From: a virus
Virus record (IMG/VR): IMGVR_UViG_3300014720_001630
Location: 1-59,454 of that record
Length of the DNA: 59,454 bases
Reading direction: 5' to 3' (one strand)
The position numbers were made by a program, and so were the translations under genes. Each line of letters begins with the position of its first letter. Within the stretch, counting starts at the first letter, position 1. The notes below the pieces were generated by a model. That model was given only the letters and a program-made list of their open reading frames with translations, ran no database searches and was not told where the DNA came from. Below, piece after piece: positions 1-59,454 of the stretch.

Positions 1-1
1 C

Positions 2-169
2 GCCGCGACCGACGCCGCGACCGACGCCGCGACCGCCGCCGCGACCTACGCCGCGACCGACGCCGCGACCGCCGCCGCGACCTACGCCGCGACCGTCGCC
101 GCGACCTACGCCGCGACCGCCGCCGCGACCTACGCCGCGACCGCCGCCGCGACCGACGCCGCTAACACA
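2..169 (+). repeat. 12-bp tandem repeat, 13 intact units plus one degenerate unit
   Basis: Thirteen units of GCCGCGACC plus a variable codon run from 2 to 157, followed by a diverged unit to 169. The first nine bases are identical in every unit; only the last codon varies (GAC, GCC, TAC or GTC, always ending in C), giving Asp, Ala, Tyr or Val. The repeat is in frame with the downstream gene. It reaches the left edge, so the copy number is a minimum. Confidence 0.95.
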
Positions 170-862
170 AGCGCAGCGCGTGCCTGTTTTGATCTTGCGG
201 GCGCACTCGGCGTGGCGTGCGCGAAGAACTGGTACAACGTGTACCAAGGCGGCAACATGTGGGCGTACTACGACTGCTATTTGAGCTCGGCGCGCGACAT
301 TCTCGGCTTGCGTTTCAAGGAGCACGACGCCTACGCGCATTGGGAGCAGGCCGCGATCCACGGCGGCTTCCGCGTCATGCATCCCGAGTTCTGCATGGTG
401 TCGGACTTCCCCGAAGTGCTGCGCGTGGACGACCGCAACCGTCCGCATTGCGAGACGGGACCGAGCCACCGCTGGCGCGACGGGTGGTCGCTGTATCACT
501 GGCATGGCGTCCGCATTCCGGCGGAGTGGATCGAGGATCGCAAGAGCCTGACGGCGGCGGTGGCGCTCAAGTGCGAGAATGTCGAGCAGCGCCGTGCCGC
601 GTGCGAAATCCTCGGGTGGTCTGCTATCTTGCGCGAGCTTAACGCACGGGAGATCGACGCGGATGACGACCCCGAGATCGGCACGCTGGTCGAGGTCGAG
701 TTGCCAGATGCAGGCAAGGAGCGGTTCTTGCGGGTGCTCTGCGGTACGAAGCGCGAGTTCGCTCTGCCCGTGCCCCGCGAGATGCGGACGGCGCTTGAGG
801 CGCAGGCGTGGACCTGGGGGCTGGATGGCAAGACGTTCGTGAAACCCGAAGTGCGGACCTGA
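2..862 (+). CDS. DUF6745-like protein with N-terminal AATx repeats, 5' truncated
   Basis: The reading frame is open to the left edge, so the true start is outside the window. The first ~55 codons are tandem Ala-Ala-Thr-x units; a globular part follows (from about 212) containing HWHGVRIPAEWIED and RRAACEILGW, which resemble the DUF6745 family as I remember it. Members of that family often carry runs of short AAT/DAT repeats, which supports reading the repeats as coding. A GTG at 212 could start a repeat-free 216-residue protein, but the in-frame repeats make a longer product more likely. Function is unknown. It precedes another small conserved gene at 895. Confidence 0.7.
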   Translation, partial: AATDAATDAATAAATYAATDAATAAATYAATVAATYAATAAATYAATAAATDAANTSAARACFDLAGALGVACAKNWYNVYQGGNMWAYYDCYLSSARDILGLRFKEHDAYAHWEQAAIHGGFRVMHPEFCMVSDFPEVLRVDDRNRPHCETGPSHRWRDGWSLYHWHGVRIPAEWIEDRKSLTAAVALKCENVEQRRAACEILGWSAILRELNAREIDADDDPEIGTLVEVELPDAGKERFLRVLCGTKREFALPVPREMRTALEAQAWTWGLDGKTFVKPEVRT

Positions 863-894
863 GAAATCGGACCTAAGAAAGAAGGAGAGAGAAC

Positions 895-1233
895 ATGCGG
901 ACTTTCAAGAACGTGTGCGCGCAGGGCGACGTGTACATCCGGCGCATCGACAAGCTGCCGGAGGCGGCGGTGCCGGTGCCGGCGGAGAAGGGCGTCGTGG
1001 TCGTGGCGCACAGCGAAACGGGACACAACCACGTCATGGAGGCCGACACCGTGACGCTGCACCGGCTGCCGGACAGCATCATGGACTGCTTCCTTGAGGT
1101 GAATGAACCCACGGCGCTGGAGCACCTGCGGCCGACGGACACGCACGAGCCGATCATGTTCGAGAAGGGCGTCTACCATGTGCGGCGGCAACGCGAGCAC
1201 ACGCCGGAAGGCTGGCGCCGCGTGGAGGACTGA
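895..1233 (+). CDS. Conserved hypothetical phage protein
   Basis: This encodes 112 residues with ATG preceded by a strong AAGGAGAG ribosome site. The sequence has a central HSETGHNHV stretch and a C-terminus rich in Arg and Glu ending YHVRRQREHTPEGWRRVED. I associate this arrangement, next to a DUF6745 gene, with many phages and mobile elements, but no function is known to me. No membrane segment or signal peptide is visible. Confidence 0.75.
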   Translation: MRTFKNVCAQGDVYIRRIDKLPEAAVPVPAEKGVVVVAHSETGHNHVMEADTVTLHRLPDSIMDCFLEVNEPTALEHLRPTDTHEPIMFEKGVYHVRRQREHTPEGWRRVED

Positions 1234-1234
1234 C

Positions 1235-1345
1235 ATGCACGGCCCGCTGTCGGTCGGCGCTGTGTGGTCGCGGCTTGTGGCTGCGGCGTCGGCGTGGGCG
1301 GCGCGCGGCTGGCGGCGGGCGGTGTATGTGTGGAGGACGCGATGA
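1235..1345 (+). CDS. Small 36-residue basic protein
   Basis: A 36-codon frame starts one base after the previous stop and overlaps the next start by four bases (ATGA). The product is rich in Ala, Trp and Arg and has an amphipathic or membrane-like middle (WSRLVAAASAWAARGW). The evidence is the spacing and coupling only; I do not recognise a family. Confidence 0.4.
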   Translation: MHGPLSVGAVWSRLVAAASAWAARGWRRAVYVWRTR

Positions 1346-1524
1346 CCGACATATTCCAAGCACGCGACCGGCTGCTGCGGGCGGTGGTTGCGGAGATGGA
1401 CGCGCGGGCGGCTATCGACACCGACGACTTCAACGGCGCCGCGTACATGGACGCGCAGACCGAGCGGCTTGAGGCGGCGAAGGCGTATTGGGAATTGGCG
1501 AGGGGGCGGAAGTGGCCGGAGTAG
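1342..1524 (+). CDS. Small hypothetical protein, 60 residues
   Basis: I chose the ATG at 1342, which overlaps the preceding stop, over an upstream GTG at 1264 that would run through the previous gene. The product looks wholly helical, with MDAQTERLEAAKAYWEL near the end. It sits in a tightly packed run of small genes. Function unknown. Confidence 0.6.
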   Translation: MTDIFQARDRLLRAVVAEMDARAAIDTDDFNGAAYMDAQTERLEAAKAYWELARGRKWPE

Positions 1525-1784
1525 CCAAGCGCCCCCGCGGTCGCCCGAAAGGCGGCGTTGGCCTCATGGTGTTCGTGTCGCCGGACGTGGAGGCATGGGT
1601 GCGGCGCGAGGCGGCAAGGACGCGCGTGCCGGCGACACATATCGTGGAGTTGGCGCTGCTGCGCCTGATGCACTCGCGGCCGGAGTCGGGGCTTGCGGAG
1701 TTGCGCGAGGTCAAGAGTACGGGGTCGCGCGTCCGCGCGGCGCTGGTCAACCCCGCGGTGCGGGCGGCTTTGGAGGGAAGGTAG
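1512..1784 (+). CDS. Ribbon-helix-helix-like small protein with AT-hook-like start
   Basis: This gives 90 residues from a GTG at 1512 that overlaps the end of the preceding gene; a TTG at 1488 would add eight residues. Near the N-terminus is RPRGRPKGG, an AT-hook-like basic motif, followed by MVFVSPDVEAWVRREAAR, which resembles the strand-helix start of ribbon-helix-helix proteins. A DNA-binding regulatory role is an inference. It lies directly upstream of the ssb gene. Confidence 0.55.
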   Translation: MAGVAKRPRGRPKGGVGLMVFVSPDVEAWVRREAARTRVPATHIVELALLRLMHSRPESGLAELREVKSTGSRVRAALVNPAVRAALEGR

Positions 1785-1785
1785 T

Positions 1786-2205
1786 ATGGCTGGAGTCAAC
1801 GTCGCAATTTTGCTTGGCAATGTCGGGAAAGACCCCGAGATTCGGACGATGCAGAACGGCGACAAGGTGGCGAACTTCTCGCTTGCCACGTCGGAATCGT
1901 GGAAGGACAAGACCACGGGCGAGCGCGTGGATCGCGTGGAATGGCATCGCGTCTCGGTATTCGGCCCGCTTGCCGACATCGTGGAACGCTACGTCAAGAA
2001 GGGCAGCAAGCTGCACTTGATGGGCAAGATCCAGACGCGCAAGTGGACGGACAACGCGGGTGTCGAGAAATACACGACCGAGATCGTGTTGCAGAAGATG
2101 GGCGGAAGCCTCACGCTGCTAGACAAGAAGCCCGACGGCGCGGATGCCGGACATGCGCCCGCTGCCGGCGGCGGCTCGGCGATCGACGACCAGATTCCTT
2201 TTTGA
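1786..2205 (+). CDS. ssb: Single-stranded DNA-binding protein
   Basis: The 139-residue product has the bacterial-type SSB layout: an OB-fold N-terminal domain (NVAILLGNVGKDPEIRTM, then VEWHRVSVFGPLADI and GSKLHLMGKIQTRKW), a short Gly/Ala linker and the acidic tail DDQIPF. SSB coats single strands during replication and its tail recruits partner proteins. ATG at 1786 follows GGAGGGAAGG; longer upstream starts would overlap the previous gene. It is far from the replication block at 41-52 kb, so it may be expressed separately. Confidence 0.97.
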   Translation: MAGVNVAILLGNVGKDPEIRTMQNGDKVANFSLATSESWKDKTTGERVDRVEWHRVSVFGPLADIVERYVKKGSKLHLMGKIQTRKWTDNAGVEKYTTEIVLQKMGGSLTLLDKKPDGADAGHAPAAGGGSAIDDQIPF

Positions 2206-2212
2206 GGGAGGC

Positions 2213-2467
2213 ATGAACATGCGCGGCCCCTACCCGACAGTGATGAGCGGCAACGCGAGCAAGCTCAAGCGCGGCGAGCATTACGAGAGCGAGCGCGACA
2301 CGCTGCTCCAGCGCAACGACGTGTGCAAGCACGGATACGCGCTTGAGGCGGCAGGCGTCGTCTACGAGGACGACCCGCGTTCCCTGGCCGAGCCCCGGCG
2401 CGTGGTGACGGTGCGGCGCACGGGCCACGAGACGAGCTACGGCGTGCCGAGCGGGTGGGGACAGTGA
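2213..2467 (+). CDS. Hypothetical protein, 84 residues
   Basis: ATG at 2213 has a GGGAGG ribosome site. The product is polar and mixed-charge, with KHGYALEAAGVVYEDDPRS in the middle, and has no membrane segment. It overlaps the next gene at a GTGA junction. Family and function are not recognised. Confidence 0.6.
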   Translation: MNMRGPYPTVMSGNASKLKRGEHYESERDTLLQRNDVCKHGYALEAAGVVYEDDPRSLAEPRRVVTVRRTGHETSYGVPSGWGQ

Positions 2468-2790
2468 CCGACCCCACCTACCACAACGCCGACGAGCAGC
2501 AGGTCGCGGCATCGCGGATGATCGCGGACATGCTCGCCGAGTTCATGCGCGCGGCCCGCAAGGTGTCGGAGCGATGGGTGATCGAGGGCCAGCAGGGGCA
2601 GCCGCCGGACTGGTGGCTCATCATGGCCGTGCTGCATTGCGTCGAGGGCATCCGGCAGCAGCAGGGCGGCGCCGTGACGCAAGAGTACGCGGACCAACTG
2701 CGGCTCATCACGGACACGGCGGCGGCCGGCAACCCGCTGTTCGTGACGACGAGCAAGGCGAATCATGCGGGCACGGGGACGGTACAGTGA
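2464..2790 (+). CDS. Hypothetical helical protein, 108 residues
   Basis: I chose the GTG at 2464, which overlaps the previous stop by four bases, over a GTG nine bases upstream. The protein is mainly helical, with RMIADMLAEFMRAARKVSE and a central PPDWWLIMAVLHCVEGI. It is translationally coupled on both sides. Function unknown; position just before the terminase fits an accessory role, but nothing in the sequence proves one. Confidence 0.6.
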   Translation: MTDPTYHNADEQQVAASRMIADMLAEFMRAARKVSERWVIEGQQGQPPDWWLIMAVLHCVEGIRQQQGGAVTQEYADQLRLITDTAAAGNPLFVTTSKANHAGTGTVQ

Positions 2791-2990
2791 TCTTGGTCGT
2801 CACCCAAGACCCCCGCCAGCCCGTGCGCACGGTGCGCTGCCTCGGGACGCGCGGCGACATGGCGACGATGCAGATCGACCATCGCGTGCAGGAGGTCACG
2901 ATCACGCCGGGCACCGCGCGGTTCGTGTTGGAGAGCCAGATGGCGCGAGCGGTCGCCGACCACGAGGCGCAGCGTGCCGCCGAAACTTGA
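2787..2990 (+). CDS. Hypothetical protein, 67 residues
   Basis: A GTG at 2787 overlaps the previous stop (GTGA), and the end overlaps the terminase start by 17 bases. The N-terminus MILVVTQDPRQPVRTVRCL looks like beta strands and the C-terminal third is helical. Function unknown. The double overlap supports it being a real gene. Confidence 0.55.
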   Translation: MILVVTQDPRQPVRTVRCLGTRGDMATMQIDHRVQEVTITPGTARFVLESQMARAVADHEAQRAAET

Positions 2991-4617
2991 CATAGACCCG
3001 CACAAGGCTGCGGCGGAGTTGCTGGCTCGGCGCAAGGCGACGGAGAGCTTGCACGAGTTTGTCAAGAACGCATGGGCTCAAGTCGAGGGCGGCCGAGAAT
3101 TTACAGACGGCTGGCATGTGCAGGCTATTGCAGAACATCTTGAGGCCGTGCATCGCGGAGAGATTAGAAATCTCTTAATTAATATTCCACCGAGGTTCAG
3201 TAAAAGTTCGCTTTGCTGCGTCTACTTTCCAGTTTGGTGCTGGATTCAGAACCCATCTTTGCAATGGGTATTTAGTTCTTACGCCTTCGACCTGACGCGC
3301 CGAGACAACGTGCGCTCGCGGCGCCTGATCGACAGCCGTTGGTTTCAGGCAAGGTGGGGAAATCTTTTTTCTCTGTCGGGCGACCAGAACACCAAGGAGC
3401 GGGTAGAGAACGATCAAGGCGGCCATCGCATCGCAACGTCCGTTGACGCGCGGACTATGGGCGACGGCGGAGATCTGGTTATCGTTGACGATCCGAACGA
3501 CAGCCGCAACCTAAGCGATCAAGTGCTTGAGAGCACGCTGTCTTGGTGGACTGACGTTATGCCGACGCGCCTCAACAACTTCAAAACCGGCAAGCGAGTC
3601 GTCATCCAACAGCGGCTTCACGAACGCGATCTGACCGGCCACATTCTCAAAACCGAGAAAGAAGATTGGGTGCATCTCTGTTTGGCAATGGAGTTTGAGC
3701 CCAAAAGCCGGTGCGTAACGGTTCCTCTGCCGAGCACGAAGGGGCGCAAGTGGGCAGACCCGCGGACTGTAGAAGGCGAGTTGCTTTGCGAAGCGCGTGT
3801 CGGCCCGAAGGAATTGAAGGTTCTCAAGCGAGGCCTGGCATCCAGTTACGCGATCGCCGGCCAGCTTCAACAGCGCCCCGCCCCCGAGGCCGGCGGCATG
3901 TTCAAGCGCGAGTGGTTCCGCAAATGGACCGCGCCGCAGAGCCCCAAGCTGGAGATGGTGCTGACGAGTTGGGACACGGCGCTGTCGGAGAAGGACAAGG
4001 CGGCGTACTCGGCCTGCACGGTCTGGGGCGTGTTCATGCGCAACTACCAAGACGAGCGGGAGTGGATGCAGGGCGCGACCCCTGGGGACACCGACGCACT
4101 TGGCAGGGTGCCGAACCTGTTGCTGCTCAACTGCTTCCGCGGCAGGTGGGAGTACCCGGAACTGCGGCGCATCATGTCGAACATGGCGAAGGACTACCGC
4201 TGCGACGTGCTCGGCGCCGTGCCCGACAAGGACCGCAAGTACAAGCCGGACATGAATCTGGTCGAGGGCAAGGCGTCGGGCATTTCGGTTACGCAGGAAT
4301 TGAGCCGGACGGGCGAGGTGTTTACGAAGTTCGTGCCCGACAAATTCGGCGACAAGATGCAGCGCGTGCGGCTCATTACGCACCTTATCGAAGCCGGTCG
4401 CGTGTGGCTGCCGGTGCGGCCGGACGGCGAGTACAAGGGGTATGCCAAGCTCTTGCTGGACCAATGCCTGCTGTTCCCCAACGCCGAGAGCCGCGACATC
4501 GTGGACACGCTGACGCAGGCGTTGCTGCGGCTGCAATACTCGGGTTGGATCGCGCACCCCGAGGATCCGGGCGAGCCGGCGGACATGGCGCCTGCGGAGG
4601 ATGGACCGCTGTATTGA
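2974..4617 (+). CDS. terL: Terminase large subunit
   Basis: The 547-residue product packages phage DNA into the prohead using ATP and cuts the concatemer. Residues 72-78 read PPRFSKS, a phage-type Walker A variant; residues ~167-172 (LVIVDDPND) give the Walker B acidic residues. SWDTALSEKD near residue 335 starts the RNase H-like nuclease domain. Length is normal for the family. The start is GTG at 2974, inside the end of the previous gene. The ATPase part (about 3040-3850) has visibly lower G+C and more A/T-ending codons than the nuclease part and the flanks, suggesting a mosaic gene. No small subunit is adjacent; see 48149. Confidence 0.95.
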   Translation: MPPKLDIDPHKAAAELLARRKATESLHEFVKNAWAQVEGGREFTDGWHVQAIAEHLEAVHRGEIRNLLINIPPRFSKSSLCCVYFPVWCWIQNPSLQWVFSSYAFDLTRRDNVRSRRLIDSRWFQARWGNLFSLSGDQNTKERVENDQGGHRIATSVDARTMGDGGDLVIVDDPNDSRNLSDQVLESTLSWWTDVMPTRLNNFKTGKRVVIQQRLHERDLTGHILKTEKEDWVHLCLAMEFEPKSRCVTVPLPSTKGRKWADPRTVEGELLCEARVGPKELKVLKRGLASSYAIAGQLQQRPAPEAGGMFKREWFRKWTAPQSPKLEMVLTSWDTALSEKDKAAYSACTVWGVFMRNYQDEREWMQGATPGDTDALGRVPNLLLLNCFRGRWEYPELRRIMSNMAKDYRCDVLGAVPDKDRKYKPDMNLVEGKASGISVTQELSRTGEVFTKFVPDKFGDKMQRVRLITHLIEAGRVWLPVRPDGEYKGYAKLLLDQCLLFPNAESRDIVDTLTQALLRLQYSGWIAHPEDPGEPADMAPAEDGPLY

Positions 4618-4628
4618 GGTCAGGCGTT

Positions 4629-4650
4629 GCACGGCCCCAAGGGGTTGTGC
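4629..4650 (+). other. Hairpin between terminase and portal genes
   Basis: GCACGGCCCC and GGGGTTGTGC pair as a 10-bp stem, counting two G-U pairs, around two A bases. There is no T-run behind it, so it is not a standard terminator. It could tune expression between terminase and portal or be an RNA processing site. The rest of the 72-bp gap shows no clear promoter. Confidence 0.45.
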
Positions 4651-4689
4651 TAGGGTCCATATCTGGTATCCCACGGACCTAGGAACCAT

Positions 4690-7137
4690 ATGCCTCCGCG
4701 CGCCCGCCGCCAGCAGACAGACAAGGCCGAGCCCGGCGACCCGCTCGTGTTCGACGCGGGCCGGGCGATTGTCGAGGCGGCGCAAGGTCCGGCTGACGTA
4801 GAGGTGCCGCTTGGCGGCCCCGAGATCGTGGACGGCGCCGCGGCGACCGACATGGAAGATGGCAGCGTCGAGATCGACCTTGACCCGCAGGCGCCGGCGC
4901 TCAACACAGGTGCCGACCTCCCCTTCGATGCCAACCTCGCCGCCGTCCTGACCGATCAGGAAAAGAGCGACATCGCCAACAAGTTGTCGGAGCAGATCGA
5001 GGCCGACTGGCAAAGCTCGACGGAATGGCGCGACCAGACGGCGCAGGGCATCAAACTTCTCGGCCTCAAGATCGAGGATCTGGACTTCCCGTTCAAAGGT
5101 GCCGCCGCCGTCACCGAGTCCGTCATGCTCGACGCGCTCGTGCGGTATCAGGCGAACGCGAGTGCGGAGATGCTGCCGCCGCAAGGGCCGGTCAAGTCGG
5201 CGATCCTTGGCGTGGCGACGGAGCAGCGCGAGGAGCGGGCGTCCCGCAAACAGCAGTTCTTCAACTGGTTCTTGACCGAGGAATCGCCCGAGTTCTACCC
5301 CGACTACGACCAGATGCTCCTGTGGCACGGGCTCGTCGGGAGCACGTTCAAGAAGGTCTACTACGACCCGCTGATGGGCCGCGCGGTGTCGCCGTTCCTG
5401 ACGCCCAACGACCTGATCGTCTCCTACAACACGACCGACATCGCCACCTGCCCGCGCGTCACGCACAAGATCGATATGTACCAGCGCGACGTGCGCGCCA
5501 TGCAGAAGTCGGGACAGTGGCTCGACGTGACGCTGCCGACCCCGGACCAGACGACGAGTGCGAACCAGTCCACGGTGTCGATGGCTGTCGATCGCGTGGA
5601 AGGCAAGCAGCCCGTCATCCCCGAGAACGACGACCGGATGCCGATCTACGAGAGCCATGTGGATCTCGACATCCCGCAGTTCGCCCACATGATCGACGGG
5701 AAGAAGTCGGGCATCCCGATTCCGTACCGCGTCGTGATCGAGAAGGAGAGCCAGAAGGTTCTCGCGGTCTACCGCAACTGGAAGCCGAACGACCCGAAGT
5801 TCCGCAAGCGCAACTATTTCGTCCACTACAAATTCCTGCCGGGCCTCGGCTTCTACGGCTTCGGCCTCGTCCATCTGCTCGGCCAGCAGACCAAGACCGC
5901 CACGACCGCGCTGCGTCAGTTGCTCGACGCCGGCACGCTGGTCAACTTCCCCGGCGGCGTCCGCATGAAGGGCGTGCGGATGACGAAGAACAACATCCGC
6001 ATCGGGCCGACGGAGTTCCCCGAGGTGGACACGGGCGGCATGCCGCTCGACCAAGCCATCAAGCCGCTGCCGTACAAAGAGCCCTCGCAGCAGTTGCGCG
6101 AGTTGCGGCGCGAGATCGTGGAGGACGCGCGGCGCACGGCCAACACGTCGGAGATCGCGGTCGGCGACGGACGGCAGGACGCGCCGGTCGGCACGACGAT
6201 GGCGCTTCTGGAAGCCGCCACGCGCGTCGAGTCCGGCGTGGTCAAGCGGCTGCATCGGTCCATGCGGCAGGAGTTGCGCCTGTTCGCCGAGTTGTTCGGC
6301 GAGTACCTGCCTGCCAATGCGCCCTATCCGTTCCCCGTGCAGGGCGGCATGGCGGCGGTCACGCGCAACGACTTCCTCGACAACAGCGACATCGTGCCCG
6401 TGTCGGACCCCAACTACGGTTCCGGCACGCAGCGTTTCGTGCGCGCCGAGGCGCGACTGCGCATGGCGATGCAGGCCCCGCAGCTTCACAACATGCACGA
6501 GGCGTATCGCCAATTTTATGTGGCGATGAACACCGACCCGTCCGAGATCGACCGCCTGCTGCCGATGCCGCAGCAAGCCATGCCGATGGACCCCGTTTCC
6601 GAGAACATGGCCGTGATGACAGGCAAGCCCGTCGCCGTGGGGCCGTGGCAGGACGACGAGGCGCATATCATGGTGCATACGGCGCTGGCGCAGGATCCTG
6701 CGATGGCGGCGCACATTTCCGAGCATATGGCGCAAGCGTTCCGCAAGAAGATCGAGAAGGTGCTTGGCATCCCGCTGCCGCCGCCCGGCATGCAGTTGCC
6801 GCCCGAGATCGAGAACCAGGTTGCGATGCTCACGGCCAAGGCGGCTGAAATCCTCAAGGCGCAGTCCGGTGCGCCGGGCACGCCGACGGACCCGCAGATG
6901 GCCGCCGTTCTGGCCGAGGCTCAGTCGCGGGCGCAGGAGGTCAAGGGCCGCTTGGAAGTGGCGATGATTAACGCCGCGTCCGACCGCTACAAGACCGACG
7001 TGAAGCGCGACACGGAACTTGCGCGCATGGCAAGCCGCGAGCGGACGGAGCGCGTCAAGGCGTTCGCGTCCGTCGCCGACAATCTCAATCCCGCCCGGCC
7101 CGAGGCCGAGGCAATCCTGACAAGGAGACTGCAATGA
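4690..7137 (+). CDS. Portal protein
   Basis: This 815-residue protein forms the ring at the capsid vertex through which DNA enters and leaves. It follows terL, has portal-like length for short-tailed phages, and shows a characteristic central region (FPFKGAAAVTESVMLDALV, then FFNWFLTEESPEFYPDYD and LHLLGQQTKTATTALRQL-type helices near residue 400). The C-terminal ~130 residues are helical and Gln/Ala-rich, as in barrel regions of podovirus portals. ATG at 4690 has only a weak ribosome site (TAGGAA). The end overlaps the next gene (ATGA). The assignment rests on context plus family resemblance. Confidence 0.88.
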   Translation: MPPRARRQQTDKAEPGDPLVFDAGRAIVEAAQGPADVEVPLGGPEIVDGAAATDMEDGSVEIDLDPQAPALNTGADLPFDANLAAVLTDQEKSDIANKLSEQIEADWQSSTEWRDQTAQGIKLLGLKIEDLDFPFKGAAAVTESVMLDALVRYQANASAEMLPPQGPVKSAILGVATEQREERASRKQQFFNWFLTEESPEFYPDYDQMLLWHGLVGSTFKKVYYDPLMGRAVSPFLTPNDLIVSYNTTDIATCPRVTHKIDMYQRDVRAMQKSGQWLDVTLPTPDQTTSANQSTVSMAVDRVEGKQPVIPENDDRMPIYESHVDLDIPQFAHMIDGKKSGIPIPYRVVIEKESQKVLAVYRNWKPNDPKFRKRNYFVHYKFLPGLGFYGFGLVHLLGQQTKTATTALRQLLDAGTLVNFPGGVRMKGVRMTKNNIRIGPTEFPEVDTGGMPLDQAIKPLPYKEPSQQLRELRREIVEDARRTANTSEIAVGDGRQDAPVGTTMALLEAATRVESGVVKRLHRSMRQELRLFAELFGEYLPANAPYPFPVQGGMAAVTRNDFLDNSDIVPVSDPNYGSGTQRFVRAEARLRMAMQAPQLHNMHEAYRQFYVAMNTDPSEIDRLLPMPQQAMPMDPVSENMAVMTGKPVAVGPWQDDEAHIMVHTALAQDPAMAAHISEHMAQAFRKKIEKVLGIPLPPPGMQLPPEIENQVAMLTAKAAEILKAQSGAPGTPTDPQMAAVLAEAQSRAQEVKGRLEVAMINAASDRYKTDVKRDTELARMASRERTERVKAFASVADNLNPARPEAEAILTRRLQ

Positions 7138-7586
7138 AGGACCGTCTGGACTCGCGGCGCAAGGCGGCTGCGGCACTCATGGGCAACGGTGGCCCGCGCT
7201 CGAACCTCGCGATGGAGATGGGCGGCCTCAACAAGCCGGCGGCGCGCGTCGTGCCCAAGGGTCCGGCCGACGTGTACAAGCGGCCGACGGGCAAGGAAGC
7301 CGGTTCCGAGATGGGCGCCTATGCGCGCGGCGGGAAGGTGAAGGCCATGTCGGCGCCGCGCGGCATGGTCGCGCGCATGATGGAGCGCGACAAGCGGGCG
7401 GACAAGGAGACGGTCAAGAAGGCCGTGCATCGCCATGAATCGCATCTCCATAAGGGGCAGCCCAAGACGCGGCTCAAGGACGGCGGCAAGGTCGGCCACT
7501 ACGCCATCGGCGGTGCTGCCAAGGTGCGGCAGGGCCACGGCCAGAAGGTCGCCAAGTCGCCGCGCGGCGGCAACCCGCAGTATTAG
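7134..7586 (+). CDS. Basic GGKV-motif protein following the portal
   Basis: The 150-residue product is strongly basic and coupled to the portal gene by an ATGA overlap. It has two copies of a short motif, ARGGKVK and KDGGKVG, that recurs in later virion proteins of this genome (28018, 30430). Lys/His-rich stretches such as KKAVHRHESHLHKG suggest nucleic-acid or capsid binding. I do not recognise a family; a minor structural or DNA-associated role is inferred from position between portal and scaffold. Confidence 0.65.
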   Translation: MKDRLDSRRKAAAALMGNGGPRSNLAMEMGGLNKPAARVVPKGPADVYKRPTGKEAGSEMGAYARGGKVKAMSAPRGMVARMMERDKRADKETVKKAVHRHESHLHKGQPKTRLKDGGKVGHYAIGGAAKVRQGHGQKVAKSPRGGNPQY

Positions 7587-7595
7587 GAGGCGCGC

Positions 7596-7691
7596 ATGAA
7601 AAAGATGCAGCCCGCAAAGCCGAAGATGATGCGCAAGTCGGCGAAGGTGCCGAAGATTCCCATGCCCATGAAGAAGGGCGGGAAGTGCTGA
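7596..7691 (+). CDS. 31-residue Lys/Met/Pro-rich microprotein
   Basis: A short frame starts at ATG 7596 with an excellent TAGGAGG ribosome site and ends overlapping the next ATG. The product starts MKKMQPAKPKMMRKS and ends MKKGGKC: about a third Lys, with many Met and Pro, no acidic residue and a C-terminal Cys. The ribosome site and coupling make it a credible gene despite its size. It could bind DNA or a capsid surface; this is an inference from charge only. Confidence 0.7.
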   Translation: MKKMQPAKPKMMRKSAKVPKIPMPMKKGGKC

Positions 7692-7921
7692 TGCTTGCGC
7701 TGCGCAAGACCGAGGAGAACGAACGCCCGTACACGATCCGCATGTCGCTGGTCGAGGAGCGACTTCTCGCCACCGTGATGGTGATGATAAATATTGGCGA
7801 AGAAAAAGAAATCTGGAACACCTGCTCGCATATGTGCGCGGGCCACGGGCTCAACGAGGAACAGTCGCGGCGCGTGGTTGCTGCGGCCTTCGAGCGCGCA
7901 AAGCGAAAAATGGGGTACTGA
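7691..7921 (+). CDS. Hypothetical protein, 76 residues
   Basis: I chose the ATG at 7691 that overlaps the microprotein stop. The middle (VEERLLATVMVMINIGEEKE) is helical and the C-terminus reads EEQSRRVVAAAFERAKRKMG. It lies in a run of four coupled genes between portal and scaffold. Function unknown. Confidence 0.65.
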   Translation: MLALRKTEENERPYTIRMSLVEERLLATVMVMINIGEEKEIWNTCSHMCAGHGLNEEQSRRVVAAAFERAKRKMGY

Positions 7922-8160
7922 TGATCGAGAAGCTGCGCGCTGCCGCTCTCGAAAAAATCGAGGCGGCCCGAAGCCAAACGCTGCTCGACCTCGTGCAATT
8001 GAAATGCACGTCGATGCAGGAACTCGGCGAGCGCCACACGATGCTCAAGTCCAAGTACGAAGGGCTCGGCGAGGCGGCGCGGCTTATCGAGGAAGCGCAC
8101 GCCGAACTGCTCGGCAAGGAAGATGACGCGGAAACACCGGAGAAGGGGCCATACGAATGA
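7921..8160 (+). CDS. Coiled-coil hypothetical protein, 79 residues
   Basis: ATG at 7921 overlaps the previous stop. The product is almost entirely helical and charged, with AAALEKIEAARSQTLLDLV and GLGEAARLIEEAHAELLG, consistent with a short coiled coil. It overlaps the next gene at ATGA. A structural or assembly role is suggested only by position. Confidence 0.65.
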   Translation: MIEKLRAAALEKIEAARSQTLLDLVQLKCTSMQELGERHTMLKSKYEGLGEAARLIEEAHAELLGKEDDAETPEKGPYE

Positions 8161-8645
8161 GTGCCGCAAAGAGCAAGACAAGCTACATCGAGGATCACGA
8201 GGTCGAGGAGGCGAACAAGGTCGTCGCCGACCAGATGCTCGCACTCACGGGCAAGGCGGAACTCCCGCGCCCGTGCGGTCCCTGGATCGCGGTCAAGATC
8301 TACATCCGGCCGGAAGAACTCAAGACGATCACCGACGACACGGGCAAGACCGTGACGCTCTACCTGCCGGACCAGTCGCGCGCGTCGGACAAGTGGACGA
8401 ACTGCGTCGGCCTCGTCGTCGGCATGGGTCCGGGCGCCTACACCGGCCAGAACGCGGACGGCAGCGCGCGCTTCCCCGAGGGTGCGTGGTGCCGCATCGG
8501 CGATTTCGTGGTGTTCCCGCGCTACGAGGGTCAGGTGTTCATGTGGCGCGGTGTCGCCATGATGCTGATCTACGACGACAAGGTGCAGATGGTGGTGGCC
8601 GACCCGACCGAGGTGCAGGCCGGCCACACGATCGACAAGTTCTGA
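8157..8645 (+). CDS. GroES-like co-chaperonin
   Basis: The 162-residue protein has the phage GroES pattern: a strand GPWIAVKIYIRPEEL, then WTNCVGLVVGMGPGAY, then FPEGAWCRIGDFVVFPRYEG, and a final strand MLIYDDKVQMVV. GroES caps the GroEL chamber; phages use their own version to fold the capsid protein. Its place between portal and major capsid genes is typical. The segment between the first two strands (TITDDTGKTVTLYL) would hold the GroEL-binding loop but does not resemble the usual one, so host GroEL binding is uncertain. Confidence 0.72.
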   Translation: MSAAKSKTSYIEDHEVEEANKVVADQMLALTGKAELPRPCGPWIAVKIYIRPEELKTITDDTGKTVTLYLPDQSRASDKWTNCVGLVVGMGPGAYTGQNADGSARFPEGAWCRIGDFVVFPRYEGQVFMWRGVAMMLIYDDKVQMVVADPTEVQAGHTIDKF

Positions 8646-8655
8646 GGAGGCGTAA

Positions 8656-9828
8656 ATGGCAGGCAAGCAAGCATCCGAAGGCAACGCCGACCGCGGCGAG
8701 TCCATCGTCAGCATGTCCACCATGAAAACGGCGGTGGGCGACATCGACACCATGACGATCTCGCCGAAGGGCGACACGGAAGTGGAAGTCGGCGAGGCGG
8801 ACGAGGGCGACCAGAATGGGGTCCAGATCAACGACAAGGTTGGCGCGCGTGAAGGTGCGCCGGCGGACAAAGGAGGAGACGGCGAAGCGGCCGAGGGCGA
8901 GGAAGGCAACGCCAACCTTTCCGATGAAGTCGGCGACCGTCCCAAGAAAAAGCCCTTCAAGGCCACCCGCGACGGGCGCATCAACGCCCTGACCGGCAAG
9001 CTGCGCGAGACGGAGCGCACGGCCGAGGACTACCGGCGCGAGTTGGAGGAGGAGCGCGCCAAGCGCGCCGCCATCGAGAACGAGAAGCGCCTGTCGGACT
9101 ATGCCGCCGTCATGCACTACTCGGACAAGCTCAAGGCCGACGAGCGCGAACTGATCCGCGAACTCAAGGACGCCAAGGACAAGGCGGACACGGAGAAGGA
9201 AGCCGAGATCCAGTCGAAGCTCTCCGACGTGCAGGGCCGCAAGCGCGAAGCCGAGGCGTGGGTCAACAACAACAAGCCGCCGGAAGCGCCGCCGAAAAAG
9301 GAGGCGACTGCGGAGCAGCCGGCACCCAAGGAGCAGCCGCGCCCCAAGGTGACGTACCAAGGCGAGGCGGCGCGGTGGGTGCAGGAGAACCCGTGGTTCA
9401 ACGAGGGGACGCCCGACTACGACCCCGACCTGTCCACCTACGCGCGGAACTTCGCCACCGGCCTTGAAATCCGCCTCAAGCGTGCGGGCAACGAGGCGGC
9501 GATCGGCAGCAAGGACTATTTCGCCGCCATCGACAACCACATGCGGCAGGCGTTCCCCGACGCATTCGGCGACGATGACGACGGCGACGAACCGCCAGCC
9601 GAGACGCCGCCCCCGCGCGGCAACGGCATCGCGCCGGCGCGGTCCTCCGGCGGCCAGCCCGCGCGCACGGGCCAGCCCGCCAATCCGAACAAGGTGGTCT
9701 TGACGCAGGAACAGCGCGAGGTCGCGCATGGTATGATCCTGCGTCACCCCGACGGGCGCTCGTTCTCGCCACGCGAGAAGGAAATCGCCTACGCCAAGAG
9801 CCTCGTGTCACTCAAGAAGGGAGCCTGA
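8656..9828 (+). CDS. Scaffolding protein
   Basis: The 390-residue product is acidic and highly charged, with a disordered N-terminal ~100 residues, a long helical or coiled-coil centre (about residues 115-205, e.g. EDYRRELEEERAKRAAIENE), a Pro-rich linker and a C-terminal helical part containing AARWVQENPWFNE and FPDAFGDDDDGD. Composition and position just before the capsid genes match phage scaffolds, which guide prohead assembly and then leave. ATG at 8656 follows GAGGAGG. Confidence 0.78.
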   Translation: MAGKQASEGNADRGESIVSMSTMKTAVGDIDTMTISPKGDTEVEVGEADEGDQNGVQINDKVGAREGAPADKGGDGEAAEGEEGNANLSDEVGDRPKKKPFKATRDGRINALTGKLRETERTAEDYRRELEEERAKRAAIENEKRLSDYAAVMHYSDKLKADERELIRELKDAKDKADTEKEAEIQSKLSDVQGRKREAEAWVNNNKPPEAPPKKEATAEQPAPKEQPRPKVTYQGEAARWVQENPWFNEGTPDYDPDLSTYARNFATGLEIRLKRAGNEAAIGSKDYFAAIDNHMRQAFPDAFGDDDDGDEPPAETPPPRGNGIAPARSSGGQPARTGQPANPNKVVLTQEQREVAHGMILRHPDGRSFSPREKEIAYAKSLVSLKKGA

Positions 9829-9829
9829 T

Positions 9830-10321
9830 ATGTCTCGTACATCCCGTGCCGCCGCGTCCCGTGCGATGGGCCAGCGCGCCGCCGTCAAGGGGGGCTTCCA
9901 GAGCGCCCTGCATGTCCCCAAGTCCGAAATCCCCAAGGGTGTCGTGTACCGTTGGGTGCGCGAGTACATCCAAGGCGAGCCGGACGACAACAACGTGGAA
10001 CAGCGGCTGCGCAACGGTTGGACGCCCGTGCCTGCCGACCGGCACCCCACGCTCGTCGCACCCCCGCTGCCGGGCCGCACGCAGGAAAACCACGGCGTCA
10101 TCCGGCGCGGCGGCCTCATCCTGTGCCAGATGTCCGAAGCCGAGTTCAAGGAATGGCAGCAGGCCCTTGCGGCCGAGAACGCCGAGCACATGAACAGCAC
10201 GGCATGGACCCGCGGCGAGCTTGCCGACGACGACCGCCGCATGCCCATGATCGAGCTTGCCGACGAGGCCGGCATGAACGAAACCAAGATCGAGCGGGTT
10301 GTGTCCCTGCCCGACAAGTAG
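9830..10321 (+). CDS. Conserved structural-region protein
   Basis: This 163-residue protein has a basic N-terminus (SRTSRAAASRAMGQRAA) followed by a conserved part, YRWVREYIQGEPDDNNV, GWTPVPADRHP and GVIRRGGLILCQ. I recall this pattern next to scaffold or capsid genes of phages but know no proven function. ATG is two bases after the scaffold stop. It is the last gene before a terminator. Confidence 0.7.
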   Translation: MSRTSRAAASRAMGQRAAVKGGFQSALHVPKSEIPKGVVYRWVREYIQGEPDDNNVEQRLRNGWTPVPADRHPTLVAPPLPGRTQENHGVIRRGGLILCQMSEAEFKEWQQALAAENAEHMNSTAWTRGELADDDRRMPMIELADEAGMNETKIERVVSLPDK

Positions 10322-10381
10322 TACAGTCACCCCGCTCGGCTTTGCAGCCTGAGCGTGGCGTTTTCCTCCCTGTCAAACTTG

Positions 10382-10416
10382 CCCCGGCCGCCTCCCCGCG
10401 CGCCGGGGTCTTTATT
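10382..10416 (+). terminator. Rho-independent terminator
   Basis: CCCCGGC (10382-10388) pairs with GCCGGGG (10402-10408) around a 13-base loop and is followed by TCTTTATT. It separates the terminase-to-scaffold genes from the capsid gene group. Confidence 0.75.
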
Positions 10417-10469
10417 CCGAGCCCGGCGGACTACCGGCATGGCCGTGCGATCCGGCCTGACACTACCCC

Positions 10470-10498
10470 TTGACACAGCATTTAATCCCCGATAGCGT
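10470..10498 (+). promoter_or_regulatory. Sigma70-type promoter for capsid genes
   Basis: TTGACA (10470-10475) and TAGCGT (10493-10498) are 17 bases apart, just after the terminator. The -35 box is perfect and the -10 box matches at three positions. It would give strong independent transcription of the capsid genes. Confidence 0.6.
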
Positions 10499-10523
10499 AC
10501 CGACACTCGGCCTATGAGCCGTT

Positions 10524-10655
10524 CGCGCTTCGGCGCGCCTTGACCCCTCCGAGGGGTCCGCCCACGGGGCGCAAAACTCGGTCCAATTTCAAGCTGGCAA
10601 CGGCACGGCGCACGCGCGCTCGTGCCCTTTTGCCGTGCTCAACAGGAGGCCACGA
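10524..10655 (+). promoter_or_regulatory. Structured 5' leader of the capsid gene group
   Basis: Between promoter and first capsid gene lie a CGCGC-TTCG-GCGCG tetraloop hairpin (10524-10537), a GACCCCT-CCG-AGGGGTC hairpin (10542-10558) and a longer GGCACG/CGTGCC pairing near 10600-10630. Such leaders can stabilise abundant transcripts. The remainder of the 330-bp gap shows no gene. Confidence 0.5.
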
Positions 10656-11258
10656 ATGGCTTACGGTGTGAACGCTCCCTGGGGTCTCAAGCCCAACCGT
10701 TACGCGAACGGTTCGCCCTACACGGGCACGACGAACCAGTACAACATCGCGTCCGGCTACGGCACGAGCCTGTTCACGGGCGACCCCGTGACGACGCTCA
10801 ACGACGGCACGATCGGCATCGGTGTCGCCGGCTCCGCCATCCGCGGCGTGTTCATGGGCACCAAGTACACCGACACGCTCGGCAACATCCGCTTCTTCCC
10901 CTACTGGCCCGCGAGCACGACCGTCCAGACCGGCTCGACCGTCGTGGCCCTCGTGATCGATGACCCGAACATCGTCGTCAACGTGCAGGAGACGAACGGT
11001 TCCGGCGCTGCCGGCACGCCGCTCGCCCTCGCCGACCGCGGCCTCAACGCGAACTTCTATGTCGGCACCGGCAACACGACCACCGGCCTCTCGGGCACGA
11101 CGATCAACAACGCGACCGAGAACACGACCGGCACGCTGAACCTCAAGATCCTCGACCTCACGCCGGTCCCCGGCAACGTCGTTGGCGCCTTCGCCAACTG
11201 GATCTGCACGATCAACAACCACCAGTTCAAGGGTGGCACCGGCACCGACGGCGTCTGA
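10656..11258 (+). CDS. Probable capsid-associated protein upstream of the major capsid
   Basis: The 200-residue protein starts MAYGVNAPWGLKPNRYANG, a beginning I associate with small structural proteins coded just before the major capsid in podovirus-like phages. The rest is beta-rich, Gly/Thr-rich and lacks charged helices. I chose ATG 10656, which has an AGGAGG site, over an upstream TTG. A role as decoration or minor capsid protein is likely but inferred from position. Confidence 0.7.
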   Translation: MAYGVNAPWGLKPNRYANGSPYTGTTNQYNIASGYGTSLFTGDPVTTLNDGTIGIGVAGSAIRGVFMGTKYTDTLGNIRFFPYWPASTTVQTGSTVVALVIDDPNIVVNVQETNGSGAAGTPLALADRGLNANFYVGTGNTTTGLSGTTINNATENTTGTLNLKILDLTPVPGNVVGAFANWICTINNHQFKGGTGTDGV

Positions 11259-11285
11259 CCCCCAGGTCACGGAAGGAACAATCCC

Positions 11286-12191
11286 ATGACGGTCAATACC
11301 ACCCAGATCCGCGACCTGCTCCGCCCCGGACTTGCCGCGGTTTTCGGCGACTACCCGATGTATCCGGCCCAGTGGACCGAGATCTTCGAGAAGCACACGT
11401 CCGACAAGGCCGTGGAGATCGAAGTCGAAATGAAGATGCTCGGCCTTGCGCAGATCAAGCAGGAAGGTGCGAGCATCGCCTACGACACGATGGGCCAGCG
11501 GTTCGTCACGAACTACGTCCACCGTTACGTCGGCCTCGGCTTCATCATCACGCGGCAGGCGATCAAGGACAACCTGTACAAGTCCCGCTTCCCGCTCCAG
11601 CAGCAGGCGCTCAAGCGTTCGCTGCTCCAGACGAAGGAAGTGCTCGGCGCCTCGGTGCTGAACAACGGCTTCGACACGAACTTCCCCATCGGCGACGGCC
11701 AACCGCTGTTCTCGACGGCCCATCCGATCGACGGTTCGACGCAGGCCAACACCTTCACGGTGCAGGCCGACCTCAACGAAACCTCCTTGCAGGACGCCAT
11801 CACCGGCATCCAGCGGTTCCGCGATGTCGCCGGCCTGCGCGTCATGACGAAGCCCAAGAAGCTCATCGTCCCGACGCCGCTCCAGTGGACGGCCGACCGC
11901 CTGCTCAACTCGCAGTTCCGCACCGGCACCGCCAACAACGACATCTCGGCGCTCTACAACACCTCCGCCGTGCCGCAGGGCTACCGCGTCAACCAGTTCC
12001 TCACGGACGACAATGCGTGGTTCGTGATGACGGACGCGGACAACTCGTTCAAGTACTACGACCGCGAGCCGCTCGAAATCGATATGTACACGGACTTCGA
12101 TAATGACAACTTGAAGGTCAAGGCCATCGAGCGGTATTCGTTCGGCGTGTCGAACTGGCGCGGTGCGTGGGGCTCGCAGGGTTCCACCTGA
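11286..12191 (+). CDS. Major capsid protein (Mu gpT-like family)
   Basis: The 301-residue protein should form the icosahedral shell. It resembles Mu gpT-type HK97-fold capsid proteins: N-terminal RDLLRPGLAAVFGDYP, then EMKMLGLAQIKQEGAS, a helix with TRQAIKDNLYKSRFPLQQQ, the segment DGQPLFSTAHPIDG, and a C-terminal strand region ending ERYSFGVSNWRGAWG. Codon use is strongly biased to G/C ends, as expected for a highly expressed gene. Ribosome site GGAAGGA precedes ATG. Context (scaffold, leader, adaptors) fits. Confidence 0.93.
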   Translation: MTVNTTQIRDLLRPGLAAVFGDYPMYPAQWTEIFEKHTSDKAVEIEVEMKMLGLAQIKQEGASIAYDTMGQRFVTNYVHRYVGLGFIITRQAIKDNLYKSRFPLQQQALKRSLLQTKEVLGASVLNNGFDTNFPIGDGQPLFSTAHPIDGSTQANTFTVQADLNETSLQDAITGIQRFRDVAGLRVMTKPKKLIVPTPLQWTADRLLNSQFRTGTANNDISALYNTSAVPQGYRVNQFLTDDNAWFVMTDADNSFKYYDREPLEIDMYTDFDNDNLKVKAIERYSFGVSNWRGAWGSQGST

Positions 12192-12215
12192 TCTGACGGT
12201 GCAAGGAGAGCGGGC

Positions 12216-12944
12216 ATGACCCACGTTTCCGACAACTACCGCACCGGCCAGGTGTTCCGTGCGTCCAACGGGACCAACGGTGCGGCGACGAGCCCGATCT
12301 ACGTCTACGCGACGACGCCGCCGGAGGCAGCGCCGAACGCGCTGGCGGCGGCGCAGACGGTTTCCGGTGCAGCGTTCACGCTCGCGGCGGGTTCCGGCGT
12401 CACGACGACGACGATCAACGGGACGACGTACTACGACCTCGGCGTGGCGCGCTGCATCCGTGCGGTGGGCCAGATCGGCACGGTGACGGGCACGACCCTC
12501 ACGGTGGTCGGCATCGAGGAGACTGTGGAGGAGGACGGCACGCTTGGGCCGGGCCTGCCGATGCAGTTCACGATGTCGAGTCCGGTTTCGGGCCTGACGA
12601 CGACGAGCACGAAGGCGATCCGGTACGTCCGGTCGATCACGACGGACGGGAACACGACCTCGGGCGTGTCGATCGGCACGGTCGATACGTTCGGCTTCCC
12701 GTACAAGGTGGCGAACTTCGGCGACGTGATCCTCAACTGGAACAACGCGCTCATCACGGCGAGCACGGGCTTCACGGCGGCGGTCACGACCTCGCCGGCG
12801 ACGGCGCAGACGGGCGACGTACGCGGCACCTATGCGGTGCAGTCGGGCTCGTCCAACGGCTCGCTGGTGTTCCGGGCGTACATCTTCGTCAAGGATCCCA
12901 ACACGACGACCGGACTGTACGGCCAAGCGCAGTACAACGGTTAA
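12216..12944 (+). CDS. Probable head structural protein
   Basis: The 242-residue product is Thr/Ser/Gly-rich and beta-stranded throughout (e.g. GVTTTTINGTTYYDLGVARC), without membrane segments. It follows the major capsid gene with an AAGGAG ribosome site and shares its strong codon bias, which suggests an abundant virion protein such as a decoration or head-fibre protein. No specific family recognised. Confidence 0.65.
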   Translation: MTHVSDNYRTGQVFRASNGTNGAATSPIYVYATTPPEAAPNALAAAQTVSGAAFTLAAGSGVTTTTINGTTYYDLGVARCIRAVGQIGTVTGTTLTVVGIEETVEEDGTLGPGLPMQFTMSSPVSGLTTTSTKAIRYVRSITTDGNTTSGVSIGTVDTFGFPYKVANFGDVILNWNNALITASTGFTAAVTTSPATAQTGDVRGTYAVQSGSSNGSLVFRAYIFVKDPNTTTGLYGQAQYNG

Positions 12945-12950
12945 CGCGCC

Positions 12951-14330
12951 ATGTGGCTGCTTCCCACGCACGCGCGGGCCGACAACCTCCGCACGGTTCT
13001 GGCGGCGTGCGTGGAAACCGGCATGTCTACGCCGGGCCTCATCCACGTCAACGCCGGGCCGGCGCAGGATGCGTATCGGGATATTGCCGTGCCCGCCAAC
13101 TGGACGGTGGTGTACGGCGAGCGGGACATGACGCTCGGCGACGTGATGCGCTGGTTCTACGCCACGCATCCCGACCTGCCGTGGTACGGCATCATCACCG
13201 ACGACCAGGTTCCGGTGACGCCGGGATGGGATGCCAAGCTCGTGGCACAGGCCGAGGGTTCGCGCATCGTGTCAAGCGACGACGGCTGGCAGGCGCCGCA
13301 GCGCATGCACGGGGCGGCGGTGCTCGGCGGCGACTTCGTGCGGGCGATGGGCGGCCTGGTCCCCGAGGGGTTCCAGCATCAGTTCATCGACAACGTGTGG
13401 GAACGGCTTGGCCGCGACTCCGGCTTGTGGTTCGTGGACATGAGCGTGCTCGTGGAGCACCGGCACCCGCTCAAGGCGGGCAAGCCGATGGACGCGACGT
13501 ATGAGGCCAATTTCGCCCGGCAGCAGGACGACGCGCGCCGGTATCAGGCGTGGGAGACTTTCGAGCGGCAGCGCGCCGTGACGGCGCTGGCTCCGCTCAT
13601 GGGAGCCGGTCGCAACCGGCCGGTCACTCTGGCGGGCAAGAAACTGTCCATCGGCACGCCTTGCTACGGCGGCCAGTTCACCGAGGCGTACATGCACTCG
13701 ATGATGAGCACGGTACCCGTGCTGATCGAGTACGGCGTGGGCTACGAGTTCTTCACGATCCCCAACCAGTCGCTCGTGCATCGCGCGCGCAACCAGATCA
13801 TCGAGCGTTTCCTGCGCTCCGACACCGACTGGCTCGTGTTCATCGACGCGGACATGGGCTGGAAGCCGGACGCGCTTTTGCGCCTCATGGCGTCGGGCAA
13901 GGACGTGGTAGCCGTGGCCGGCCCGCGCAAGCAAGAGCCGGTGACGTTCTGCGTCAACCTCGACGGGCCGCCGGCCAAGGCTTGCCCGGATACCAACCTT
14001 TTGGAAGCAGCCGAGGTCGGTTCGGGATTCATGCTCATCTCGCGCGCCGCGGCGCAGAAGATGTGGGACTCGTATCAGGACCGCCGGTACTTCTGCCAGG
14101 TGACGGGCAAGTGGTTCGTCAACCTGTTCGAGAACACGATCGAGGACTACCGCGAGTATTCGGAGGACTACACGTTCTGCCGGCGCTGGCGTGCGCTTGG
14201 CGGCAAGGTGTATGTGGACCCTTTCAGCGCGTTGGATCACGTCGGCGGCAAGACCTTCACGGGCAAGTACGGCGACTGGCTTGCCGAGCAGGCTGCCGCC
14301 GCGCGCGACCAACAGCAAGCGGCGGAGTAG
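12951..14330 (+). CDS. Tandem glycosyltransferase, two GT-A domains
   Basis: This 459-residue protein appears to hold two GT-A-type domains. The N-terminal one (1-210) contains GIITDDQVPVTPGWD near residue 85, a DxD-like site; the C-terminal one (220-440) contains WLVFIDADMGWKPDALLRLM near residue 300, a clear metal/nucleotide-sugar DxD motif, and the anchor VHRARNQIIERFL typical of phage GT2-like enzymes. It may glycosylate virion proteins, phage DNA or host surface sugars; its position among head and appendage genes favours a virion protein. No signal peptide, so cytoplasmic. Confidence 0.8.
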   Translation: MWLLPTHARADNLRTVLAACVETGMSTPGLIHVNAGPAQDAYRDIAVPANWTVVYGERDMTLGDVMRWFYATHPDLPWYGIITDDQVPVTPGWDAKLVAQAEGSRIVSSDDGWQAPQRMHGAAVLGGDFVRAMGGLVPEGFQHQFIDNVWERLGRDSGLWFVDMSVLVEHRHPLKAGKPMDATYEANFARQQDDARRYQAWETFERQRAVTALAPLMGAGRNRPVTLAGKKLSIGTPCYGGQFTEAYMHSMMSTVPVLIEYGVGYEFFTIPNQSLVHRARNQIIERFLRSDTDWLVFIDADMGWKPDALLRLMASGKDVVAVAGPRKQEPVTFCVNLDGPPAKACPDTNLLEAAEVGSGFMLISRAAAQKMWDSYQDRRYFCQVTGKWFVNLFENTIEDYREYSEDYTFCRRWRALGGKVYVDPFSALDHVGGKTFTGKYGDWLAEQAAAARDQQQAAE

Positions 14331-14333
14331 GCT

Positions 14334-15008
14334 ATGGCTATCCCGGCAACCTATACATTCGTGGTGTCAGGTAGTGCGGCCATCTGCGCTGCGCAGACAA
14401 CTGGTGCGGCCGGGGCGCTGACAATTAACGGAACATACCTTGACGGTATGACGGCTGGCACGTCTTGGGCGCGAGCGATCGTGCCTGGCGGCTTCGGTCG
14501 TGTCGTTTCGCTTACGTCAACAGGCAATTTGTCTGCGATCAATTTTACGATTGCTGGACGCGATGTTTACGGTCGCAGCGTATCGGAAACGCGCGTTGGT
14601 CCCAACAACAGTACAGTTGTCACGACTCAGGAGTTTGCTGTTGTAACCTCGGTTACGGCAGACGCGGCGGTCGGCACAAACGTAACCGTTGGCCTTGGCA
14701 CGACCGGAAGCACGCGCCCGTTTACAGCGTCCACAAACCTCACGCCGGCAAACTTTGCGCTGTACGGCACAATTTCTGGAACGGTCACATGGTCGATCCA
14801 AGATACGCCAACTGACATCAATGCGCTTTTGGCGGCGGCTGGCAACCCGCAGAGCATTGTGTGGCTGAACCATCCGACGCTTAGTTCGGTGACGAGCAAT
14901 CTATCTTCAAACTATGCGTTTCCCGTGCGGTTCATTCGCGGCGTTGTCAACAGTTCGGCGTCCAACGCTTCTGCGGAAATCACCATCACGCAGGCAGGTG
15001 TGACATGA
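14334..15008 (+). CDS. Structural-region protein, beta-rich
   Basis: The 224-residue product is rich in Thr, Ser, Ala and Val, with repeated strand-like segments (NFTIAGRDVYGRSVSETRV, VTWSIQDTPTDINALLAA). It is likely a virion appendage protein. From here to about 17.7 kb codon use is looser and G+C lower than in flanking genes, suggesting a separately acquired cassette. Family not recognised. The end overlaps the next start (ATGA). Confidence 0.6.
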   Translation: MAIPATYTFVVSGSAAICAAQTTGAAGALTINGTYLDGMTAGTSWARAIVPGGFGRVVSLTSTGNLSAINFTIAGRDVYGRSVSETRVGPNNSTVVTTQEFAVVTSVTADAAVGTNVTVGLGTTGSTRPFTASTNLTPANFALYGTISGTVTWSIQDTPTDINALLAAAGNPQSIVWLNHPTLSSVTSNLSSNYAFPVRFIRGVVNSSASNASAEITITQAGVT

Positions 15009-15577
15009 CGGCAGCCATTGCAGGCACGGCGGTTGCGCCGCAGCCGTTCAATCTCAGCGATGCCATTCTCCGTGCGCTGTCGTCGCCGGATGAGGTGGCA
15101 AAGATTGCGGCATATGCCAAAAAGATCGTTGACGACGCGGAAGCGAAAGCTGCGGCTGTCCGATCCGAAATGGATGCGGAGGTTTCTGCCGCCAAAGCCA
15201 GCATCGAAAATTCGACAAAGCAGGCAAACGACATCATTGCAAGGGCGCAGGCGCAGGCATCCGAAATTGCCGCTACGGCTCAAGCGCAAGCTGACAGGGC
15301 GCTGGAGTCGAAGCGCGCCGCCGAAAAGCGTGTCGCCGAAATAAATGCTTCTGTTGAGGCGCTGGAAAAGCGCGTTGCAGATCTTTCTGCGCAAGTCGAT
15401 GCGGCATTTGCCGATCGAGAGGCCAACGTGTCTGCGGGCGAAGCCAAAATAACTGCCGCTTTGCAGGCTGCCGCAGATAGGGAAGGCGCGGCGCGTGCTG
15501 CTGAAAAAGCGGCGCTTGCGGCCGAGTCGGAGTTTAAGTCCAAGCTGGCCGCGCTGAAAGCCGCTATGGCGGGGTGA
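15005..15577 (+). CDS. Ala-rich coiled-coil protein
   Basis: After about 45 residues, the 190-residue protein becomes one long heptad-like helix (residues ~35-190) dominated by Ala, Glu and Lys, e.g. EKRVAEINASVEALEKRVAD. It is coupled to the previous gene. A rod or trimerising component of a fibre is plausible; no family recognised. Confidence 0.6.
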   Translation: MTAAIAGTAVAPQPFNLSDAILRALSSPDEVAKIAAYAKKIVDDAEAKAAAVRSEMDAEVSAAKASIENSTKQANDIIARAQAQASEIAATAQAQADRALESKRAAEKRVAEINASVEALEKRVADLSAQVDAAFADREANVSAGEAKITAALQAAADREGAARAAEKAALAAESEFKSKLAALKAAMAG

Positions 15578-15581
15578 TGTC

Positions 15582-15947
15582 ATGGCCGTTACTCACAAAT
15601 TCGTTTCGGCGATCGTAGACAGCGGCGATCCAACGATTGTCCAGCCGTCAAACTGGAACGACACGCACGATGGGGCGCTTGAGGCGGCGTCTGGACAAGT
15701 TAACTTCGGCACGACTGAGGGCAACGGCGATGCGTCGGTTTCCGTCGCGGCGACTTGGGTAACAGCGTCGTCAATTATCGTGGTTTCCCCCGGCGCGGCG
15801 AGTGCGGACCACGACGCGGAAGATGCGCTTCTTGAAGGTTTGATCGCTAGCGTTACCGACCTGACGGCGGGCGTTGGTTTCACACTCACGGTCCATGCGC
15901 CTTCTGGCACTTGGGGCCGCTACAATTTTAACGCAGCGGGGCTTTAG
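15582..15947 (+). CDS. Small fibre-associated protein
   Basis: The 121-residue protein starts MAVTHKFVSAIVDSGDP and continues VQPSNWNDTHDG, a beginning I associate with small tail or fibre proteins of many phages and prophages. The centre has strands (ASSIIVVSPGA, GFTLTVHAPSGTWGRYNF). Probably an appendage component; the exact role is unknown. Confidence 0.6.
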   Translation: MAVTHKFVSAIVDSGDPTIVQPSNWNDTHDGALEAASGQVNFGTTEGNGDASVSVAATWVTASSIIVVSPGAASADHDAEDALLEGLIASVTDLTAGVGFTLTVHAPSGTWGRYNFNAAGL

Positions 15948-15950
15948 AGA

Positions 15951-17405
15951 ATGTCAGTCGTTCTCCGTGGTGGCGCTTCGGGCTTATTGCCGGATGCAAA
16001 GGCGGGTATCGGCGGCGAGGTCGCGCTGGTCGTCTCAAGCGAGGCGACAAAGGCGGAAGCCGGATATGTCGCTGGCATGGGCCTTGTCGATGAAGGTTCT
16101 GTCGTTGCTGGCGGCATTCGTCGCGAATTTGACGTTTCGAGCGACTTTCGCCAGCGCGTCGGCACGGATACCGCGCTTTGGCAGGATGCGTTCCAGTATA
16201 CGACAATCAACGCATCTGCCTATCAGGTCATCACTTCCACGATGACAATCACGCAAGCGGGCGGCCTGTTGAACCTCAACGCGGGCTCTGCGACGGCGAC
16301 AGGTAACCACGTTGTTTTGCGTACCTATCGAACGTTCCCCATTCTCTCGGCGGCTCCGAGCTATCTCTATTTCTCGGCTATCGGCATCAACCAGACGGCG
16401 CTCAACGCTCAGTGCGACGTTGGCCTTGGATTTGCGACGACCACGGTTGCCCCGACCGACGGCGTGTTTTTCCGCTGGACGCTCTCCGGAACGCTTGTCG
16501 GCGTGATGAACAACAACGGCGTCGAAACGACGACCGACGGCCTGACGAAAGTTGCCGACAACGAGCGCGGCGAATACTTGATCGTCATCAACGACGAGGA
16601 CGTCGAGTTCTGGATCGACGGCGTATTCCGCGCGCGCCTAACTGCCGTCACGACCTATACCGGTCATGGCGTCGTGCAATCGGAAGCGCTCCCATTCGTC
16701 GCGCGCCTGTTCAACTCCGGCACCGCCAGCCCGGCCAAGCGCCTCGGCATTGCGGAAGTCGGCATTGCCATGGGCGACATGGCGACCAACCGCTTGTGGG
16801 CCACGCAGATGGCGGGTATGGAGCAGGGCGCGCACCAGACGCCGCCGGGGGCTGCGGCAGCGCAGGCCGCGACTTGGGCCAACTCCGCAGCCCCCGCATC
16901 GATCACGCTGGCAAACAACGGCGCAGGCGCAAACACTCTAACCACGCTTGGCGGTCTGTGGCAGTTTGCCGCCCCGGCTGGTGCCGAAACAGACTATGTG
17001 ATTTTCACGTACCTAGTCCCTGCTGGCTCGGTCACGCAGCCCGGCAAAACTCTCGTCATTCGCGGGGTCCGCATTGACGCGCTTAACACGGGCGCTGCGG
17101 TTGCCACGACCCCCACAACGCTGTTCTGGGCGCTCGGCGTCGGCGGTACGGCGGCAAACTTGGCGACGGCGGACAGCTTGACGGCGGGCACTCGTGCCTA
17201 TCGCCGTATTCCGCTCGGCATCCAGTCGTTGGTTGTCGGTGCGGCAATCGGCGCGCAGGCCACGGCTATCGACATGAACCTTGACGCCCCCGTGATTGTT
17301 GCCCCCGGCACGCGCGTCAACGGCATCGTCCGCGTTCCGCTCGGCACGGCGACGGCTTCGCAGGTCTTGCGCGGCACGTTCTTCGTCAACGGCTATTTCG
17401 AGTAA
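15951..17405 (+). CDS. Putative tail appendage protein
   Basis: The 484-residue protein has a short N-terminal segment, then from about residue 60 a domain beginning FDVSSDFRQRVGTDTALWQDAF, which I recall from large uncharacterised phage structural proteins; a jelly-roll or lectin-like region (GVFFRWTLSGTLVGVMNNNG, VEFWIDGVFRARLT) follows. This suggests host-surface or glycan binding. The first half has low G+C bias and the second returns toward the genome average, so the gene may itself be mosaic. Confidence 0.6.
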   Translation: MSVVLRGGASGLLPDAKAGIGGEVALVVSSEATKAEAGYVAGMGLVDEGSVVAGGIRREFDVSSDFRQRVGTDTALWQDAFQYTTINASAYQVITSTMTITQAGGLLNLNAGSATATGNHVVLRTYRTFPILSAAPSYLYFSAIGINQTALNAQCDVGLGFATTTVAPTDGVFFRWTLSGTLVGVMNNNGVETTTDGLTKVADNERGEYLIVINDEDVEFWIDGVFRARLTAVTTYTGHGVVQSEALPFVARLFNSGTASPAKRLGIAEVGIAMGDMATNRLWATQMAGMEQGAHQTPPGAAAAQAATWANSAAPASITLANNGAGANTLTTLGGLWQFAAPAGAETDYVIFTYLVPAGSVTQPGKTLVIRGVRIDALNTGAAVATTPTTLFWALGVGGTAANLATADSLTAGTRAYRRIPLGIQSLVVGAAIGAQATAIDMNLDAPVIVAPGTRVNGIVRVPLGTATASQVLRGTFFVNGYFE

Positions 17406-17410
17406 GTCCG

Positions 17411-17551
17411 ATGGTCAACCTTTCTGCGGGAAAACTTGGCGGGACGGTTGTGGACGGCACCGGATGGGAAATCGGGACCGAGCGTGTGTTCAGCGGTTTT
17501 ATCTATCGACGCATTGACGAAGATCAGGCCGTATTTGTCGGGAGTGTCTAG
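17411..17551 (+). CDS. Small protein, 46 residues
   Basis: A 46-codon frame starts at ATG 17411 and its TAG overlaps the next GTG start. The sequence is compact and strand-like (GGTVVDGTGWEIGTERVF, DEDQAVFVGSV). Base composition matches the surrounding lower-G+C cassette. Function unknown; the spacing supports a real gene. Confidence 0.55.
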   Translation: MVNLSAGKLGGTVVDGTGWEIGTERVFSGFIYRRIDEDQAVFVGSV

Positions 17552-17727
17552 TGCCAGGCCCCACCGCTTTCTTGCCGACGGCGTTTCAAAACGACGCTTT
17601 TCAAATTGCCAATACGCCGCCGCCCGTAGACAATGCACAGTTCCGACTTGGAGGCCCAACGGTTACGCAAGCCTACCCCTTCTACCAACTTGCCGAACCC
17701 TACGATTTGCGGCGAAGGACGAACTAG
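17551..17727 (+). CDS. Small AFQxxAFQ-type protein, 58 residues
   Basis: A GTG start overlaps the previous stop by one base and the gene ends directly before the next ATG. The sequence contains FLPTAFQNDAFQIAN, a pattern I have seen in small structural-region phage proteins, and a Pro-rich middle. No function known. Its G+C again matches the cassette. Confidence 0.6.
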   Translation: MPGPTAFLPTAFQNDAFQIANTPPPVDNAQFRLGGPTVTQAYPFYQLAEPYDLRRRTN

Positions 17728-17982
17728 ATGGCTCGCGGCAAGACCAACGAGATGCGCGGGATTACGGTGTCGGGCGGCTACAAGCTCCCGGCGTCGAAGG
17801 GTGCCGGGCTGACTGCCAAGGGCCGCGCCGCGATCAACCGCCGCACGGGGTCCAACCTCAAGGCGCCGGCACCGAATCCCAAGACCAAGGCCGACGCCGG
17901 ACGCAAGAAGTCCTTCTGCGCCCGCTCGGCAGGCTGGAAGGGCGAGCGCGGTCTGGCTGCCCGTCGTAGGTGGAAGTGCTGA
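17728..17982 (+). CDS. DUF6321-like basic protein
   Basis: The 84-residue protein is highly basic and contains GLTAKGRAAINRRTGSNLKAP and RKKSFCARSAGWKGERG with a C-terminal RRRWKC, matching my memory of the DUF6321 family found in many tailed phages. Three features recur in that family: the KGRxxxNRxTGSxLK motif, the SFCAR motif and the WKC end. Biochemical function is unknown. The codon bias is again like the main genome, marking the end of the foreign-looking cassette. Confidence 0.7.
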   Translation: MARGKTNEMRGITVSGGYKLPASKGAGLTAKGRAAINRRTGSNLKAPAPNPKTKADAGRKKSFCARSAGWKGERGLAARRRWKC

Positions 17983-19031
17983 TGGCAAGCTCGGGCACCT
18001 ACAGGTTCGGGGATACCTTCACCGTCACGGACATGATTGCCGAGGCGCTGGAGAGGTGCGGCATTTTCGGTCCCCGCCAGAACCAGAACCATCAGACCTC
18101 GGCGCTGCGGAGCCTCAACCTCACGCTCGCCGACATGGCGAACAACCAGTTGAACCTGTGGACGTTGGAGCAGGAGGCGCTGACGCTTCTTGAGGGCCAG
18201 ACGGACTACAGCCTGCCCCCTGGGACCGTGGATGTGGTCGGCGTCTATCGGCGGACGATGCTGCGGCAGTTGGGCGGAACGGCAGCGTCGTCGGCAGGGG
18301 GTACTGCGTCGTTCGCGTTTGATGACGACTTTGCCACGGCCTGCACGCAGACGAGCCCCAACGGCAATATCAGCTACGACTTCGGTGCGGGCAACACGCC
18401 GAGCATTACGATGGTCGGCGTGCGGTCGAATGCGCAGACGGCGTACACGCTGTCGGTCCAGATTTCGGTGGACGACGGGACGAACTGGGAGACCGTCTGG
18501 TCGCAGACCAAGACGACGTATGAGAAGGACGTGACGACGTGGAACATCATCCCGTCGGCGCGCGCGGCCCGCTACATCCGGCTCGTGGAGTCGGGTGGTG
18601 CTACGCTCAACATCCAAGAACTGTACTTCTCGACGCAGGTGCAGGACATCGAGGTCGGCCGGTTCTCGCAGCAGGAATACTACGGTCTGCCCGACAAGAC
18701 GACGCCGGGCACGCCGACGGCCTACTTCGTGGACCGCCGCGTCAACCCCGTCGTGATGCGGATCTGGAAGCCGACGAACGGCCAGACCACGATGCTGTTC
18801 TACACGCGCATCCGGCAGATGCAGGACGTGTCGGGCACCTCGCAGACGGTGGACGTGCCGTATCGTTTCCTTGAGGCGGTGACGGCTTCGCTCGCGTGGC
18901 GCATGTCGAGCAAGTACAGCCCGGATCGCGAGGAGCGCCTTGGGTTTCAGGCCGCTGCCGCCATCAAGGCCGCACAGGAGGAGGACGACCAGCGCGTGCC
19001 GCTGCGGTTCTCCGTGATGGGGTACGGCTGA
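17982..19031 (+). CDS. Head-tail adaptor (P22 gp4-like) with inserted discoidin-like domain
   Basis: The 353-residue protein splits into an adaptor-like N-terminal part (1-95: MIAEALERCGIFG, SLNLTLADMANNQLNLW, YSLPPGTVDVVGVYRR) and C-terminal part (220-353: YGLPDKTTPGTPTAYFVDRR, PYRFLEAVTASLAWRMS), as in gp4-type proteins that plug the portal. Between them is a beta-rich insert with NISYDFG, VSVDDGTNWETVW-like strands and RAARYIRLVES, resembling F5/8 type C (discoidin) sugar-binding modules. ATG 17982 overlaps the previous stop. Confidence 0.72.
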   Translation: MASSGTYRFGDTFTVTDMIAEALERCGIFGPRQNQNHQTSALRSLNLTLADMANNQLNLWTLEQEALTLLEGQTDYSLPPGTVDVVGVYRRTMLRQLGGTAASSAGGTASFAFDDDFATACTQTSPNGNISYDFGAGNTPSITMVGVRSNAQTAYTLSVQISVDDGTNWETVWSQTKTTYEKDVTTWNIIPSARAARYIRLVESGGATLNIQELYFSTQVQDIEVGRFSQQEYYGLPDKTTPGTPTAYFVDRRVNPVVMRIWKPTNGQTTMLFYTRIRQMQDVSGTSQTVDVPYRFLEAVTASLAWRMSSKYSPDREERLGFQAAAAIKAAQEEDDQRVPLRFSVMGYG

Positions 19032-19447
19032 TGGGCCGCACCTTCCAACTCAACAATTCAAGCGGGCGCCGCCGTCGGCCGGCGAGCCCCGTCATCGTGC
19101 CGTTCGACAATCCGCAGGGCGTGGGCGTGTGCGACGGCTGCGGTGCCGTGGTCGCGTATCCCCTACTCCAGCAACTCCACCACTACGCCGGCACGCCGCG
19201 CGGTGGCCCCAACACGCCGATGTATGGTCCCGGCGGCGGTCCCGGTGGGCCGCTGGTGCCGACCGGCCTCAAGATGTGCCCGTCGTGTCAGGACGTGCCG
19301 AACGGCCAGTTCTCGCCGCAGGTGCTTGGCCCCGATCCCGTGCCGCTTGCCGAGCCGCGTCCCGAGGCGCCGACGGTGTTCTGGATCCTGACGCAGGACA
19401 ACAACGTGCTTTCGACTGAGGACGAAGAACCTTTGGAGTGGACATAG
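19031..19447 (+). CDS. Zinc-ribbon-like structural-region protein
   Basis: The 138-residue protein has two CxxC pairs, VCDGCGAVV (near residue 35) and KMCPSCQDV (near residue 84), a four-cysteine metal site. Between them is a Gly/Pro-rich stretch. Small zinc-ribbon proteins with this layout are common in podovirus structural regions. ATG overlaps the adaptor stop. Role unknown; binding to adaptor or tail parts is an inference from position. Confidence 0.65.
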   Translation: MGRTFQLNNSSGRRRRPASPVIVPFDNPQGVGVCDGCGAVVAYPLLQQLHHYAGTPRGGPNTPMYGPGGGPGGPLVPTGLKMCPSCQDVPNGQFSPQVLGPDPVPLAEPRPEAPTVFWILTQDNNVLSTEDEEPLEWT

Positions 19448-19451
19448 CCAT

Positions 19452-20897
19452 ATGGTCGCGGTCCCGATCTTACAGTTGCCCTCAGTATCGTCCCTCACGG
19501 GCAACGAGCAGATTCCGCTTGTCCAGTATGGGGCGACGAAACGCGCGTCGATCAACGACATCCTGTTCACGGTGTCGGGCGGTTTCGTGCCTGTGACGCG
19601 CACGATCTTTGCCGGCTCTGGCTTGTCGGGCGGCGGCACGCTCCTCAACAACGTCACCATCGCGGTTGCTGACAACGGCATTACGAACGCGATGCTGCGG
19701 CAAGCTGCGGCGAACTCGGTCATCGGGCGCGCGGGGGGCACGGCGGGCAACGTGGCGGACATTGCTGCCACGAACAATGGCGACGTTCTCCAACTTTCCG
19801 GCGGTTCGCTGGTGTTTGGGCCGGTGCCTACGTCGGGCATTTCTGGATTTGTGCCTGACTCGCGGACGATCACGACAAGCGGCGGTCTGTCTGGCGGTGG
19901 CGACCTGTCGGCGAATCGGACGTTCATCATCGAGGACACGGTATCGACGGCCGGCAGCGTAGGGTCGAGCACGGCAATTCCGGTTCTCGGCTACAACGCG
20001 CGCGGCCAGTTGACCTCGATTGCGACGGCGGCCGTTTCCGTGTCCGGCATCGGCGGCTTGCCGGACCCCGGCAGCAACGGCGTGGTGGCGCGCACGGCAG
20101 CGTCCACGACGGTCGCGCGGACAATCACGGGCGCGGGCAACGTCAACGTCGCCAACGGCGACGGCGTGGCTGGCAATCCCACGGTCACGTTCTCGGGCAT
20201 CCTGCCGCTTGCCAACGGCGGCACGAATGCGGACCTGTCGGCGACGACCTCGGGGCTGTTGTACCTGACGGGCGGTGCCGCGACGACGATCGCCAACACG
20301 GCGACGGCGGCGCTGGTGACGGGCGGGACGGGCGTTCCGACGTATACGCTAGGAACCGTAGCCAACCGGCTGCTGCGGACGGACGGGTCAAGCATCGCGT
20401 TCGCGCAAGCGGTACTCACGACCGACGTGTCGGGCATCCTGCCTGCGGCCAACGGCGGAACGGCGAGCCCTTACTTCACCGTTTCCGGCCCGCTTGCCGC
20501 GCGCACCTACATTTTCCCCGACGCCAACGCGACGATGGCCGCACTCGGCGTGACACAGACTTGGACGGCCCCGCAGCGCGGCAGCATCGCCACCATCACG
20601 GCGAGCGGCATCGACATCATTCCCGACTTCTCGCTGTCCAACAATTTCCGCGTGACGGTGAGCGGCGCAATGCGCTTGCAGAACCCGACGAACGTGGTCG
20701 GCGGTCAGTCTGGCGGCATCATCTTCACGAACAACGGGCACAGCACGGCCAACGTCACGATTTCTGGAACTTATTGGGTTTTTGCCGATGGCACAGATCC
20801 GACATTCCCGTCAACGTCTGGTGCCGTCTCGCTCGTGTCGTATTTGACGGACACGGCCACGCGCGTCATCGCATCCGGCTTGGGAAACGTGAGTTAA
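19452..20897 (+). CDS. Tail fibre protein 1
   Basis: The 481-residue protein is Gly/Thr/Ser-rich with repeated fibre motifs (GSGLSGGGTLLNNVTIAV, GGLSGGGDLSANRTF, ILPLANGGTNADLSATTSG, ILPAANGGT) typical of phage fibre shafts. The N-terminal ~30 residues (LPSVSSLTGNEQIPLVQYG) resemble attachment segments. The last ~110 residues (NNFRVTVSGAMRLQNPTN, GGQSGGIIF) match a module in the fibre at 24712. It probably contributes to receptor recognition. Confidence 0.75.
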   Translation: MVAVPILQLPSVSSLTGNEQIPLVQYGATKRASINDILFTVSGGFVPVTRTIFAGSGLSGGGTLLNNVTIAVADNGITNAMLRQAAANSVIGRAGGTAGNVADIAATNNGDVLQLSGGSLVFGPVPTSGISGFVPDSRTITTSGGLSGGGDLSANRTFIIEDTVSTAGSVGSSTAIPVLGYNARGQLTSIATAAVSVSGIGGLPDPGSNGVVARTAASTTVARTITGAGNVNVANGDGVAGNPTVTFSGILPLANGGTNADLSATTSGLLYLTGGAATTIANTATAALVTGGTGVPTYTLGTVANRLLRTDGSSIAFAQAVLTTDVSGILPAANGGTASPYFTVSGPLAARTYIFPDANATMAALGVTQTWTAPQRGSIATITASGIDIIPDFSLSNNFRVTVSGAMRLQNPTNVVGGQSGGIIFTNNGHSTANVTISGTYWVFADGTDPTFPSTSGAVSLVSYLTDTATRVIASGLGNVS

Positions 20898-20898
20898 C

Positions 20899-21741
20899 AT
20901 GATTGTCCCAGGATCACTCATCGCCACGCTTTTGTCGTCGCCTGCAAGTCTTTCACAGGTCGAATACCTCGTCATCGCGGGCGGAGGTTCGGGCGGTACG
21001 CTCGGCGGCGGCGGCGGTGCCGGTGGCTATCGAACCGGCACGCTATCGGTATCTGTCGGCAATACCTACACCGTCACGGTCGGCGGCGGTGGTGCCGGTG
21101 GTCCGTTCCCCACGGCTGGTGCGAACGGCGGCGACAGCGTCTTCGGCAGCATTACATCTTCGGGCGGCGGGCTCGGCGGCTCAAGCGGGGCCGGAGCGAG
21201 CGGCGGGTCCGGTGGCGGCGGCGGTCTTTCCGGCGGCGGTACTGTCAGCGAGCCGGGCGGCACGGGAACTGTCGGGCAGGGCAACGACGGCGGCGACTGC
21301 ACGGGTGGGTCTCAAGGTAACTACGGCGGCGGCGGCGGTGCCGGTGTAGCGGGACAGGACGGCATTTCCGGCGGTCAGTCGGGTGCGGGTGGCGACGGCC
21401 TTTCGTCCAGCATTACGGGATCGAGCGTCACGCGCGGCGGTGGCGGTGGTGGTGGTCGCGCACAGGGCGGGTCTACCCTTCGCGGCCTCGGCGGTTCTGG
21501 CGGCGGCGGCAACGGGAACACGACCGGCAACAACGCATCGAACGGCACGGCGAACACGGGCGGCGGCGGTGGTGGTGCGGGCGGCGGTAACGGGTCCGGT
21601 AACGGCGGCTCGGGTTTTGTCGCGATCCGCTATCCCGACAGTTTCCCGGCGGCGACGAGCACGACGGGCTCGCCGACCGTCACGGTTACGGGCGGATATA
21701 GAATTTACGAGTGGACCGGATCGGGGAGCATCACCTTCTGA
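20899..21741 (+). CDS. Glycine-rich fibre-tip protein
   Basis: The 280-residue product starts with a short segment then VEYLVIAGGGSGG, followed by about 190 residues dominated by Gly runs, and closes with GGSGFVAIRYPDSF and a strand-rich end. This is the architecture of Gly-rich receptor-binding tips, where parallel polyglycine helices pack as a sandwich with variable loops. It follows the fibre gene, as expected for a tip or adhesin. Confidence 0.75.
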   Translation: MIVPGSLIATLLSSPASLSQVEYLVIAGGGSGGTLGGGGGAGGYRTGTLSVSVGNTYTVTVGGGGAGGPFPTAGANGGDSVFGSITSSGGGLGGSSGAGASGGSGGGGGLSGGGTVSEPGGTGTVGQGNDGGDCTGGSQGNYGGGGGAGVAGQDGISGGQSGAGGDGLSSSITGSSVTRGGGGGGGRAQGGSTLRGLGGSGGGGNGNTTGNNASNGTANTGGGGGGAGGGNGSGNGGSGFVAIRYPDSFPAATSTTGSPTVTVTGGYRIYEWTGSGSITF

Positions 21742-22076
21742 TGGCACACTTTGCCCGCATGGACGGAAACACCGTCACGCAAGTTATCGTCGTCCACAAC
21801 AACGACGCGCCGACCGAAGCGGCAGGCATTGCTTTTTGCCGCTCGCTCTACGGACAGGACACGGACTGGCTCCAATGTTCCTACAACGGGAACATGCGCA
21901 AGCAGTATCCGGGGCCGGGGTACACTTACGACAACGCGCGCGACGAGTTCGTATCGCCGCGCCCCTACCCGTCGTGGACCCTCGACGCGAACAACGACTG
22001 GCAGGCTCCAGTTCCGAAGCCGGATGCGGCGCACTGGTTTTGGGATGAAGCAAACCAACAGTGGATCGCGCCATGA
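21741..22076 (+). CDS. Conserved tail-associated protein
   Basis: The 111-residue protein starts MAHFARMDGNTVTQVIVVHNN and contains IAFCRSLYGQDTDWLQCSYN, GYTYDNARDEFVSPRPYPSW, and a Trp-rich end. This pattern is common in tailed phages, especially marine ones, near tail or fibre genes. Its exact function is not known to me; the duplicated W-containing segments at the end look like small carbohydrate-binding turns. ATG overlaps the previous stop. Confidence 0.7.
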   Translation: MAHFARMDGNTVTQVIVVHNNDAPTEAAGIAFCRSLYGQDTDWLQCSYNGNMRKQYPGPGYTYDNARDEFVSPRPYPSWTLDANNDWQAPVPKPDAAHWFWDEANQQWIAP

Positions 22077-22555
22077 TCGCCCTCTACGCCCTGTGGTGCG
22101 GCTTCTGCTGGGTGCTGCGCGGCGGTCTGTACGGCCGGTTCCACCGCGCCGCGTTCGGCTGGAAGCCCGGCACGCAGTTGACGCGCGCAGTGAGCGCCGT
22201 GCTGATGGCGGCGCCCTTGGCGGTCGCGTTCGATCCCGCGTTCGCGGTGTTGGCGCTGTCGGTGTGGGCGGCGATGACGATTGGCTACTTCGACGACGCG
22301 ATGGGTCTCGTCGAGACGCCGCGGGACTACCTGTTCATGGCTCTGTGGGGTTCTGCGGTGTCGCTGACAATGCTGCTGCCGCTTGGCTACCTCGTCTCGC
22401 CGTGGGCGCTCGCATGGTGCGGCCTTGGCGCGCTGGCTGTCTCGGCCTACGGGATTAACAAACCGTTTGGACGCCGGCTTGGGTTGGACTGGACCGAGCG
22501 GGCGGAAATCTGCACGGGAGTCGCGTTCGGTTGCGCTTTGTGGAGTGCGACATGA
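22073..22555 (+). CDS. Multi-spanning membrane protein, lysis region
   Basis: The 160-residue product has about four hydrophobic segments: IALYALWCGFCWVL, VSAVLMAAPLAVAF, AVLALSVWAAMTIGYF and MALWGSAVSLTMLLPLGYL to LAWCGLGALAVSAYG. ATG at 22073 overlaps the previous stop. It opens a run ending with endolysin and spanins, so it could be a holin or an antiholin-like partner, but its length is unusual for a holin. It could also be a superinfection-related membrane protein. Confidence 0.55.
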   Translation: MIALYALWCGFCWVLRGGLYGRFHRAAFGWKPGTQLTRAVSAVLMAAPLAVAFDPAFAVLALSVWAAMTIGYFDDAMGLVETPRDYLFMALWGSAVSLTMLLPLGYLVSPWALAWCGLGALAVSAYGINKPFGRRLGLDWTERAEICTGVAFGCALWSAT

Positions 22556-22626
22556 GCGCGACAAAACTGAGGCTTCAGCAAGGTTCCATTGTGGTTGTTG
22601 TACCGCATATCATGGGAGGGCGATAG
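22552..22626 (+). CDS. Candidate 24-residue microprotein
   Basis: A short frame starts on an ATGA overlap with the membrane-protein gene and ends three bases before the next ATG. The product includes GSIVVVVPHIMGG, a short hydrophobic run. It may be a coupling peptide that lets ribosomes reach the next gene. Support is positional only. Confidence 0.35.
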   Translation: MSATKLRLQQGSIVVVVPHIMGGR

Positions 22627-22628
22627 CC

Positions 22629-22898
22629 ATGTCTCCTGTGGATGCGGATGCCGAAATGGACAAAGAAGCGATCAAGAAGGTGAACGAGTTGGACAAGTGG
22701 CAATCTCGGCACGAGATCGAGTGCGAGGCCCGTCACAAGGCCATCGGGCTCCGCATCGAGGGTCTTGTTGAGCGCATGAAGCGCGGCGAGATCCTGCTGT
22801 GGGCGATCATGCTCGTCACCGTGCTCGGCATCGGCAACCATCCCAACGGCGTGGTCGGTTTCATCCGTGAGGCCATTACGCAGGTGTCGCAGCGATGA
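22629..22898 (+). CDS. Holin-like single-span protein
   Basis: The 89-residue protein has a charged helical or coiled-coil N-terminal half (KKVNELDKWQSRHEIE, IGLRIEGLVERMKRGE) and one membrane segment ILLWAIMLVTVLGIG, then a short tail. This layout recalls XhlA-type holin partners. GGGAGGG precedes ATG 22629 and the end overlaps the endolysin gene by four bases. It is the best holin candidate here, with the protein at 22073 as alternative. Confidence 0.6.
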   Translation: MSPVDADAEMDKEAIKKVNELDKWQSRHEIECEARHKAIGLRIEGLVERMKRGEILLWAIMLVTVLGIGNHPNGVVGFIREAITQVSQR

Positions 22899-23599
22899 TT
22901 AACGCGGCCGGACTGGCGCTCATCAAGGAGTTCGAGGGGTGCCGTCTGGAGGCATACCTTGACATTGCCGGCGTGCCCACTGTGGGTTTTGGTCATACTG
23001 GCCCCGGCGTCAAGTTGGGCCTCAAGTGGACGCAGGATCGCGCCGACAACCAGCTTCTCGCCGACGTGGCCGTGTTCGCGCAGGGCGTCAACGCGGCCTG
23101 CAAGGAGAGCCCCAACGACAACCAGTTGGCGGCCATGACGAGCCTTGCGTTCAACGTCGGCCTCGGCGCCTTCCGCAAGTCCACGGTGCTGCGGATGCAC
23201 AACCAGATGAAATTTGCCGAGGCCGCGGCGGCCTTCGGCATGTGGAACAAGGCAGGCGGCGAGGTGCGCGCAGGCTTGACGCGCCGCCGTGCTGCCGAGA
23301 CGGCGCTGTACCTGACGCCGGTGGACGCGGCGACCGTGCAGACCACGCGCGCCGCACCGGACCCGAGCAAGGATCCGGCAACCTCCAAGTGGAACATCCC
23401 GGCCATTACGGCCGGCGCTACTGCGGCCATGACCGGCGCGCAACAGGTCGTCGGGCAGGTCGAGGCGGTGTGGGGCCAGCTTTACCGGCTTGGCATCAAC
23501 CCGCACTACCTCATGGCCGCATTGGGTGTCGCCGCCGTGGTCGGAATAGGTTATTTTGTCTACGACCAGTGGCGCCGCAATCAGGAGGGCGACAGGTGA
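22895..23599 (+). CDS. Endolysin, GH24 lysozyme with C-terminal membrane segment
   Basis: The 234-residue enzyme should cut the glycan strands of peptidoglycan. Residues 10-35 align with T4 lysozyme: IKEFEGC (Glu14), then Asp23 and Thr29 in TVGFGHT, so the E-D-T catalytic set is present. The catalytic domain ends near residue 150; a linker with AITAGATAAMTGAQQV and a clear membrane segment (about 206-222, MAALGVAAVVGIGYFV) follow, with a basic C-terminal end. No N-terminal signal-arrest-release segment is seen. It is coupled to both neighbours. Confidence 0.9.
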   Translation: MINAAGLALIKEFEGCRLEAYLDIAGVPTVGFGHTGPGVKLGLKWTQDRADNQLLADVAVFAQGVNAACKESPNDNQLAAMTSLAFNVGLGAFRKSTVLRMHNQMKFAEAAAAFGMWNKAGGEVRAGLTRRRAAETALYLTPVDAATVQTTRAAPDPSKDPATSKWNIPAITAGATAAMTGAQQVVGQVEAVWGQLYRLGINPHYLMAALGVAAVVGIGYFVYDQWRRNQEGDR

Positions 23600-23832
23600 C
23601 TTTCCTCGCCAGCATCGGGCTCAAGGTGTGGGGCTACGTCGCTGCGGCTGTTGCCGTGGTGGTCGGCCTGCTGACCATGTTCGGCCGCGCCAAGCAGGCG
23701 GGACGCGACGAGGTGGCCGGTGCCGTCAACAAGTCCACGGCGGACGCCAACGCGCGCATGGTGGACGCCGCCGTGCAGGCGCCAGGTGACAGGCAGGGGG
23801 TCGCGAATGACGCGCGCAAGGGCCGCTTTTAG
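23596..23832 (+). CDS. Inner-membrane spanin-like protein (Rz-type)
   Basis: GTG at 23596 overlaps the endolysin stop. The 78-residue product starts with a membrane segment (LKVWGYVAAAVAVVVGLLTMF) followed by a charged helical periplasmic part. Its end overlaps the following lipoprotein gene in a different frame, the classic Rz/Rz1 arrangement. It should bridge the inner membrane to the outer lipoprotein during the last step of lysis. Confidence 0.75.
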   Translation: MTFLASIGLKVWGYVAAAVAVVVGLLTMFGRAKQAGRDEVAGAVNKSTADANARMVDAAVQAPGDRQGVANDARKGRF

Positions 23833-24037
23833 CGCCATCGCATTGCTGGCTCTGACGGGCTGCGGCCAGACGGTCGTGGTCAAGAACCAGTGCCCGCCGA
23901 TCGTGCAGTACCAACAGCCGTTTCTCAACAAGCTCGCGGACGAGGTTGACCGGATGCCGCTCGACAGCGCGGCGCTCAAGGCCATCATCGACTACCGGCA
24001 ACTGCGCGACGTGATCCGCGCGTGCAAGGGGGAATGA
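23807..24037 (+). CDS. Outer-membrane spanin lipoprotein (Rz1-type)
   Basis: The 76-residue protein starts MTRARAAFSAIALLALTGCG: a signal peptide with an LTGC lipobox (Cys19). The mature part contains a conserved CPPIVQY and a helical end (LRDVIRACKGE). It overlaps the inner spanin gene by 26 bases out of frame. This two-component spanin implies a host with an outer membrane. Confidence 0.82.
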   Translation: MTRARAAFSAIALLALTGCGQTVVVKNQCPPIVQYQQPFLNKLADEVDRMPLDSAALKAIIDYRQLRDVIRACKGE

Positions 24038-24040
24038 GGC

Positions 24041-24709
24041 ATGGCTGCGGTCCTCACATATTCCTCGCTGGTTGCGAACCTCACCGCCTACGCCGAGCGC
24101 ATCGGCGACACGGGCATGATCGAGAAGATTCCGTTCTTCATCACGCTTGCGGAGTATCGCGTCTCGCAAGAGGTGAAGGTTCTTCCGGCGATCAATTTCG
24201 TGACGGGCAATTTTGTGTCGGGAACGAGCGTCTACCAGAAGCCGGGTCGGCTGCGGGATTTTGAGTTCATCAACTTCTCGGCCGGCGCATCCGGCTTCGA
24301 GACGACGCCGCCGTTCAATCGACGCATCAACCTGCTCAAGCGGGCCTACGATTTCTGCCGCGAGTTCTGGCCCGACCCGACCGTGACCGGCGTGCCGCAG
24401 TATTACGCGGACTACGGCATGGGCAACATGCTGATCGTCCCGACGCCGAACGCGGCGTATCCGTTCGAGATCGGCTACTACGAGCGCGCCGAGCCGCTGA
24501 CGGATTCCAACCAGACCAACTGGATGACGATCTATGCGCCGAACCTCTTGATGTACGCCTGCATGTGGGAAATGCAGTTGTTCCTCAAGAATTTCGAGAT
24601 GGCGAAAGAGTGGCAGGAGCTTTACAACCGCGCCGCCCGTGCCTTGTCCAACGAGGACGTGCTGCAATCCACCGATGCGCAGTCGTCGCAGAACGCTGAC
24701 GGGGGCTGA
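24041..24709 (+). CDS. Adaptor or neck protein (SU10 adaptor-like)
   Basis: The 222-residue product has the pattern of a head-tail adaptor seen in short-tailed phages: an N-terminal helical part with FFITLAEYRVSQEVKVLP, a central segment with RAYDFCREFWPDPTVTGVPQYYADYG, and a strand-helix end (YERAEPLTDSNQTNWM, LLMYACMWEMQLFL). I associate it with the SU10 adaptor family. It should attach to the portal or first adaptor. It sits right after the spanin genes. Confidence 0.65.
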   Translation: MAAVLTYSSLVANLTAYAERIGDTGMIEKIPFFITLAEYRVSQEVKVLPAINFVTGNFVSGTSVYQKPGRLRDFEFINFSAGASGFETTPPFNRRINLLKRAYDFCREFWPDPTVTGVPQYYADYGMGNMLIVPTPNAAYPFEIGYYERAEPLTDSNQTNWMTIYAPNLLMYACMWEMQLFLKNFEMAKEWQELYNRAARALSNEDVLQSTDAQSSQNADGG

Positions 24710-24711
24710 GA

Positions 24712-26253
24712 ATGAGCTACACGGATGTATTCGGCGGCGGCGTGGCGAGCCCGGCAGATGTGCAGTACCGCGCATTTACCATCGCCGCGAACACGACGCT
24801 GCAATGGCCGTCCTCCAACGAGGACCAGCCCAACGTCGTCGCGCGTTTCATGCAGATCACGGCGTCGGCCGGCAGCCTGACGCTCACGATGCCTCCGGCC
24901 AACGAGGCGGCGACGGGCGAGAACACGGTCATCCGCAACGTCGGCGCCAATGCGTTCACGGTTCTGTCGGACGGGGGTGCCACCATCGGCACGGTCGCGG
25001 CGGGAGAGACGAAGTACATCTACGTGACGGACAACAGCACGGCGGCGGGGTCGTGGAGCATCTACACGTTCGGCACCGGCACGTCGGGTGCCGACGCTTC
25101 GGCGCTTGCGGGGCTCGGCCTGCGTGCGTCGGCAAACACGCTCCAGCAGGCGCTTTCGGTCAATCAGTTGGCGATGAATTACACGGCGCTGACGACGGAT
25201 CGCGCGTCCGTGATCGAGTGGGTCGGCGGTGTCGGCACGCTGGCGCTGACGGCGGCGGCCACGCTGGGCAACAACTGGTTCATCTACGTCAACAACCAAG
25301 GTTCGGGCACGCTGACGGTCAACCCCAATGGCAGCGAGACGATCGACGGCGAGGCGACGATCTCCATCTTGCAGGACGAGTCCTGCATGATCGTGTGCGA
25401 TGGGACGAACTTCATCACCGTGGGCCGCGGGCGCGCTGTGTCCGTCACGGTGACGGCGGCGAGCATCAACATTGCGGGCTCCGGCACGACGACGCTCTCG
25501 ACGGCAGAGGCGGCGGCACAGGTGCAGGATTACACGGGACTGTTGACCGGAAACCGCATCGTCAACTACGGCTCGTCGCCGGGCTTCTGGTTCGTGACCA
25601 ACAGCACGACGGGCGCTTTCACGGTCACGCTGCGGGTGGATAGCTCGGATACCGGTGTCGCCATTGCGGCGGGTACGTCTGGCGTGTTCGTGTCGGACGG
25701 CGTGAACCTCACGAGCGCCATCAGTCTCACGTCCGGCACGGTCACGAACGTCGCCACGGGTACCGGCCTCACGGGCGGTCCCATCACCACGACGGGCACC
25801 ATCAGCCTCGCCAATACGGCTGTGTCGCCGGGGTCGTACACGGTGCTTGGTGGCACGGTGGATGCGCAGGGGCGGCTGACAGCGGCGACCGAGCGCATTT
25901 CGACCGTGAACAACTGGCAGGCCGGTCAGGTCGGGCCGTTTCTTGCGGTGCCGTATTCGACCACGATCTCGCTCAATCTTGCGGCATCCAACAATTTCCG
26001 CATTGCCGGCATCACGGGAAATTTCACGCTCGCCAATCCGACGAACATCCCCACGTCGGGCGGCCAGTCGGGGTTGATTGACCTCAATATGTCCGGCGGG
26101 TCGTACCAGATCACGGCCTACGGAAATGCGTGGGTGTCAAAATTGGGAGTGCGGCCGACGATTTCAGGCACTCGCTCGATTTTGTCGTATATGGCTCTCG
26201 ATTCTGCGTCTGTGTTTCTTGCGTCCAGCGATGACGTAAGGACCGTTTCGTGA
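24712..26253 (+). CDS. Tail fibre protein 2
   Basis: The 513-residue protein is Thr/Gly/Ala-rich and beta-structured. It contains repeated fibre-like units (GTGLTGGPITTTGTISLAN; ASVIEWVGGVGTLAL) and two similar halves around residues 15-130 and 150-310 that resemble stacked strand repeats. The last ~110 residues match the C-terminus of the fibre at 19452 (SNNFRIAGITGNFTLANPTN, GGQSG). Probably a second fibre or a partner of the first. Confidence 0.72.
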   Translation: MSYTDVFGGGVASPADVQYRAFTIAANTTLQWPSSNEDQPNVVARFMQITASAGSLTLTMPPANEAATGENTVIRNVGANAFTVLSDGGATIGTVAAGETKYIYVTDNSTAAGSWSIYTFGTGTSGADASALAGLGLRASANTLQQALSVNQLAMNYTALTTDRASVIEWVGGVGTLALTAAATLGNNWFIYVNNQGSGTLTVNPNGSETIDGEATISILQDESCMIVCDGTNFITVGRGRAVSVTVTAASINIAGSGTTTLSTAEAAAQVQDYTGLLTGNRIVNYGSSPGFWFVTNSTTGAFTVTLRVDSSDTGVAIAAGTSGVFVSDGVNLTSAISLTSGTVTNVATGTGLTGGPITTTGTISLANTAVSPGSYTVLGGTVDAQGRLTAATERISTVNNWQAGQVGPFLAVPYSTTISLNLAASNNFRIAGITGNFTLANPTNIPTSGGQSGLIDLNMSGGSYQITAYGNAWVSKLGVRPTISGTRSILSYMALDSASVFLASSDDVRTVS

Positions 26254-27770
26254 GTGACGGCGCTCCCCTTCTTCTGGTCGGCAAACCTGGGATCAAGCGT
26301 GACGGCACGCTGACGGAGGGCGAGTATTGCGTTGACGGCGAGTGGGTGCGGTGGAACCGCCTCGGTCGCCCGCGCAAGATGAATGGCTACAACAAGATCA
26401 GCGACGTTGCTTCCGGCCCCATCTACGGGTTCAAGATTTTCCCCGAGGGCGGCAACGGGTTTGTGTTCACGGGTTCGCAGAACGGCGTCGAGATGCAGCG
26501 CCTCACGCTGCAAGGCATCTACGCCGGCGGCCCGTTCGACCGGACGACATCGGGTGGCATCACCACCTCGGGCGACGTGTGGGTGTTCGATACGATCTAC
26601 GACCCGACGGGTCTCAACGTGCCGGTCGTACTGGCGCACGGTGCACCGAACCTCAACGACATCGACTCCAACGTCACGGTGTCCACCTACTACGGCTCGC
26701 TCACCGCGACGACGCCGCTCATTCCGACGACGGCCCCCCCGTCATCCGGCGGCGTGGTCGTGCTGCACCCGTATGTATTCGTCTACGGCTCCAACGGTCA
26801 AGTCGCGTGGTCCGATCCCGGCGTGCCTGCGACGTTCACCAGCGCGAATGCCGCCCGCATCACGGGCTCCAAGATCGTCTATGGCGCCCCCGTGCGCGGC
26901 GGTGCAGGGCAGGCGCCTGCTGGCTTGTTCTGGTCGCTCGACAGCGTGGTTCGTGCCACCTTCAACGGTGGCTCGACGGACTTCGATTTCGACACGATCA
27001 CGGCAGAGAGCAGCATCCTGTCGAGCCGGTGCGTCGTGGAAATGGACGGGCTGTTCTACTGGATCGGCACCGATCGTTTCCTGTTCTACAACGGCATCGT
27101 CAAGGAGTTGCCGAACGCGCTCAACTCGGACGACTTTTTCTCAAACGTCAACTTGAACTACCGGCAAAAGGTGTGGGGCACGAAGGTTCCGCGGTGGGGC
27201 GAAATCTGGTGGTTCTATCCGCGCGGCACGGCGACGGAAGCCAACCACGCGATCATCTACAACGTGCCGCTTCAAACCTGGTACGACACGGCAATCCCCG
27301 AGGGCGGGCGGTCGGACGGGTTCTTTGCGCAGGTCATTCCCAACCCCGTGTGGGCGGGTCTTGAGGAGTCGCCGACGAACACCTATCCGCTCTGGCTTCA
27401 CGAGAAGCAGGGCAGCTACGACAAGGTGGACGGCACGACGCAGGCGATCCGGTCGTTCTTCCAGACGCAGGACTACAACTATGCCGACCAAGGGCGCGTC
27501 AACAACGTGCGCATCACGCGCATCGAGTTGGATCTGAACCAGACGCAGAATATGACGGTCGAGCGCATCGGCTACGCCTATCCGCGGAGCACGCCGGTCA
27601 CGACATCCGCGGTGTCGTTCTCGCCGACCGAGACGGTGGTGGACAGCCTGCGCGGCCAGTCGCGATATCTGTTCCTCAAGTTCACGTCCAACGTCGCCGG
27701 CGGGTTCTATGAGTTTGGCGATACCCGCATCTGGCTCGACGGCGGCGACACGCGGCCGGGAGGTGGGTGA
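26250..27770 (+). CDS. Tail hub or stabilisation protein (P22 gp10-like)
   Basis: The 506-residue protein shows a beta-propeller-like series: GPIYGFKIFP, GFVFTGSQNG, VVVLHPYVFVYGSNGQVAWSD, CVVEMDGLFYWIGTDRFLFYNG, VPRWGEIWWFYPRG and IIYNVPLQTWYDT. This matches P22 gp10-type packaged-DNA stabilisation proteins that form the tail nozzle. GTG at 26250 overlaps the fibre stop. Together with the gp4-like adaptor it supports a short-tailed virion. Confidence 0.8.
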   Translation: MSDGAPLLLVGKPGIKRDGTLTEGEYCVDGEWVRWNRLGRPRKMNGYNKISDVASGPIYGFKIFPEGGNGFVFTGSQNGVEMQRLTLQGIYAGGPFDRTTSGGITTSGDVWVFDTIYDPTGLNVPVVLAHGAPNLNDIDSNVTVSTYYGSLTATTPLIPTTAPPSSGGVVVLHPYVFVYGSNGQVAWSDPGVPATFTSANAARITGSKIVYGAPVRGGAGQAPAGLFWSLDSVVRATFNGGSTDFDFDTITAESSILSSRCVVEMDGLFYWIGTDRFLFYNGIVKELPNALNSDDFFSNVNLNYRQKVWGTKVPRWGEIWWFYPRGTATEANHAIIYNVPLQTWYDTAIPEGGRSDGFFAQVIPNPVWAGLEESPTNTYPLWLHEKQGSYDKVDGTTQAIRSFFQTQDYNYADQGRVNNVRITRIELDLNQTQNMTVERIGYAYPRSTPVTTSAVSFSPTETVVDSLRGQSRYLFLKFTSNVAGGFYEFGDTRIWLDGGDTRPGGG

Positions 27771-28000
27771 TGCGGTCGGCTGTCATGCCAACGGGCCTCA
27801 CGCCGGAACAGTGGGCGGCGCAGTTGCGGATCGACTTTTCGACGGACGACATTCCGCAATGGACGCCGGACCTTACATGGGTCCAATGGGCGCGGATCGT
27901 CTACAACCAGAGCGCCACGCTGCGGGGTGCCGCGCCGTCGCCGGAGCAGTTCGGCACGTTTGAGGAATGGGCGGAGCGGGTCTTTCAGGCAACCAACTGA
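27770..28000 (+). CDS. Hypothetical protein, 76 residues
   Basis: ATG at 27770 overlaps the previous stop; a GTG three bases earlier is also possible. The protein is Trp-rich (EQWAAQLRIDF, PQWTPDLTWVQWARI, TFEEWAERVFQ) and probably helical. It lies between the tail hub and the internal virion protein genes. Function unknown. Confidence 0.6.
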   Translation: MRSAVMPTGLTPEQWAAQLRIDFSTDDIPQWTPDLTWVQWARIVYNQSATLRGAAPSPEQFGTFEEWAERVFQATN

Positions 28001-28017
28001 TTGTGGTAGGGTGCGAC

Positions 28018-30420
28018 ATGCACGGCATCGGGGCACAAACTGTTGACAACCCGCGCATAAAGCGGGACGTGGCGCGGGTCCGCTCGGCGGGCCGGTTCGG
28101 CGACACGCAGTTGGCGCACCTGTCGCCCGAGGCGCGCAGCACGCTCAAGCGCATGGGTGGTTCCGGCACGCGCAATCCGCAGACGGGCTTGGAAGAACAC
28201 TTCAAATTCAAGGACTTGCTGCCTATCCTCGCGCCCGTCGCGCTCAATTTTGTGGCGCCCGGTGTGGGGTCCGCGATCGGCACGGCCTTGGGCTTTTCCG
28301 GTGCCGCAGGCAATATCGTCGGTTCGGGCCTCGTGGGTGCGGGCATTGGCGCGCTGACGGGCGGCAAGCGGGGCGCCTTGACGGGTGGCCTTGCGGGCGG
28401 CGCGCTGGCAGGCTTTAACGAGTTGGGCGGCTTTCAGGGCATCGGTGAGCGGCTTGGCATCGGCGGCGGTGGTGTCGGTGGCGGGGCTGCGGCGTCGTCT
28501 GGTGCGGCGCCTGACCTGCTCAATACCCAAGTGCAGCCGCCGGGCCTTGAGGGCGTCACGGTGCCCGGCGACTTGCCTGCGCCACCTCCTCCGTCGCTTG
28601 GTGTCATCGCAGGGCCGGCGAGCACGTCGGCCTCGACGCGGGGCTCTGGCGGGGTTCCCGCGGGCACCACGGCGGACAAGCCTTTCGACTGGAAGAAGGC
28701 GGCTCTTTTGGGCGGCGGCGCGCTGCTGCTCTCGGGTGCGGGCCAGCGCCAGGGGATTGAGGAGGAGGAAGCGCCGACGCTCGTGGGCTCGTTCGGGGGG
28801 CCGCTGCCCAAGTACGAGTTGGACCGCACGGCGACGGATCTGAGCGACGAGGAGTTGCGGCGCTTTGGGCAGGCCGGCCGGACCACGGGCGGCACGGGCG
28901 TGTTCTTCGACGCGCCCAATCGGTACAAGTTCAAGAACTTCAAGGAAGGCGGCAAGGTGGACAAGGGCGTGGAGAAGTGGCGCCCGCACGAAGCCTACGA
29001 CAAGTTCCGCAAGCCGGGCTCGTGGCGCGGCGACGAGGTTCTGCCCAACCGCAAGCCTGCGACGGCACCGCGGAGGGCGGCCGAGCGGCTTGAGGACATG
29101 GGCCGCAACGGCGACACCATTCTCGCGCATATCAATCCCGAGGAGGCCGCGCTGCTCAAGGCGATGGGCGGTGCGGGCTCGGTCAATCCGCACACGGGGT
29201 TGCTGGAGTTCTCGGATACGGGCGTTGGAGAGTCGTTCGGCGGCGGCGGCACAGAAACGGGTCTGGCCGGAGACGGCAGCGGCGGCATCGGCTCGGGCGC
29301 CGAGACGGGCGGCTACCTGCAAGGCGAGCCGCAGGTCACGCCGACTGGCGGCGTCAGTATGGGTCCGGTCAATCCCGGCACTTACAATCCGGGTTTCTCG
29401 CACACCGAGGGCACATTCAATCTTCCGGCTATGGACCCACCGAGCGTGGTGACGAAGGGGCTTGACTGGCTTGGGCAGCAAATCCAAAAGGGCTTCCGCT
29501 ACGCGCACAACAATCCGGCGTCGGCGCTCATCAACCTTGCATCGCCGGCGCTCCTCACGGCGGGGTCCAAGTTGGTGACGGGCAAGATGCCGGGTGAGTT
29601 GGTGACGGGCATCGCTCGGCAACTGACGGACTATGTGCCGGGCGCGGATCAGGAAATTCCCAACACCTTCGACCGGCAGGCCGGAAATGTTGACCCGCGC
29701 ACCGAGAGCGGCGATATGTACATCCCCGGCCCGACGCGCGGCATCGGCATGGCGCAGTCGGATGTCGAGCAGATGGCGGCCAACGCGGCAACGCCTGCCA
29801 ATCCCGCAGGCTCGGGCTCGCCGTGGACGCGCGAGTCCACGATGCCGACGGACGAGGAGCTTGCCATGTTCGGGCGCGGCTTCCGCGGCGGCCAGCAGGG
29901 CGCGTTCTACGAGAACGCGAATTTCAAAGACGGCGGCGAGGTCGAGTTTGACGCCGAAGGATCTGGATACGATTACGAGACTGCCCGCCGCTCCGGCTTG
30001 AAGCGCGACAAGCGCGGCCACATGGGGTCGGTCGTTCCGATTGAGGACGAAGCGGGCGCGTATCTGATGCTCAAGGGCAAGAAGCATCCGACGTGGGCCA
30101 AGGGTGTCGATGCCGAGAACATGATGGGGCGTGCGGTCGTCAAGCGCGGCAAGCGTTATGTCGCGGAACCGTTTGCGCCGGGCGGCGGCTATGAAGAAGG
30201 CGGCGAGGTCATGGACGGCCGCTCGGACGACGTGCCTGCGATGCTTTCCGAGGGGGAGCACGTCCTTGACGCAGAATTTGTAAGCCTAATGGGCAACGGT
30301 TCTAACGAGGCGGGCCACAAGCGCATCGAAAAGATGAAGGCCGAGGTCCGCAAGCGCAAAGGTAAGGCGCTCGCAAAAGGCAAGATTTCACCCGACGCCA
30401 AGATGCCCAAGGTGGCATAG
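28018..30420 (+). CDS. Putative internal virion or tail protein with duplicated GDTxLAH motif
   Basis: The 800-residue protein begins with a 35-residue motif (GDTQLAHLSPEARSTLKRMG, residues 28-62) that recurs at 365-398 (GDTILAHINPEEAALLKAMG). Next is a Gly/Ala-rich, membrane-like region (about 65-135). Low-complexity linkers carry FKEGGKVDK, FKDGGEVEF and YEEGGEVMD motifs. The C-terminus (DDVPAMLSEGEHVLDAEFVS) is a conserved ending I recall from large phage proteins. ATG 28018 is chosen over an upstream start. Ejection through the cell envelope is plausible. Confidence 0.6.
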   Translation: MHGIGAQTVDNPRIKRDVARVRSAGRFGDTQLAHLSPEARSTLKRMGGSGTRNPQTGLEEHFKFKDLLPILAPVALNFVAPGVGSAIGTALGFSGAAGNIVGSGLVGAGIGALTGGKRGALTGGLAGGALAGFNELGGFQGIGERLGIGGGGVGGGAAASSGAAPDLLNTQVQPPGLEGVTVPGDLPAPPPPSLGVIAGPASTSASTRGSGGVPAGTTADKPFDWKKAALLGGGALLLSGAGQRQGIEEEEAPTLVGSFGGPLPKYELDRTATDLSDEELRRFGQAGRTTGGTGVFFDAPNRYKFKNFKEGGKVDKGVEKWRPHEAYDKFRKPGSWRGDEVLPNRKPATAPRRAAERLEDMGRNGDTILAHINPEEAALLKAMGGAGSVNPHTGLLEFSDTGVGESFGGGGTETGLAGDGSGGIGSGAETGGYLQGEPQVTPTGGVSMGPVNPGTYNPGFSHTEGTFNLPAMDPPSVVTKGLDWLGQQIQKGFRYAHNNPASALINLASPALLTAGSKLVTGKMPGELVTGIARQLTDYVPGADQEIPNTFDRQAGNVDPRTESGDMYIPGPTRGIGMAQSDVEQMAANAATPANPAGSGSPWTRESTMPTDEELAMFGRGFRGGQQGAFYENANFKDGGEVEFDAEGSGYDYETARRSGLKRDKRGHMGSVVPIEDEAGAYLMLKGKKHPTWAKGVDAENMMGRAVVKRGKRYVAEPFAPGGGYEEGGEVMDGRSDDVPAMLSEGEHVLDAEFVSLMGNGSNEAGHKRIEKMKAEVRKRKGKALAKGKISPDAKMPKVA

Positions 30421-30429
30421 GAGCACGAC

Positions 30430-31545
30430 ATGGCTAGCAGCATTTCCGACTGGCTGTTCGGGTCGAGCACGAACCCCAAGGCGACGAGCAACACCGTCGT
30501 CTCGCAGGGCCAGCCCGAGTGGTATCTTGAGATGGTCAAGAACCTCATCGGCAAGTCGTCGGCCATCGCCGCCGAGCCCTATCGCGCGTACACGGGCCAG
30601 CAGTTCGCGTCCGCCACGCCGGACACGACGAACGCCTACGCCATGACGCGCGGCAATGTGGGCTCGTGGCAGCCGGGGATGAACACGGCGACGAACACGC
30701 TGACGGGCATCGCGGGCGGCACGGCGGACACGGTGATGGACATGCTCGCCCGTCGCGGGCAGCGGAACCTCACCGAGAATCTGATGCCGGAGATCAACAA
30801 GACGTTCATCGGTTCGGGTCAGTTCGGGTCCAACAAGCAACAGGACTTCATGGGCCGCGCCGTGCGCGACGTGAACGAGTCGGTGCTGGACGCGCAGGCG
30901 GGTGCCTTCTTGCAGAACCAGGCGCAGCAGGCGCAGGCCGCGCAGGGGCTCGGCGCGCTGTCGGAGCAGCGGCAGGGCCTCGGGCTGCGGGATGCGGCGG
31001 CGTTGCAGGCGATCGGCGGCGAGGAGGAAGCCCGCACGCAGCGGTCGCTGGACGCGGCCAAGCAGCAGTTCTTGGAGGAGCGCAACTATCCGCGCGATAC
31101 AGCACAGTTCATGTCGCAGATCATCCGCGGCTACAACCCGCCCACGACGACGAGCACGACGAGCACGGCGCCGGCGACGGCAGGCCAGTTGGCACCGAGC
31201 CCCTTGGCACAGTTGGCCGGTGCGGGCATCAGCGCCTACGGTGCGGGCAAGGCGTTCGGCGCGTTCAAGGATGGCGGCAAGGTGGACATGCGGGGCGGCG
31301 GGGCTGTGCCGCGCGGCATCGGGTATGCCAAGGGTGGATGGGTCAAGTCGGCCATCAAGAAGCCCGGCGCGCTGCACCGCGACTTGGGCGTGCCCGAGGG
31401 CGAGAAGATCCCCAAGGCCAAGATCGACGCGGCGGCCAAGAAGCCGGGCAAGGTCGGGCAGCGTGCGAGGCTCGCCAAGACGATGGCAAGCTGGCACAAG
31501 GCCGACGGCGGCGAGGTCAAGCGCGGCATCGGGAGGGCGGCGTAA
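30430..31545 (+). CDS. Putative internal virion protein
   Basis: The 371-residue protein has an N-terminal WLFGSSTNP segment, a helical, Gln/Ala-rich centre (residues ~95-230, e.g. AGAFLQNQAQQAQAAQGLG), a Thr/Pro linker, and a basic C-terminal third with FKDGGKVDM, YAKGGWVKS and ADGGEVKRG. The composition fits ejection or core proteins of short-tailed phages. GGAG precedes ATG. Family resemblance is moderate. Confidence 0.6.
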   Translation: MASSISDWLFGSSTNPKATSNTVVSQGQPEWYLEMVKNLIGKSSAIAAEPYRAYTGQQFASATPDTTNAYAMTRGNVGSWQPGMNTATNTLTGIAGGTADTVMDMLARRGQRNLTENLMPEINKTFIGSGQFGSNKQQDFMGRAVRDVNESVLDAQAGAFLQNQAQQAQAAQGLGALSEQRQGLGLRDAAALQAIGGEEEARTQRSLDAAKQQFLEERNYPRDTAQFMSQIIRGYNPPTTTSTTSTAPATAGQLAPSPLAQLAGAGISAYGAGKAFGAFKDGGKVDMRGGGAVPRGIGYAKGGWVKSAIKKPGALHRDLGVPEGEKIPKAKIDAAAKKPGKVGQRARLAKTMASWHKADGGEVKRGIGRAA

Positions 31546-32868
31546 ATGGCTGCGTCCATCATGCAGGCCCCGACGCTTGCCGAGCGGCTGCGGGCGATCA
31601 ACGCTTTGCAGATGGCGCAGCGCGGCGCGCTCCCGTCTCCGGCACTTGACCGAATTGAGGGCGAGATCGACCAGACGCTTGCGGCGGCGAGGCGCCCGAC
31701 GGCGCAGCCCCAAGCGCAGCCGTCCGTGGCGGTGTCGGAGCCGATGCCGCAACAGGTGGACGTGCAGCCGCCCTATCAGTTGCCGCAAGGCCAAACTGCA
31801 CCCATGCCCCGCGCCGCCGTTGCCGACCCCGCCGTTGCCGCCGCCGACGCAGGCATGGCAGCCGAGGCCGAGGCCGACACACGCAGCGCCTATGAGAAGG
31901 CGGCGGAAGCGGCGCGCCTGCGGATGCAGGCCATCCTCGCGCAAACGCAGGGTGCCGGTGCCAGCGACCGCGACAAGTTCCTCGCTTTGGCTTTGGGCGG
32001 TGCGCGCATGGCGGCATCCCGCAACCCGACGCTCTTTGGCGCCGCCGGCGAGGGTGCCGAGGCGGGCATCGGGGCGTACCAGCAGGCCGACCAGCGCGCC
32101 AAGGCCGAGGCGCTGCGGCGTGCCGGGCAGGAGATGGAGGGTGAGGCGGCTGCCGAGCGTGCGGGCGCGCGTGCCGAGGATCGGGTCATCCGGCGCGAGG
32201 ACATCGCTGCCCGCAAGCAGGCGCGCTTGGATGCGTTGCAGGCGCGTAAAGAGGACTTGCAAGCGCGGCGCGACGACGCGCGGCTGTCCCGTGAGGAGCG
32301 TGCCGAGGCGGCCCGGCAGTTGCGCGAGACGCAGGTGGAGATCGCCAAGATCACCGCCGCGAGTCGCGAGAGCGTGGCGACGACTGCGGCTGACGCGCGG
32401 GTCAAGGCGGCCGAGACTGCCGCCGCCGCCCGTGCCGCTCGCGCCGCAGGAGCCCCGCCGGCGCGTATCCGCGAGGCCGAGGCGCTGGTGGAGAAGGGCA
32501 AGGCGCCCGACTTCGGCACGGCCTATGACATGGTGCGCGCGGGCGTCAACGACCTTGCCACCTACCAGCGCAATGTGCAGGCGGCGAAGGTGGATTTGCG
32601 CAAGGGCCTGACGGACATTACCGGCAAGTTGACGATCCCCGAGGAGGAACTTGAGGAGCGGGCGCGGGACTTGGTGCGCAGCCGCGTGGGCAGCGCGCCG
32701 GGACCGGCTGCGACTGCGCCTGCGGCAGCACCGGCTCCCGCACCACAGGCTGCTCCGGCGGCAGGCAGCATCCCGAAGCCGCCGCAAGGGGTGCCGCAAG
32801 GCGCGCGGTACAGCCCCTCGCAGGGCAAGTGGTGGTGGCAGGAAAACGGCCAGTGGCAGAGCCGGTAA
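31546..32868 (+). CDS. Coiled-coil internal virion protein
   Basis: The 440-residue protein has a Pro/Gln-rich N-terminal third, a long charged coiled coil (about residues 175-310, rich in Arg, Glu, Ala and Asp), and a Pro/Ala linker ending in a short Trp-rich tail (GKWWWQENGQWQ) that looks like a binding peptide. It starts one base after the previous stop. Position and composition match core or ejection proteins. Confidence 0.6.
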   Translation: MAASIMQAPTLAERLRAINALQMAQRGALPSPALDRIEGEIDQTLAAARRPTAQPQAQPSVAVSEPMPQQVDVQPPYQLPQGQTAPMPRAAVADPAVAAADAGMAAEAEADTRSAYEKAAEAARLRMQAILAQTQGAGASDRDKFLALALGGARMAASRNPTLFGAAGEGAEAGIGAYQQADQRAKAEALRRAGQEMEGEAAAERAGARAEDRVIRREDIAARKQARLDALQARKEDLQARRDDARLSREERAEAARQLRETQVEIAKITAASRESVATTAADARVKAAETAAAARAARAAGAPPARIREAEALVEKGKAPDFGTAYDMVRAGVNDLATYQRNVQAAKVDLRKGLTDITGKLTIPEEELEERARDLVRSRVGSAPGPAATAPAAAPAPAPQAAPAAGSIPKPPQGVPQGARYSPSQGKWWWQENGQWQSR

Positions 32869-32871
32869 CGC

Positions 32872-35800
32872 ATGGCACAGTCCATCGCGCCGCCGGACGA
32901 TTTGGTATCGCCGCCTGACGACCTTGTGGCCGTCAAGGGTCCGCCCGACGATTTGATCCAACCGCCGGACGACTTGGTTGCTGCACCTGCACAGCGGGGC
33001 TTCTTCGAGGCTCTTGGTGCGGGTGCTACGGCCGGCGTCGAGGCGCTTGGCGAGCAGGCCGGTACGCTTGGTGCGCTGGCGACGGGCCGCGCTGCCGAGG
33101 CTGCCGTGGAGGGCGCCAAGCCGCCGACCGCGCTGGACGAGCGCACGCGGGATATGTCGATCTGGCAGAAGATCACGGACCCCGAGTGGCTTGCCTACAA
33201 CATCGGCCAGACGGCTCCGCAGTCCGCGCCCTTTCTTGGTGGTGCTATTGCAGGCGGCGCGGCGGGCTCGCTTGCTGGCCCCGTCGGCACCCTCATCGGC
33301 GCGATGGTCGGCGGCGGCGGTGCGGCGGGCGCGCAGCAGTTGGCCGAGGCGTACAACGAGGCGCGGCGCGCGGGTCAGGACCACGACAAGGCGGTAGACA
33401 CGGCGATGATCGCGGGCCTTGCGTCGGCTGGCATCAACGCGGCGTCGGTGCCCGCCGGTCTGTTGCGCATCGCCAAGGGTCCGATTCAGTACGCGCTGAC
33501 ACAGATGGCCGTGCAGCCGGCGATCGGTGGTGCGGAGCAGGCGGCGCAGAACGTGATCGCCCGCGAGCGCGGCGTGGATCCTGACCGGCCTATCGGACAG
33601 GGCGTGCCCGAGGCCATCGCCCTAGAGGCGCTGTTTGAGGGGCCGGCGCAGGCGGCGGGGACGTTCGCCGGGCGCCGCGCGCTGCCGCAGGGCCAGCAAC
33701 CGCCGCCGGACTTGGTGGCGCCGACTGAGGCCGAGCCTGCCGCGGTCGAGCCGCCCGCCAAAGCGCCGGACATCAACGAGCCGTTCGGGTTTGAGATCGA
33801 ACCAGGTCGCGTCGTTCCCGCCCGCGTGCTGGAGTATTTCGAGCAGGACGGCACGCTCTACGCCCGTCTTGCCGAGGAGACGCCGGACGCTGCGGCCATG
33901 TCCACGCCCGAGGTGGTCGCGGTAGACGACATGCTTGGGCTCGTGCGCGATGCGGTGCCGGAGCCGGAGGGGCGGGCGCGTCCGACCGAGGCCGAGCCGG
34001 TCAGCCTTACAGACGAGGCGGCGCGCTTTGGCGAGGGGGTTCCTGACGAGCCCGAGAGTCCGCAGGGGCGGCTAGCCGTCGAGACGCCGCAGGGTCCGCT
34101 GCAAATGCGGATCGAGAACCTGTCGCCGCGCACGCTGGACGGTGCCGTGCGCGCCAACTACGAGGCGGCCGAGCGGCTTGAGCGCGACCCGGTGGTGGCG
34201 CTTGACCGTTACATGAGCCAGCAGGGCATGAGCCCCGAGGAAGCCGAGGCGGCGGTCCAGCGCGACATCGCCAAGTTCCGCGAGAACGGGCGCATGTACG
34301 AGGCCGAGCGGCGCCGGCGGCAGGGTGAGGAGACGCCGGACGTGGATCCGCGCGCGGGCCTGACGCCGTTGCTGCGCCAGCGTCCCGAGGTGAGCGAGGC
34401 AGACACGGGGCCACTGACGCGCCCGCGACCGGAAGGGCCGGGGCCTGTGCAGGGTGCGCTTGGTCCGGTGGCAGGCAGCGAGGCTGAAACTGGGGTGCCC
34501 TTGACGCGGCCGCGCCGCGAGGCGCCGCTGATGACCATGCGCGGTGGCGTGCCGGTCAGCACCGAGTTGGCAGGACGGCAGCCGACGCCGCGGCAGGCTC
34601 GCTTGCAGCCGCAGGAGCAGCGCGTCCGCACGCCGGAGGAAGTCGAGGCCGACAGGCAGGCCGCAGAGGCGCGCGCCGCAGAAGCAAAGCGTCGTGCTGA
34701 ACCTGCGGCGGTGCGCTATTTCGACTACGACAAGAAAAAGTCGTTTGTCAAAATGCTCGATCGCACGGTCGGCAAGCGCAACTACACGCTCGAAAAGTCG
34801 GGTGGTGGCTGGCGCGCTACCGTTAAGGACGGCGTCAAGTTGACCGAGGGCCAGCGCGAGGCATTGGATGCGTCGCTCAATGCTCAACGGCAGCGCAGGA
34901 CGAAAGCGTCTGAAACAGCTAAGGCGCGCGGGCCTTCGCAGAAGTCAATGTCGCTTTTGGAGTCCATCGCGCAGCGCGGCATCCGCGCCGGAAGTCCCGC
35001 CGCTCAACGTCTTGGCGAGCCGACGCTTGCTCGATGGAAGCCCGAGAAGGCACTTGGGCCGGGACGTTATTCTCGCTTAATCGTGCAAGAAGGCGACCCG
35101 CGCTGGCAGAACGCCGTCACCGAGACGGACCAGTTGGCTGGTTTCCTTGAGGGCATAGACCCGCTCTACATTGGCGAGGAATACCGCGGCAACAAGTCGG
35201 CGTATGAGCGCGTCGAGGAATTGATCGGCGAGGAACTGTCGGGCAACCGGCAGATGCCGCTCGACTACTACGACAGTGAGCAGGCTGCCGCCGACCGCGC
35301 GCAGGCGCTTGTCGATCAATACGGTAACGAGGCCGACGCGACGGACATTGATGCCGCGCTTGATGCGCGTGATGTTGTCGATCCCGACGACCCCTCAACG
35401 TACATGGACTACGAACCGCCGCCGGTATCCGACGCCGAGTGGGCATCCATCATGGAGGAATACGATGTTGGGCAACGAGACGCCGGAGGAGAAGCATCGC
35501 CGCGCGCTGAGGAATCTGCGGTCGGTGAGGGCCGTGATGGCGAGGCCCGAGTTGAAGCCCGAGAAGCGGGAACAGGTGCGGCGGCTGCTGGAGAAACAGA
35601 AGCGGCTGGTGCGCCTGTGCGCGGAACAACTGAAACCGTCCGCAACGTCGTAGGCGCCACCGAGCAGGGCGTCATCCCCGGCACCGAGCAGTCGGCAAAG
35701 CAGGCACAGGCCGCGCGCGATGCGAAGGGTGGGCTACGGGCTACCGTCGAACAGAAGAAAGCGGACGAGGGGTTGTTCTCTCCTCCGGCCATCGCGCAAG

Positions 35801-38800
35801 AAACGCTGCCCATGTCGCCGGACCAGTTGTTCGTGCAGATGGGTGAGCGCCAGTATCCCGTGAAGTCGCTTGCCGAGGCGTCAGATAAATTTGCGCGGGC
35901 GCGCGACACATATGGCGAAGGTGCGAGCAAGACGCCGACGCCAATTGTGGTTGACGGGCGCGGCGATGTCGTCGGGTACATCGCGTATAATGGAAAAGTT
36001 TTCCCCGGTCGCCCGCAAGATTGGCAAGAAGGCGTCAAACCGCTGTTCACGCCCGGCGAGCCAGAAGCTCCGAGGCTTATCGCCAAGCCCGACGACCAGA
36101 ATCCCCTATTCGAGTTGCAATCCACCGCCCGCGAAACCGAGCGCATGTCGGAGCAGGCGGTGCGCGATGCCATCGCCGCCATCGCCGGTCCCGAGGCTGC
36201 GAAGCGCGCGGTCGTGGAGCCCGGCACCGATGGAATCCGCGGCTCGTTCGATCCTGCCGATGGCGTCATAAGCGTTGCCGTCCGCAGCCCCGACATGCGG
36301 GGCACGCTGCGGCACGAGTCGCTGCACTACCTCAAGAGCATGGGTGCCTTCTCGCCGACGGAGTGGGCCACGCTTGAGAAGGCGGCGGTCGAGTGGCGCG
36401 AGAAGTACGACATCGACCGGCGGTACAACGAGGATACCGTTACCGACGTGTCGCCCGAGACGCTTGAGCGAATCCGCAAGGAGGAAGCCATCGCGGCAGC
36501 CTACGCGGAGTGGGCGCGCGGCGACATGCCGGGGCTGGCGCCCAAGATCCGCGCGCTGTTCGAGCGAATCCGCGCCATTCTCGACGCCATCCGTGCGCGG
36601 GTGATGGGTAGCCCCGAGACGGCACGGGCGATCTTCTACAACATCGACAACGGCAAGTACGTCGCCGCTGCAACGCGCGCCGATCGTGCGCGGTTTGCAA
36701 GTGCGGTGGCCGACGCTGACATGGCTGCGGCGACTGTCGCTGCGGACGGCGAGCAGGCAGTCGGCGGCAACGTGCCGCGCAAGGAAGCTGCGGCGCTGCG
36801 GATGTTCGAGCGCGAGCCGATAGAGAAGCGCACCGGCCCGCGCTGGCTGTCGTGGGGCACGCGCATCGCGTCGTTCCCGCTTGCGCGTGCGGCGAACGAT
36901 CCGATGTTTGCGCCCTACGTCAACGCGGAACTGTCGCGGCAGAAGCGCGAGTCGGCCATCACGCGGACGATCCAGACGGGCGTGGAGCCTATCTTCCGGC
37001 TGCCGACCAAGGAGCAGAACGAGGTCCGCAAGGCGCTGGAATTGATCGCACTCAACAACTCGTTCCCGCCGGTCATCAACGGGCGCATGACGGTGCAGAA
37101 CCAGTCCGGCAAGATCGCCCGCCTCACCGGCCCCAAGCGCATCGTCCGCCTGTCCCCCGAGGCGACCAAGGCCATGCTGTCGTACAAGGCCGGCATGGAC
37201 GCAGCGTGGGATGCGTATGCGACGGGTGCGGTGCGCAACGCCACGAACTACACGGGCGACATGACGGTGGAGGCAGCGCAGGCGGCGGCGCAACAGGCGG
37301 TCGCTGCGGGTCAGAAGTCTGCGACCAAGGATGCCGAGACGGCGGCGCTGATCCTGCAAGCGGCCAAGGAACAGAAGCGGCGCGGCTACTATCCGGCCAT
37401 GCGTGACGGCGATACGCAGGTCATCGTGCGGCGCAAACTGACGCCCGAGTTCGCGCGCATCATCGGCATGGCGCGGTCGCGCGGCTACCCGAAGGGCGAG
37501 CCGCTGACTGCCGAGGGGCTGGACAAGTTCGTGGATGCGGCGCGGACGACAAAGGACATCGAGTTCTGGTCGGGCCTGCGCTCGGACTTTGACGACGCGC
37601 GCGGCGAGAAGGGTGTCGTCTCGGTCAACGACGACATGGTTTGGAACGAACATTTCTACGTCAAGCCGCCGTTCATGGGCGAGGTCATCCCCATGACGGA
37701 GCGTGCGCGCCAGCGTGCGACGGAAGCCAAGAAGGCCGAGGTTGCGGAACTGATGACGCGGCGCGGGCTTGACATGCGCGAGTACGAGATCGTCACGCGG
37801 CCCGTTCGCGAGAGCCTGCAAGACACGATCAACGACCAGTCCGTGCCGGTATTCGAGAAGCTGTTGAAGGTCGCGACGGACGGCGACCCCAAGATGTTCG
37901 CGGAACTGTGGCCGCAAATGCGCGATGCCATAGCCAAGGAATTGGTGTCGGGCTTCCGCAAGCGGTCGGACGTGGTGCCGGGGTTCTCGATGGACATCGG
38001 CGACACGCTCTCGCGCTACAGTCATGCGGTCGGCAATGTCGCGGCCAAGCTTGAATACAAGAAGGGCATTGACGAGTCGCTGCGCTCCATCATGGAGAAC
38101 CACCCCGACCCTGCGATGCGCGGGTCCAACGGGTATGCGGCACGGCTCAAGGACTACGTTGACAATCCGGCGCAGGACTACAACGCGCTCAAGTCGTTCG
38201 GGTTCATGTACTACCTCGCAGGCGTCCCGAGTACCGCCGTGCAGAACATGGCGCAGGTGCCGATGCTCATGGTCCCGCAGATGACGGGGCTGCTTGGCGT
38301 GCGCGGGGCTGGCATCGTGCGGCAGGCGTGGACCGACTCGCTGCGTGGCGTCACGTTCGGCAAGGGCGGCGTGCGGATGGATGTGTCCAAGTTGGGCAAG
38401 ACGCCGGCCGAGCGCGCGTTCCTCAAGCGCATGGACGACGAGGGGCAGATTTCCGCGTCCGTCACGCGGGAGTTGATGGGGCGCGACTACGACGTGGGGC
38501 CGCGGCTTGAGGCGGCGCAAGGGTTCTGGCGCAAGACGTACACAGTGGCGGCGTCCATGTTCGACGCGGCGGAGAGCCTTAACCGGGCGACGGCTTTGCT
38601 TGCGGGATACCGTGCGGCGCAGGTGCCGGGTGCCGACGCCAAGCTCAAGAAGGTCTACGGCCAGAACCAGAACTACCGCGAGATGGCGAACCGCGACGGC
38701 ACGATCGACCCCGAGGCGTTCGGCGAGTTCTTCTCCCGTGAGGTCAATTTCGAGGGCAGCCGCGTCAACCGGCCCGAGGCGCTGCGCGGTGCGGGCGGCG

Positions 38801-39738
38801 TCATCCTGCAATTCAAGTCGTACCCCATGAACTACATTTCGCTCCTGCGGAAGAACGCCACGCAGATGGGGCCGGAGGGTAAGGCGGCGTTCATCATGAT
38901 GATCGGCATGATGCTGCTCGGCGGTGGCCTGCTCGGGCTGCCGTTCGCGGAGGATATGGCGGACTTGTTCGACCAGGTTGCCAAGATCGTGACCGACGAG
39001 AACGAGGGTGCCGTGCATACCCTCGCGGCCATGATGGAGGACTGGAGGCTTGGCAAGTACGGCGCGGAGATGATGCTGCGCGGCGTGTCCCGTCCGACCG
39101 GCGTGGATCTGTCGCGCACGCTCGGCATGGGCAACATCGCACCGCGCATGGACAACCCGGTCGCGGTGCTCGGGCCGACGGCATCGGCCCTGCTCGCTGG
39201 TCCGTACTACGGCTACAAGCGCCTCGACACGGGCCAGTCGGTCGCGTCTGCGGCAATGGAGGTGGCACCCCGCGCGCTCAAGGGACCGCTACAGGCGGCT
39301 GCCGTGCTGCCGGAGGAAGGGCTTGTCAGCCGGACGGGGCGCCAGATCATTCCCCCGTCCGAGGTGAGCACGGGCGCCAAGGCGGCCCGCGCCCTAGGCT
39401 TCCAGCCGACCGAGTTCTCGCGCGAGTACGAGGCCCGCGGCTACCGGCAGGACGTGCAGGCCAAGGCGCTGGCCGAGGCGACAAGGCTCAAGTCCCAGTA
39501 CCAGCGGCTCAACGCGCTGGCCTACGACCAAGAGCGCGCCGGCGACAAGGACAAGGCCGAGCAAACCAAGCTGCGCGCCCGTCGCGTGGCCGAGAACATG
39601 GCTGCCAAGGGCATTGCCGTGCCGCGTGGGCGCGATGCCGTCGGTCCAAATGTGGACCCCGAGGCGGCGGCAGTCCGGCAGGCGCCCCGTCGCGTGCGCG
39701 AGCGGATGATGGATAGTCCGTATCCGGGGCGGGAGTAG
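32872..39738 (+). CDS. Giant ejection-type virion protein with zincin motif
   Basis: The 2288-residue protein is by far the largest. Residues ~6-40 hold four PPDDL repeats. Residues ~100-160 are Gly/Ala-rich and hydrophobic. A long acidic, Pro-rich stretch (280-640) is probably disordered. Residues 1148-1152 read HESLH, a zinc-peptidase HExxH motif, with EE near 1204 (EEAIAAAYAEWARG) as possible third ligand. Helical domains follow and a membrane-like segment (AAFIMMIGMMLLGGGLLGL) lies near 2005. I relate it to large polyvalent or internal virion proteins that enter the cell with DNA. Codon bias changes locally, notably at 34.7-35.1 and 35.46-35.65 kb. Confidence 0.75.
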   Translation: MAQSIAPPDDLVSPPDDLVAVKGPPDDLIQPPDDLVAAPAQRGFFEALGAGATAGVEALGEQAGTLGALATGRAAEAAVEGAKPPTALDERTRDMSIWQKITDPEWLAYNIGQTAPQSAPFLGGAIAGGAAGSLAGPVGTLIGAMVGGGGAAGAQQLAEAYNEARRAGQDHDKAVDTAMIAGLASAGINAASVPAGLLRIAKGPIQYALTQMAVQPAIGGAEQAAQNVIARERGVDPDRPIGQGVPEAIALEALFEGPAQAAGTFAGRRALPQGQQPPPDLVAPTEAEPAAVEPPAKAPDINEPFGFEIEPGRVVPARVLEYFEQDGTLYARLAEETPDAAAMSTPEVVAVDDMLGLVRDAVPEPEGRARPTEAEPVSLTDEAARFGEGVPDEPESPQGRLAVETPQGPLQMRIENLSPRTLDGAVRANYEAAERLERDPVVALDRYMSQQGMSPEEAEAAVQRDIAKFRENGRMYEAERRRRQGEETPDVDPRAGLTPLLRQRPEVSEADTGPLTRPRPEGPGPVQGALGPVAGSEAETGVPLTRPRREAPLMTMRGGVPVSTELAGRQPTPRQARLQPQEQRVRTPEEVEADRQAAEARAAEAKRRAEPAAVRYFDYDKKKSFVKMLDRTVGKRNYTLEKSGGGWRATVKDGVKLTEGQREALDASLNAQRQRRTKASETAKARGPSQKSMSLLESIAQRGIRAGSPAAQRLGEPTLARWKPEKALGPGRYSRLIVQEGDPRWQNAVTETDQLAGFLEGIDPLYIGEEYRGNKSAYERVEELIGEELSGNRQMPLDYYDSEQAAADRAQALVDQYGNEADATDIDAALDARDVVDPDDPSTYMDYEPPPVSDAEWASIMEEYDVGQRDAGGEASPRAEESAVGEGRDGEARVEAREAGTGAAAAGETEAAGAPVRGTTETVRNVVGATEQGVIPGTEQSAKQAQAARDAKGGLRATVEQKKADEGLFSPPAIAQETLPMSPDQLFVQMGERQYPVKSLAEASDKFARARDTYGEGASKTPTPIVVDGRGDVVGYIAYNGKVFPGRPQDWQEGVKPLFTPGEPEAPRLIAKPDDQNPLFELQSTARETERMSEQAVRDAIAAIAGPEAAKRAVVEPGTDGIRGSFDPADGVISVAVRSPDMRGTLRHESLHYLKSMGAFSPTEWATLEKAAVEWREKYDIDRRYNEDTVTDVSPETLERIRKEEAIAAAYAEWARGDMPGLAPKIRALFERIRAILDAIRARVMGSPETARAIFYNIDNGKYVAAATRADRARFASAVADADMAAATVAADGEQAVGGNVPRKEAAALRMFEREPIEKRTGPRWLSWGTRIASFPLARAANDPMFAPYVNAELSRQKRESAITRTIQTGVEPIFRLPTKEQNEVRKALELIALNNSFPPVINGRMTVQNQSGKIARLTGPKRIVRLSPEATKAMLSYKAGMDAAWDAYATGAVRNATNYTGDMTVEAAQAAAQQAVAAGQKSATKDAETAALILQAAKEQKRRGYYPAMRDGDTQVIVRRKLTPEFARIIGMARSRGYPKGEPLTAEGLDKFVDAARTTKDIEFWSGLRSDFDDARGEKGVVSVNDDMVWNEHFYVKPPFMGEVIPMTERARQRATEAKKAEVAELMTRRGLDMREYEIVTRPVRESLQDTINDQSVPVFEKLLKVATDGDPKMFAELWPQMRDAIAKELVSGFRKRSDVVPGFSMDIGDTLSRYSHAVGNVAAKLEYKKGIDESLRSIMENHPDPAMRGSNGYAARLKDYVDNPAQDYNALKSFGFMYYLAGVPSTAVQNMAQVPMLMVPQMTGLLGVRGAGIVRQAWTDSLRGVTFGKGGVRMDVSKLGKTPAERAFLKRMDDEGQISASVTRELMGRDYDVGPRLEAAQGFWRKTYTVAASMFDAAESLNRATALLAGYRAAQVPGADAKLKKVYGQNQNYREMANRDGTIDPEAFGEFFSREVNFEGSRVNRPEALRGAGGVILQFKSYPMNYISLLRKNATQMGPEGKAAFIMMIGMMLLGGGLLGLPFAEDMADLFDQVAKIVTDENEGAVHTLAAMMEDWRLGKYGAEMMLRGVSRPTGVDLSRTLGMGNIAPRMDNPVAVLGPTASALLAGPYYGYKRLDTGQSVASAAMEVAPRALKGPLQAAAVLPEEGLVSRTGRQIIPPSEVSTGAKAARALGFQPTEFSREYEARGYRQDVQAKALAEATRLKSQYQRLNALAYDQERAGDKDKAEQTKLRARRVAENMAAKGIAVPRGRDAVGPNVDPEAAAVRQAPRRVRERMMDSPYPGRE
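35465..35653 (+). CDS. Nested 62-residue basic protein inside the giant gene, other frame
   Basis: A separate frame starts at ATG 35465 with GGAGG six bases upstream and ends at TAG 35653. By hand count 54 of 62 codons end in G or C, like real genes here, whereas the host gene's frame has 27 of 63 over the same stretch and encodes only a Glu/Ala/Gly-rich linker. The product is basic and helical (EEKHRRALRNLRSVRAVM, REQVRRLLEKQKRLVRLC). Function unknown. It may be an older gene captured and overprinted by the giant gene. Confidence 0.65.
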   Translation: MLGNETPEEKHRRALRNLRSVRAVMARPELKPEKREQVRRLLEKQKRLVRLCAEQLKPSATS

Positions 39739-39745
39739 GGCAGCG

Positions 39746-39775
39746 CCCCGGCAGGAGCTTGCGCCTGTGCCGGGG
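39746..39775. terminator. GC-rich hairpin after the giant gene
   Basis: CCCCGGCA (39746-39753) pairs with TGCCGGGG (39768-39775). No T-run follows on either strand, so termination efficiency is uncertain. It sits just after the last virion gene and at the far end of any leftward transcript from the promoter near 39930. Confidence 0.45.
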
Positions 39776-39927
39776 GCCTATCCGCTAGGCGCGGAAGGTG
39801 CGCCTAGCACAAGCGTTGCGAGCCAGTCGGGGCATCCCATTTGACTGGAGCGCGCGTCCTCAGTTCGCCGTGCACGACTCCCTGAGTAGGCACCCTTAGC
39901 CGCTGTTTCCAGCCTCGCAACCCCCGC

Positions 39928-39975
39928 ATTATACAAGTCGTTGCACCACATGCAACAGCGGGGTATAAATACCCC
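39928..39975. promoter_or_regulatory. Divergent promoters with inverted-repeat operator
   Basis: Rightward: TTGCAC (39941-39946), 17-base spacer, TATAAA (39964-39969), predicting a start at or near the ATG of the regulator at 39976. Leftward: TTGCAT (39955-39950), 16-base spacer, TATAAT (39933-39928). GTTGCA-N5-TGCAAC (39940-39956) overlaps both -35 boxes, and GGGGTAT-AA-ATACCCC (39960-39975) covers the rightward -10. The rest of the 39739-39975 gap holds only the hairpin and no convincing gene. Confidence 0.6.
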
Positions 39976-40179
39976 ATGACGCTGGAGCAATACCGCCAAG
40001 TCCAAGGGCTTACGAACAACCGCCTCGCGGTCCTGATCGGCGTGGACAAGTCCACCATCAGCCGCCTGCGCCGCGGCGTGACGCGGCCCACGAGCGACAC
40101 CGCGCGCCTCATCGTGGCCGTGACGAACGGGGCCGTGACGATGGCGGATCTGTATGGGCAGGCCGATGCGGAAGCGTAG
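39976..40179 (+). CDS. Cro-like helix-turn-helix regulator
   Basis: The 67-residue protein has a YdaS/Cro-type helix-turn-helix: NNRLAVLIGVDKSTISRLRRG, then a strand-like end (ARLIVAVTNGAVTMADLYG). It probably binds the inverted repeats immediately upstream and controls both divergent promoters. No ribosome site is visible and the predicted transcript begins at the ATG, so it may be leaderless. A relative lies at 52344. Confidence 0.82.
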   Translation: MTLEQYRQVQGLTNNRLAVLIGVDKSTISRLRRGVTRPTSDTARLIVAVTNGAVTMADLYGQADAEA

Positions 40180-40291
40180 GCTCGTGCGCCGGCCGCGCCT
40201 TGAGTTGGGCCGCGTTGGGCTGCTGCGGCAGGCGTTGACCACCGCATATTGGCATCGTGAAGCACGACATGCGTTTTGGGGGATGCAATGA
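40166..40291 (+). CDS. Small basic protein, 41 residues
   Basis: A short frame starts within the end of the regulator gene and overlaps the next gene at ATGA. The product is Arg-rich at the N-terminus (MRKRRLVRRPRLELGR) with a Trp/His end. Coupling to both neighbours suggests a three-gene operon. Family not recognised. Confidence 0.5.
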   Translation: MRKRRLVRRPRLELGRVGLLRQALTTAYWHREARHAFWGMQ

Positions 40292-40671
40292 GCTTCAAGG
40301 TCCGCCTCAAGGGCGCCGAGCCCGAGAAGAAAGCCGACATCGTGGCCGCCGCCCGCGAGGTGCTGGAGAACAGCCGCGCGCTACTGCTGTGCAAGCCGCA
40401 CTACACGGTCGGCCAGCCGCAATTTTTTGGGCTCTATCGCAAGAAGCTGCATGTCCTGCGCACAATCAACGCGGACGGGTATCAACCGTTCGAGAAGCGC
40501 AACGACCGGACTCTGGCGTTCGCCATCGCCATCCTCGTGGCCGACGAGAAGGGGCCGACCAAAGCCGAGACGAAGTGGCTGTCATGGGCCGACGAGCGCG
40601 GCGTCATCTGCCATGTCGTCAAAACCTGGGGCGAGTTCCGGCACGCGGTCGGGGAGTTGTCGGAGATTTAG
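40288..40671 (+). CDS. Hypothetical protein, 127 residues
   Basis: I chose ATG 40288 with GGGGGA upstream. The protein looks alpha/beta: a strand-helix start (SFKVRLKGAEPEKKADIVAA), LCKPHYTVGQPQFFGLYRKK, LAFAIAILVADEKG and a final helix EFRHAVGELSE. The strand followed by EK and the end CHVVKTWGEF recall VRR-type nuclease folds, but key residues are not clear. Its stop overlaps the stop of the opposing gene. Confidence 0.6.
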   Translation: MSFKVRLKGAEPEKKADIVAAAREVLENSRALLLCKPHYTVGQPQFFGLYRKKLHVLRTINADGYQPFEKRNDRTLAFAIAILVADEKGPTKAETKWLSWADERGVICHVVKTWGEFRHAVGELSEI

Positions 40672-40976
40672 AATACAAACGCTTTCGGTTCTGTGCTCGG
40701 CCCCATGTTTTGCGAGGTCCGCGGGCAACCGTAGCCTTTGCATGTCCGCTCTGCCCCTGCCGGGCAAACGCACCCCGGCATCGGCTGTTGCGGCGTGATC
40801 CCCACCGACCGCGCCGCCTCTGCCGCCTCAAGCGCCTTGAGCCGCTTGTCGATGTCGTCCAGCCGGCGCTCGATCGCCAGCACCATCTGTCCCGTCATGG
40901 CCGTCGAGCGGCTGCATGTATCCGCCAGCACCGACAGTTGGGACGCAAGCGTGCGGATGCGGTCGTGATCAAGCAT
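40668..40976 (-). CDS. Hypothetical coiled-coil protein with Cys-rich end
   Basis: The 102-residue protein has a helical part (AIERRLDDIDKRLKALEAAEAA) and a C-terminal segment with four Cys (PGCVCPAGAERTCKGYGC) that could bind metal. It is the last gene of the leftward recombination operon and overlaps the preceding gene. Function unknown. Confidence 0.6.
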   Translation of the reverse strand: MLDHDRIRTLASQLSVLADTCSRSTAMTGQMVLAIERRLDDIDKRLKALEAAEAARSVGITPQQPMPGCVCPAGAERTCKGYGCPRTSQNMGPSTEPKAFVF

Positions 40977-41208
40977 GGCTCACCACCCTCGCCAGCATCT
41001 CGGGGTCGGGATCGCGCACGTCCTTGAGGCGGTCGGCAACGAGGTTGCTGATCGTCTCGCGCTCGCCCGTCACGGGGTCGATCACGCGCACGTCGTACAT
41101 CTCGGGATGGCTTGTGCTCGGCCATGTCCGGCCGCAGACGTAGCCCTCGCGGCCGTCCACGGTGACGCGCGACAGGAGAGGGATTGAGGGGTTGCGGGGG
41201 CGCAGCAT
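40969..41208 (-). CDS. Hypothetical protein, 79 residues
   Basis: ATG at 41208, two bases after the RecT stop. A strand-rich first half (RVTVDGREGYVCGRTW, EMYDVRVIDPVTGERETI) suggests an SH3-like barrel; the end is helical. A DNA- or RecT-associated accessory role is possible only by position. Confidence 0.6.
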   Translation of the reverse strand: MLRPRNPSIPLLSRVTVDGREGYVCGRTWPSTSHPEMYDVRVIDPVTGERETISNLVADRLKDVRDPDPEMLARVVSHA

Positions 41209-41210
41209 GG

Positions 41211-42344
41211 TCACTCCTCCCCGCCGGCCGAGTTCATAAACTGCTCCAGCGCGGAGTGCAGGTCGGGGCGCGCGGTCTTGAGGTTGGCGAGGACGATGGC
41301 GTTCGTCGCCCACACCTTCTTCATGTCCGGCGCGTCGGAGAGCACGGCCTGCATGGCGGCGGCGTAGCCCGGCCAGTCGGGCGTGCCGTCCGGCTTGTTG
41401 GGCACCGGCAGGATCTTGGCGCGGGTGGTCTTGGGCGGGGTGCCCTGAGCCGGCGCGGGCTGCGGCGCCACGCGGGCGGCGAGCGCGTCCACCTGTGCGG
41501 CGGCCTTGGCCTGCGCGGGTGCAGGCTGCGGTGCGGGCTCGGGCTCCGGCGCGGGTTCCGGCTCGGGTGCCACGGCCTCCTCCCAGTCGGTCACGTCCAC
41601 GGCACCGTCGGGCATGACGCCGGGGATGGGGGCGCCGTCGATCGTCTCGCCGTCGAACTCCGAAAGGGCCGACGCGATGCGCTCCACCTCGGGGCTGCGC
41701 GGCATGTACTTGCTGGCCCGGCGCACGACCGTCTTGCGCCACATCTCCTCCTCGTCCGTCACCCAAGGGCCGACGACTTGCCCGTCCTTGGTCTTGGCCG
41801 ACGAACGGTTGCGGATGGCGAGCACCTGGTCCTTGTCCATGTACTCGAAATCGACTGTGCCGTTGGTCATGTGCCAGACACAGTAGACGCCGACGAGCGC
41901 GCCGCGGTCCTTGGGGGCGGGCTTGTGCTTGATCTCCTTGGCCGTGCCGAGGGTCTGGTCGAACTCGTCGTTCTCGCGGACGGTGTGCGCGTAGATGGTG
42001 CGGATCTGGCCGGACTGGCGGGCGAGTTTCATCAAGCCGCCGTAGCGCGGCGAGAAACGGGCGATGTAGCCGCCGGCGCGCTTGTCGTACTGCTTGAGGA
42101 TGTCGGCCTCGCCGAGAGCGGGGTTAAGCGACAGGCCCAACTCGGCGGCGTCACGGCAGGCTTTGAACAGGCTGCGCCGGTCCACGGTAAGCAGGTCGGG
42201 GTTGGCCGTGACGGCAGCGATCACGACGGCCTCGAACTTCTCGGGCTTGACGTGCGAGGGCAGCATCTTCGCCATCGTCGGGAAGGCGGCGGCGAACTCG
42301 GACTTGAATTGGTTGAACGGTGCGACGGCGGTGGATTGGGACAT
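41211..42344 (-). CDS. recT: RecT-family single-strand annealing protein
   Basis: The 377-residue protein anneals complementary single strands in phage recombination. The family core spans residues ~1-225: KPEKFEAVVIAAVTANPDLL, AAELGLSLNPALGEADI, SPRYGGLMKLARQSGQI and MWRKTVVRRASKYMPRSPE, all RecT hallmarks. A Pro/Glu/Ala linker (about 235-290) and an extra C-terminal helical domain follow, making it longer than usual RecT (~270-300). ATG 42344 has GGAGG and overlaps the preceding microprotein stop. It pairs with the YqaJ exonuclease. Confidence 0.92.
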   Translation of the reverse strand: MSQSTAVAPFNQFKSEFAAAFPTMAKMLPSHVKPEKFEAVVIAAVTANPDLLTVDRRSLFKACRDAAELGLSLNPALGEADILKQYDKRAGGYIARFSPRYGGLMKLARQSGQIRTIYAHTVRENDEFDQTLGTAKEIKHKPAPKDRGALVGVYCVWHMTNGTVDFEYMDKDQVLAIRNRSSAKTKDGQVVGPWVTDEEEMWRKTVVRRASKYMPRSPEVERIASALSEFDGETIDGAPIPGVMPDGAVDVTDWEEAVAPEPEPAPEPEPAPQPAPAQAKAAAQVDALAARVAPQPAPAQGTPPKTTRAKILPVPNKPDGTPDWPGYAAAMQAVLSDAPDMKKVWATNAIVLANLKTARPDLHSALEQFMNSAGGEE

Positions 42345-42493
42345 CAACGGCCTCCAAGAAGGTCAGCGGTGGAAGGGACAGGCCCGTAAGTGAACGTGTA
42401 GCGGGTGACAGGAGCGGACGCCGCATCGACGCCGACCATGAAGCCGGCGGAGAAGAAGATGGCGGCGAAGGCCAGCCATGCGAGGTGGGTCAT
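42344..42493 (-). CDS. 49-residue secreted or membrane microprotein
   Basis: The frame starts on an ATGA overlap with the YqaJ stop and ends overlapping the RecT start (TGATG). The N-terminus MTHLAWLAFAAIFFSAGFMV is a signal peptide or membrane anchor, followed by a polar tail ending in DLLGGR. Exact coupling on both sides supports it. Its role inside a recombination operon is unexplained. Confidence 0.65.
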   Translation of the reverse strand: MTHLAWLAFAAIFFSAGFMVGVDAASAPVTRYTFTYGPVPSTADLLGGR

Positions 42494-43458
42494 GCCGACG
42501 CTCCCTTCCTCGGCCTACCCGCCGTGCTGCGAATCTGACACCGCCGGAAACCCTCGCGGCCCCCAATGGTCTGGCCGACCATCTCCTCGGTGACGAGTTT
42601 CCCTGGCGAGCCTTGCGTGTAGCCGAGATCCACCTTGACGCCGCCGATCATGGCGACGGAAGCGGTGTCCGCGAGCGCCCACAGATTTCCCTTAGCCTCG
42701 GCGCGCAGCTTCTTGCCGCGCTCCTCCAACTTGGCGCCGACCTTGAGCTTGCGGACCCATTGCTCGGCCTCGTCGGTGGGCAACTCCACCACGCGGTCCT
42801 CGGTGCGCTTGAACAATTGCGCGACACCATCGGCGTCGGCAAACCAGTCCACGGGCGGCTCGGTGCCGGCGGCAACGTCGGACCAGAACTGGCGTATGGC
42901 GGCGCGTATGGCGTCGATGATGGGCTCGGAACGCTGGATGAGCATGCGCCGGACCATGCCGCCGCAGTACCCGACGAGCCAGCCTTGCGGCTTGCCGGTG
43001 AGCATGAGTTGGTGCTGCACCTGCGCGATGTACGCGACGGGCGCTTGGATGATGTCCTCGCCCTCCCAGTCCCACGCATTGTCGGGATCGTCGTTGCCCC
43101 AACCCGTGCTGAACTTGACCTCGACCGGCTCGTGGCCCTGCATCGTCTCGTAGTCGAGGGAAGCGCCAGCGCGCAGGTCGGTGTCGGCGATGTACCGATG
43201 CACCTTGCGCAGCGGCCAGTCCCACTTGTCGGCCGCCCACGCAGCGAGCGCCGGTTCCATGTGGCGGCCCGTCAGCACGGCGGCATTCTTGTCGAGCGAG
43301 TCCGGCTCCAGCGTGCCGCGCTTCTCGTGCCACAGTCGCCAGCGCGTCTTGAACTTGGACAGGCCGAGCAGGATGGCGACTTCGCTGGCCCCTATGTGCT
43401 GGCGGCGTAGCTCGTGCCAGTGCGCCTCGTCGCGGACTTCGGTGGTGGTGATGGTCAT
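42490..43458 (-). CDS. YqaJ-like viral recombinase exonuclease
   Basis: The 322-residue protein has the lambda-exonuclease-type YqaJ fold: HIGASEVAILLGLSKFKT, AAVLTGRHMEPALAAWAA, ASLDYET with EPVEVKF (Asp plus E-x-K of the active site) and AQVQHQLMLTG. It should resect double-strand ends to feed RecT. A helical C-terminal region beyond residue 230 is additional. It overlaps both neighbours by four bases. Confidence 0.9.
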   Translation of the reverse strand: MTITTTEVRDEAHWHELRRQHIGASEVAILLGLSKFKTRWRLWHEKRGTLEPDSLDKNAAVLTGRHMEPALAAWAADKWDWPLRKVHRYIADTDLRAGASLDYETMQGHEPVEVKFSTGWGNDDPDNAWDWEGEDIIQAPVAYIAQVQHQLMLTGKPQGWLVGYCGGMVRRMLIQRSEPIIDAIRAAIRQFWSDVAAGTEPPVDWFADADGVAQLFKRTEDRVVELPTDEAEQWVRKLKVGAKLEERGKKLRAEAKGNLWALADTASVAMIGGVKVDLGYTQGSPGKLVTEEMVGQTIGGREGFRRCQIRSTAGRPRKGASA

Positions 43459-43634
43459 TGCGGCACCGCATCCAACTCCGCAAGCGCGGCAGTTAAAGCC
43501 GCCACCTCCGGCTCATCCAAAATGATAACGGCGTGGTTGGCATCGTTTGCTTCGGCGTCTCGACGCATTAAAGCTAACAATGCCCGCGCGCTTGTAATGA
43601 CGGCAAGCGCCGCATGTTCTTCGGCATGGGTCAC
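43455..43634 (-). CDS. Hypothetical protein, 59 residues
   Basis: GTG at 43634 overlaps the microprotein stop (GTGA), and the end overlaps the YqaJ start (ATGA). The protein is helical (EEHAALAVITSARALLALM) with a strand NHAVIILDEPEVAAL. Local G+C is slightly lower than flanks. Function unknown. Confidence 0.6.
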   Translation of the reverse strand: MTHAEEHAALAVITSARALLALMRRDAEANDANHAVIILDEPEVAALTAALAELDAVPQ

Positions 43635-43696
43635 AGGATCACCGCGCCCACGGCCATGATCGCCAACGACAGCAGCACCCATTCGAGCGGGGTCAT
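43631..43696 (-). CDS. 21-residue membrane microprotein
   Basis: A 22-codon frame starts at ATG 43696 with a strong AAGGAGG ribosome site and overlaps the next start by four bases. The product, MTPLEWVLLSLAIMAVGAVI plus Leu, is a single membrane segment with almost no soluble part. The ribosome site makes it credible. It could regulate a membrane protein or simply couple translation. Confidence 0.6.
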   Translation of the reverse strand: MTPLEWVLLSLAIMAVGAVIL

Positions 43697-43697
43697 G

Positions 43698-43874
43698 TCA
43701 GTCCTCCTTCTCAGCCAGTTTGGTCATCAAATCCGCGACAGCCTCGGCCTCCGTCGGCCCGTAGCCGTACAGACCTTCCTCCTCGTAGCCGTCCTCCCAC
43801 GCCTGCCAGTCGAACCGGCGGTCGGGGATCGGCGGATGCGTAAACTCGGTCTTGATCGTGGCGCGGGGTTTCAT
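43698..43874 (-). CDS. Small acidic protein, 58 residues
   Basis: ATG 43874 follows AGGGAG. The product contains FDWQAWEDGYEEEGLYGYG and ends in an acidic helix. It opens the recombination operon, downstream of a TGCAACACT element at 43900-43908 and a leftward TTGACA at 43925-43920. Function unknown. Confidence 0.65.
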   Translation of the reverse strand: MKPRATIKTEFTHPPIPDRRFDWQAWEDGYEEEGLYGYGPTEAEAVADLMTKLAEKED

Positions 43875-43899
43875 TTGCACTCCCTGTCTCGGCAAACCA

Positions 43900-43925
43900 T
43901 GCAACACTCATTATCCCCCTGTCAA
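43900..43925 (-). promoter_or_regulatory. Candidate regulatory site before the recombination operon
   Basis: Leftward TTGACA (43925-43920) is present but I see no convincing -10 box at 16-18 bases. TGCAACACT (43900-43908 on the + strand) is identical to a site in the promoter region at 52618. This fits an operator shared by the two Cro-like regulators. Confidence 0.4.
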
Positions 43926-43928
43926 CAC

Positions 43929-46508
43929 CTAATACGGAGCGTGGTCGCGCTCGTACCTGTCGTCTACGCCGGGCCGCGGCACGTTGCCGCCGTGATTGCG
44001 CCACGGCGTCTCGGACATGGGCTTGAACGACCAGCCTTTGAACATGCGGTAGCCGTTGAGCGTGATACGCCGCATGCCCTTTTCTTCCATCTTCTTGGCA
44101 AAGTATTGCCGCGACCAACGCTCGATGCGGCGATCGTGCCGGTAGCGAGCCCACTTGATAAGCGCCTCGTACAGATCGGCGGTGTTGATCTTTTCGTCCG
44201 GGTCGGCGACGAGGTTCGCCTGCACGAACTCGCCAAGCACGTCCTCGTCCTCCTTGTACTCGGCGGTGGCGTCGAGCACGGCCGGCGGGATCGGCAACTC
44301 CGACAGGGCCGCCTGCATCATCGCGCCCTCGATCATCCAGCGGAAAATCTGCGGCCCCTCCTCCTCAAGCAACTCCTTGTAGATTTCTTTCTTGTCGGCC
44401 TTTCCCTCAAACTTGGCGTTGAACGGAATGAGTTTGATGCGGCGCCAGGTGCCGTGGGTCTGGTCGAGGATGTTGGGCTTGGTGTTCGACATGAGGAACA
44501 CCTTATGCGTGGCGTCGAACTCGACATGGCTTTGCTGCAAGTGACGCCCGATCATCGTGTCGCCGCCCGTGATGCGCTTGATGGTGCCCATGGAGAGGGT
44601 CGCGTTCTGCTCAAGCTCGGCGGTGTAGAACATGCGGGCGCCCTTGAACCGGATCATGCGGTACTCGGGATTGCCGCCGCGCGGGATGCCGTCGAGCAGG
44701 ATGTCCGGGCTGTCGGTCGTCGCGTAGTCGCCGAGAAGGTGGCGCAGGATGTTGAGCAACTGGCTCTTGCCGTTCTGCCCCTCGCCGTAGAAGAAAAACA
44801 GGCATTGATGGCGCACGTCGCCGGTCAGCGCGTACCCGCACATAAGCTGCATGAAATGCGCGAGCGCATCGTCGCCGCAGCAAATGTCCATGATGAACTT
44901 GATGAACCGCTTGGGCCGGTCGCCGGACGGCGCGACGTGATAGGGCGCGCACTTCGACACGAGCCATTGCGGGCCGTGCGGGTGGATGTCGCCGGTCTTG
45001 AGATCCACGACGCCGGAAAGGGTATTGAGCAGATACGGGTCGCGGTCCATGTTGCGAGCGTCGAATTGGACGCCGGCAAGCGCCTCGGCCGACTTCATCA
45101 TCGCCTCGACCTTGCCCGTGCTCTGCGTCGAGATGGCCCACCGCTCCACCGCGCGCTGCGCGTCAAGTCCGTCGGCGTGCTGTGCCTCCCACTGAATGCG
45201 GATGGCGACGGACTGCGCAAGGCGGCGCACGGCGAGCATGTCGGGCACCCAACGCTGGCCGTTGAAGTAGACCCATCCGAGGCCGTAGCTGTATTTGATC
45301 CTGTCGCCAAACCAGGCGGCGAGGCGGCGGGCGTTGCCGAGATCCGTGTGCGGCTGCGCGCAGGCGTAGCCGAGGACGGCCGACCACTTCGGGCTATACC
45401 TGTCGTCGTCCGACTCCCAAGTAGGCCGGACTTCGATGACTTGCTCGGCGGCTGGCGGCGCCGGGAGTGCGAGCGGGGCGTGCCCATTCGCATGGCCGTT
45501 AAGGTAAACCTCGCCCGTCTCCGGGTCGTGAGGCGGCGGTGCAGGGGGCGGCGGCAACGCGCGTGTGCGCGGCTGCTGGCTGGCGCGTCCCCACCATTCC
45601 GGCAGGTCGATCGCCTCGCCGCCGACAGCGTCGGCCGCGGACTTGAGCGTGGTGCTGATCTCCTGATCGTGCAGACCGAGGCTCGCGGCGTGGGCGCGCA
45701 GCGCGGCTTCAACCTGTGCGGCCTCCATATGCCCGGCATTGATCCACTTGCGCGCGTTCGTCGCCACCTTGAACAGCGTGGCGTTGCGCTTGCCCTCCTG
45801 CGCGGTGGCAAGCTCGGCAATCATGTTGTCCCATGCGCCGTCGCGGTACTTCTGCTCGCGGCGCCCGACCTTGTGCGGGTCGTCGGTGCCGCGCGGGCGG
45901 CCGAGTTTGGGTGTCGTGGCCTTGGGCTTGGGGCGCAGCAGGTTGACAAGCCACTCGGGCGCGTCGGCCAGCGGCAGGTCGGCCGGCGAGAGGGTCATTA
46001 CCCAGTCGTAGACGTGGCCCGAGCGGTGGACAGATCCCGCCGCGTGGACCGTCGAGCCCTTGGTCTTGGACTCGATGCCCGGCCCGAGTTCGCCGTTCGT
46101 GTTCCGCAGGTCGTCGCCCGTGTAGCGGAAATAGATGTGGCAGCCGCGCGACGTGGCAACGCGCCAGGTGTCCGGCAGCGGCTCGTGGCGGTCCTCCAAA
46201 TCCTGCAACGCTTGCGCTGCGGCAATTCCGTCCACGTCGAGCACGAGCAGGCCGGACACAGGCCCGGCGCAGATGGCAATGTTTGCCTTGGGGTATCGCT
46301 TCTCCCACGCGGCAAATTCTTCGTCGGTCGGCAGGCGGGTTTGAAACGGCTTCCACTTCACGAGCGGGGCCTTGCCGATCTGCTTCTCGTCAACCTCGCT
46401 CGTCTGCGGGTCGATCATCGCCTTGGTGGCGCGCATCCCCGGCGCGTGCGTCGGGAACACCGAGAAGCCAAGGGCGCGCAGGCCTCGGGCGTGGGCGAGG
46501 AAGGTCAT
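43929..46508 (-). CDS. Primase-polymerase / SF3 helicase
   Basis: The 859-residue replication protein has an N-terminal PrimPol domain (about 1-200) with GLLVLDVDGIAAA (catalytic Asp pair) and GCHIYFRYTG, a linker, a D5_N-type domain, and a superfamily 3 ATPase with Walker A GEGQNGKS (about 575-582) and MIRFKGARMFYTAELEQ downstream. It would prime and unwind phage DNA. ATG 46508 overlaps the methyltransferase stop; an earlier start is less likely. The phage seems to rely on host DNA polymerase. Confidence 0.9.
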   Translation of the reverse strand: MTFLAHARGLRALGFSVFPTHAPGMRATKAMIDPQTSEVDEKQIGKAPLVKWKPFQTRLPTDEEFAAWEKRYPKANIAICAGPVSGLLVLDVDGIAAAQALQDLEDRHEPLPDTWRVATSRGCHIYFRYTGDDLRNTNGELGPGIESKTKGSTVHAAGSVHRSGHVYDWVMTLSPADLPLADAPEWLVNLLRPKPKATTPKLGRPRGTDDPHKVGRREQKYRDGAWDNMIAELATAQEGKRNATLFKVATNARKWINAGHMEAAQVEAALRAHAASLGLHDQEISTTLKSAADAVGGEAIDLPEWWGRASQQPRTRALPPPPAPPPHDPETGEVYLNGHANGHAPLALPAPPAAEQVIEVRPTWESDDDRYSPKWSAVLGYACAQPHTDLGNARRLAAWFGDRIKYSYGLGWVYFNGQRWVPDMLAVRRLAQSVAIRIQWEAQHADGLDAQRAVERWAISTQSTGKVEAMMKSAEALAGVQFDARNMDRDPYLLNTLSGVVDLKTGDIHPHGPQWLVSKCAPYHVAPSGDRPKRFIKFIMDICCGDDALAHFMQLMCGYALTGDVRHQCLFFFYGEGQNGKSQLLNILRHLLGDYATTDSPDILLDGIPRGGNPEYRMIRFKGARMFYTAELEQNATLSMGTIKRITGGDTMIGRHLQQSHVEFDATHKVFLMSNTKPNILDQTHGTWRRIKLIPFNAKFEGKADKKEIYKELLEEEGPQIFRWMIEGAMMQAALSELPIPPAVLDATAEYKEDEDVLGEFVQANLVADPDEKINTADLYEALIKWARYRHDRRIERWSRQYFAKKMEEKGMRRITLNGYRMFKGWSFKPMSETPWRNHGGNVPRPGVDDRYERDHAPY

Positions 46509-48082
46509 TCGCTTCCCTCGCGCAGCTTTTCGACCATTGCGATGCGCTCGCCGATCCAACGCATCACGGGAACGGCCATGCTATTTCCGTATGCGCGGTA
46601 CTGTGGACCGTCGGGACACTCGGACGCTGGCCGACCGCGCCAAGGAATTTGCGTCCAGTTGTCAGGAAATCCCTGCAATCTGGCGCACTCGGTCGGCGTC
46701 AGGCGGCGCACTTGCATGGCGTGCAGCAGCTTTGGCCCGGAGTGATTGGGCGCACCGCTTTCGGCGTTGAGCGTTGAAGTGACATCGCCGTCTATCGTCT
46801 GATTGTAGACATCGACCGCCACCGCAACCTGACCGCCGCCGTTCGCGTGGCTTCCGGCGTGGCCCATCGCGCGCAGTGTCGGCGCGGTGTCGCCGGCGTC
46901 GCCGCCGTGATCCTTGGCGCTGAACGCCAGCACATGCGGCTTGTCGCCGCCTCCTTGCGAGGCGCGCAGGGCGTGCGCCTTGTCGTCGCCGAGTTCCGCC
47001 GTCGCCCCGCCGTCGCGGCCGCGCAGGGCTACGCTGACCGGCACCAGCGGCGTGCCGCGGCCCGTGCCGTCCTCGCTGGCGTCGAAGCCTTCGCCGCGCA
47101 GGGCGCGGGCAACAGCTTGCACCTCGGCGCGTGCTTCCAACGTATAGGCGATATCGGCTTGGATGCCAACGCCGTCAGGGCCAGATGCCGGGTTCTCACG
47201 CAACGCGCCCGCTTGAATGGCGTGGGCGACAAACAGCCCCGCGCCGCCGAGCGCGTGCTGGTCCTCAAGGCCCTGCTTCTCGCCAAACGCCGCGTTGAGC
47301 GTCGGCGCTACGTCGGCCGGCAAGCGCGTGTCGGCGATCAGCGCTCCGTCGAGTTCGGCGTCGGTGCCGAGCCCGCCACCGACTCGAGTGCGCGCCGCAA
47401 GAGTGGGGGCAGTTCCTTGCCGCGCTTCTCGGCGCGGCGCAGGATGCCAGCGCAGGCTTTCGACGACAGGAAGAAGCGCGTCGGCACAGTCCCAGTTTCC
47501 AGAATTTCCGCGAGCGAGCACGAATACGCGCCGCCGTCGTTGCGCCAAGCCGAAGTGCTGGGCGTCCAAGATCCGCCATGCGGCGATTCTTTTGGGTCCA
47601 GAAACCACGCCTGCATCGGTCCATCCGCACCCCGCTGGCGCAACGATGGGTGCATCGTGGCCGACCAATCCCGCCAAGAAGGCGCCAAAGGCATTGTCGG
47701 CGACGGAGAGGATTCCGGGGACGTTTTCCCAAAGGATCCATGCGGGCTTGCGCCGAGCATCGCGTCGAAGATCGTCAATTGCATTTGCGAGCCTCACGAA
47801 TTCAAGGGTCAGGTTGCCGCGGTCGTCGGCGAGGGACTGCCGCAGGCCGGCGACGGAGAAGGCTTGGCAGGGCGTGCCGCCGACGAGGATGTCCGCGTCC
47901 ACAATCCACGCTTCGTCGCGCAGCTTCGTGAAATCGCCGTGGATAGGAACATGCGGGAATCGATGCGCCAAGACGGCGCGCGGGAATGCTTCGATCTCCG
48001 AGAACGCAAGCGGCGTCCAGCCAAGCGGTTCCCACGCCACGCTGGCAGCCTCAATCCCGCTGCACACGGACAAATACCTCAT
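46505..48082 (-). CDS. DNA cytosine-5 methyltransferase
   Basis: The 525-residue enzyme has C5-methyltransferase motifs in order: SVCSGIEAASVAWEPLGW (AdoMet), GGTPCQAFSVAGLRQ with catalytic Cys72, LWENVPGI (ENV), AQRRRRVFVLA, then a long variable region and the closing motifs VRRLTPTECARLQGFPDNW and YRAYGNSMAVPV. The variable region, where target recognition resides, holds at least five repeats of a TLxA/TL-type unit (APTLAA, APTLNA, AYTLEA, APTLRA, STLNA). It may protect phage DNA from restriction. Confidence 0.93.
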   Translation of the reverse strand: MRYLSVCSGIEAASVAWEPLGWTPLAFSEIEAFPRAVLAHRFPHVPIHGDFTKLRDEAWIVDADILVGGTPCQAFSVAGLRQSLADDRGNLTLEFVRLANAIDDLRRDARRKPAWILWENVPGILSVADNAFGAFLAGLVGHDAPIVAPAGCGWTDAGVVSGPKRIAAWRILDAQHFGLAQRRRRVFVLARGNSGNWDCADALLPVVESLRWHPAPRREARQGTAPTLAARTRVGGGLGTDAELDGALIADTRLPADVAPTLNAAFGEKQGLEDQHALGGAGLFVAHAIQAGALRENPASGPDGVGIQADIAYTLEARAEVQAVARALRGEGFDASEDGTGRGTPLVPVSVALRGRDGGATAELGDDKAHALRASQGGGDKPHVLAFSAKDHGGDAGDTAPTLRAMGHAGSHANGGGQVAVAVDVYNQTIDGDVTSTLNAESGAPNHSGPKLLHAMQVRRLTPTECARLQGFPDNWTQIPWRGRPASECPDGPQYRAYGNSMAVPVMRWIGERIAMVEKLREGSE

Positions 48083-48148
48083 CCGAGCAAACCTCCCCCG
48101 TTCTCGCGCGTTGTGTGCGAGCTATATGCGGACCACAACATATGGGGG

Positions 48149-48709
48149 CTATCCTGTCGGCTGCGGCGAGGGCGTCAGTCTGCGAGCACCGTCCGTCGGC
48201 TGCGGTGTGGGTGCGGTAGTCGGCGTCACGTCGATCAGCTTGCCGGACAGGTACGCCTCAAGCTCCTGCGTGCTCATCGTCTCGACGGACTTGCGGACGT
48301 TGACGTTGACCTCGGTGGTGATGAGGCCGTTGACCTTGGCAAGCGCTTCGAGCAGCCCGCGGCCGGCGGTCGCCTGACCTGGCGAGATGCGTTCGGCCTT
48401 CAGGTCGTCCAGCAACGATGCGATCTCGCGGTTCACGAAGTCGCGCGTGATCTCGACGCGGCTCTGCTCGCCGACGGGCGTGCCCTTGGGATTCCGCTCG
48501 GCCTCGATGCGGCGGACGGTCGCTTCCTGCGCGCGACGGAGCAGCGGCGCATAGAACGGGTCCGACATGATCTGGTCGTACTCGGCCTGCCCCAAGCCGA
48601 CGGCGCGGGCAGCGGCCAGCGGATTGAAGTTGCGGCCTAGTTCTTGGAAGAACAGGTCTTGCTTTGCGGTGAGGGGCTTGTCGCCGGGAGGCTTGTCAGG
48701 GGCCGTCAT
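48149..48709 (-). CDS. Possible terminase small subunit
   Basis: The 186-residue protein begins with a helix-turn-helix-like part: LTAKQDLFFQELGRNFNPLAAARAVGL, resembling the N-terminus of small terminases that recognise packaging sites. The middle is helical (REIASLLDDLKAERISPGQA) and the end Pro/Thr-rich. It is on the opposite strand and 45 kb from terL, which is unusual, so the call is tentative. Ends overlap the VRR-NUC start. The 66-bp gap to 48083 shows nothing. Confidence 0.45.
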   Translation of the reverse strand: MTAPDKPPGDKPLTAKQDLFFQELGRNFNPLAAARAVGLGQAEYDQIMSDPFYAPLLRRAQEATVRRIEAERNPKGTPVGEQSRVEITRDFVNREIASLLDDLKAERISPGQATAGRGLLEALAKVNGLITTEVNVNVRKSVETMSTQELEAYLSGKLIDVTPTTAPTPQPTDGARRLTPSPQPTG

Positions 48710-49191
48710 ATCTCACCTGTCGGGGTGGGCTTCTTCGGTCGGGAGGGGCCGGTGGACAAGACCGGCCCCATGACGCTGTTTCCAGCGCCAGCCCCGACAG
48801 GAAGCGCGACCGGTATAGCATCGGCCCGCTTGAGATGCAACACTTGTTGCGGCGTGAACATGCGGGCGACCCCCTCTAGCGCGTCGTCAACCGATCGCGC
48901 GAGGATGTAAGTCCCGCCGGCGGCTTCGATCGCGCCCTGCCAATCTATCTGCTCATCGCTCTGCTTGGACCATCGGACGGGGCGCTTGACCTCGATCGCC
49001 AAGAACCTTCCGTAGTAGCAGCCGAGAATGTCAGCCTGTCCCGGCATGCCGCCGAAGCGGATCGAGCGCGGGCCACCTTTGGTCCGCACCCATCCGTTGC
49101 CGACGGCGCTGCGCCAGATCGCCATGCCGGGGTAGGTGCCCAAGGCTAGGAGGATCTGGTCTTGGATGGTTTTTTCTTTGGGGGGCGGCAT
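48706..49191 (-). CDS. VRR-NUC nuclease
   Basis: The 161-residue protein has the VRR-NUC pattern: an N-terminal helix, WRSAVGNGWVR, FGGMPGQADILGC with the catalytic Asp, FLAIEVKRP with E-x-K, and DWQGAIEAAGGTYILARS. Such small nucleases act on branched or flapped DNA in phage recombination and packaging. A Pro/Gly-rich tail is extra. TGCAACACT also occurs inside this gene (around 48834) next to TGTTGC. Confidence 0.85.
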   Translation of the reverse strand: MPPPKEKTIQDQILLALGTYPGMAIWRSAVGNGWVRTKGGPRSIRFGGMPGQADILGCYYGRFLAIEVKRPVRWSKQSDEQIDWQGAIEAAGGTYILARSVDDALEGVARMFTPQQVLHLKRADAIPVALPVGAGAGNSVMGPVLSTGPSRPKKPTPTGEI

Positions 49192-49328
49192 GCAAGGATC
49201 CTGACGTGGTTCTTTCCGTACTTGTCGTGGTGCGCTGGCGCCCCGTCGGTCGGCTTGTAGCCCTTCGGCGGCTTGTGACCGTGGGGCACGCGGCGCACGA
49301 TGGCGGTTTGGCCGACGCGGAGTTTCAT
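49146..49328 (-). CDS. Small basic protein, 60 residues
   Basis: ATG 49328 overlaps the preceding methyltransferase stop (ATGA), and the 3' end overlaps the VRR-NUC gene by 46 bases in another frame. The product is basic (VRRVPHGHKPPKGYKP, PPKKKPSKTRSS) with a strand-like start. It may bind DNA. Family unknown. Confidence 0.6.
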   Translation of the reverse strand: MKLRVGQTAIVRRVPHGHKPPKGYKPTDGAPAHHDKYGKNHVRILACRPPKKKPSKTRSS

Positions 49329-49891
49329 GGGCTCACCCATCCGAGCGTGGGCGGTCCTTTGTGCGAGTGATCCCAAACGAACCATGCAAACGCGATCATG
49401 CCGCCCTCGTGCTTCTCAGCCAGCCGGGCACGCTGCAAGCTGAGGCGTCCGGCGAACACCCATACCCGCGCAAGCGGCGTGCTCTCAAACATCTTGCGCC
49501 GCTCGCGGCCCTCAAGCCATGCGAGGCGGCACAGCATGGCGACCTTGCCTGTGGTCAAGTCGAGCGCCTTGCGCACGAACGGCTCGGCCATCTTGAACGG
49601 CGGGTTGGTCACGATGTTGGGCGCGCGCGGCTTGTATTCCATGAGGAAGTCGGCGCGCGACTCTCCGTACCCTCGGTCAACCAAGTCGCTGCTGATAACC
49701 TCGTAGCCTGCGTCAATGAGCACCTTGCTGATCGCGCCGTCGCCGCATGCGGGTTCCCATATCGGCCCGTCGAAACGCTCGACCGACAGCAACGCGCGCG
49801 TGCCCTCCGGCGGCGTAGGATAGAAGTCGTCACGCTCGCGGTTCTCGGCGTCGGGAATGATGCCGCGGACATATGCTTGTGCTCCGCTCAT
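49325..49891 (-). CDS. DNA adenine N6-methyltransferase-like protein
   Basis: The 188-residue protein carries FYPTPPEGTRALL, the AdoMet-binding segment IWEPACGDGAISKVL and the catalytic NPPF in IVTNPPFKMAEPF. These are hallmarks of compact phage N6-adenine methyltransferases. It overlaps the helicase gene upstream and the small basic gene downstream by four bases each. Likely role: modifying phage DNA to resist restriction. Confidence 0.85.
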   Translation of the reverse strand: MSGAQAYVRGIIPDAENRERDDFYPTPPEGTRALLSVERFDGPIWEPACGDGAISKVLIDAGYEVISSDLVDRGYGESRADFLMEYKPRAPNIVTNPPFKMAEPFVRKALDLTTGKVAMLCRLAWLEGRERRKMFESTPLARVWVFAGRLSLQRARLAEKHEGGMIAFAWFVWDHSHKGPPTLGWVSP

Positions 49892-52344
49892 CCCGCCTTA
49901 ACCCCCATCTCCAAAGCCAGCCGCATCCTGTCGCGCTCTTTCTTCTGCCGTCCCGCAAGCACGATCTCGGCCCATCCGCGCTTGTAGCCCTTTGCCGCCT
50001 CGACGGCCTTGAGCGATTGCAGGGCGGCGTCCCAGTAGCCCTTTGGCTTGCCCGTCTCGGCGTGGCTGCCGCGCACGATGCGCTCAAGCTCGCCCTCGAC
50101 GTACTCCACCTCGCGGACCTTGACGGTATACGCATGGCCGCAGCGCGGGCAAGTGGGGCTGAATTTGTGCACCGAGAGGCACTTGGGGCAGTTGCGGAGT
50201 GCTACCGCCCGCTCGTCGCTCGTCTCGCGCTTGGCGCCGCCGTCCAGCGTCCACGCCACGCGCTCGTCGGGGAGGCCGTGGACGAGGGTGTTGCCGGCGT
50301 GGTCAAGGATTATGAGCGACTGCTTGCCGGGGAAGGGACGCAAGCCGCGGCCGATCTGCTGGCGGTGAAGCCCCATGCTCTTGGTCGGCCGCAAAAGAAT
50401 GACGACCTCGATCCTGGGAATGTCCGTGCCCTCGGAGATGATGTCGCACGAAGTCAGGCCGTGGATCTTGCCGTCGGTCATGTCCTTGATGAGGCCGCGC
50501 CGCTCCTCCGCGCTCATCTTGCCGTCGATGCTCTTGAACCGATAGCCGGCGGCGCGGAATTGTGCCGCGACTTCCTCAGCGTGCGCGACAGAGACGCAGA
50601 ACACCACCGCGCTCTTGCCGTCCGCGAGGCGCTTGTAGTGCTTGACCGCATCGCCTGTGATCGCGGCCTTGCGCATCGCGGCGTCAAGCTCGGACGAAAC
50701 GTAGTCGCCGGCGCGCGTGTGGACGCCCGACAGGTTGGGCGGCTTCGGGGCGTAGACCTCGAAGTCGGACAGGAAGCCTTGCGTGATTAACTCGTCGGTG
50801 TGCGGACCTAGCACCATCGCGTCGAAGATGTCGCCGAGTCCTTTGCCGTCGAGGCGGCAGGGTGTGGCGGTGAGGCCGACGACCTTGGCCTCGGGGAAGT
50901 GGCGGATTACGTCGGCCCATGTCTTAGCCAGCGCGTGATGCGTTTCGTCCACGAACAGCAGGTCTGGCTTGAGCGGCAGCCGTTCCTTGCGTCGGTGGAG
51001 CGTGCCGATCGACGCCACGATGACGTTGGCGCGCGGCATGCCGTGCGTGGCGGCCGTGAGGAACGAGAACGGCACGCCTACTGTGCGCAATGCGGCGCCA
51101 AGCTGGAACACGATCTCCGTGCGATGCCCGAGATAGATCGCGCTCTTGCCGTTCTTGTGCAGGCCGGCGCCGATCAAGGATGCGATGGCGGTGTTGTGTG
51201 TCACCGTCATGTCGCCGAGCAGGTACAGGTTGTCGCCGCCCACTTCGAAGCCGAAATACTCACCCAAGCCAACGTGCTCAATCGACCGCACACCAGTAAG
51301 AAGCACGTCCTTAATTTGTTTCCTGCGCGCGGCGATTTTTCGGGGCAATCTGCATGGAACGGTGTCGATGTCTCCGCTGATTGAAATAGACGTATACTGG
51401 CCGACCGCGCCATTGTTGTAACAAGTTTTACTTGTGCGGCGCGCATATGCGGCAAGTCCAAGCGAGCGCGCCAAAAATAAAATGTCGTTTGCAAGCGCCT
51501 CGGACTTCTGCGAAATCAAATATCCTTTGTGGCTGTAATAACCGTCGGAGTCGATTAAACCCGCCATCAATTGCAGGCGCGCTTCGCGCGTGGCTGTCTT
51601 GTAGATTTGCGGGATATGTTTATTGTTGACCACCCGCATTTTCTTGAGTTGCGAGAAAACCGGATTTGAGTCCGAGCGGCCCGTTCTTCCCGCTGTCAAA
51701 ATGTATGTAGAGGCTTTGTTGTTTTTCTTGCTGTCTACCCGGACGCCAAGCCCATATCGATGCGCTGTTTCGTACACAACAGAGGAAATTTCTCCGTCCA
51801 TTGTCGTGATGCCGGCCTTCGCCGATGCGCCATCGCCGAGCCAGAGCCCGAAGAAATAAGGATCGAGCGGCAAATCTTTTGACTCTGCGGCACCGTCAAA
51901 CGTGACAGGAACGCGCCACAATTTGAGCAAATGTTTGGTGGTCTTTCCAGCGCAAAGCCATGCCGCAACGCTCATATTGACAGTCTCGCCGCCGCGCCAA
52001 CCTCCAACCCCCTTCGCGCCGTTAGTGACGCGAAAACTCAAAGTGTGGTTGGCCGTCACAACGAACGGGTCGCCCTTCACTGGCGTGACGCGGAATAGGT
52101 CCGCGGTGCCGTTGCCAGTTGCGACGACCGTGCGCGGTCGGCTGTCTGGTCCCAACAACTTGTGCCCAACCCGAATGTCTTGAGACATAAGAACGCGCCC
52201 GTCTGCCATGAGAACGGGCGTATCGCGCGCCAGACACTTGCCTCCGCCGGTCGGCAGCACGAAGCACACGCGCTTTGCGCCCGCGCTGAATGCCGCGCGG
52301 ATGTCTTGGATCGCTTGCGTTTGGTAGGGGCGCGGGGTGAGCAT
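49888..52344 (-). CDS. SF2 DEAD/DEAH helicase containing an intein
   Basis: The 818-residue precursor starts MLTPRPYQTQAIQDIRAAF and reaches the P-loop TGGGK at residue 36, where a 348-residue intein begins; the host protein resumes at Thr385 (TAIASLIGAGLH). Remaining helicase motifs follow: LLFVDETHHAL (Walker B), LTATPCRLDG, and motif VI QQIGRGLRPFPGKQ. The C-terminus carries a zinc finger, CPKCLSVHKFSPTCPRCG. The mature enzyme would be ~470 residues and translocates on DNA in replication or repair. ATG 52344 overlaps the regulator stop. Confidence 0.93.
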   Translation of the reverse strand: MLTPRPYQTQAIQDIRAAFSAGAKRVCFVLPTGGGKCLARDTPVLMADGRVLMSQDIRVGHKLLGPDSRPRTVVATGNGTADLFRVTPVKGDPFVVTANHTLSFRVTNGAKGVGGWRGGETVNMSVAAWLCAGKTTKHLLKLWRVPVTFDGAAESKDLPLDPYFFGLWLGDGASAKAGITTMDGEISSVVYETAHRYGLGVRVDSKKNNKASTYILTAGRTGRSDSNPVFSQLKKMRVVNNKHIPQIYKTATREARLQLMAGLIDSDGYYSHKGYLISQKSEALANDILFLARSLGLAAYARRTSKTCYNNGAVGQYTSISISGDIDTVPCRLPRKIAARRKQIKDVLLTGVRSIEHVGLGEYFGFEVGGDNLYLLGDMTVTHNTAIASLIGAGLHKNGKSAIYLGHRTEIVFQLGAALRTVGVPFSFLTAATHGMPRANVIVASIGTLHRRKERLPLKPDLLFVDETHHALAKTWADVIRHFPEAKVVGLTATPCRLDGKGLGDIFDAMVLGPHTDELITQGFLSDFEVYAPKPPNLSGVHTRAGDYVSSELDAAMRKAAITGDAVKHYKRLADGKSAVVFCVSVAHAEEVAAQFRAAGYRFKSIDGKMSAEERRGLIKDMTDGKIHGLTSCDIISEGTDIPRIEVVILLRPTKSMGLHRQQIGRGLRPFPGKQSLIILDHAGNTLVHGLPDERVAWTLDGGAKRETSDERAVALRNCPKCLSVHKFSPTCPRCGHAYTVKVREVEYVEGELERIVRGSHAETGKPKGYWDAALQSLKAVEAAKGYKRGWAEIVLAGRQKKERDRMRLALEMGVKAG
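51193..52236 (-). mobile_element. Intein with LAGLIDADG homing endonuclease
   Basis: The intein covers codons 37-384 of the helicase: Cys1 (CLARDTPVLMADG), block B NHTLSF, endonuclease motifs FGLWLGDG and LMAGLIDSDG, and the end VTHN with +1 Thr. All splicing residues (Cys1, block B Thr/His, penultimate His, terminal Asn, +1 Thr) are present. Its DNA has clearly lower G+C and more A/T-ending codons than the helicase, a sign of transfer. Confidence 0.93.
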
Positions 52345-52559
52345 TACGCCTGCCGTGCAGCCTCCGCCGTCCGCGGCTCCGGCCAGTCCATCAAGCCCAC
52401 CGCCCCCCGCGTGGCGACGAACACGCGGCGCACGAGCGAATACGTCGGCTGCCGCTTGCCTTGCGTGACGAACGTAAGTGTCGAGGGATGCTCGCCGATC
52501 GCGCGGGCAAACTCCGCCTGCCGGATGTTCTGCGTGGTCAGCCAGTCCTTGAGTGTCAT
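52344..52559 (-). CDS. Cro-like helix-turn-helix regulator 2
   Basis: The 71-residue protein has RQAEFARAIGEHPSTLTFVTQ, a helix-turn-helix, and a short end. It resembles the regulator at 39976 in length and motif order (MTL, then xLA/FA, IG, then TxxxxxxG). Its TAA overlaps the helicase ATG, so it heads the leftward block. It probably acts at the promoter region beside it. Confidence 0.78.
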   Translation of the reverse strand: MTLKDWLTTQNIRQAEFARAIGEHPSTLTFVTQGKRQPTYSLVRRVFVATRGAVGLMDWPEPRTAEAARQA

Positions 52560-52606
52560 GGGGTGCTCCTTGCCTTGCGCGGCAGCGTATTTGGTCGGTG
52601 GCTCTC

Positions 52607-52657
52607 AACCTACCGCGTGCAACACTTATTGACAAGGGGTGCGCGCAGGAATAGTGT
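52607..52657. promoter_or_regulatory. Overlapping divergent early promoters
   Basis: Rightward: TTGACA (52629-52634), 17-base spacer, TAGTGT (52652-52657). Leftward: TTGTCA (52635-52630), 17-base spacer, TAGGTT (52612-52607). The -35 boxes share five bases. TGCAACACT (52618-52626) lies inside the leftward spacer. This is a compact switch between the small early genes and the helicase-to-RecT block. Confidence 0.65.
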
Positions 52658-52683
52658 GGCGACCTCACGACAGGAGGACAAGC

Positions 52684-53070
52684 ATGCCCCGCCCCGGCAC
52701 GCATCAAGGCACCTACAGCGTCGAACTCGAACTCGCGGAGGTGGACGAAAACCCCGCGGCGACGTTCGTGCTCGACATCGAATACACCTACAGCCCCGGC
52801 AGGCCCGCGCGCTTATCTCCATGGCCGGGCGAGCCCCCCGAGGGCGCCGAACTCGAAACTGAGGCCGACCTGTTCCTGCTCGACGGGACCAAGCGCATCG
52901 CCATTCCCGCCGAGGCGAAGGCGTGGCTGCTGCGCGTCATCGACCCCGCGCGCTACGTCAACAGGATCTTGAACCAGGCCGCCGAGGAAGCCACGGACGC
53001 GCGCGCCGCAGCGCAGGAGGCTCGGTGGGAAAGCCGGCGCGAGGAGAGGGAGATGGCAAGTGACCGATAA
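52684..53070 (+). CDS. Hypothetical early protein, 128 residues
   Basis: ATG 52684 has an AGGAGG site and is the first gene after the rightward promoter. The product has a strand-rich N-terminal half (YSVELELAEVDENPAATFVL) and a helical charged C-terminus. Function unknown; being first in the operon suggests early expression. Confidence 0.65.
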   Translation: MPRPGTHQGTYSVELELAEVDENPAATFVLDIEYTYSPGRPARLSPWPGEPPEGAELETEADLFLLDGTKRIAIPAEAKAWLLRVIDPARYVNRILNQAAEEATDARAAAQEARWESRREEREMASDR

Positions 53071-53548
53071 ACTGACGCCGGGGCAACTGCGGGACTTGGC
53101 GCAAGTATTGCGCGACGCGAGCGGGATCACATGGAACGGCTTGCTCGAAGAAGCCGCGCGCCGCGAGGCCGATGCGAAGCCGCAGTGGTCCGATGCAGGG
53201 CAAGTCTGGGCGACCGCGACTGGTAAAGCCCCGGCCCCCGCCGACGATCTGCACAAGGCCATCGACAAACTGAGCGATGCAGTTTCCCGCTTCCGCAACA
53301 GTATGCACGGCCAATCGCAGACCGACTACAAGGCGCAGGCTGACGCGCTCAACGCCCGCGACGAAATCAAGGCGCTGTTTTCGGCACTCAAGGCCGACAA
53401 CGCGCGGCTGCGGGAGGTTATGGGCAACGTGCTCCCGATGATCGGCGTGCGCCTCGATGCAAGGAGCGACGCACAGCGCGCCTGCGACATCAACGCGGCT
53501 TGGCACATGCTGAGCAACGCCCTCGCGGCAGGAGGCGACCGTGGCTAG
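53060..53548 (+). CDS. Hypothetical helical protein, 162 residues
   Basis: GTG at 53060 lies inside the end of the previous gene. The sequence is helical, with TPGQLRDLAQVLRDASGITW near the start and a coiled-coil-like centre (LHKAIDKLSDAVSRFRNSM). Family not recognised. It overlaps the next gene by eight bases. Confidence 0.6.
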   Translation: MTDKLTPGQLRDLAQVLRDASGITWNGLLEEAARREADAKPQWSDAGQVWATATGKAPAPADDLHKAIDKLSDAVSRFRNSMHGQSQTDYKAQADALNARDEIKALFSALKADNARLREVMGNVLPMIGVRLDARSDAQRACDINAAWHMLSNALAAGGDRG

Positions 53549-53804
53549 ACCGACGCTGAAAGAGCGGGCGTGGGGCATGGTGCGCCGCAAGTTCGGGCCA
53601 CACGGCATTCCGCCTGTGCGCGAGGCCTACGCGAACGGTGTCATCGCAGGCTGGCACGCGCGAGGCCGGGTCGAGCAGCTCACGAAGGCACGGCGCGCGG
53701 TGGTCGAGGCGGCTATCCGTTGTCACAACCGAGATTTTCGAGACGGAGTGAACGCTCTTGTAAAGGCCATCGCCAATCTCGAACGCGCACGGAGGAAGGC
53801 ATGA
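53541..53804 (+). CDS. Hypothetical basic protein, 87 residues
   Basis: GTG at 53541 is within the end of the previous gene. The product is basic and helical (TLKERAWGMVRRKFGPHG, RRAVVEAAIRCHNRDF) and ends RARRKA. It might bind nucleic acid. Function unknown. Confidence 0.6.
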   Translation: MARPTLKERAWGMVRRKFGPHGIPPVREAYANGVIAGWHARGRVEQLTKARRAVVEAAIRCHNRDFRDGVNALVKAIANLERARRKA

Positions 53805-54064
53805 GCACGAATACCGACTTAATCGCCGCCGCCGTCGCGGAACTCAGCGGAGAGCACGCCGCAATTACGGCATTTGGATGCGCGCGCGAACTCGCCGCCG
53901 TGTTCGTCGCTGCTGCCCGGCACCGTGAAGCCGTCGCAGTTTGCCTAGAGGCATCGCGCGGGGACGACGACGAAGCCTATCGCAAGGCGTGCATCGAACT
54001 GGATGCCTCTGCCGCCGAACTCGACGCCGCCCTCGCACGCGCGGCAGAGGCGGTGATGCGATGA
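53801..54064 (+). CDS. Hypothetical helical protein, 87 residues
   Basis: ATG 53801 overlaps the previous stop. The sequence is Ala/Glu-rich and helical (AAITAFGCARELAAVFVAAA, ASAAELDAALARAAEAVM), like a small helical bundle. Coupled to the next gene by ATGA. Function unknown. Confidence 0.6.
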   Translation: MSTNTDLIAAAVAELSGEHAAITAFGCARELAAVFVAAARHREAVAVCLEASRGDDDEAYRKACIELDASAAELDAALARAAEAVMR

Positions 54065-54333
54065 AGATCAACGTAACAGACCTGCCGACGTTCTCGCAGC
54101 CCGTCGTCGGCAACGTTTACGGGATCAGCGGCGGATACGGACGCAAGGCCGGTCATTGCATGGTGCTGCTGGCAATCACTGAACGCGGTGCTTGCTTGAT
54201 GCTGATCGTGGACAAGGAAGGCAATCCAGTCGGCGTGACCTCGTACAACCTGCACTCAATCGAGGATCGTGCGCCGATTGCTTTCGTGCGCGGGCTCGAC
54301 GCACTCAACCTCACGATGGAGCCTTTGTCATGA
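54061..54333 (+). CDS. Hypothetical beta-rich protein, 90 residues
   Basis: ATG 54061 overlaps the previous stop. Strand-like segments (VVGNVYGISGGYGRKAGHCMV, CLMLIVDKEGNPVGVTSYN) suggest a small beta barrel. A similar layout occurs in small phage proteins of unknown function. Coupled on both sides. Confidence 0.6.
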   Translation: MKINVTDLPTFSQPVVGNVYGISGGYGRKAGHCMVLLAITERGACLMLIVDKEGNPVGVTSYNLHSIEDRAPIAFVRGLDALNLTMEPLS

Positions 54334-54584
54334 ACGACCGCGACGACACGCCTGCGTTTCCGACGCCGTTTCTCGACACGGAAGCGGGCCGCGTGTACGC
54401 CGAACGCCTTGGCGGCATGTCCCTGCGTGACTGGTTCGCCGGTCAGGCGCTTGCGGGGCTTTGCGCGTTTTCGGGGCGCATCAAGGGCGAATACTCACCC
54501 ACGCCAAAATTACATGCGCAAACGGCCTACGAATACGCCGACGCCATGATGGCCGCACGCAAGGAGAAGCCCGATGCAGAATGA
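54330..54584 (+). CDS. Conserved phage hypothetical protein (GGMSLRDWFAGQAL type)
   Basis: The 84-residue protein has GGMSLRDWFAGQALAGLCAF and the C-terminal YEYADAMMAARKEK, a pattern found in very many phages and prophages with no assigned function that I know of. ATG 54330 overlaps the previous stop. Its presence supports a temperate-phage gene pool. Confidence 0.75.
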   Translation: MNDRDDTPAFPTPFLDTEAGRVYAERLGGMSLRDWFAGQALAGLCAFSGRIKGEYSPTPKLHAQTAYEYADAMMAARKEKPDAE

Positions 54585-54849
54585 CACCAATCTCGACGCG
54601 CTGATCCGCCGACACCACGACGCGGTAGTTCGCTGGACGATGCTCGACAGTATCGCGCATCTGCGCGAGGTAAATGCAGCCGAAGCAGCCCTGCGCGCCC
54701 GCGCCGAAGCAGCCGAGGCCGATGCGGACCAGTTGCGCGACTTTGCAATCTGGATGACAGGTTGCGGATACGACTTTGCTTCCGTCCCCGCGTTTCGCGA
54801 GCGCCAACATTTGCTGATCAAGAAGGAGCCGACCGATGATAAAGCGTGA
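54574..54849 (+). CDS. Hypothetical helical protein, 91 residues
   Basis: ATG 54574 lies inside the end of the previous gene with an AAGGAG site. The centre is a charged helix (LREVNAAEAALRARAEAAEA), then DFAIWMTGCGYDF. It overlaps the next gene by 14 bases. Function unknown. Confidence 0.6.
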   Translation: MQNDTNLDALIRRHHDAVVRWTMLDSIAHLREVNAAEAALRARAEAAEADADQLRDFAIWMTGCGYDFASVPAFRERQHLLIKKEPTDDKA

Positions 54850-55231
54850 CGAGGCCGAGCGGCTGCTGGACGACTATCGCGATTGGGTTTACGCGAACGC
54901 GGGCCTTCAGGCATCGGCGCAAGACATACCCCGCGAGCACAAAGCCCGCGCCGGTGTGCTCGCCGCGATGACGCCTCAGTGGCTTCCTATGGAAACGCTC
55001 GTTCACAAACACGTTGACGACAAGCCGCTGACGGTCGAGGGCAAGATTGTGCCCGCAACCTACACCAGCGACCCGGTAATCCTGACGAACGGCAAGCGCG
55101 TTTGGGTCGAGCGCAGCGTCATCATCGGCGGCGCGAGGTCGTCGAGCGCGGACAAATTCACCGCGTACCCGAGCGGCGACAAGCCCACCCACTGGATGCC
55201 CCTTCCCGCAGCCCCCGAAGTGCCCCGATGA
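54836..55231 (+). CDS. DUF551-like protein
   Basis: The 131-residue protein has a helical start (RDEAERLLDDYRDWVYANAG), a strand-rich middle and the ending THWMPLPAAPEVP, which resembles the C-terminus of DUF551 proteins common in phage early regions. Biochemical role unknown. ATG 54836 overlaps the previous gene. Confidence 0.6.
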   Translation: MIKRDEAERLLDDYRDWVYANAGLQASAQDIPREHKARAGVLAAMTPQWLPMETLVHKHVDDKPLTVEGKIVPATYTSDPVILTNGKRVWVERSVIIGGARSSSADKFTAYPSGDKPTHWMPLPAAPEVPR

Positions 55232-55461
55232 CCAAGCCCACGATCAGCGTCGGGGATGTATCCAGATTCTGCGAGGTCGCGGGCATTAAGAGGCCGGGAC
55301 TCGGCACCGTAGATAGCGCGGCCCTCTCGAACGCCCTCGCCGACTTCCTCGCGCGCCGGGTGCCGGATGCGCGGGATGCCGGGCACAAGGACGATGAGGT
55401 CGGGTATTGCAACGCGGGCTTCAATGCCTGCCGCGACATGGTTTTGCGAGGTGGCAAATGA
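55228..55461 (+). CDS. Hypothetical protein, 77 residues
   Basis: ATG 55228 overlaps the previous stop and the end overlaps the next start. The protein is helical with a conserved-looking CNAGFNACRDMVLRGGK end. No family recognised. Confidence 0.58.
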   Translation: MTKPTISVGDVSRFCEVAGIKRPGLGTVDSAALSNALADFLARRVPDARDAGHKDDEVGYCNAGFNACRDMVLRGGK

Positions 55462-55703
55462 CCCGCGCCGAACTCCGAGAGGCCGTGGCGCGGGCGATCT
55501 ACGCTGCGGAATGCCCGTCAGGCAGACTGTGGAACGACAGGCCACAGGGCACCCAGGGCGCGTACCTGAGATTGGCCGACGCCGCGCTCGCAGTCGCGCT
55601 GCCGGTCTTGCGGGAGCATTTTGCCGAGATTGCGGAAGATGTAGGGGCGGACGGATCCAGCGAGGCAGCCAGCCGCATCCGCGCTGACGAGGGGCCGGCG
55701 TGA
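55458..55703 (+). CDS. Hypothetical helical protein, 81 residues
   Basis: ATG 55458 overlaps the previous stop. The start TRAELREAVARAIYAAEC and LADAALAVALPVLREHF recall small phage proteins that begin with a REAVARAIY helix. Function unknown. Confidence 0.6.
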   Translation: MTRAELREAVARAIYAAECPSGRLWNDRPQGTQGAYLRLADAALAVALPVLREHFAEIAEDVGADGSSEAASRIRADEGPA

Positions 55704-56068
55704 AACACCCATACCTCGACTGGCTCGGCCCTCGCCTGTCGAGCCTAGGCATAGAAGTGCTGCGTCTCGACATAGGCCGCGTCCACGCCAAGCTCTACCT
55801 CACCTACGCCGGCCGCACCAGGTTCGTCACGATCCCCAACTCCCCGTCCGATCGCCGCGGCGTGCGCAACTGTCTCGCCGACATCAAGCGCGAACTCAAT
55901 TGGAAGCCCGAGCCGAGCCCTCGCCCGTCGAGACTAAAAAAGTCACGACCATCTGTCCGTGAGCGAGCCCCGCATGCGGTCGCCGCGCCGCTGCCCGTGA
56001 CTGTCGGGGCGGATCCTTGGGCGGCGCTAGCTAAGTGGGCGACTGATCCCGAGAATAAGCACGACTAA
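55700..56068 (+). CDS. Hypothetical protein, 122 residues
   Basis: GTG at 55700 overlaps the previous stop. An N-terminal compact part (YLDWLGPRLSSLGIEVLRLD, KLYLTYAGRTRFVTIPNSPS, RRGVRNCLADIKREL) looks alpha/beta; the C-terminal half is Pro/Arg-rich and probably disordered. The N-terminal layout recalls small nucleic-acid-binding folds. Last gene of the early rightward operon. Confidence 0.6.
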   Translation: MKHPYLDWLGPRLSSLGIEVLRLDIGRVHAKLYLTYAGRTRFVTIPNSPSDRRGVRNCLADIKRELNWKPEPSPRPSRLKKSRPSVRERAPHAVAAPLPVTVGADPWAALAKWATDPENKHD

Positions 56069-56135
56069 TGCAAGCATGTCCGAGTCAGTTTGCAGCGCTA
56101 TTAGGCCGCGGGCTAATTCTGTCGCGGCCGACAAG

Positions 56136-56164
56136 AAAAACCCCGCCGGTGGTTTGGCGGGGCT
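56136..56164 (-). terminator. Rho-independent terminator for the leftward module
   Basis: On the leftward strand a CCCCGCC/GGCGGGG stem (56162-56156 with 56147-56141) with an 8-base loop is followed by five T. It stops transcription from the 59.4-56.2 kb module before it collides with the rightward operon. The remaining bases of the 56069-56188 gap show no gene. Confidence 0.82.
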
Positions 56165-56188
56165 CGGGGGTCGGCTTGGTTGCGGGCG

Positions 56189-56383
56189 CTATGCGGTTTG
56201 CTTCCCGTGCAGCGCCACGGCTGCCATTGCATCGCGCCACCCTTGCGCGTGCCCGGCGTTGAAGGCGTCGGCTAGTCCCGGCTGCCCGGCCGGAGTCGGG
56301 TATTTCTTGAACGTGTCGGCGTGCCAAGCCAGCGCGTCGGTGCAGGCCTGGTGCTGGTAGTTGAGGGATTCGCGTAGGGTCAT
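56189..56383 (-). CDS. Hypothetical protein, 64 residues
   Basis: ATG 56383 overlaps the previous stop. The product has LNYQHQACTDALAWHADTF and AGHAQGWRDAMAAVALHGKQ, helical and His-rich. It is the last gene before the terminator. Function unknown. Confidence 0.65.
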   Translation of the reverse strand: MTLRESLNYQHQACTDALAWHADTFKKYPTPAGQPGLADAFNAGHAQGWRDAMAAVALHGKQTA

Positions 56384-56709
56384 GCCGCACCCCCTTTCGC
56401 CGCGGCGATGGCGCGGCCAACGTCGCGGTTGGCTTCGATTTGCATCTGCACCATGCGCTTGCGCTCGCCGTCAACGTGCGGCAAGCATGCGGTTAGAACG
56501 GCCGTCGAGCAATTGAGGGATTCCAGCATCGCCGGCGCGGCGGCCAACAATGCCGCGTTGGCGTCGGCCTCCTCCTTTGACCTGCGCGGCGCGTCGGCAT
56601 TGACTAGGGCCACGCATCCCGCGCGCTTGCCGGCCCATATGATCGGGTCGTTGCCGGCCCGCTTGCTGCCAACGTGCCACGGTCCCGGCGTGTGTGTCTT
56701 GTCGGTCAT
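56380..56709 (-). CDS. Conserved phage protein (HTPGPW type)
   Basis: The 109-residue protein starts MTDKTHTPGPWHVG and contains EEADANAALLAAAPAMLESL, both typical of a very common small phage protein of unknown function. I chose ATG 56709 with AGGAG over ATG 56748. The rest is helical. Its presence is typical of phage and prophage accessory regions. Confidence 0.72.
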   Translation of the reverse strand: MTDKTHTPGPWHVGSKRAGNDPIIWAGKRAGCVALVNADAPRRSKEEADANAALLAAAPAMLESLNCSTAVLTACLPHVDGERKRMVQMQIEANRDVGRAIAAAKGGAA

Positions 56710-56741
56710 GTCCTGTGCTCCTGTCTTGGGGTTGCCGAGGG

Positions 56742-56978
56742 TTACCATACGGACGAATCCGTATCCGCCTGCGCGTCACGCTTGACGCGGTAGTCTATCC
56801 GCACGGCGAGCCATGCCGGCGCTGCCGCCCGTGCCGCCCGGATCCGCTGCACGTCTGCCGGGCTCCGCAAAGCCCGGCGTCGTATCTCGCCCGTCCGCGC
56901 GTCCGTCCATGTCGCCCAAGCGATCGGCGGGGCGAGCATCGCAAGCGCGCGGGCGCTGGATTCGGAGAGGCGGCCCAT
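56742..56978 (-). CDS. Hypothetical protein, 78 residues
   Basis: ATG 56978 overlaps the stop of the methyltransferase gene. The protein is Ala/Arg-rich with WATWTDARTGEIRRRAL in the middle. No family recognised. Confidence 0.58.
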   Translation of the reverse strand: MGRLSESSARALAMLAPPIAWATWTDARTGEIRRRALRSPADVQRIRAARAAAPAWLAVRIDYRVKRDAQADTDSSVW

Positions 56979-58852
56979 TAGGGCGCCTCGATGACGAGCA
57001 ACGCGACGTTAACCGCCGTGCCTTGCTCGGCAAACGAGCCCGCGGGCAACTCCTCCCAGTGTGTCGCCATGGGTGCAAGGTGCTCCTTCTGGCGCGGCCC
57101 GTTGGCGCACAAGGCGACAAGTCGGCCGCCCGGCTTCAACATGCGCGCGGCATGCTGAATATGCTTGATGTCAGCCGCATTCCCAAAAGGCGGGTTCATA
57201 ACGATGCGGTCGAATGGCTCGAAATCCTCGGGCACGTTTTCGAGGAAGTCGTTGCAATGCACGTTTGTTAGCGGAAACTCCGCTTGCAGTCTGCCGGCGA
57301 GTTTCGGGTTGATTTCCACGGCATGAACCGTGCCGCGCTCGGGATTGTGCCCGAACATGCGGCCGCCCATGGCGCCTAGCAAGTTGCCCGTCCCCGCGCT
57401 CGGCTCTAGCACGCGATGCCCTGGCTCGATGCCGGCGAGATCCACCATGCGCGCGGCAATAGGCGCCGGCGTCGGGAACAGTTGCGGCGCTGCGACAACC
57501 TGAACGCCTGCCTTGAGTGCGGCGCGCATGTCCGCCGCAGGGTCCGGCGCCCGCTTGACGGAAACTAGGGCGGCGCGCTGGGCCTCGGCTTTGTCAAAGT
57601 CCTCGCGCGATTGCAAAAGCCAAAAGCCTATTCCGTCCGGCGCTTCCTTGATCCGCCCTTGCGCCCGCGCCTCCTCTACCTGCGCCCGCGTCATCACGTC
57701 GCGCAACTTGTCGAAGGGCTCCTTGTGGTCGAACACGCGGCCCCCGTCGTTCCAGCGGTGTTGAATCGTCACCGTTACCTTGTTGACCTTCTTAATGTAC
57801 GCCCATCCGCCGCGCGGCCCCCACAAGCTGAGCACGGCGCCCCCGACCTCCGGCTTGCGCTGGTCGGCAACTGTGCCCCCGGCCTCGGCCAGCATGGCGC
57901 GCTCGTACTCCAGGCGGTTATTGTAATGAGCACGCCACCGGGCGCGGTGCGCGGTCGCGCGCTCGGCCGCGGCCTTGATCTTCGCCATAACCTCGTCGAT
58001 CGTCATCACGGGCGCGGCCTTGTAGCGCTCCTGGGCCGGAAGCCGCAACACGTCGTAGGCGCTCCAGGTCTGCCCGTTCTCGCCTCGGGCGACATAAAAG
58101 CCCGCATGTTCGCGCCCCGCGATATAGGCGGCGCGCTCCTCGCGCGTTAGCGTGGTCCCGTCCTCGCGCGGCTTCCACTTGTCCGGCATGTCCACAAGCT
58201 CCCAAAGCCGCAGCGTGGCGGCCGATTCCTTGTCCTGCTTGTCGAGCTTGCGCAAGTCCGCCTCAATACCCTTGATGCGACGCGCGCGCACGGCGGGAAG
58301 CTCCTTATATTTGGCGTGGGCAAGTGCTCCGGCCGCGCGTGCCTGCCAATATTTCGCCGTGTCCCACATTTTGACGGCTTTCCGCATGCCGTTTTCTATG
58401 CGCTCGGCGTCCTTGCGCGCGTGGCGCTCGCTGTGGTGCCCGATCAAAATCGGCTGCCCGAGCGGGATGTGCTCGACAATTCCCGCAACGGCTTTTTGCG
58501 CCCGCTCGGCGTCTGCCGTCCGTTTCTCGGTGTACTCCTCGAAACGCTCGGCTCGCTCCTCGGCGCGCTCGGCGAGCGTCTTGTCCTCGTCGTCGATCTC
58601 GCCGCAAAGCTCAATTGCGAGATCCTCGCGGCCTGGCGTCCACATTGGCGCTACAAAAAGTTCTTGTTTCGGCGCCCACTTGAACCCGGCCGCCTTGACG
58701 CGCGCGTAAGTCTCCGCGTCCAGTCGGTGCCGGGGGTAGATTCGCAGTTTGTTGTCGTCGGGCGAATATGTCGCCGTGCCAATATAGGCGCGGTCGGGCG
58801 CAACCGGGGCGTCGGCTTCCGGTGCGGCGTGCGGCGTGTCTTGGTTGTCCAT
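56978..58852 (-). CDS. DUF3560 protein with C-terminal methyltransferase domain
   Basis: The 624-residue protein joins a DUF3560 region (about 20-260: AERAEERAERFEEYTEKR, IPLGQPILIGHHSERHARKD, AERIENGMRKAV) to a middle part and a C-terminal AdoMet methyltransferase (about 455-620) with VLEPSAGTGNLLGAM and IVMNPPFGNAADI. DUF3560-methyltransferase fusions occur on plasmids and phages; a DNA-modifying, anti-restriction role is inferred. AGGAGA precedes ATG 58852. Confidence 0.82.
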   Translation of the reverse strand: MDNQDTPHAAPEADAPVAPDRAYIGTATYSPDDNKLRIYPRHRLDAETYARVKAAGFKWAPKQELFVAPMWTPGREDLAIELCGEIDDEDKTLAERAEERAERFEEYTEKRTADAERAQKAVAGIVEHIPLGQPILIGHHSERHARKDAERIENGMRKAVKMWDTAKYWQARAAGALAHAKYKELPAVRARRIKGIEADLRKLDKQDKESAATLRLWELVDMPDKWKPREDGTTLTREERAAYIAGREHAGFYVARGENGQTWSAYDVLRLPAQERYKAAPVMTIDEVMAKIKAAAERATAHRARWRAHYNNRLEYERAMLAEAGGTVADQRKPEVGGAVLSLWGPRGGWAYIKKVNKVTVTIQHRWNDGGRVFDHKEPFDKLRDVMTRAQVEEARAQGRIKEAPDGIGFWLLQSREDFDKAEAQRAALVSVKRAPDPAADMRAALKAGVQVVAAPQLFPTPAPIAARMVDLAGIEPGHRVLEPSAGTGNLLGAMGGRMFGHNPERGTVHAVEINPKLAGRLQAEFPLTNVHCNDFLENVPEDFEPFDRIVMNPPFGNAADIKHIQHAARMLKPGGRLVALCANGPRQKEHLAPMATHWEELPAGSFAEQGTAVNVALLVIEAP

Positions 58853-58905
58853 GTGCTTTTGTCTCCTGTCGATGCGAGCGGCCGGCCGGCCCCTCTAATG
58901 CCCTA

Positions 58906-58934
58906 AGCCCGGCCTCGTCTCCGAGGTCCGGGCT
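58906..58934. other. Strong hairpin between leftward genes
   Basis: AGCCCGG-CCTCG pairs with CGAGG-T-CCGGGCT, a 12-bp stem with one bulge and a 4-base loop, in the 104-bp gap upstream of the DUF3560 gene. There is no T-run, so it may protect or pause the leftward transcript rather than end it. Confidence 0.5.
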
Positions 58935-58956
58935 GTTGCGGGCGAGCCAGCGCGGG

Positions 58957-59199
58957 CTATGCCGTGGCGCGCACCTCCTGCCGTATCCGGTCGGCCTCTG
59001 CCTGCGCGGCCTCGCGTGTCTCGAACGGCCCCGCGATGATCTCGGGCCGCACGTATGACGGCCGCGCGCGGTCGCCTCGATAGGCGCTGACGTGCCAGGC
59101 GCCCGTTCCCGGTCGGCCGAGCGCGGCCGGCCAGGTGCTTGTTGGGTAGGCGAATCCGGCGACGATATGGCCGCGCAGAATGTCCCGCCTGCGTGGCAT
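58957..59199 (-). CDS. Hypothetical protein, 80 residues
   Basis: ATG 59199 follows the previous stop by two bases. The product has RRDILRGHIVAGFAYP, WHVSAYRGDRARPSYVRP and a helical end with FETREAAQAEADRIRQEV, resembling small mobile-element proteins beside DUF3560 genes. Function unknown. Confidence 0.6.
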   Translation of the reverse strand: MPRRRDILRGHIVAGFAYPTSTWPAALGRPGTGAWHVSAYRGDRARPSYVRPEIIAGPFETREAAQAEADRIRQEVRATA

Positions 59200-59201
59200 G
59201 C

Positions 59202-59453
59202 TCACGCCTCCGCCCGGTCTTGCCCGTGGTAGATATCCACCGGCACGCGCTCGCCGCCGATCAGCACCCAAGCGGATCCGGCATTTGCGTATTGCGTGAC
59301 GTAGACCCGGCGCCAGCGTCCTTCCCATTGCACCATATGGCGCGAGGGAATGCGGGCGCCGTACCCGGTCGCCGTGTAGGTCAAGCCCTGGCGCTGCCAA
59401 CCGAGCGGCGCGTGCTTGTACGGCACGGGGATTGTCTGGAACGTGTCGCGCAT
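59202..59453 (-). CDS. Hypothetical protein at right edge, 83 residues or more
   Basis: The first visible ATG is at 59453-59451, one base from the window end, so an upstream start cannot be excluded. The sequence is strand-rich (GLTYTATGYGARIPSRHMV, RVYVTQYANAGSAWVLIGG) and looks like a small conserved protein of plasmids and phages. It heads the visible leftward module; its promoter must lie outside. Confidence 0.6.
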   Translation of the reverse strand: MRDTFQTIPVPYKHAPLGWQRQGLTYTATGYGARIPSRHMVQWEGRWRRVYVTQYANAGSAWVLIGGERVPVDIYHGQDRAEA

Positions 59454-59454
59454 C

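Follow-up and report, generated by a model that had tools for sequence, protein, structure and literature searches.

A probable +1-frame gene overprinted on a giant polyvalent phage gene and its candidate counterparts in related giants

Analysis of a single IMG/VR virus record, whose full 59,454 bases are referred to here as the window, indicated that positions 35465 to 35653 very probably hold a real overprinted gene, which would be internally initiated on the messenger of a giant polyvalent gene and represent one case of a general design. The observations behind this reading are a coding-phase signal, a start codon with its own ribosome site, a predicted fold, recurrence across the family of giants and purifying selection on nested ORFs of other families. 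It is also likely, if somewhat less so, that polyvalent giants of tailed phages in general hold a hidden layer of short +1 linker genes to which the 62-codon gene of the window belongs, comprising many independent families, some common to phages of cyanobacteria and of alpha-, beta- and gammaproteobacteria, and missing from current annotation.

The nested ORF and its giant host gene

The host gene (32872..39738, + strand; 67% GC) encodes a protein of 2288 aa, which we classify as a polyvalent protein because residues 1935-2212 (38674..39507, +) match the PLxRFG/tail-700 domain NF032893 with 197 bits, compared to a curated cut-off of 100, and because the protein also matches DarB-like families. 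A role as an ejected protein is plausible. The nested ORF (35465..35653, +) lies wholly within this gene in the +1 frame, over giant residues 865-927 (35464..35652, +), which form a Glu/Ala/Gly/Arg-rich linker, and its 3' end overlaps the conserved giant-frame motif TTETVRNVVGATEQGVIPG (35626..35682, +). It extends from an ATG at 35465 to a TAG ending at 35653 and is preceded by the Shine-Dalgarno sequence GGAGGA (35454..35459, +), located 5 bases upstream of the ATG. The sequence and coordinates of this frame, its ribosome site and its start in the earlier note were correct, the spacing being GGAGGA-5-ATG. Among the ATG genes checked in the window, GGAG, AGGA, GAGG or AAGG was also found upstream of 9 of 18.

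Codon signal of the nested frame

Recounting G or C at third codon positions (GC3) returned exactly the values reported previously, 54 of 62 codons in the nested frame and 27 of 63 in the giant frame. Mean GC3 of the giant gene is 0.82, and its minimum 63-codon window coincides with the nested-ORF stretch. In 2,000 synonymous shuffles, which retained the amino acids and codon set of the giant, this minimum averaged 42.5 and was never lower than 35, compared to the observed 27. The giant frame does recover its bias on either side of the stretch, as the earlier note had stated, but the return to normal values was overstated, since GC3 reaches just ~0.6-0.8 in places. The codon-usage log-odds of the +1 frame over the host frame was 13.5 across the nested ORF, a value matched in 2 of 2,000 whole-giant synonymous shuffles, whereas the +1 frame, which is also open ahead of the nested ATG, scored -60 there, indicating that the coding-phase signal begins at the nested start codon.

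Not every feature of the nested frame carries weight. When the stretch is re-drawn synonymously, the +1 frame stays open 78% of the time, so its openness alone is uninformative, and the high nested GC3 for the most part reflects the fact that codons of the Glu/Ala/Gly linker begin with G or C. More telling are the low GC3 of the giant frame and the codon-usage log-odds in favour of +1 over the host frame, and by the synonymous-shuffle nulls the coding signal exceeds what the host protein dictates. An accident of composition, given an E/A/G-rich linker and a gene with 67% GC, would agree with the frequent openness of the frame but is extremely improbable, because the shuffles fail to reproduce the GC3 drop and so rarely reach the phase score.

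Two other stretches of the window stood out in the codon analysis. An equally low GC3 window (27/63) occurs at 3091-3279, close to the start of the terminase ORF (2974-4617), and could be explained by start choice or recent acquisition. In the region 43614-46745, a +2-phase coding-like stretch with a score of 15.5 occurs at codons ~979-1007 of the ORF that begins at 43578, which is 1,043 aa long and without any PHROGs match.

The predicted protein and the search for relatives

The 62-residue protein (7.3 kDa) is strongly basic, with a pI of 11.2 and a charge of +8.6. A single-sequence AlphaFold2 model predicted a confident two-helix hairpin (helices 7-25 and 32-56; mean pLDDT 90), a score to be read with the caveat that helical hairpins may score high on their own. 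The protein matched no Pfam or NCBIfam family and gave just 0.19 with PHROGs, and a fold search of the model among viral models returned nothing with an E value under 0.6. We tentatively suggest a late-expressed accessory protein, which might bind nucleic acid or help the ejected giant protein.

Searches with the portal, major head, stabilisation and giant proteins recovered no closely related virus sequence that spans the giant gene; a 4,967-base contig with an identical portal protein and small head-gene fragments were found, and all of them stop short of it. No homologue of the nested ORF was present in the phage records, plasmids, viral contigs and family libraries searched, and tblastn with the 62-residue protein gave zero matches in phages and one in plasmids, at E 2. 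From these searches, the window ORF is an orphan.

The motif TTETVRNVVGATEQGVIPG also occurs in the giants of three viral contigs, two of which are identical there (RGTTETVRNVVGATEQGVIPG). Both distinct related giants have a different +1 ORF in the linker 5' of the motif, each with an ATG and an SD-like sequence. These ORFs are 55 and 53 aa long, with GC3 of 0.80 and 0.91, and show no significant sequence similarity to the window ORF. The earlier note had proposed that homologues keeping the linker with the nested frame broken would speak against a gene; instead, the linker sequence is not retained in the homologues, two of which have another +1 ORF at the corresponding linker.

The proposal that the giant gene captured the nested one while extending over it was not supported. 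The last ~10 nested codons overlie the conserved giant-frame motif, so the nested ORF is not a clean insert, and in our searches a stand-alone copy was found neither for this ORF nor for 12 other hidden families. Capture and de novo overprinting fit the evidence alike. The gene might instead have been captured or overprinted long ago and now be neither expressed nor selected, its codon signal being a relic, as the lack of homologues in our searches and the earlier suggestion of capture would allow. We consider this very unlikely, since start, ribosome site and frame are all intact, the signal is strong and, as described below, other hidden families show current selection.

The hairpin-like nested ORFs L173, L175, L181 and F6 look similar to the window ORF by eye; a proposed homology with them was withdrawn when an anchored profile and pairwise shuffles proved non-significant. 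No sequence homology was detected between the window ORF and the other hidden families (F1-F12, L173, L175, L181); in one of these comparisons, 878 of 5,000 shuffles scored as well.

Hidden +1 ORFs in PLxRFG/DarB giants

We examined further giants of this type, drawn from IMG/VR and GTDB genomes, with a codon-phase scan, which detects internal stretches where another frame outscores the main frame in codon usage; low-scoring phase matches at ORF edges were removed as start or frameshift artefacts. The first 90 giants contained 146 +1 matches with a score >10, compared to a mean of 4 (maximum 6) in synonymous shuffles, an excess in related giants that further argues against compositional accident, and 44 with a score >20, compared to 0.15. 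Among 116 unique giants (307,751 codons, edges excluded), we found 93 internal hidden ORFs, of which 92 were in +1 and one in +2, corresponding to 3.0 per 10,000 codons, although these class counts include related genomes and are not all independent. As a control, 895 further long ORFs from these loci (480,081 codons) gave 10 matches, some of which are pieces of split polyvalent genes, or 0.21 per 10,000 codons. The rate in giants is thus 14 times that of the control ORFs. An ATG with a Shine-Dalgarno sequence was found within 7 codons of the left edge for 44 of the 92 (48%), compared to 5% at random positions. Among hits to the 12 hidden families in the fetched loci, none was stand-alone and all but one were nested in +1, the exception being a tie with a second overlapping frame.

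These data bear on the possibility that a compensating pair of indels moved ~150 bases of the giant to another frame, so that the +1 reading would be a former giant domain and no separate gene. Such a pair would likewise yield coding-like codons out of frame, and the nested signal does fade near 35620-35635, where conserved giant-frame sequence resumes. Nevertheless, the signal sets in exactly at the ATG with its GGAGGA, and no related giant has the nested-ORF sequence (ELKPEKREQVRRLLEK-like) in its main frame. Moreover, random indel pairs predict equal numbers of +1 and +2 cases, whereas the giants give 92:1, and a start with a Shine-Dalgarno sequence is enriched about nine-fold at hidden-ORF boundaries. 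We therefore regard an indel pair as unlikely and favour an overprinted gene.

Further hidden +1 families were seen in giants of loci L093-L172 and L178-L222, for example those with the sequences MALKPxKPSKxARN, MIHPHLQYGWQM, MSAQxYEAKARKHW, EIANRWxLGWP, MPFKLPAEPQARKN and DSEIESLKKD. In a Burkholderiales MAG giant (L203, 1811-1996), the +1 stretch LYAAKVEADPDYWRTYSVGAPNMF... is without a convincing start and could represent a domain shifted out of frame rather than a gene. The polyvalent giant of Pseudomonas phage F116 (L176, 3349-14710) is annotated as two ORFs ~20 bases apart (47838-54227 and 54250-59199 of the record).

Selection and conservation in other hidden families

Pairwise differences in family F3 (MIHPHLQYGWQMNAQQALRLLRRLGAVSRQDARQM...) fell at nested positions 1/2/3 in proportions of 19/13/67%, that is, chiefly at position 1 of the host frame; the nested protein was conserved at 94%, compared to 84% for the overlying host sequence. 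This is the normal protein-coding pattern, as seen for host-frame positions 1/2/3 towards the C-terminus of these giants (18/13/69%), and indicates selection in the nested frame. F5 and F6 behave similarly in this substitution comparison, in which the pairs are not phylogenetically independent. The positional patterns of F1 (.31/.30/.40) and F2 (.34/.30/.36) were weak and were not taken as proof. By these sequence comparisons, purifying selection is thus established only for hidden families other than the window ORF, F3 among them.

The broadest conservation was observed for F5 (consensus like MNLNNWIELGRQHWKEFLPNRYRELKAAG...), which is nested in +1 within the annotated giants of Klebsiella phages SopranoGao and LASTA, Ochrobactrum phage POI1126, Agrobacterium phage Atu_ph08 and Microcystis phage Mwe-JY07, with no gene annotated at the site in any of the five. 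Alignments of the nested F5 proteins gave shuffle z-scores of 13-50, compared to ~-1 to 8 for the overlying host sequences of distant pairs. Like the window ORF, F5 is an unannotated +1 ORF for a helical small protein within a polyvalent giant of the PLxRFG/DarB type; unlike it, F5 is ~100 aa long and conserved across host phyla, and the two sequences are unrelated. Where examined (L159), F5 lies just 5' of a helicase/methylase domain. The AlphaFold2 model of F5 was too poor for a fold search.

In Sinorhizobium phage PBC5 (L243, 2733-3309), orf33 ends in the F5 nested frame and the giant, orf23, continues downstream in the host phase, an arrangement that suggests an indel in that record. Such an indel would explain the apparent presence of the F5 sequence in phrog_938. 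The match of F5 to this 'endolysin' family most likely reflects the tail of PBC5 orf33 and does not point to lysis.

Discussion

The independent basic, helical, overprinted protein proposed in the earlier note is the best-supported reading of the locus, given its charge, its confidently modelled helices, the recurrence of the design in related giants and the direct signs of selection that some of these show. We propose that ribosomes start internally at the nested Shine-Dalgarno sequence and ATG on the giant gene's messenger, which would be the simplest expression route, so that the window ORF is presumably translated into a 62-residue basic helical hairpin. Ribosomes in the giant frame would read the same bases as a disordered, dispensable linker in which sequence hardly matters, leaving the linker free to change and thus able to carry a second gene. 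In this reading, the linkers of PLxRFG/DarB-type giants repeatedly harbour short +1-phase genes.

In the genomes we examined, polyvalent giants account for a tenth to a quarter of the sequence, and each is treated as one gene; annotation pipelines disallow long overlaps, so that hidden genes within them are missed. If our proposal is correct, cultured phages offer dozens of new phage protein families for experimental study, and the giants become a setting in which to ask how new genes come to arise in a disordered linker and why these are almost solely in +1.

We found no description of overlapping, nested or hidden genes in polyvalent, DarB or PLxRFG proteins in the open-access literature, although an earlier report elsewhere is possible, and the terms searched in the 2017 polyvalent-protein paper (PMC5512222) returned no mention of overlapping genes. 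The host gene of the window belongs to the class of polyvalent, DarB-like antirestriction and PLxRFG proteins (PMC5512222; NF032893). Like known overprinted viral genes (reviewed in PMC8227390), the nested ORF is short, fully enclosed by a longer gene and read in a different frame from its own start and ribosome site. In contrast to those examples, the hosts here are polyvalent genes of tailed phages and prophages, and the overlaps lie in disordered linkers, nearly all in one phase, and form several recurring families.
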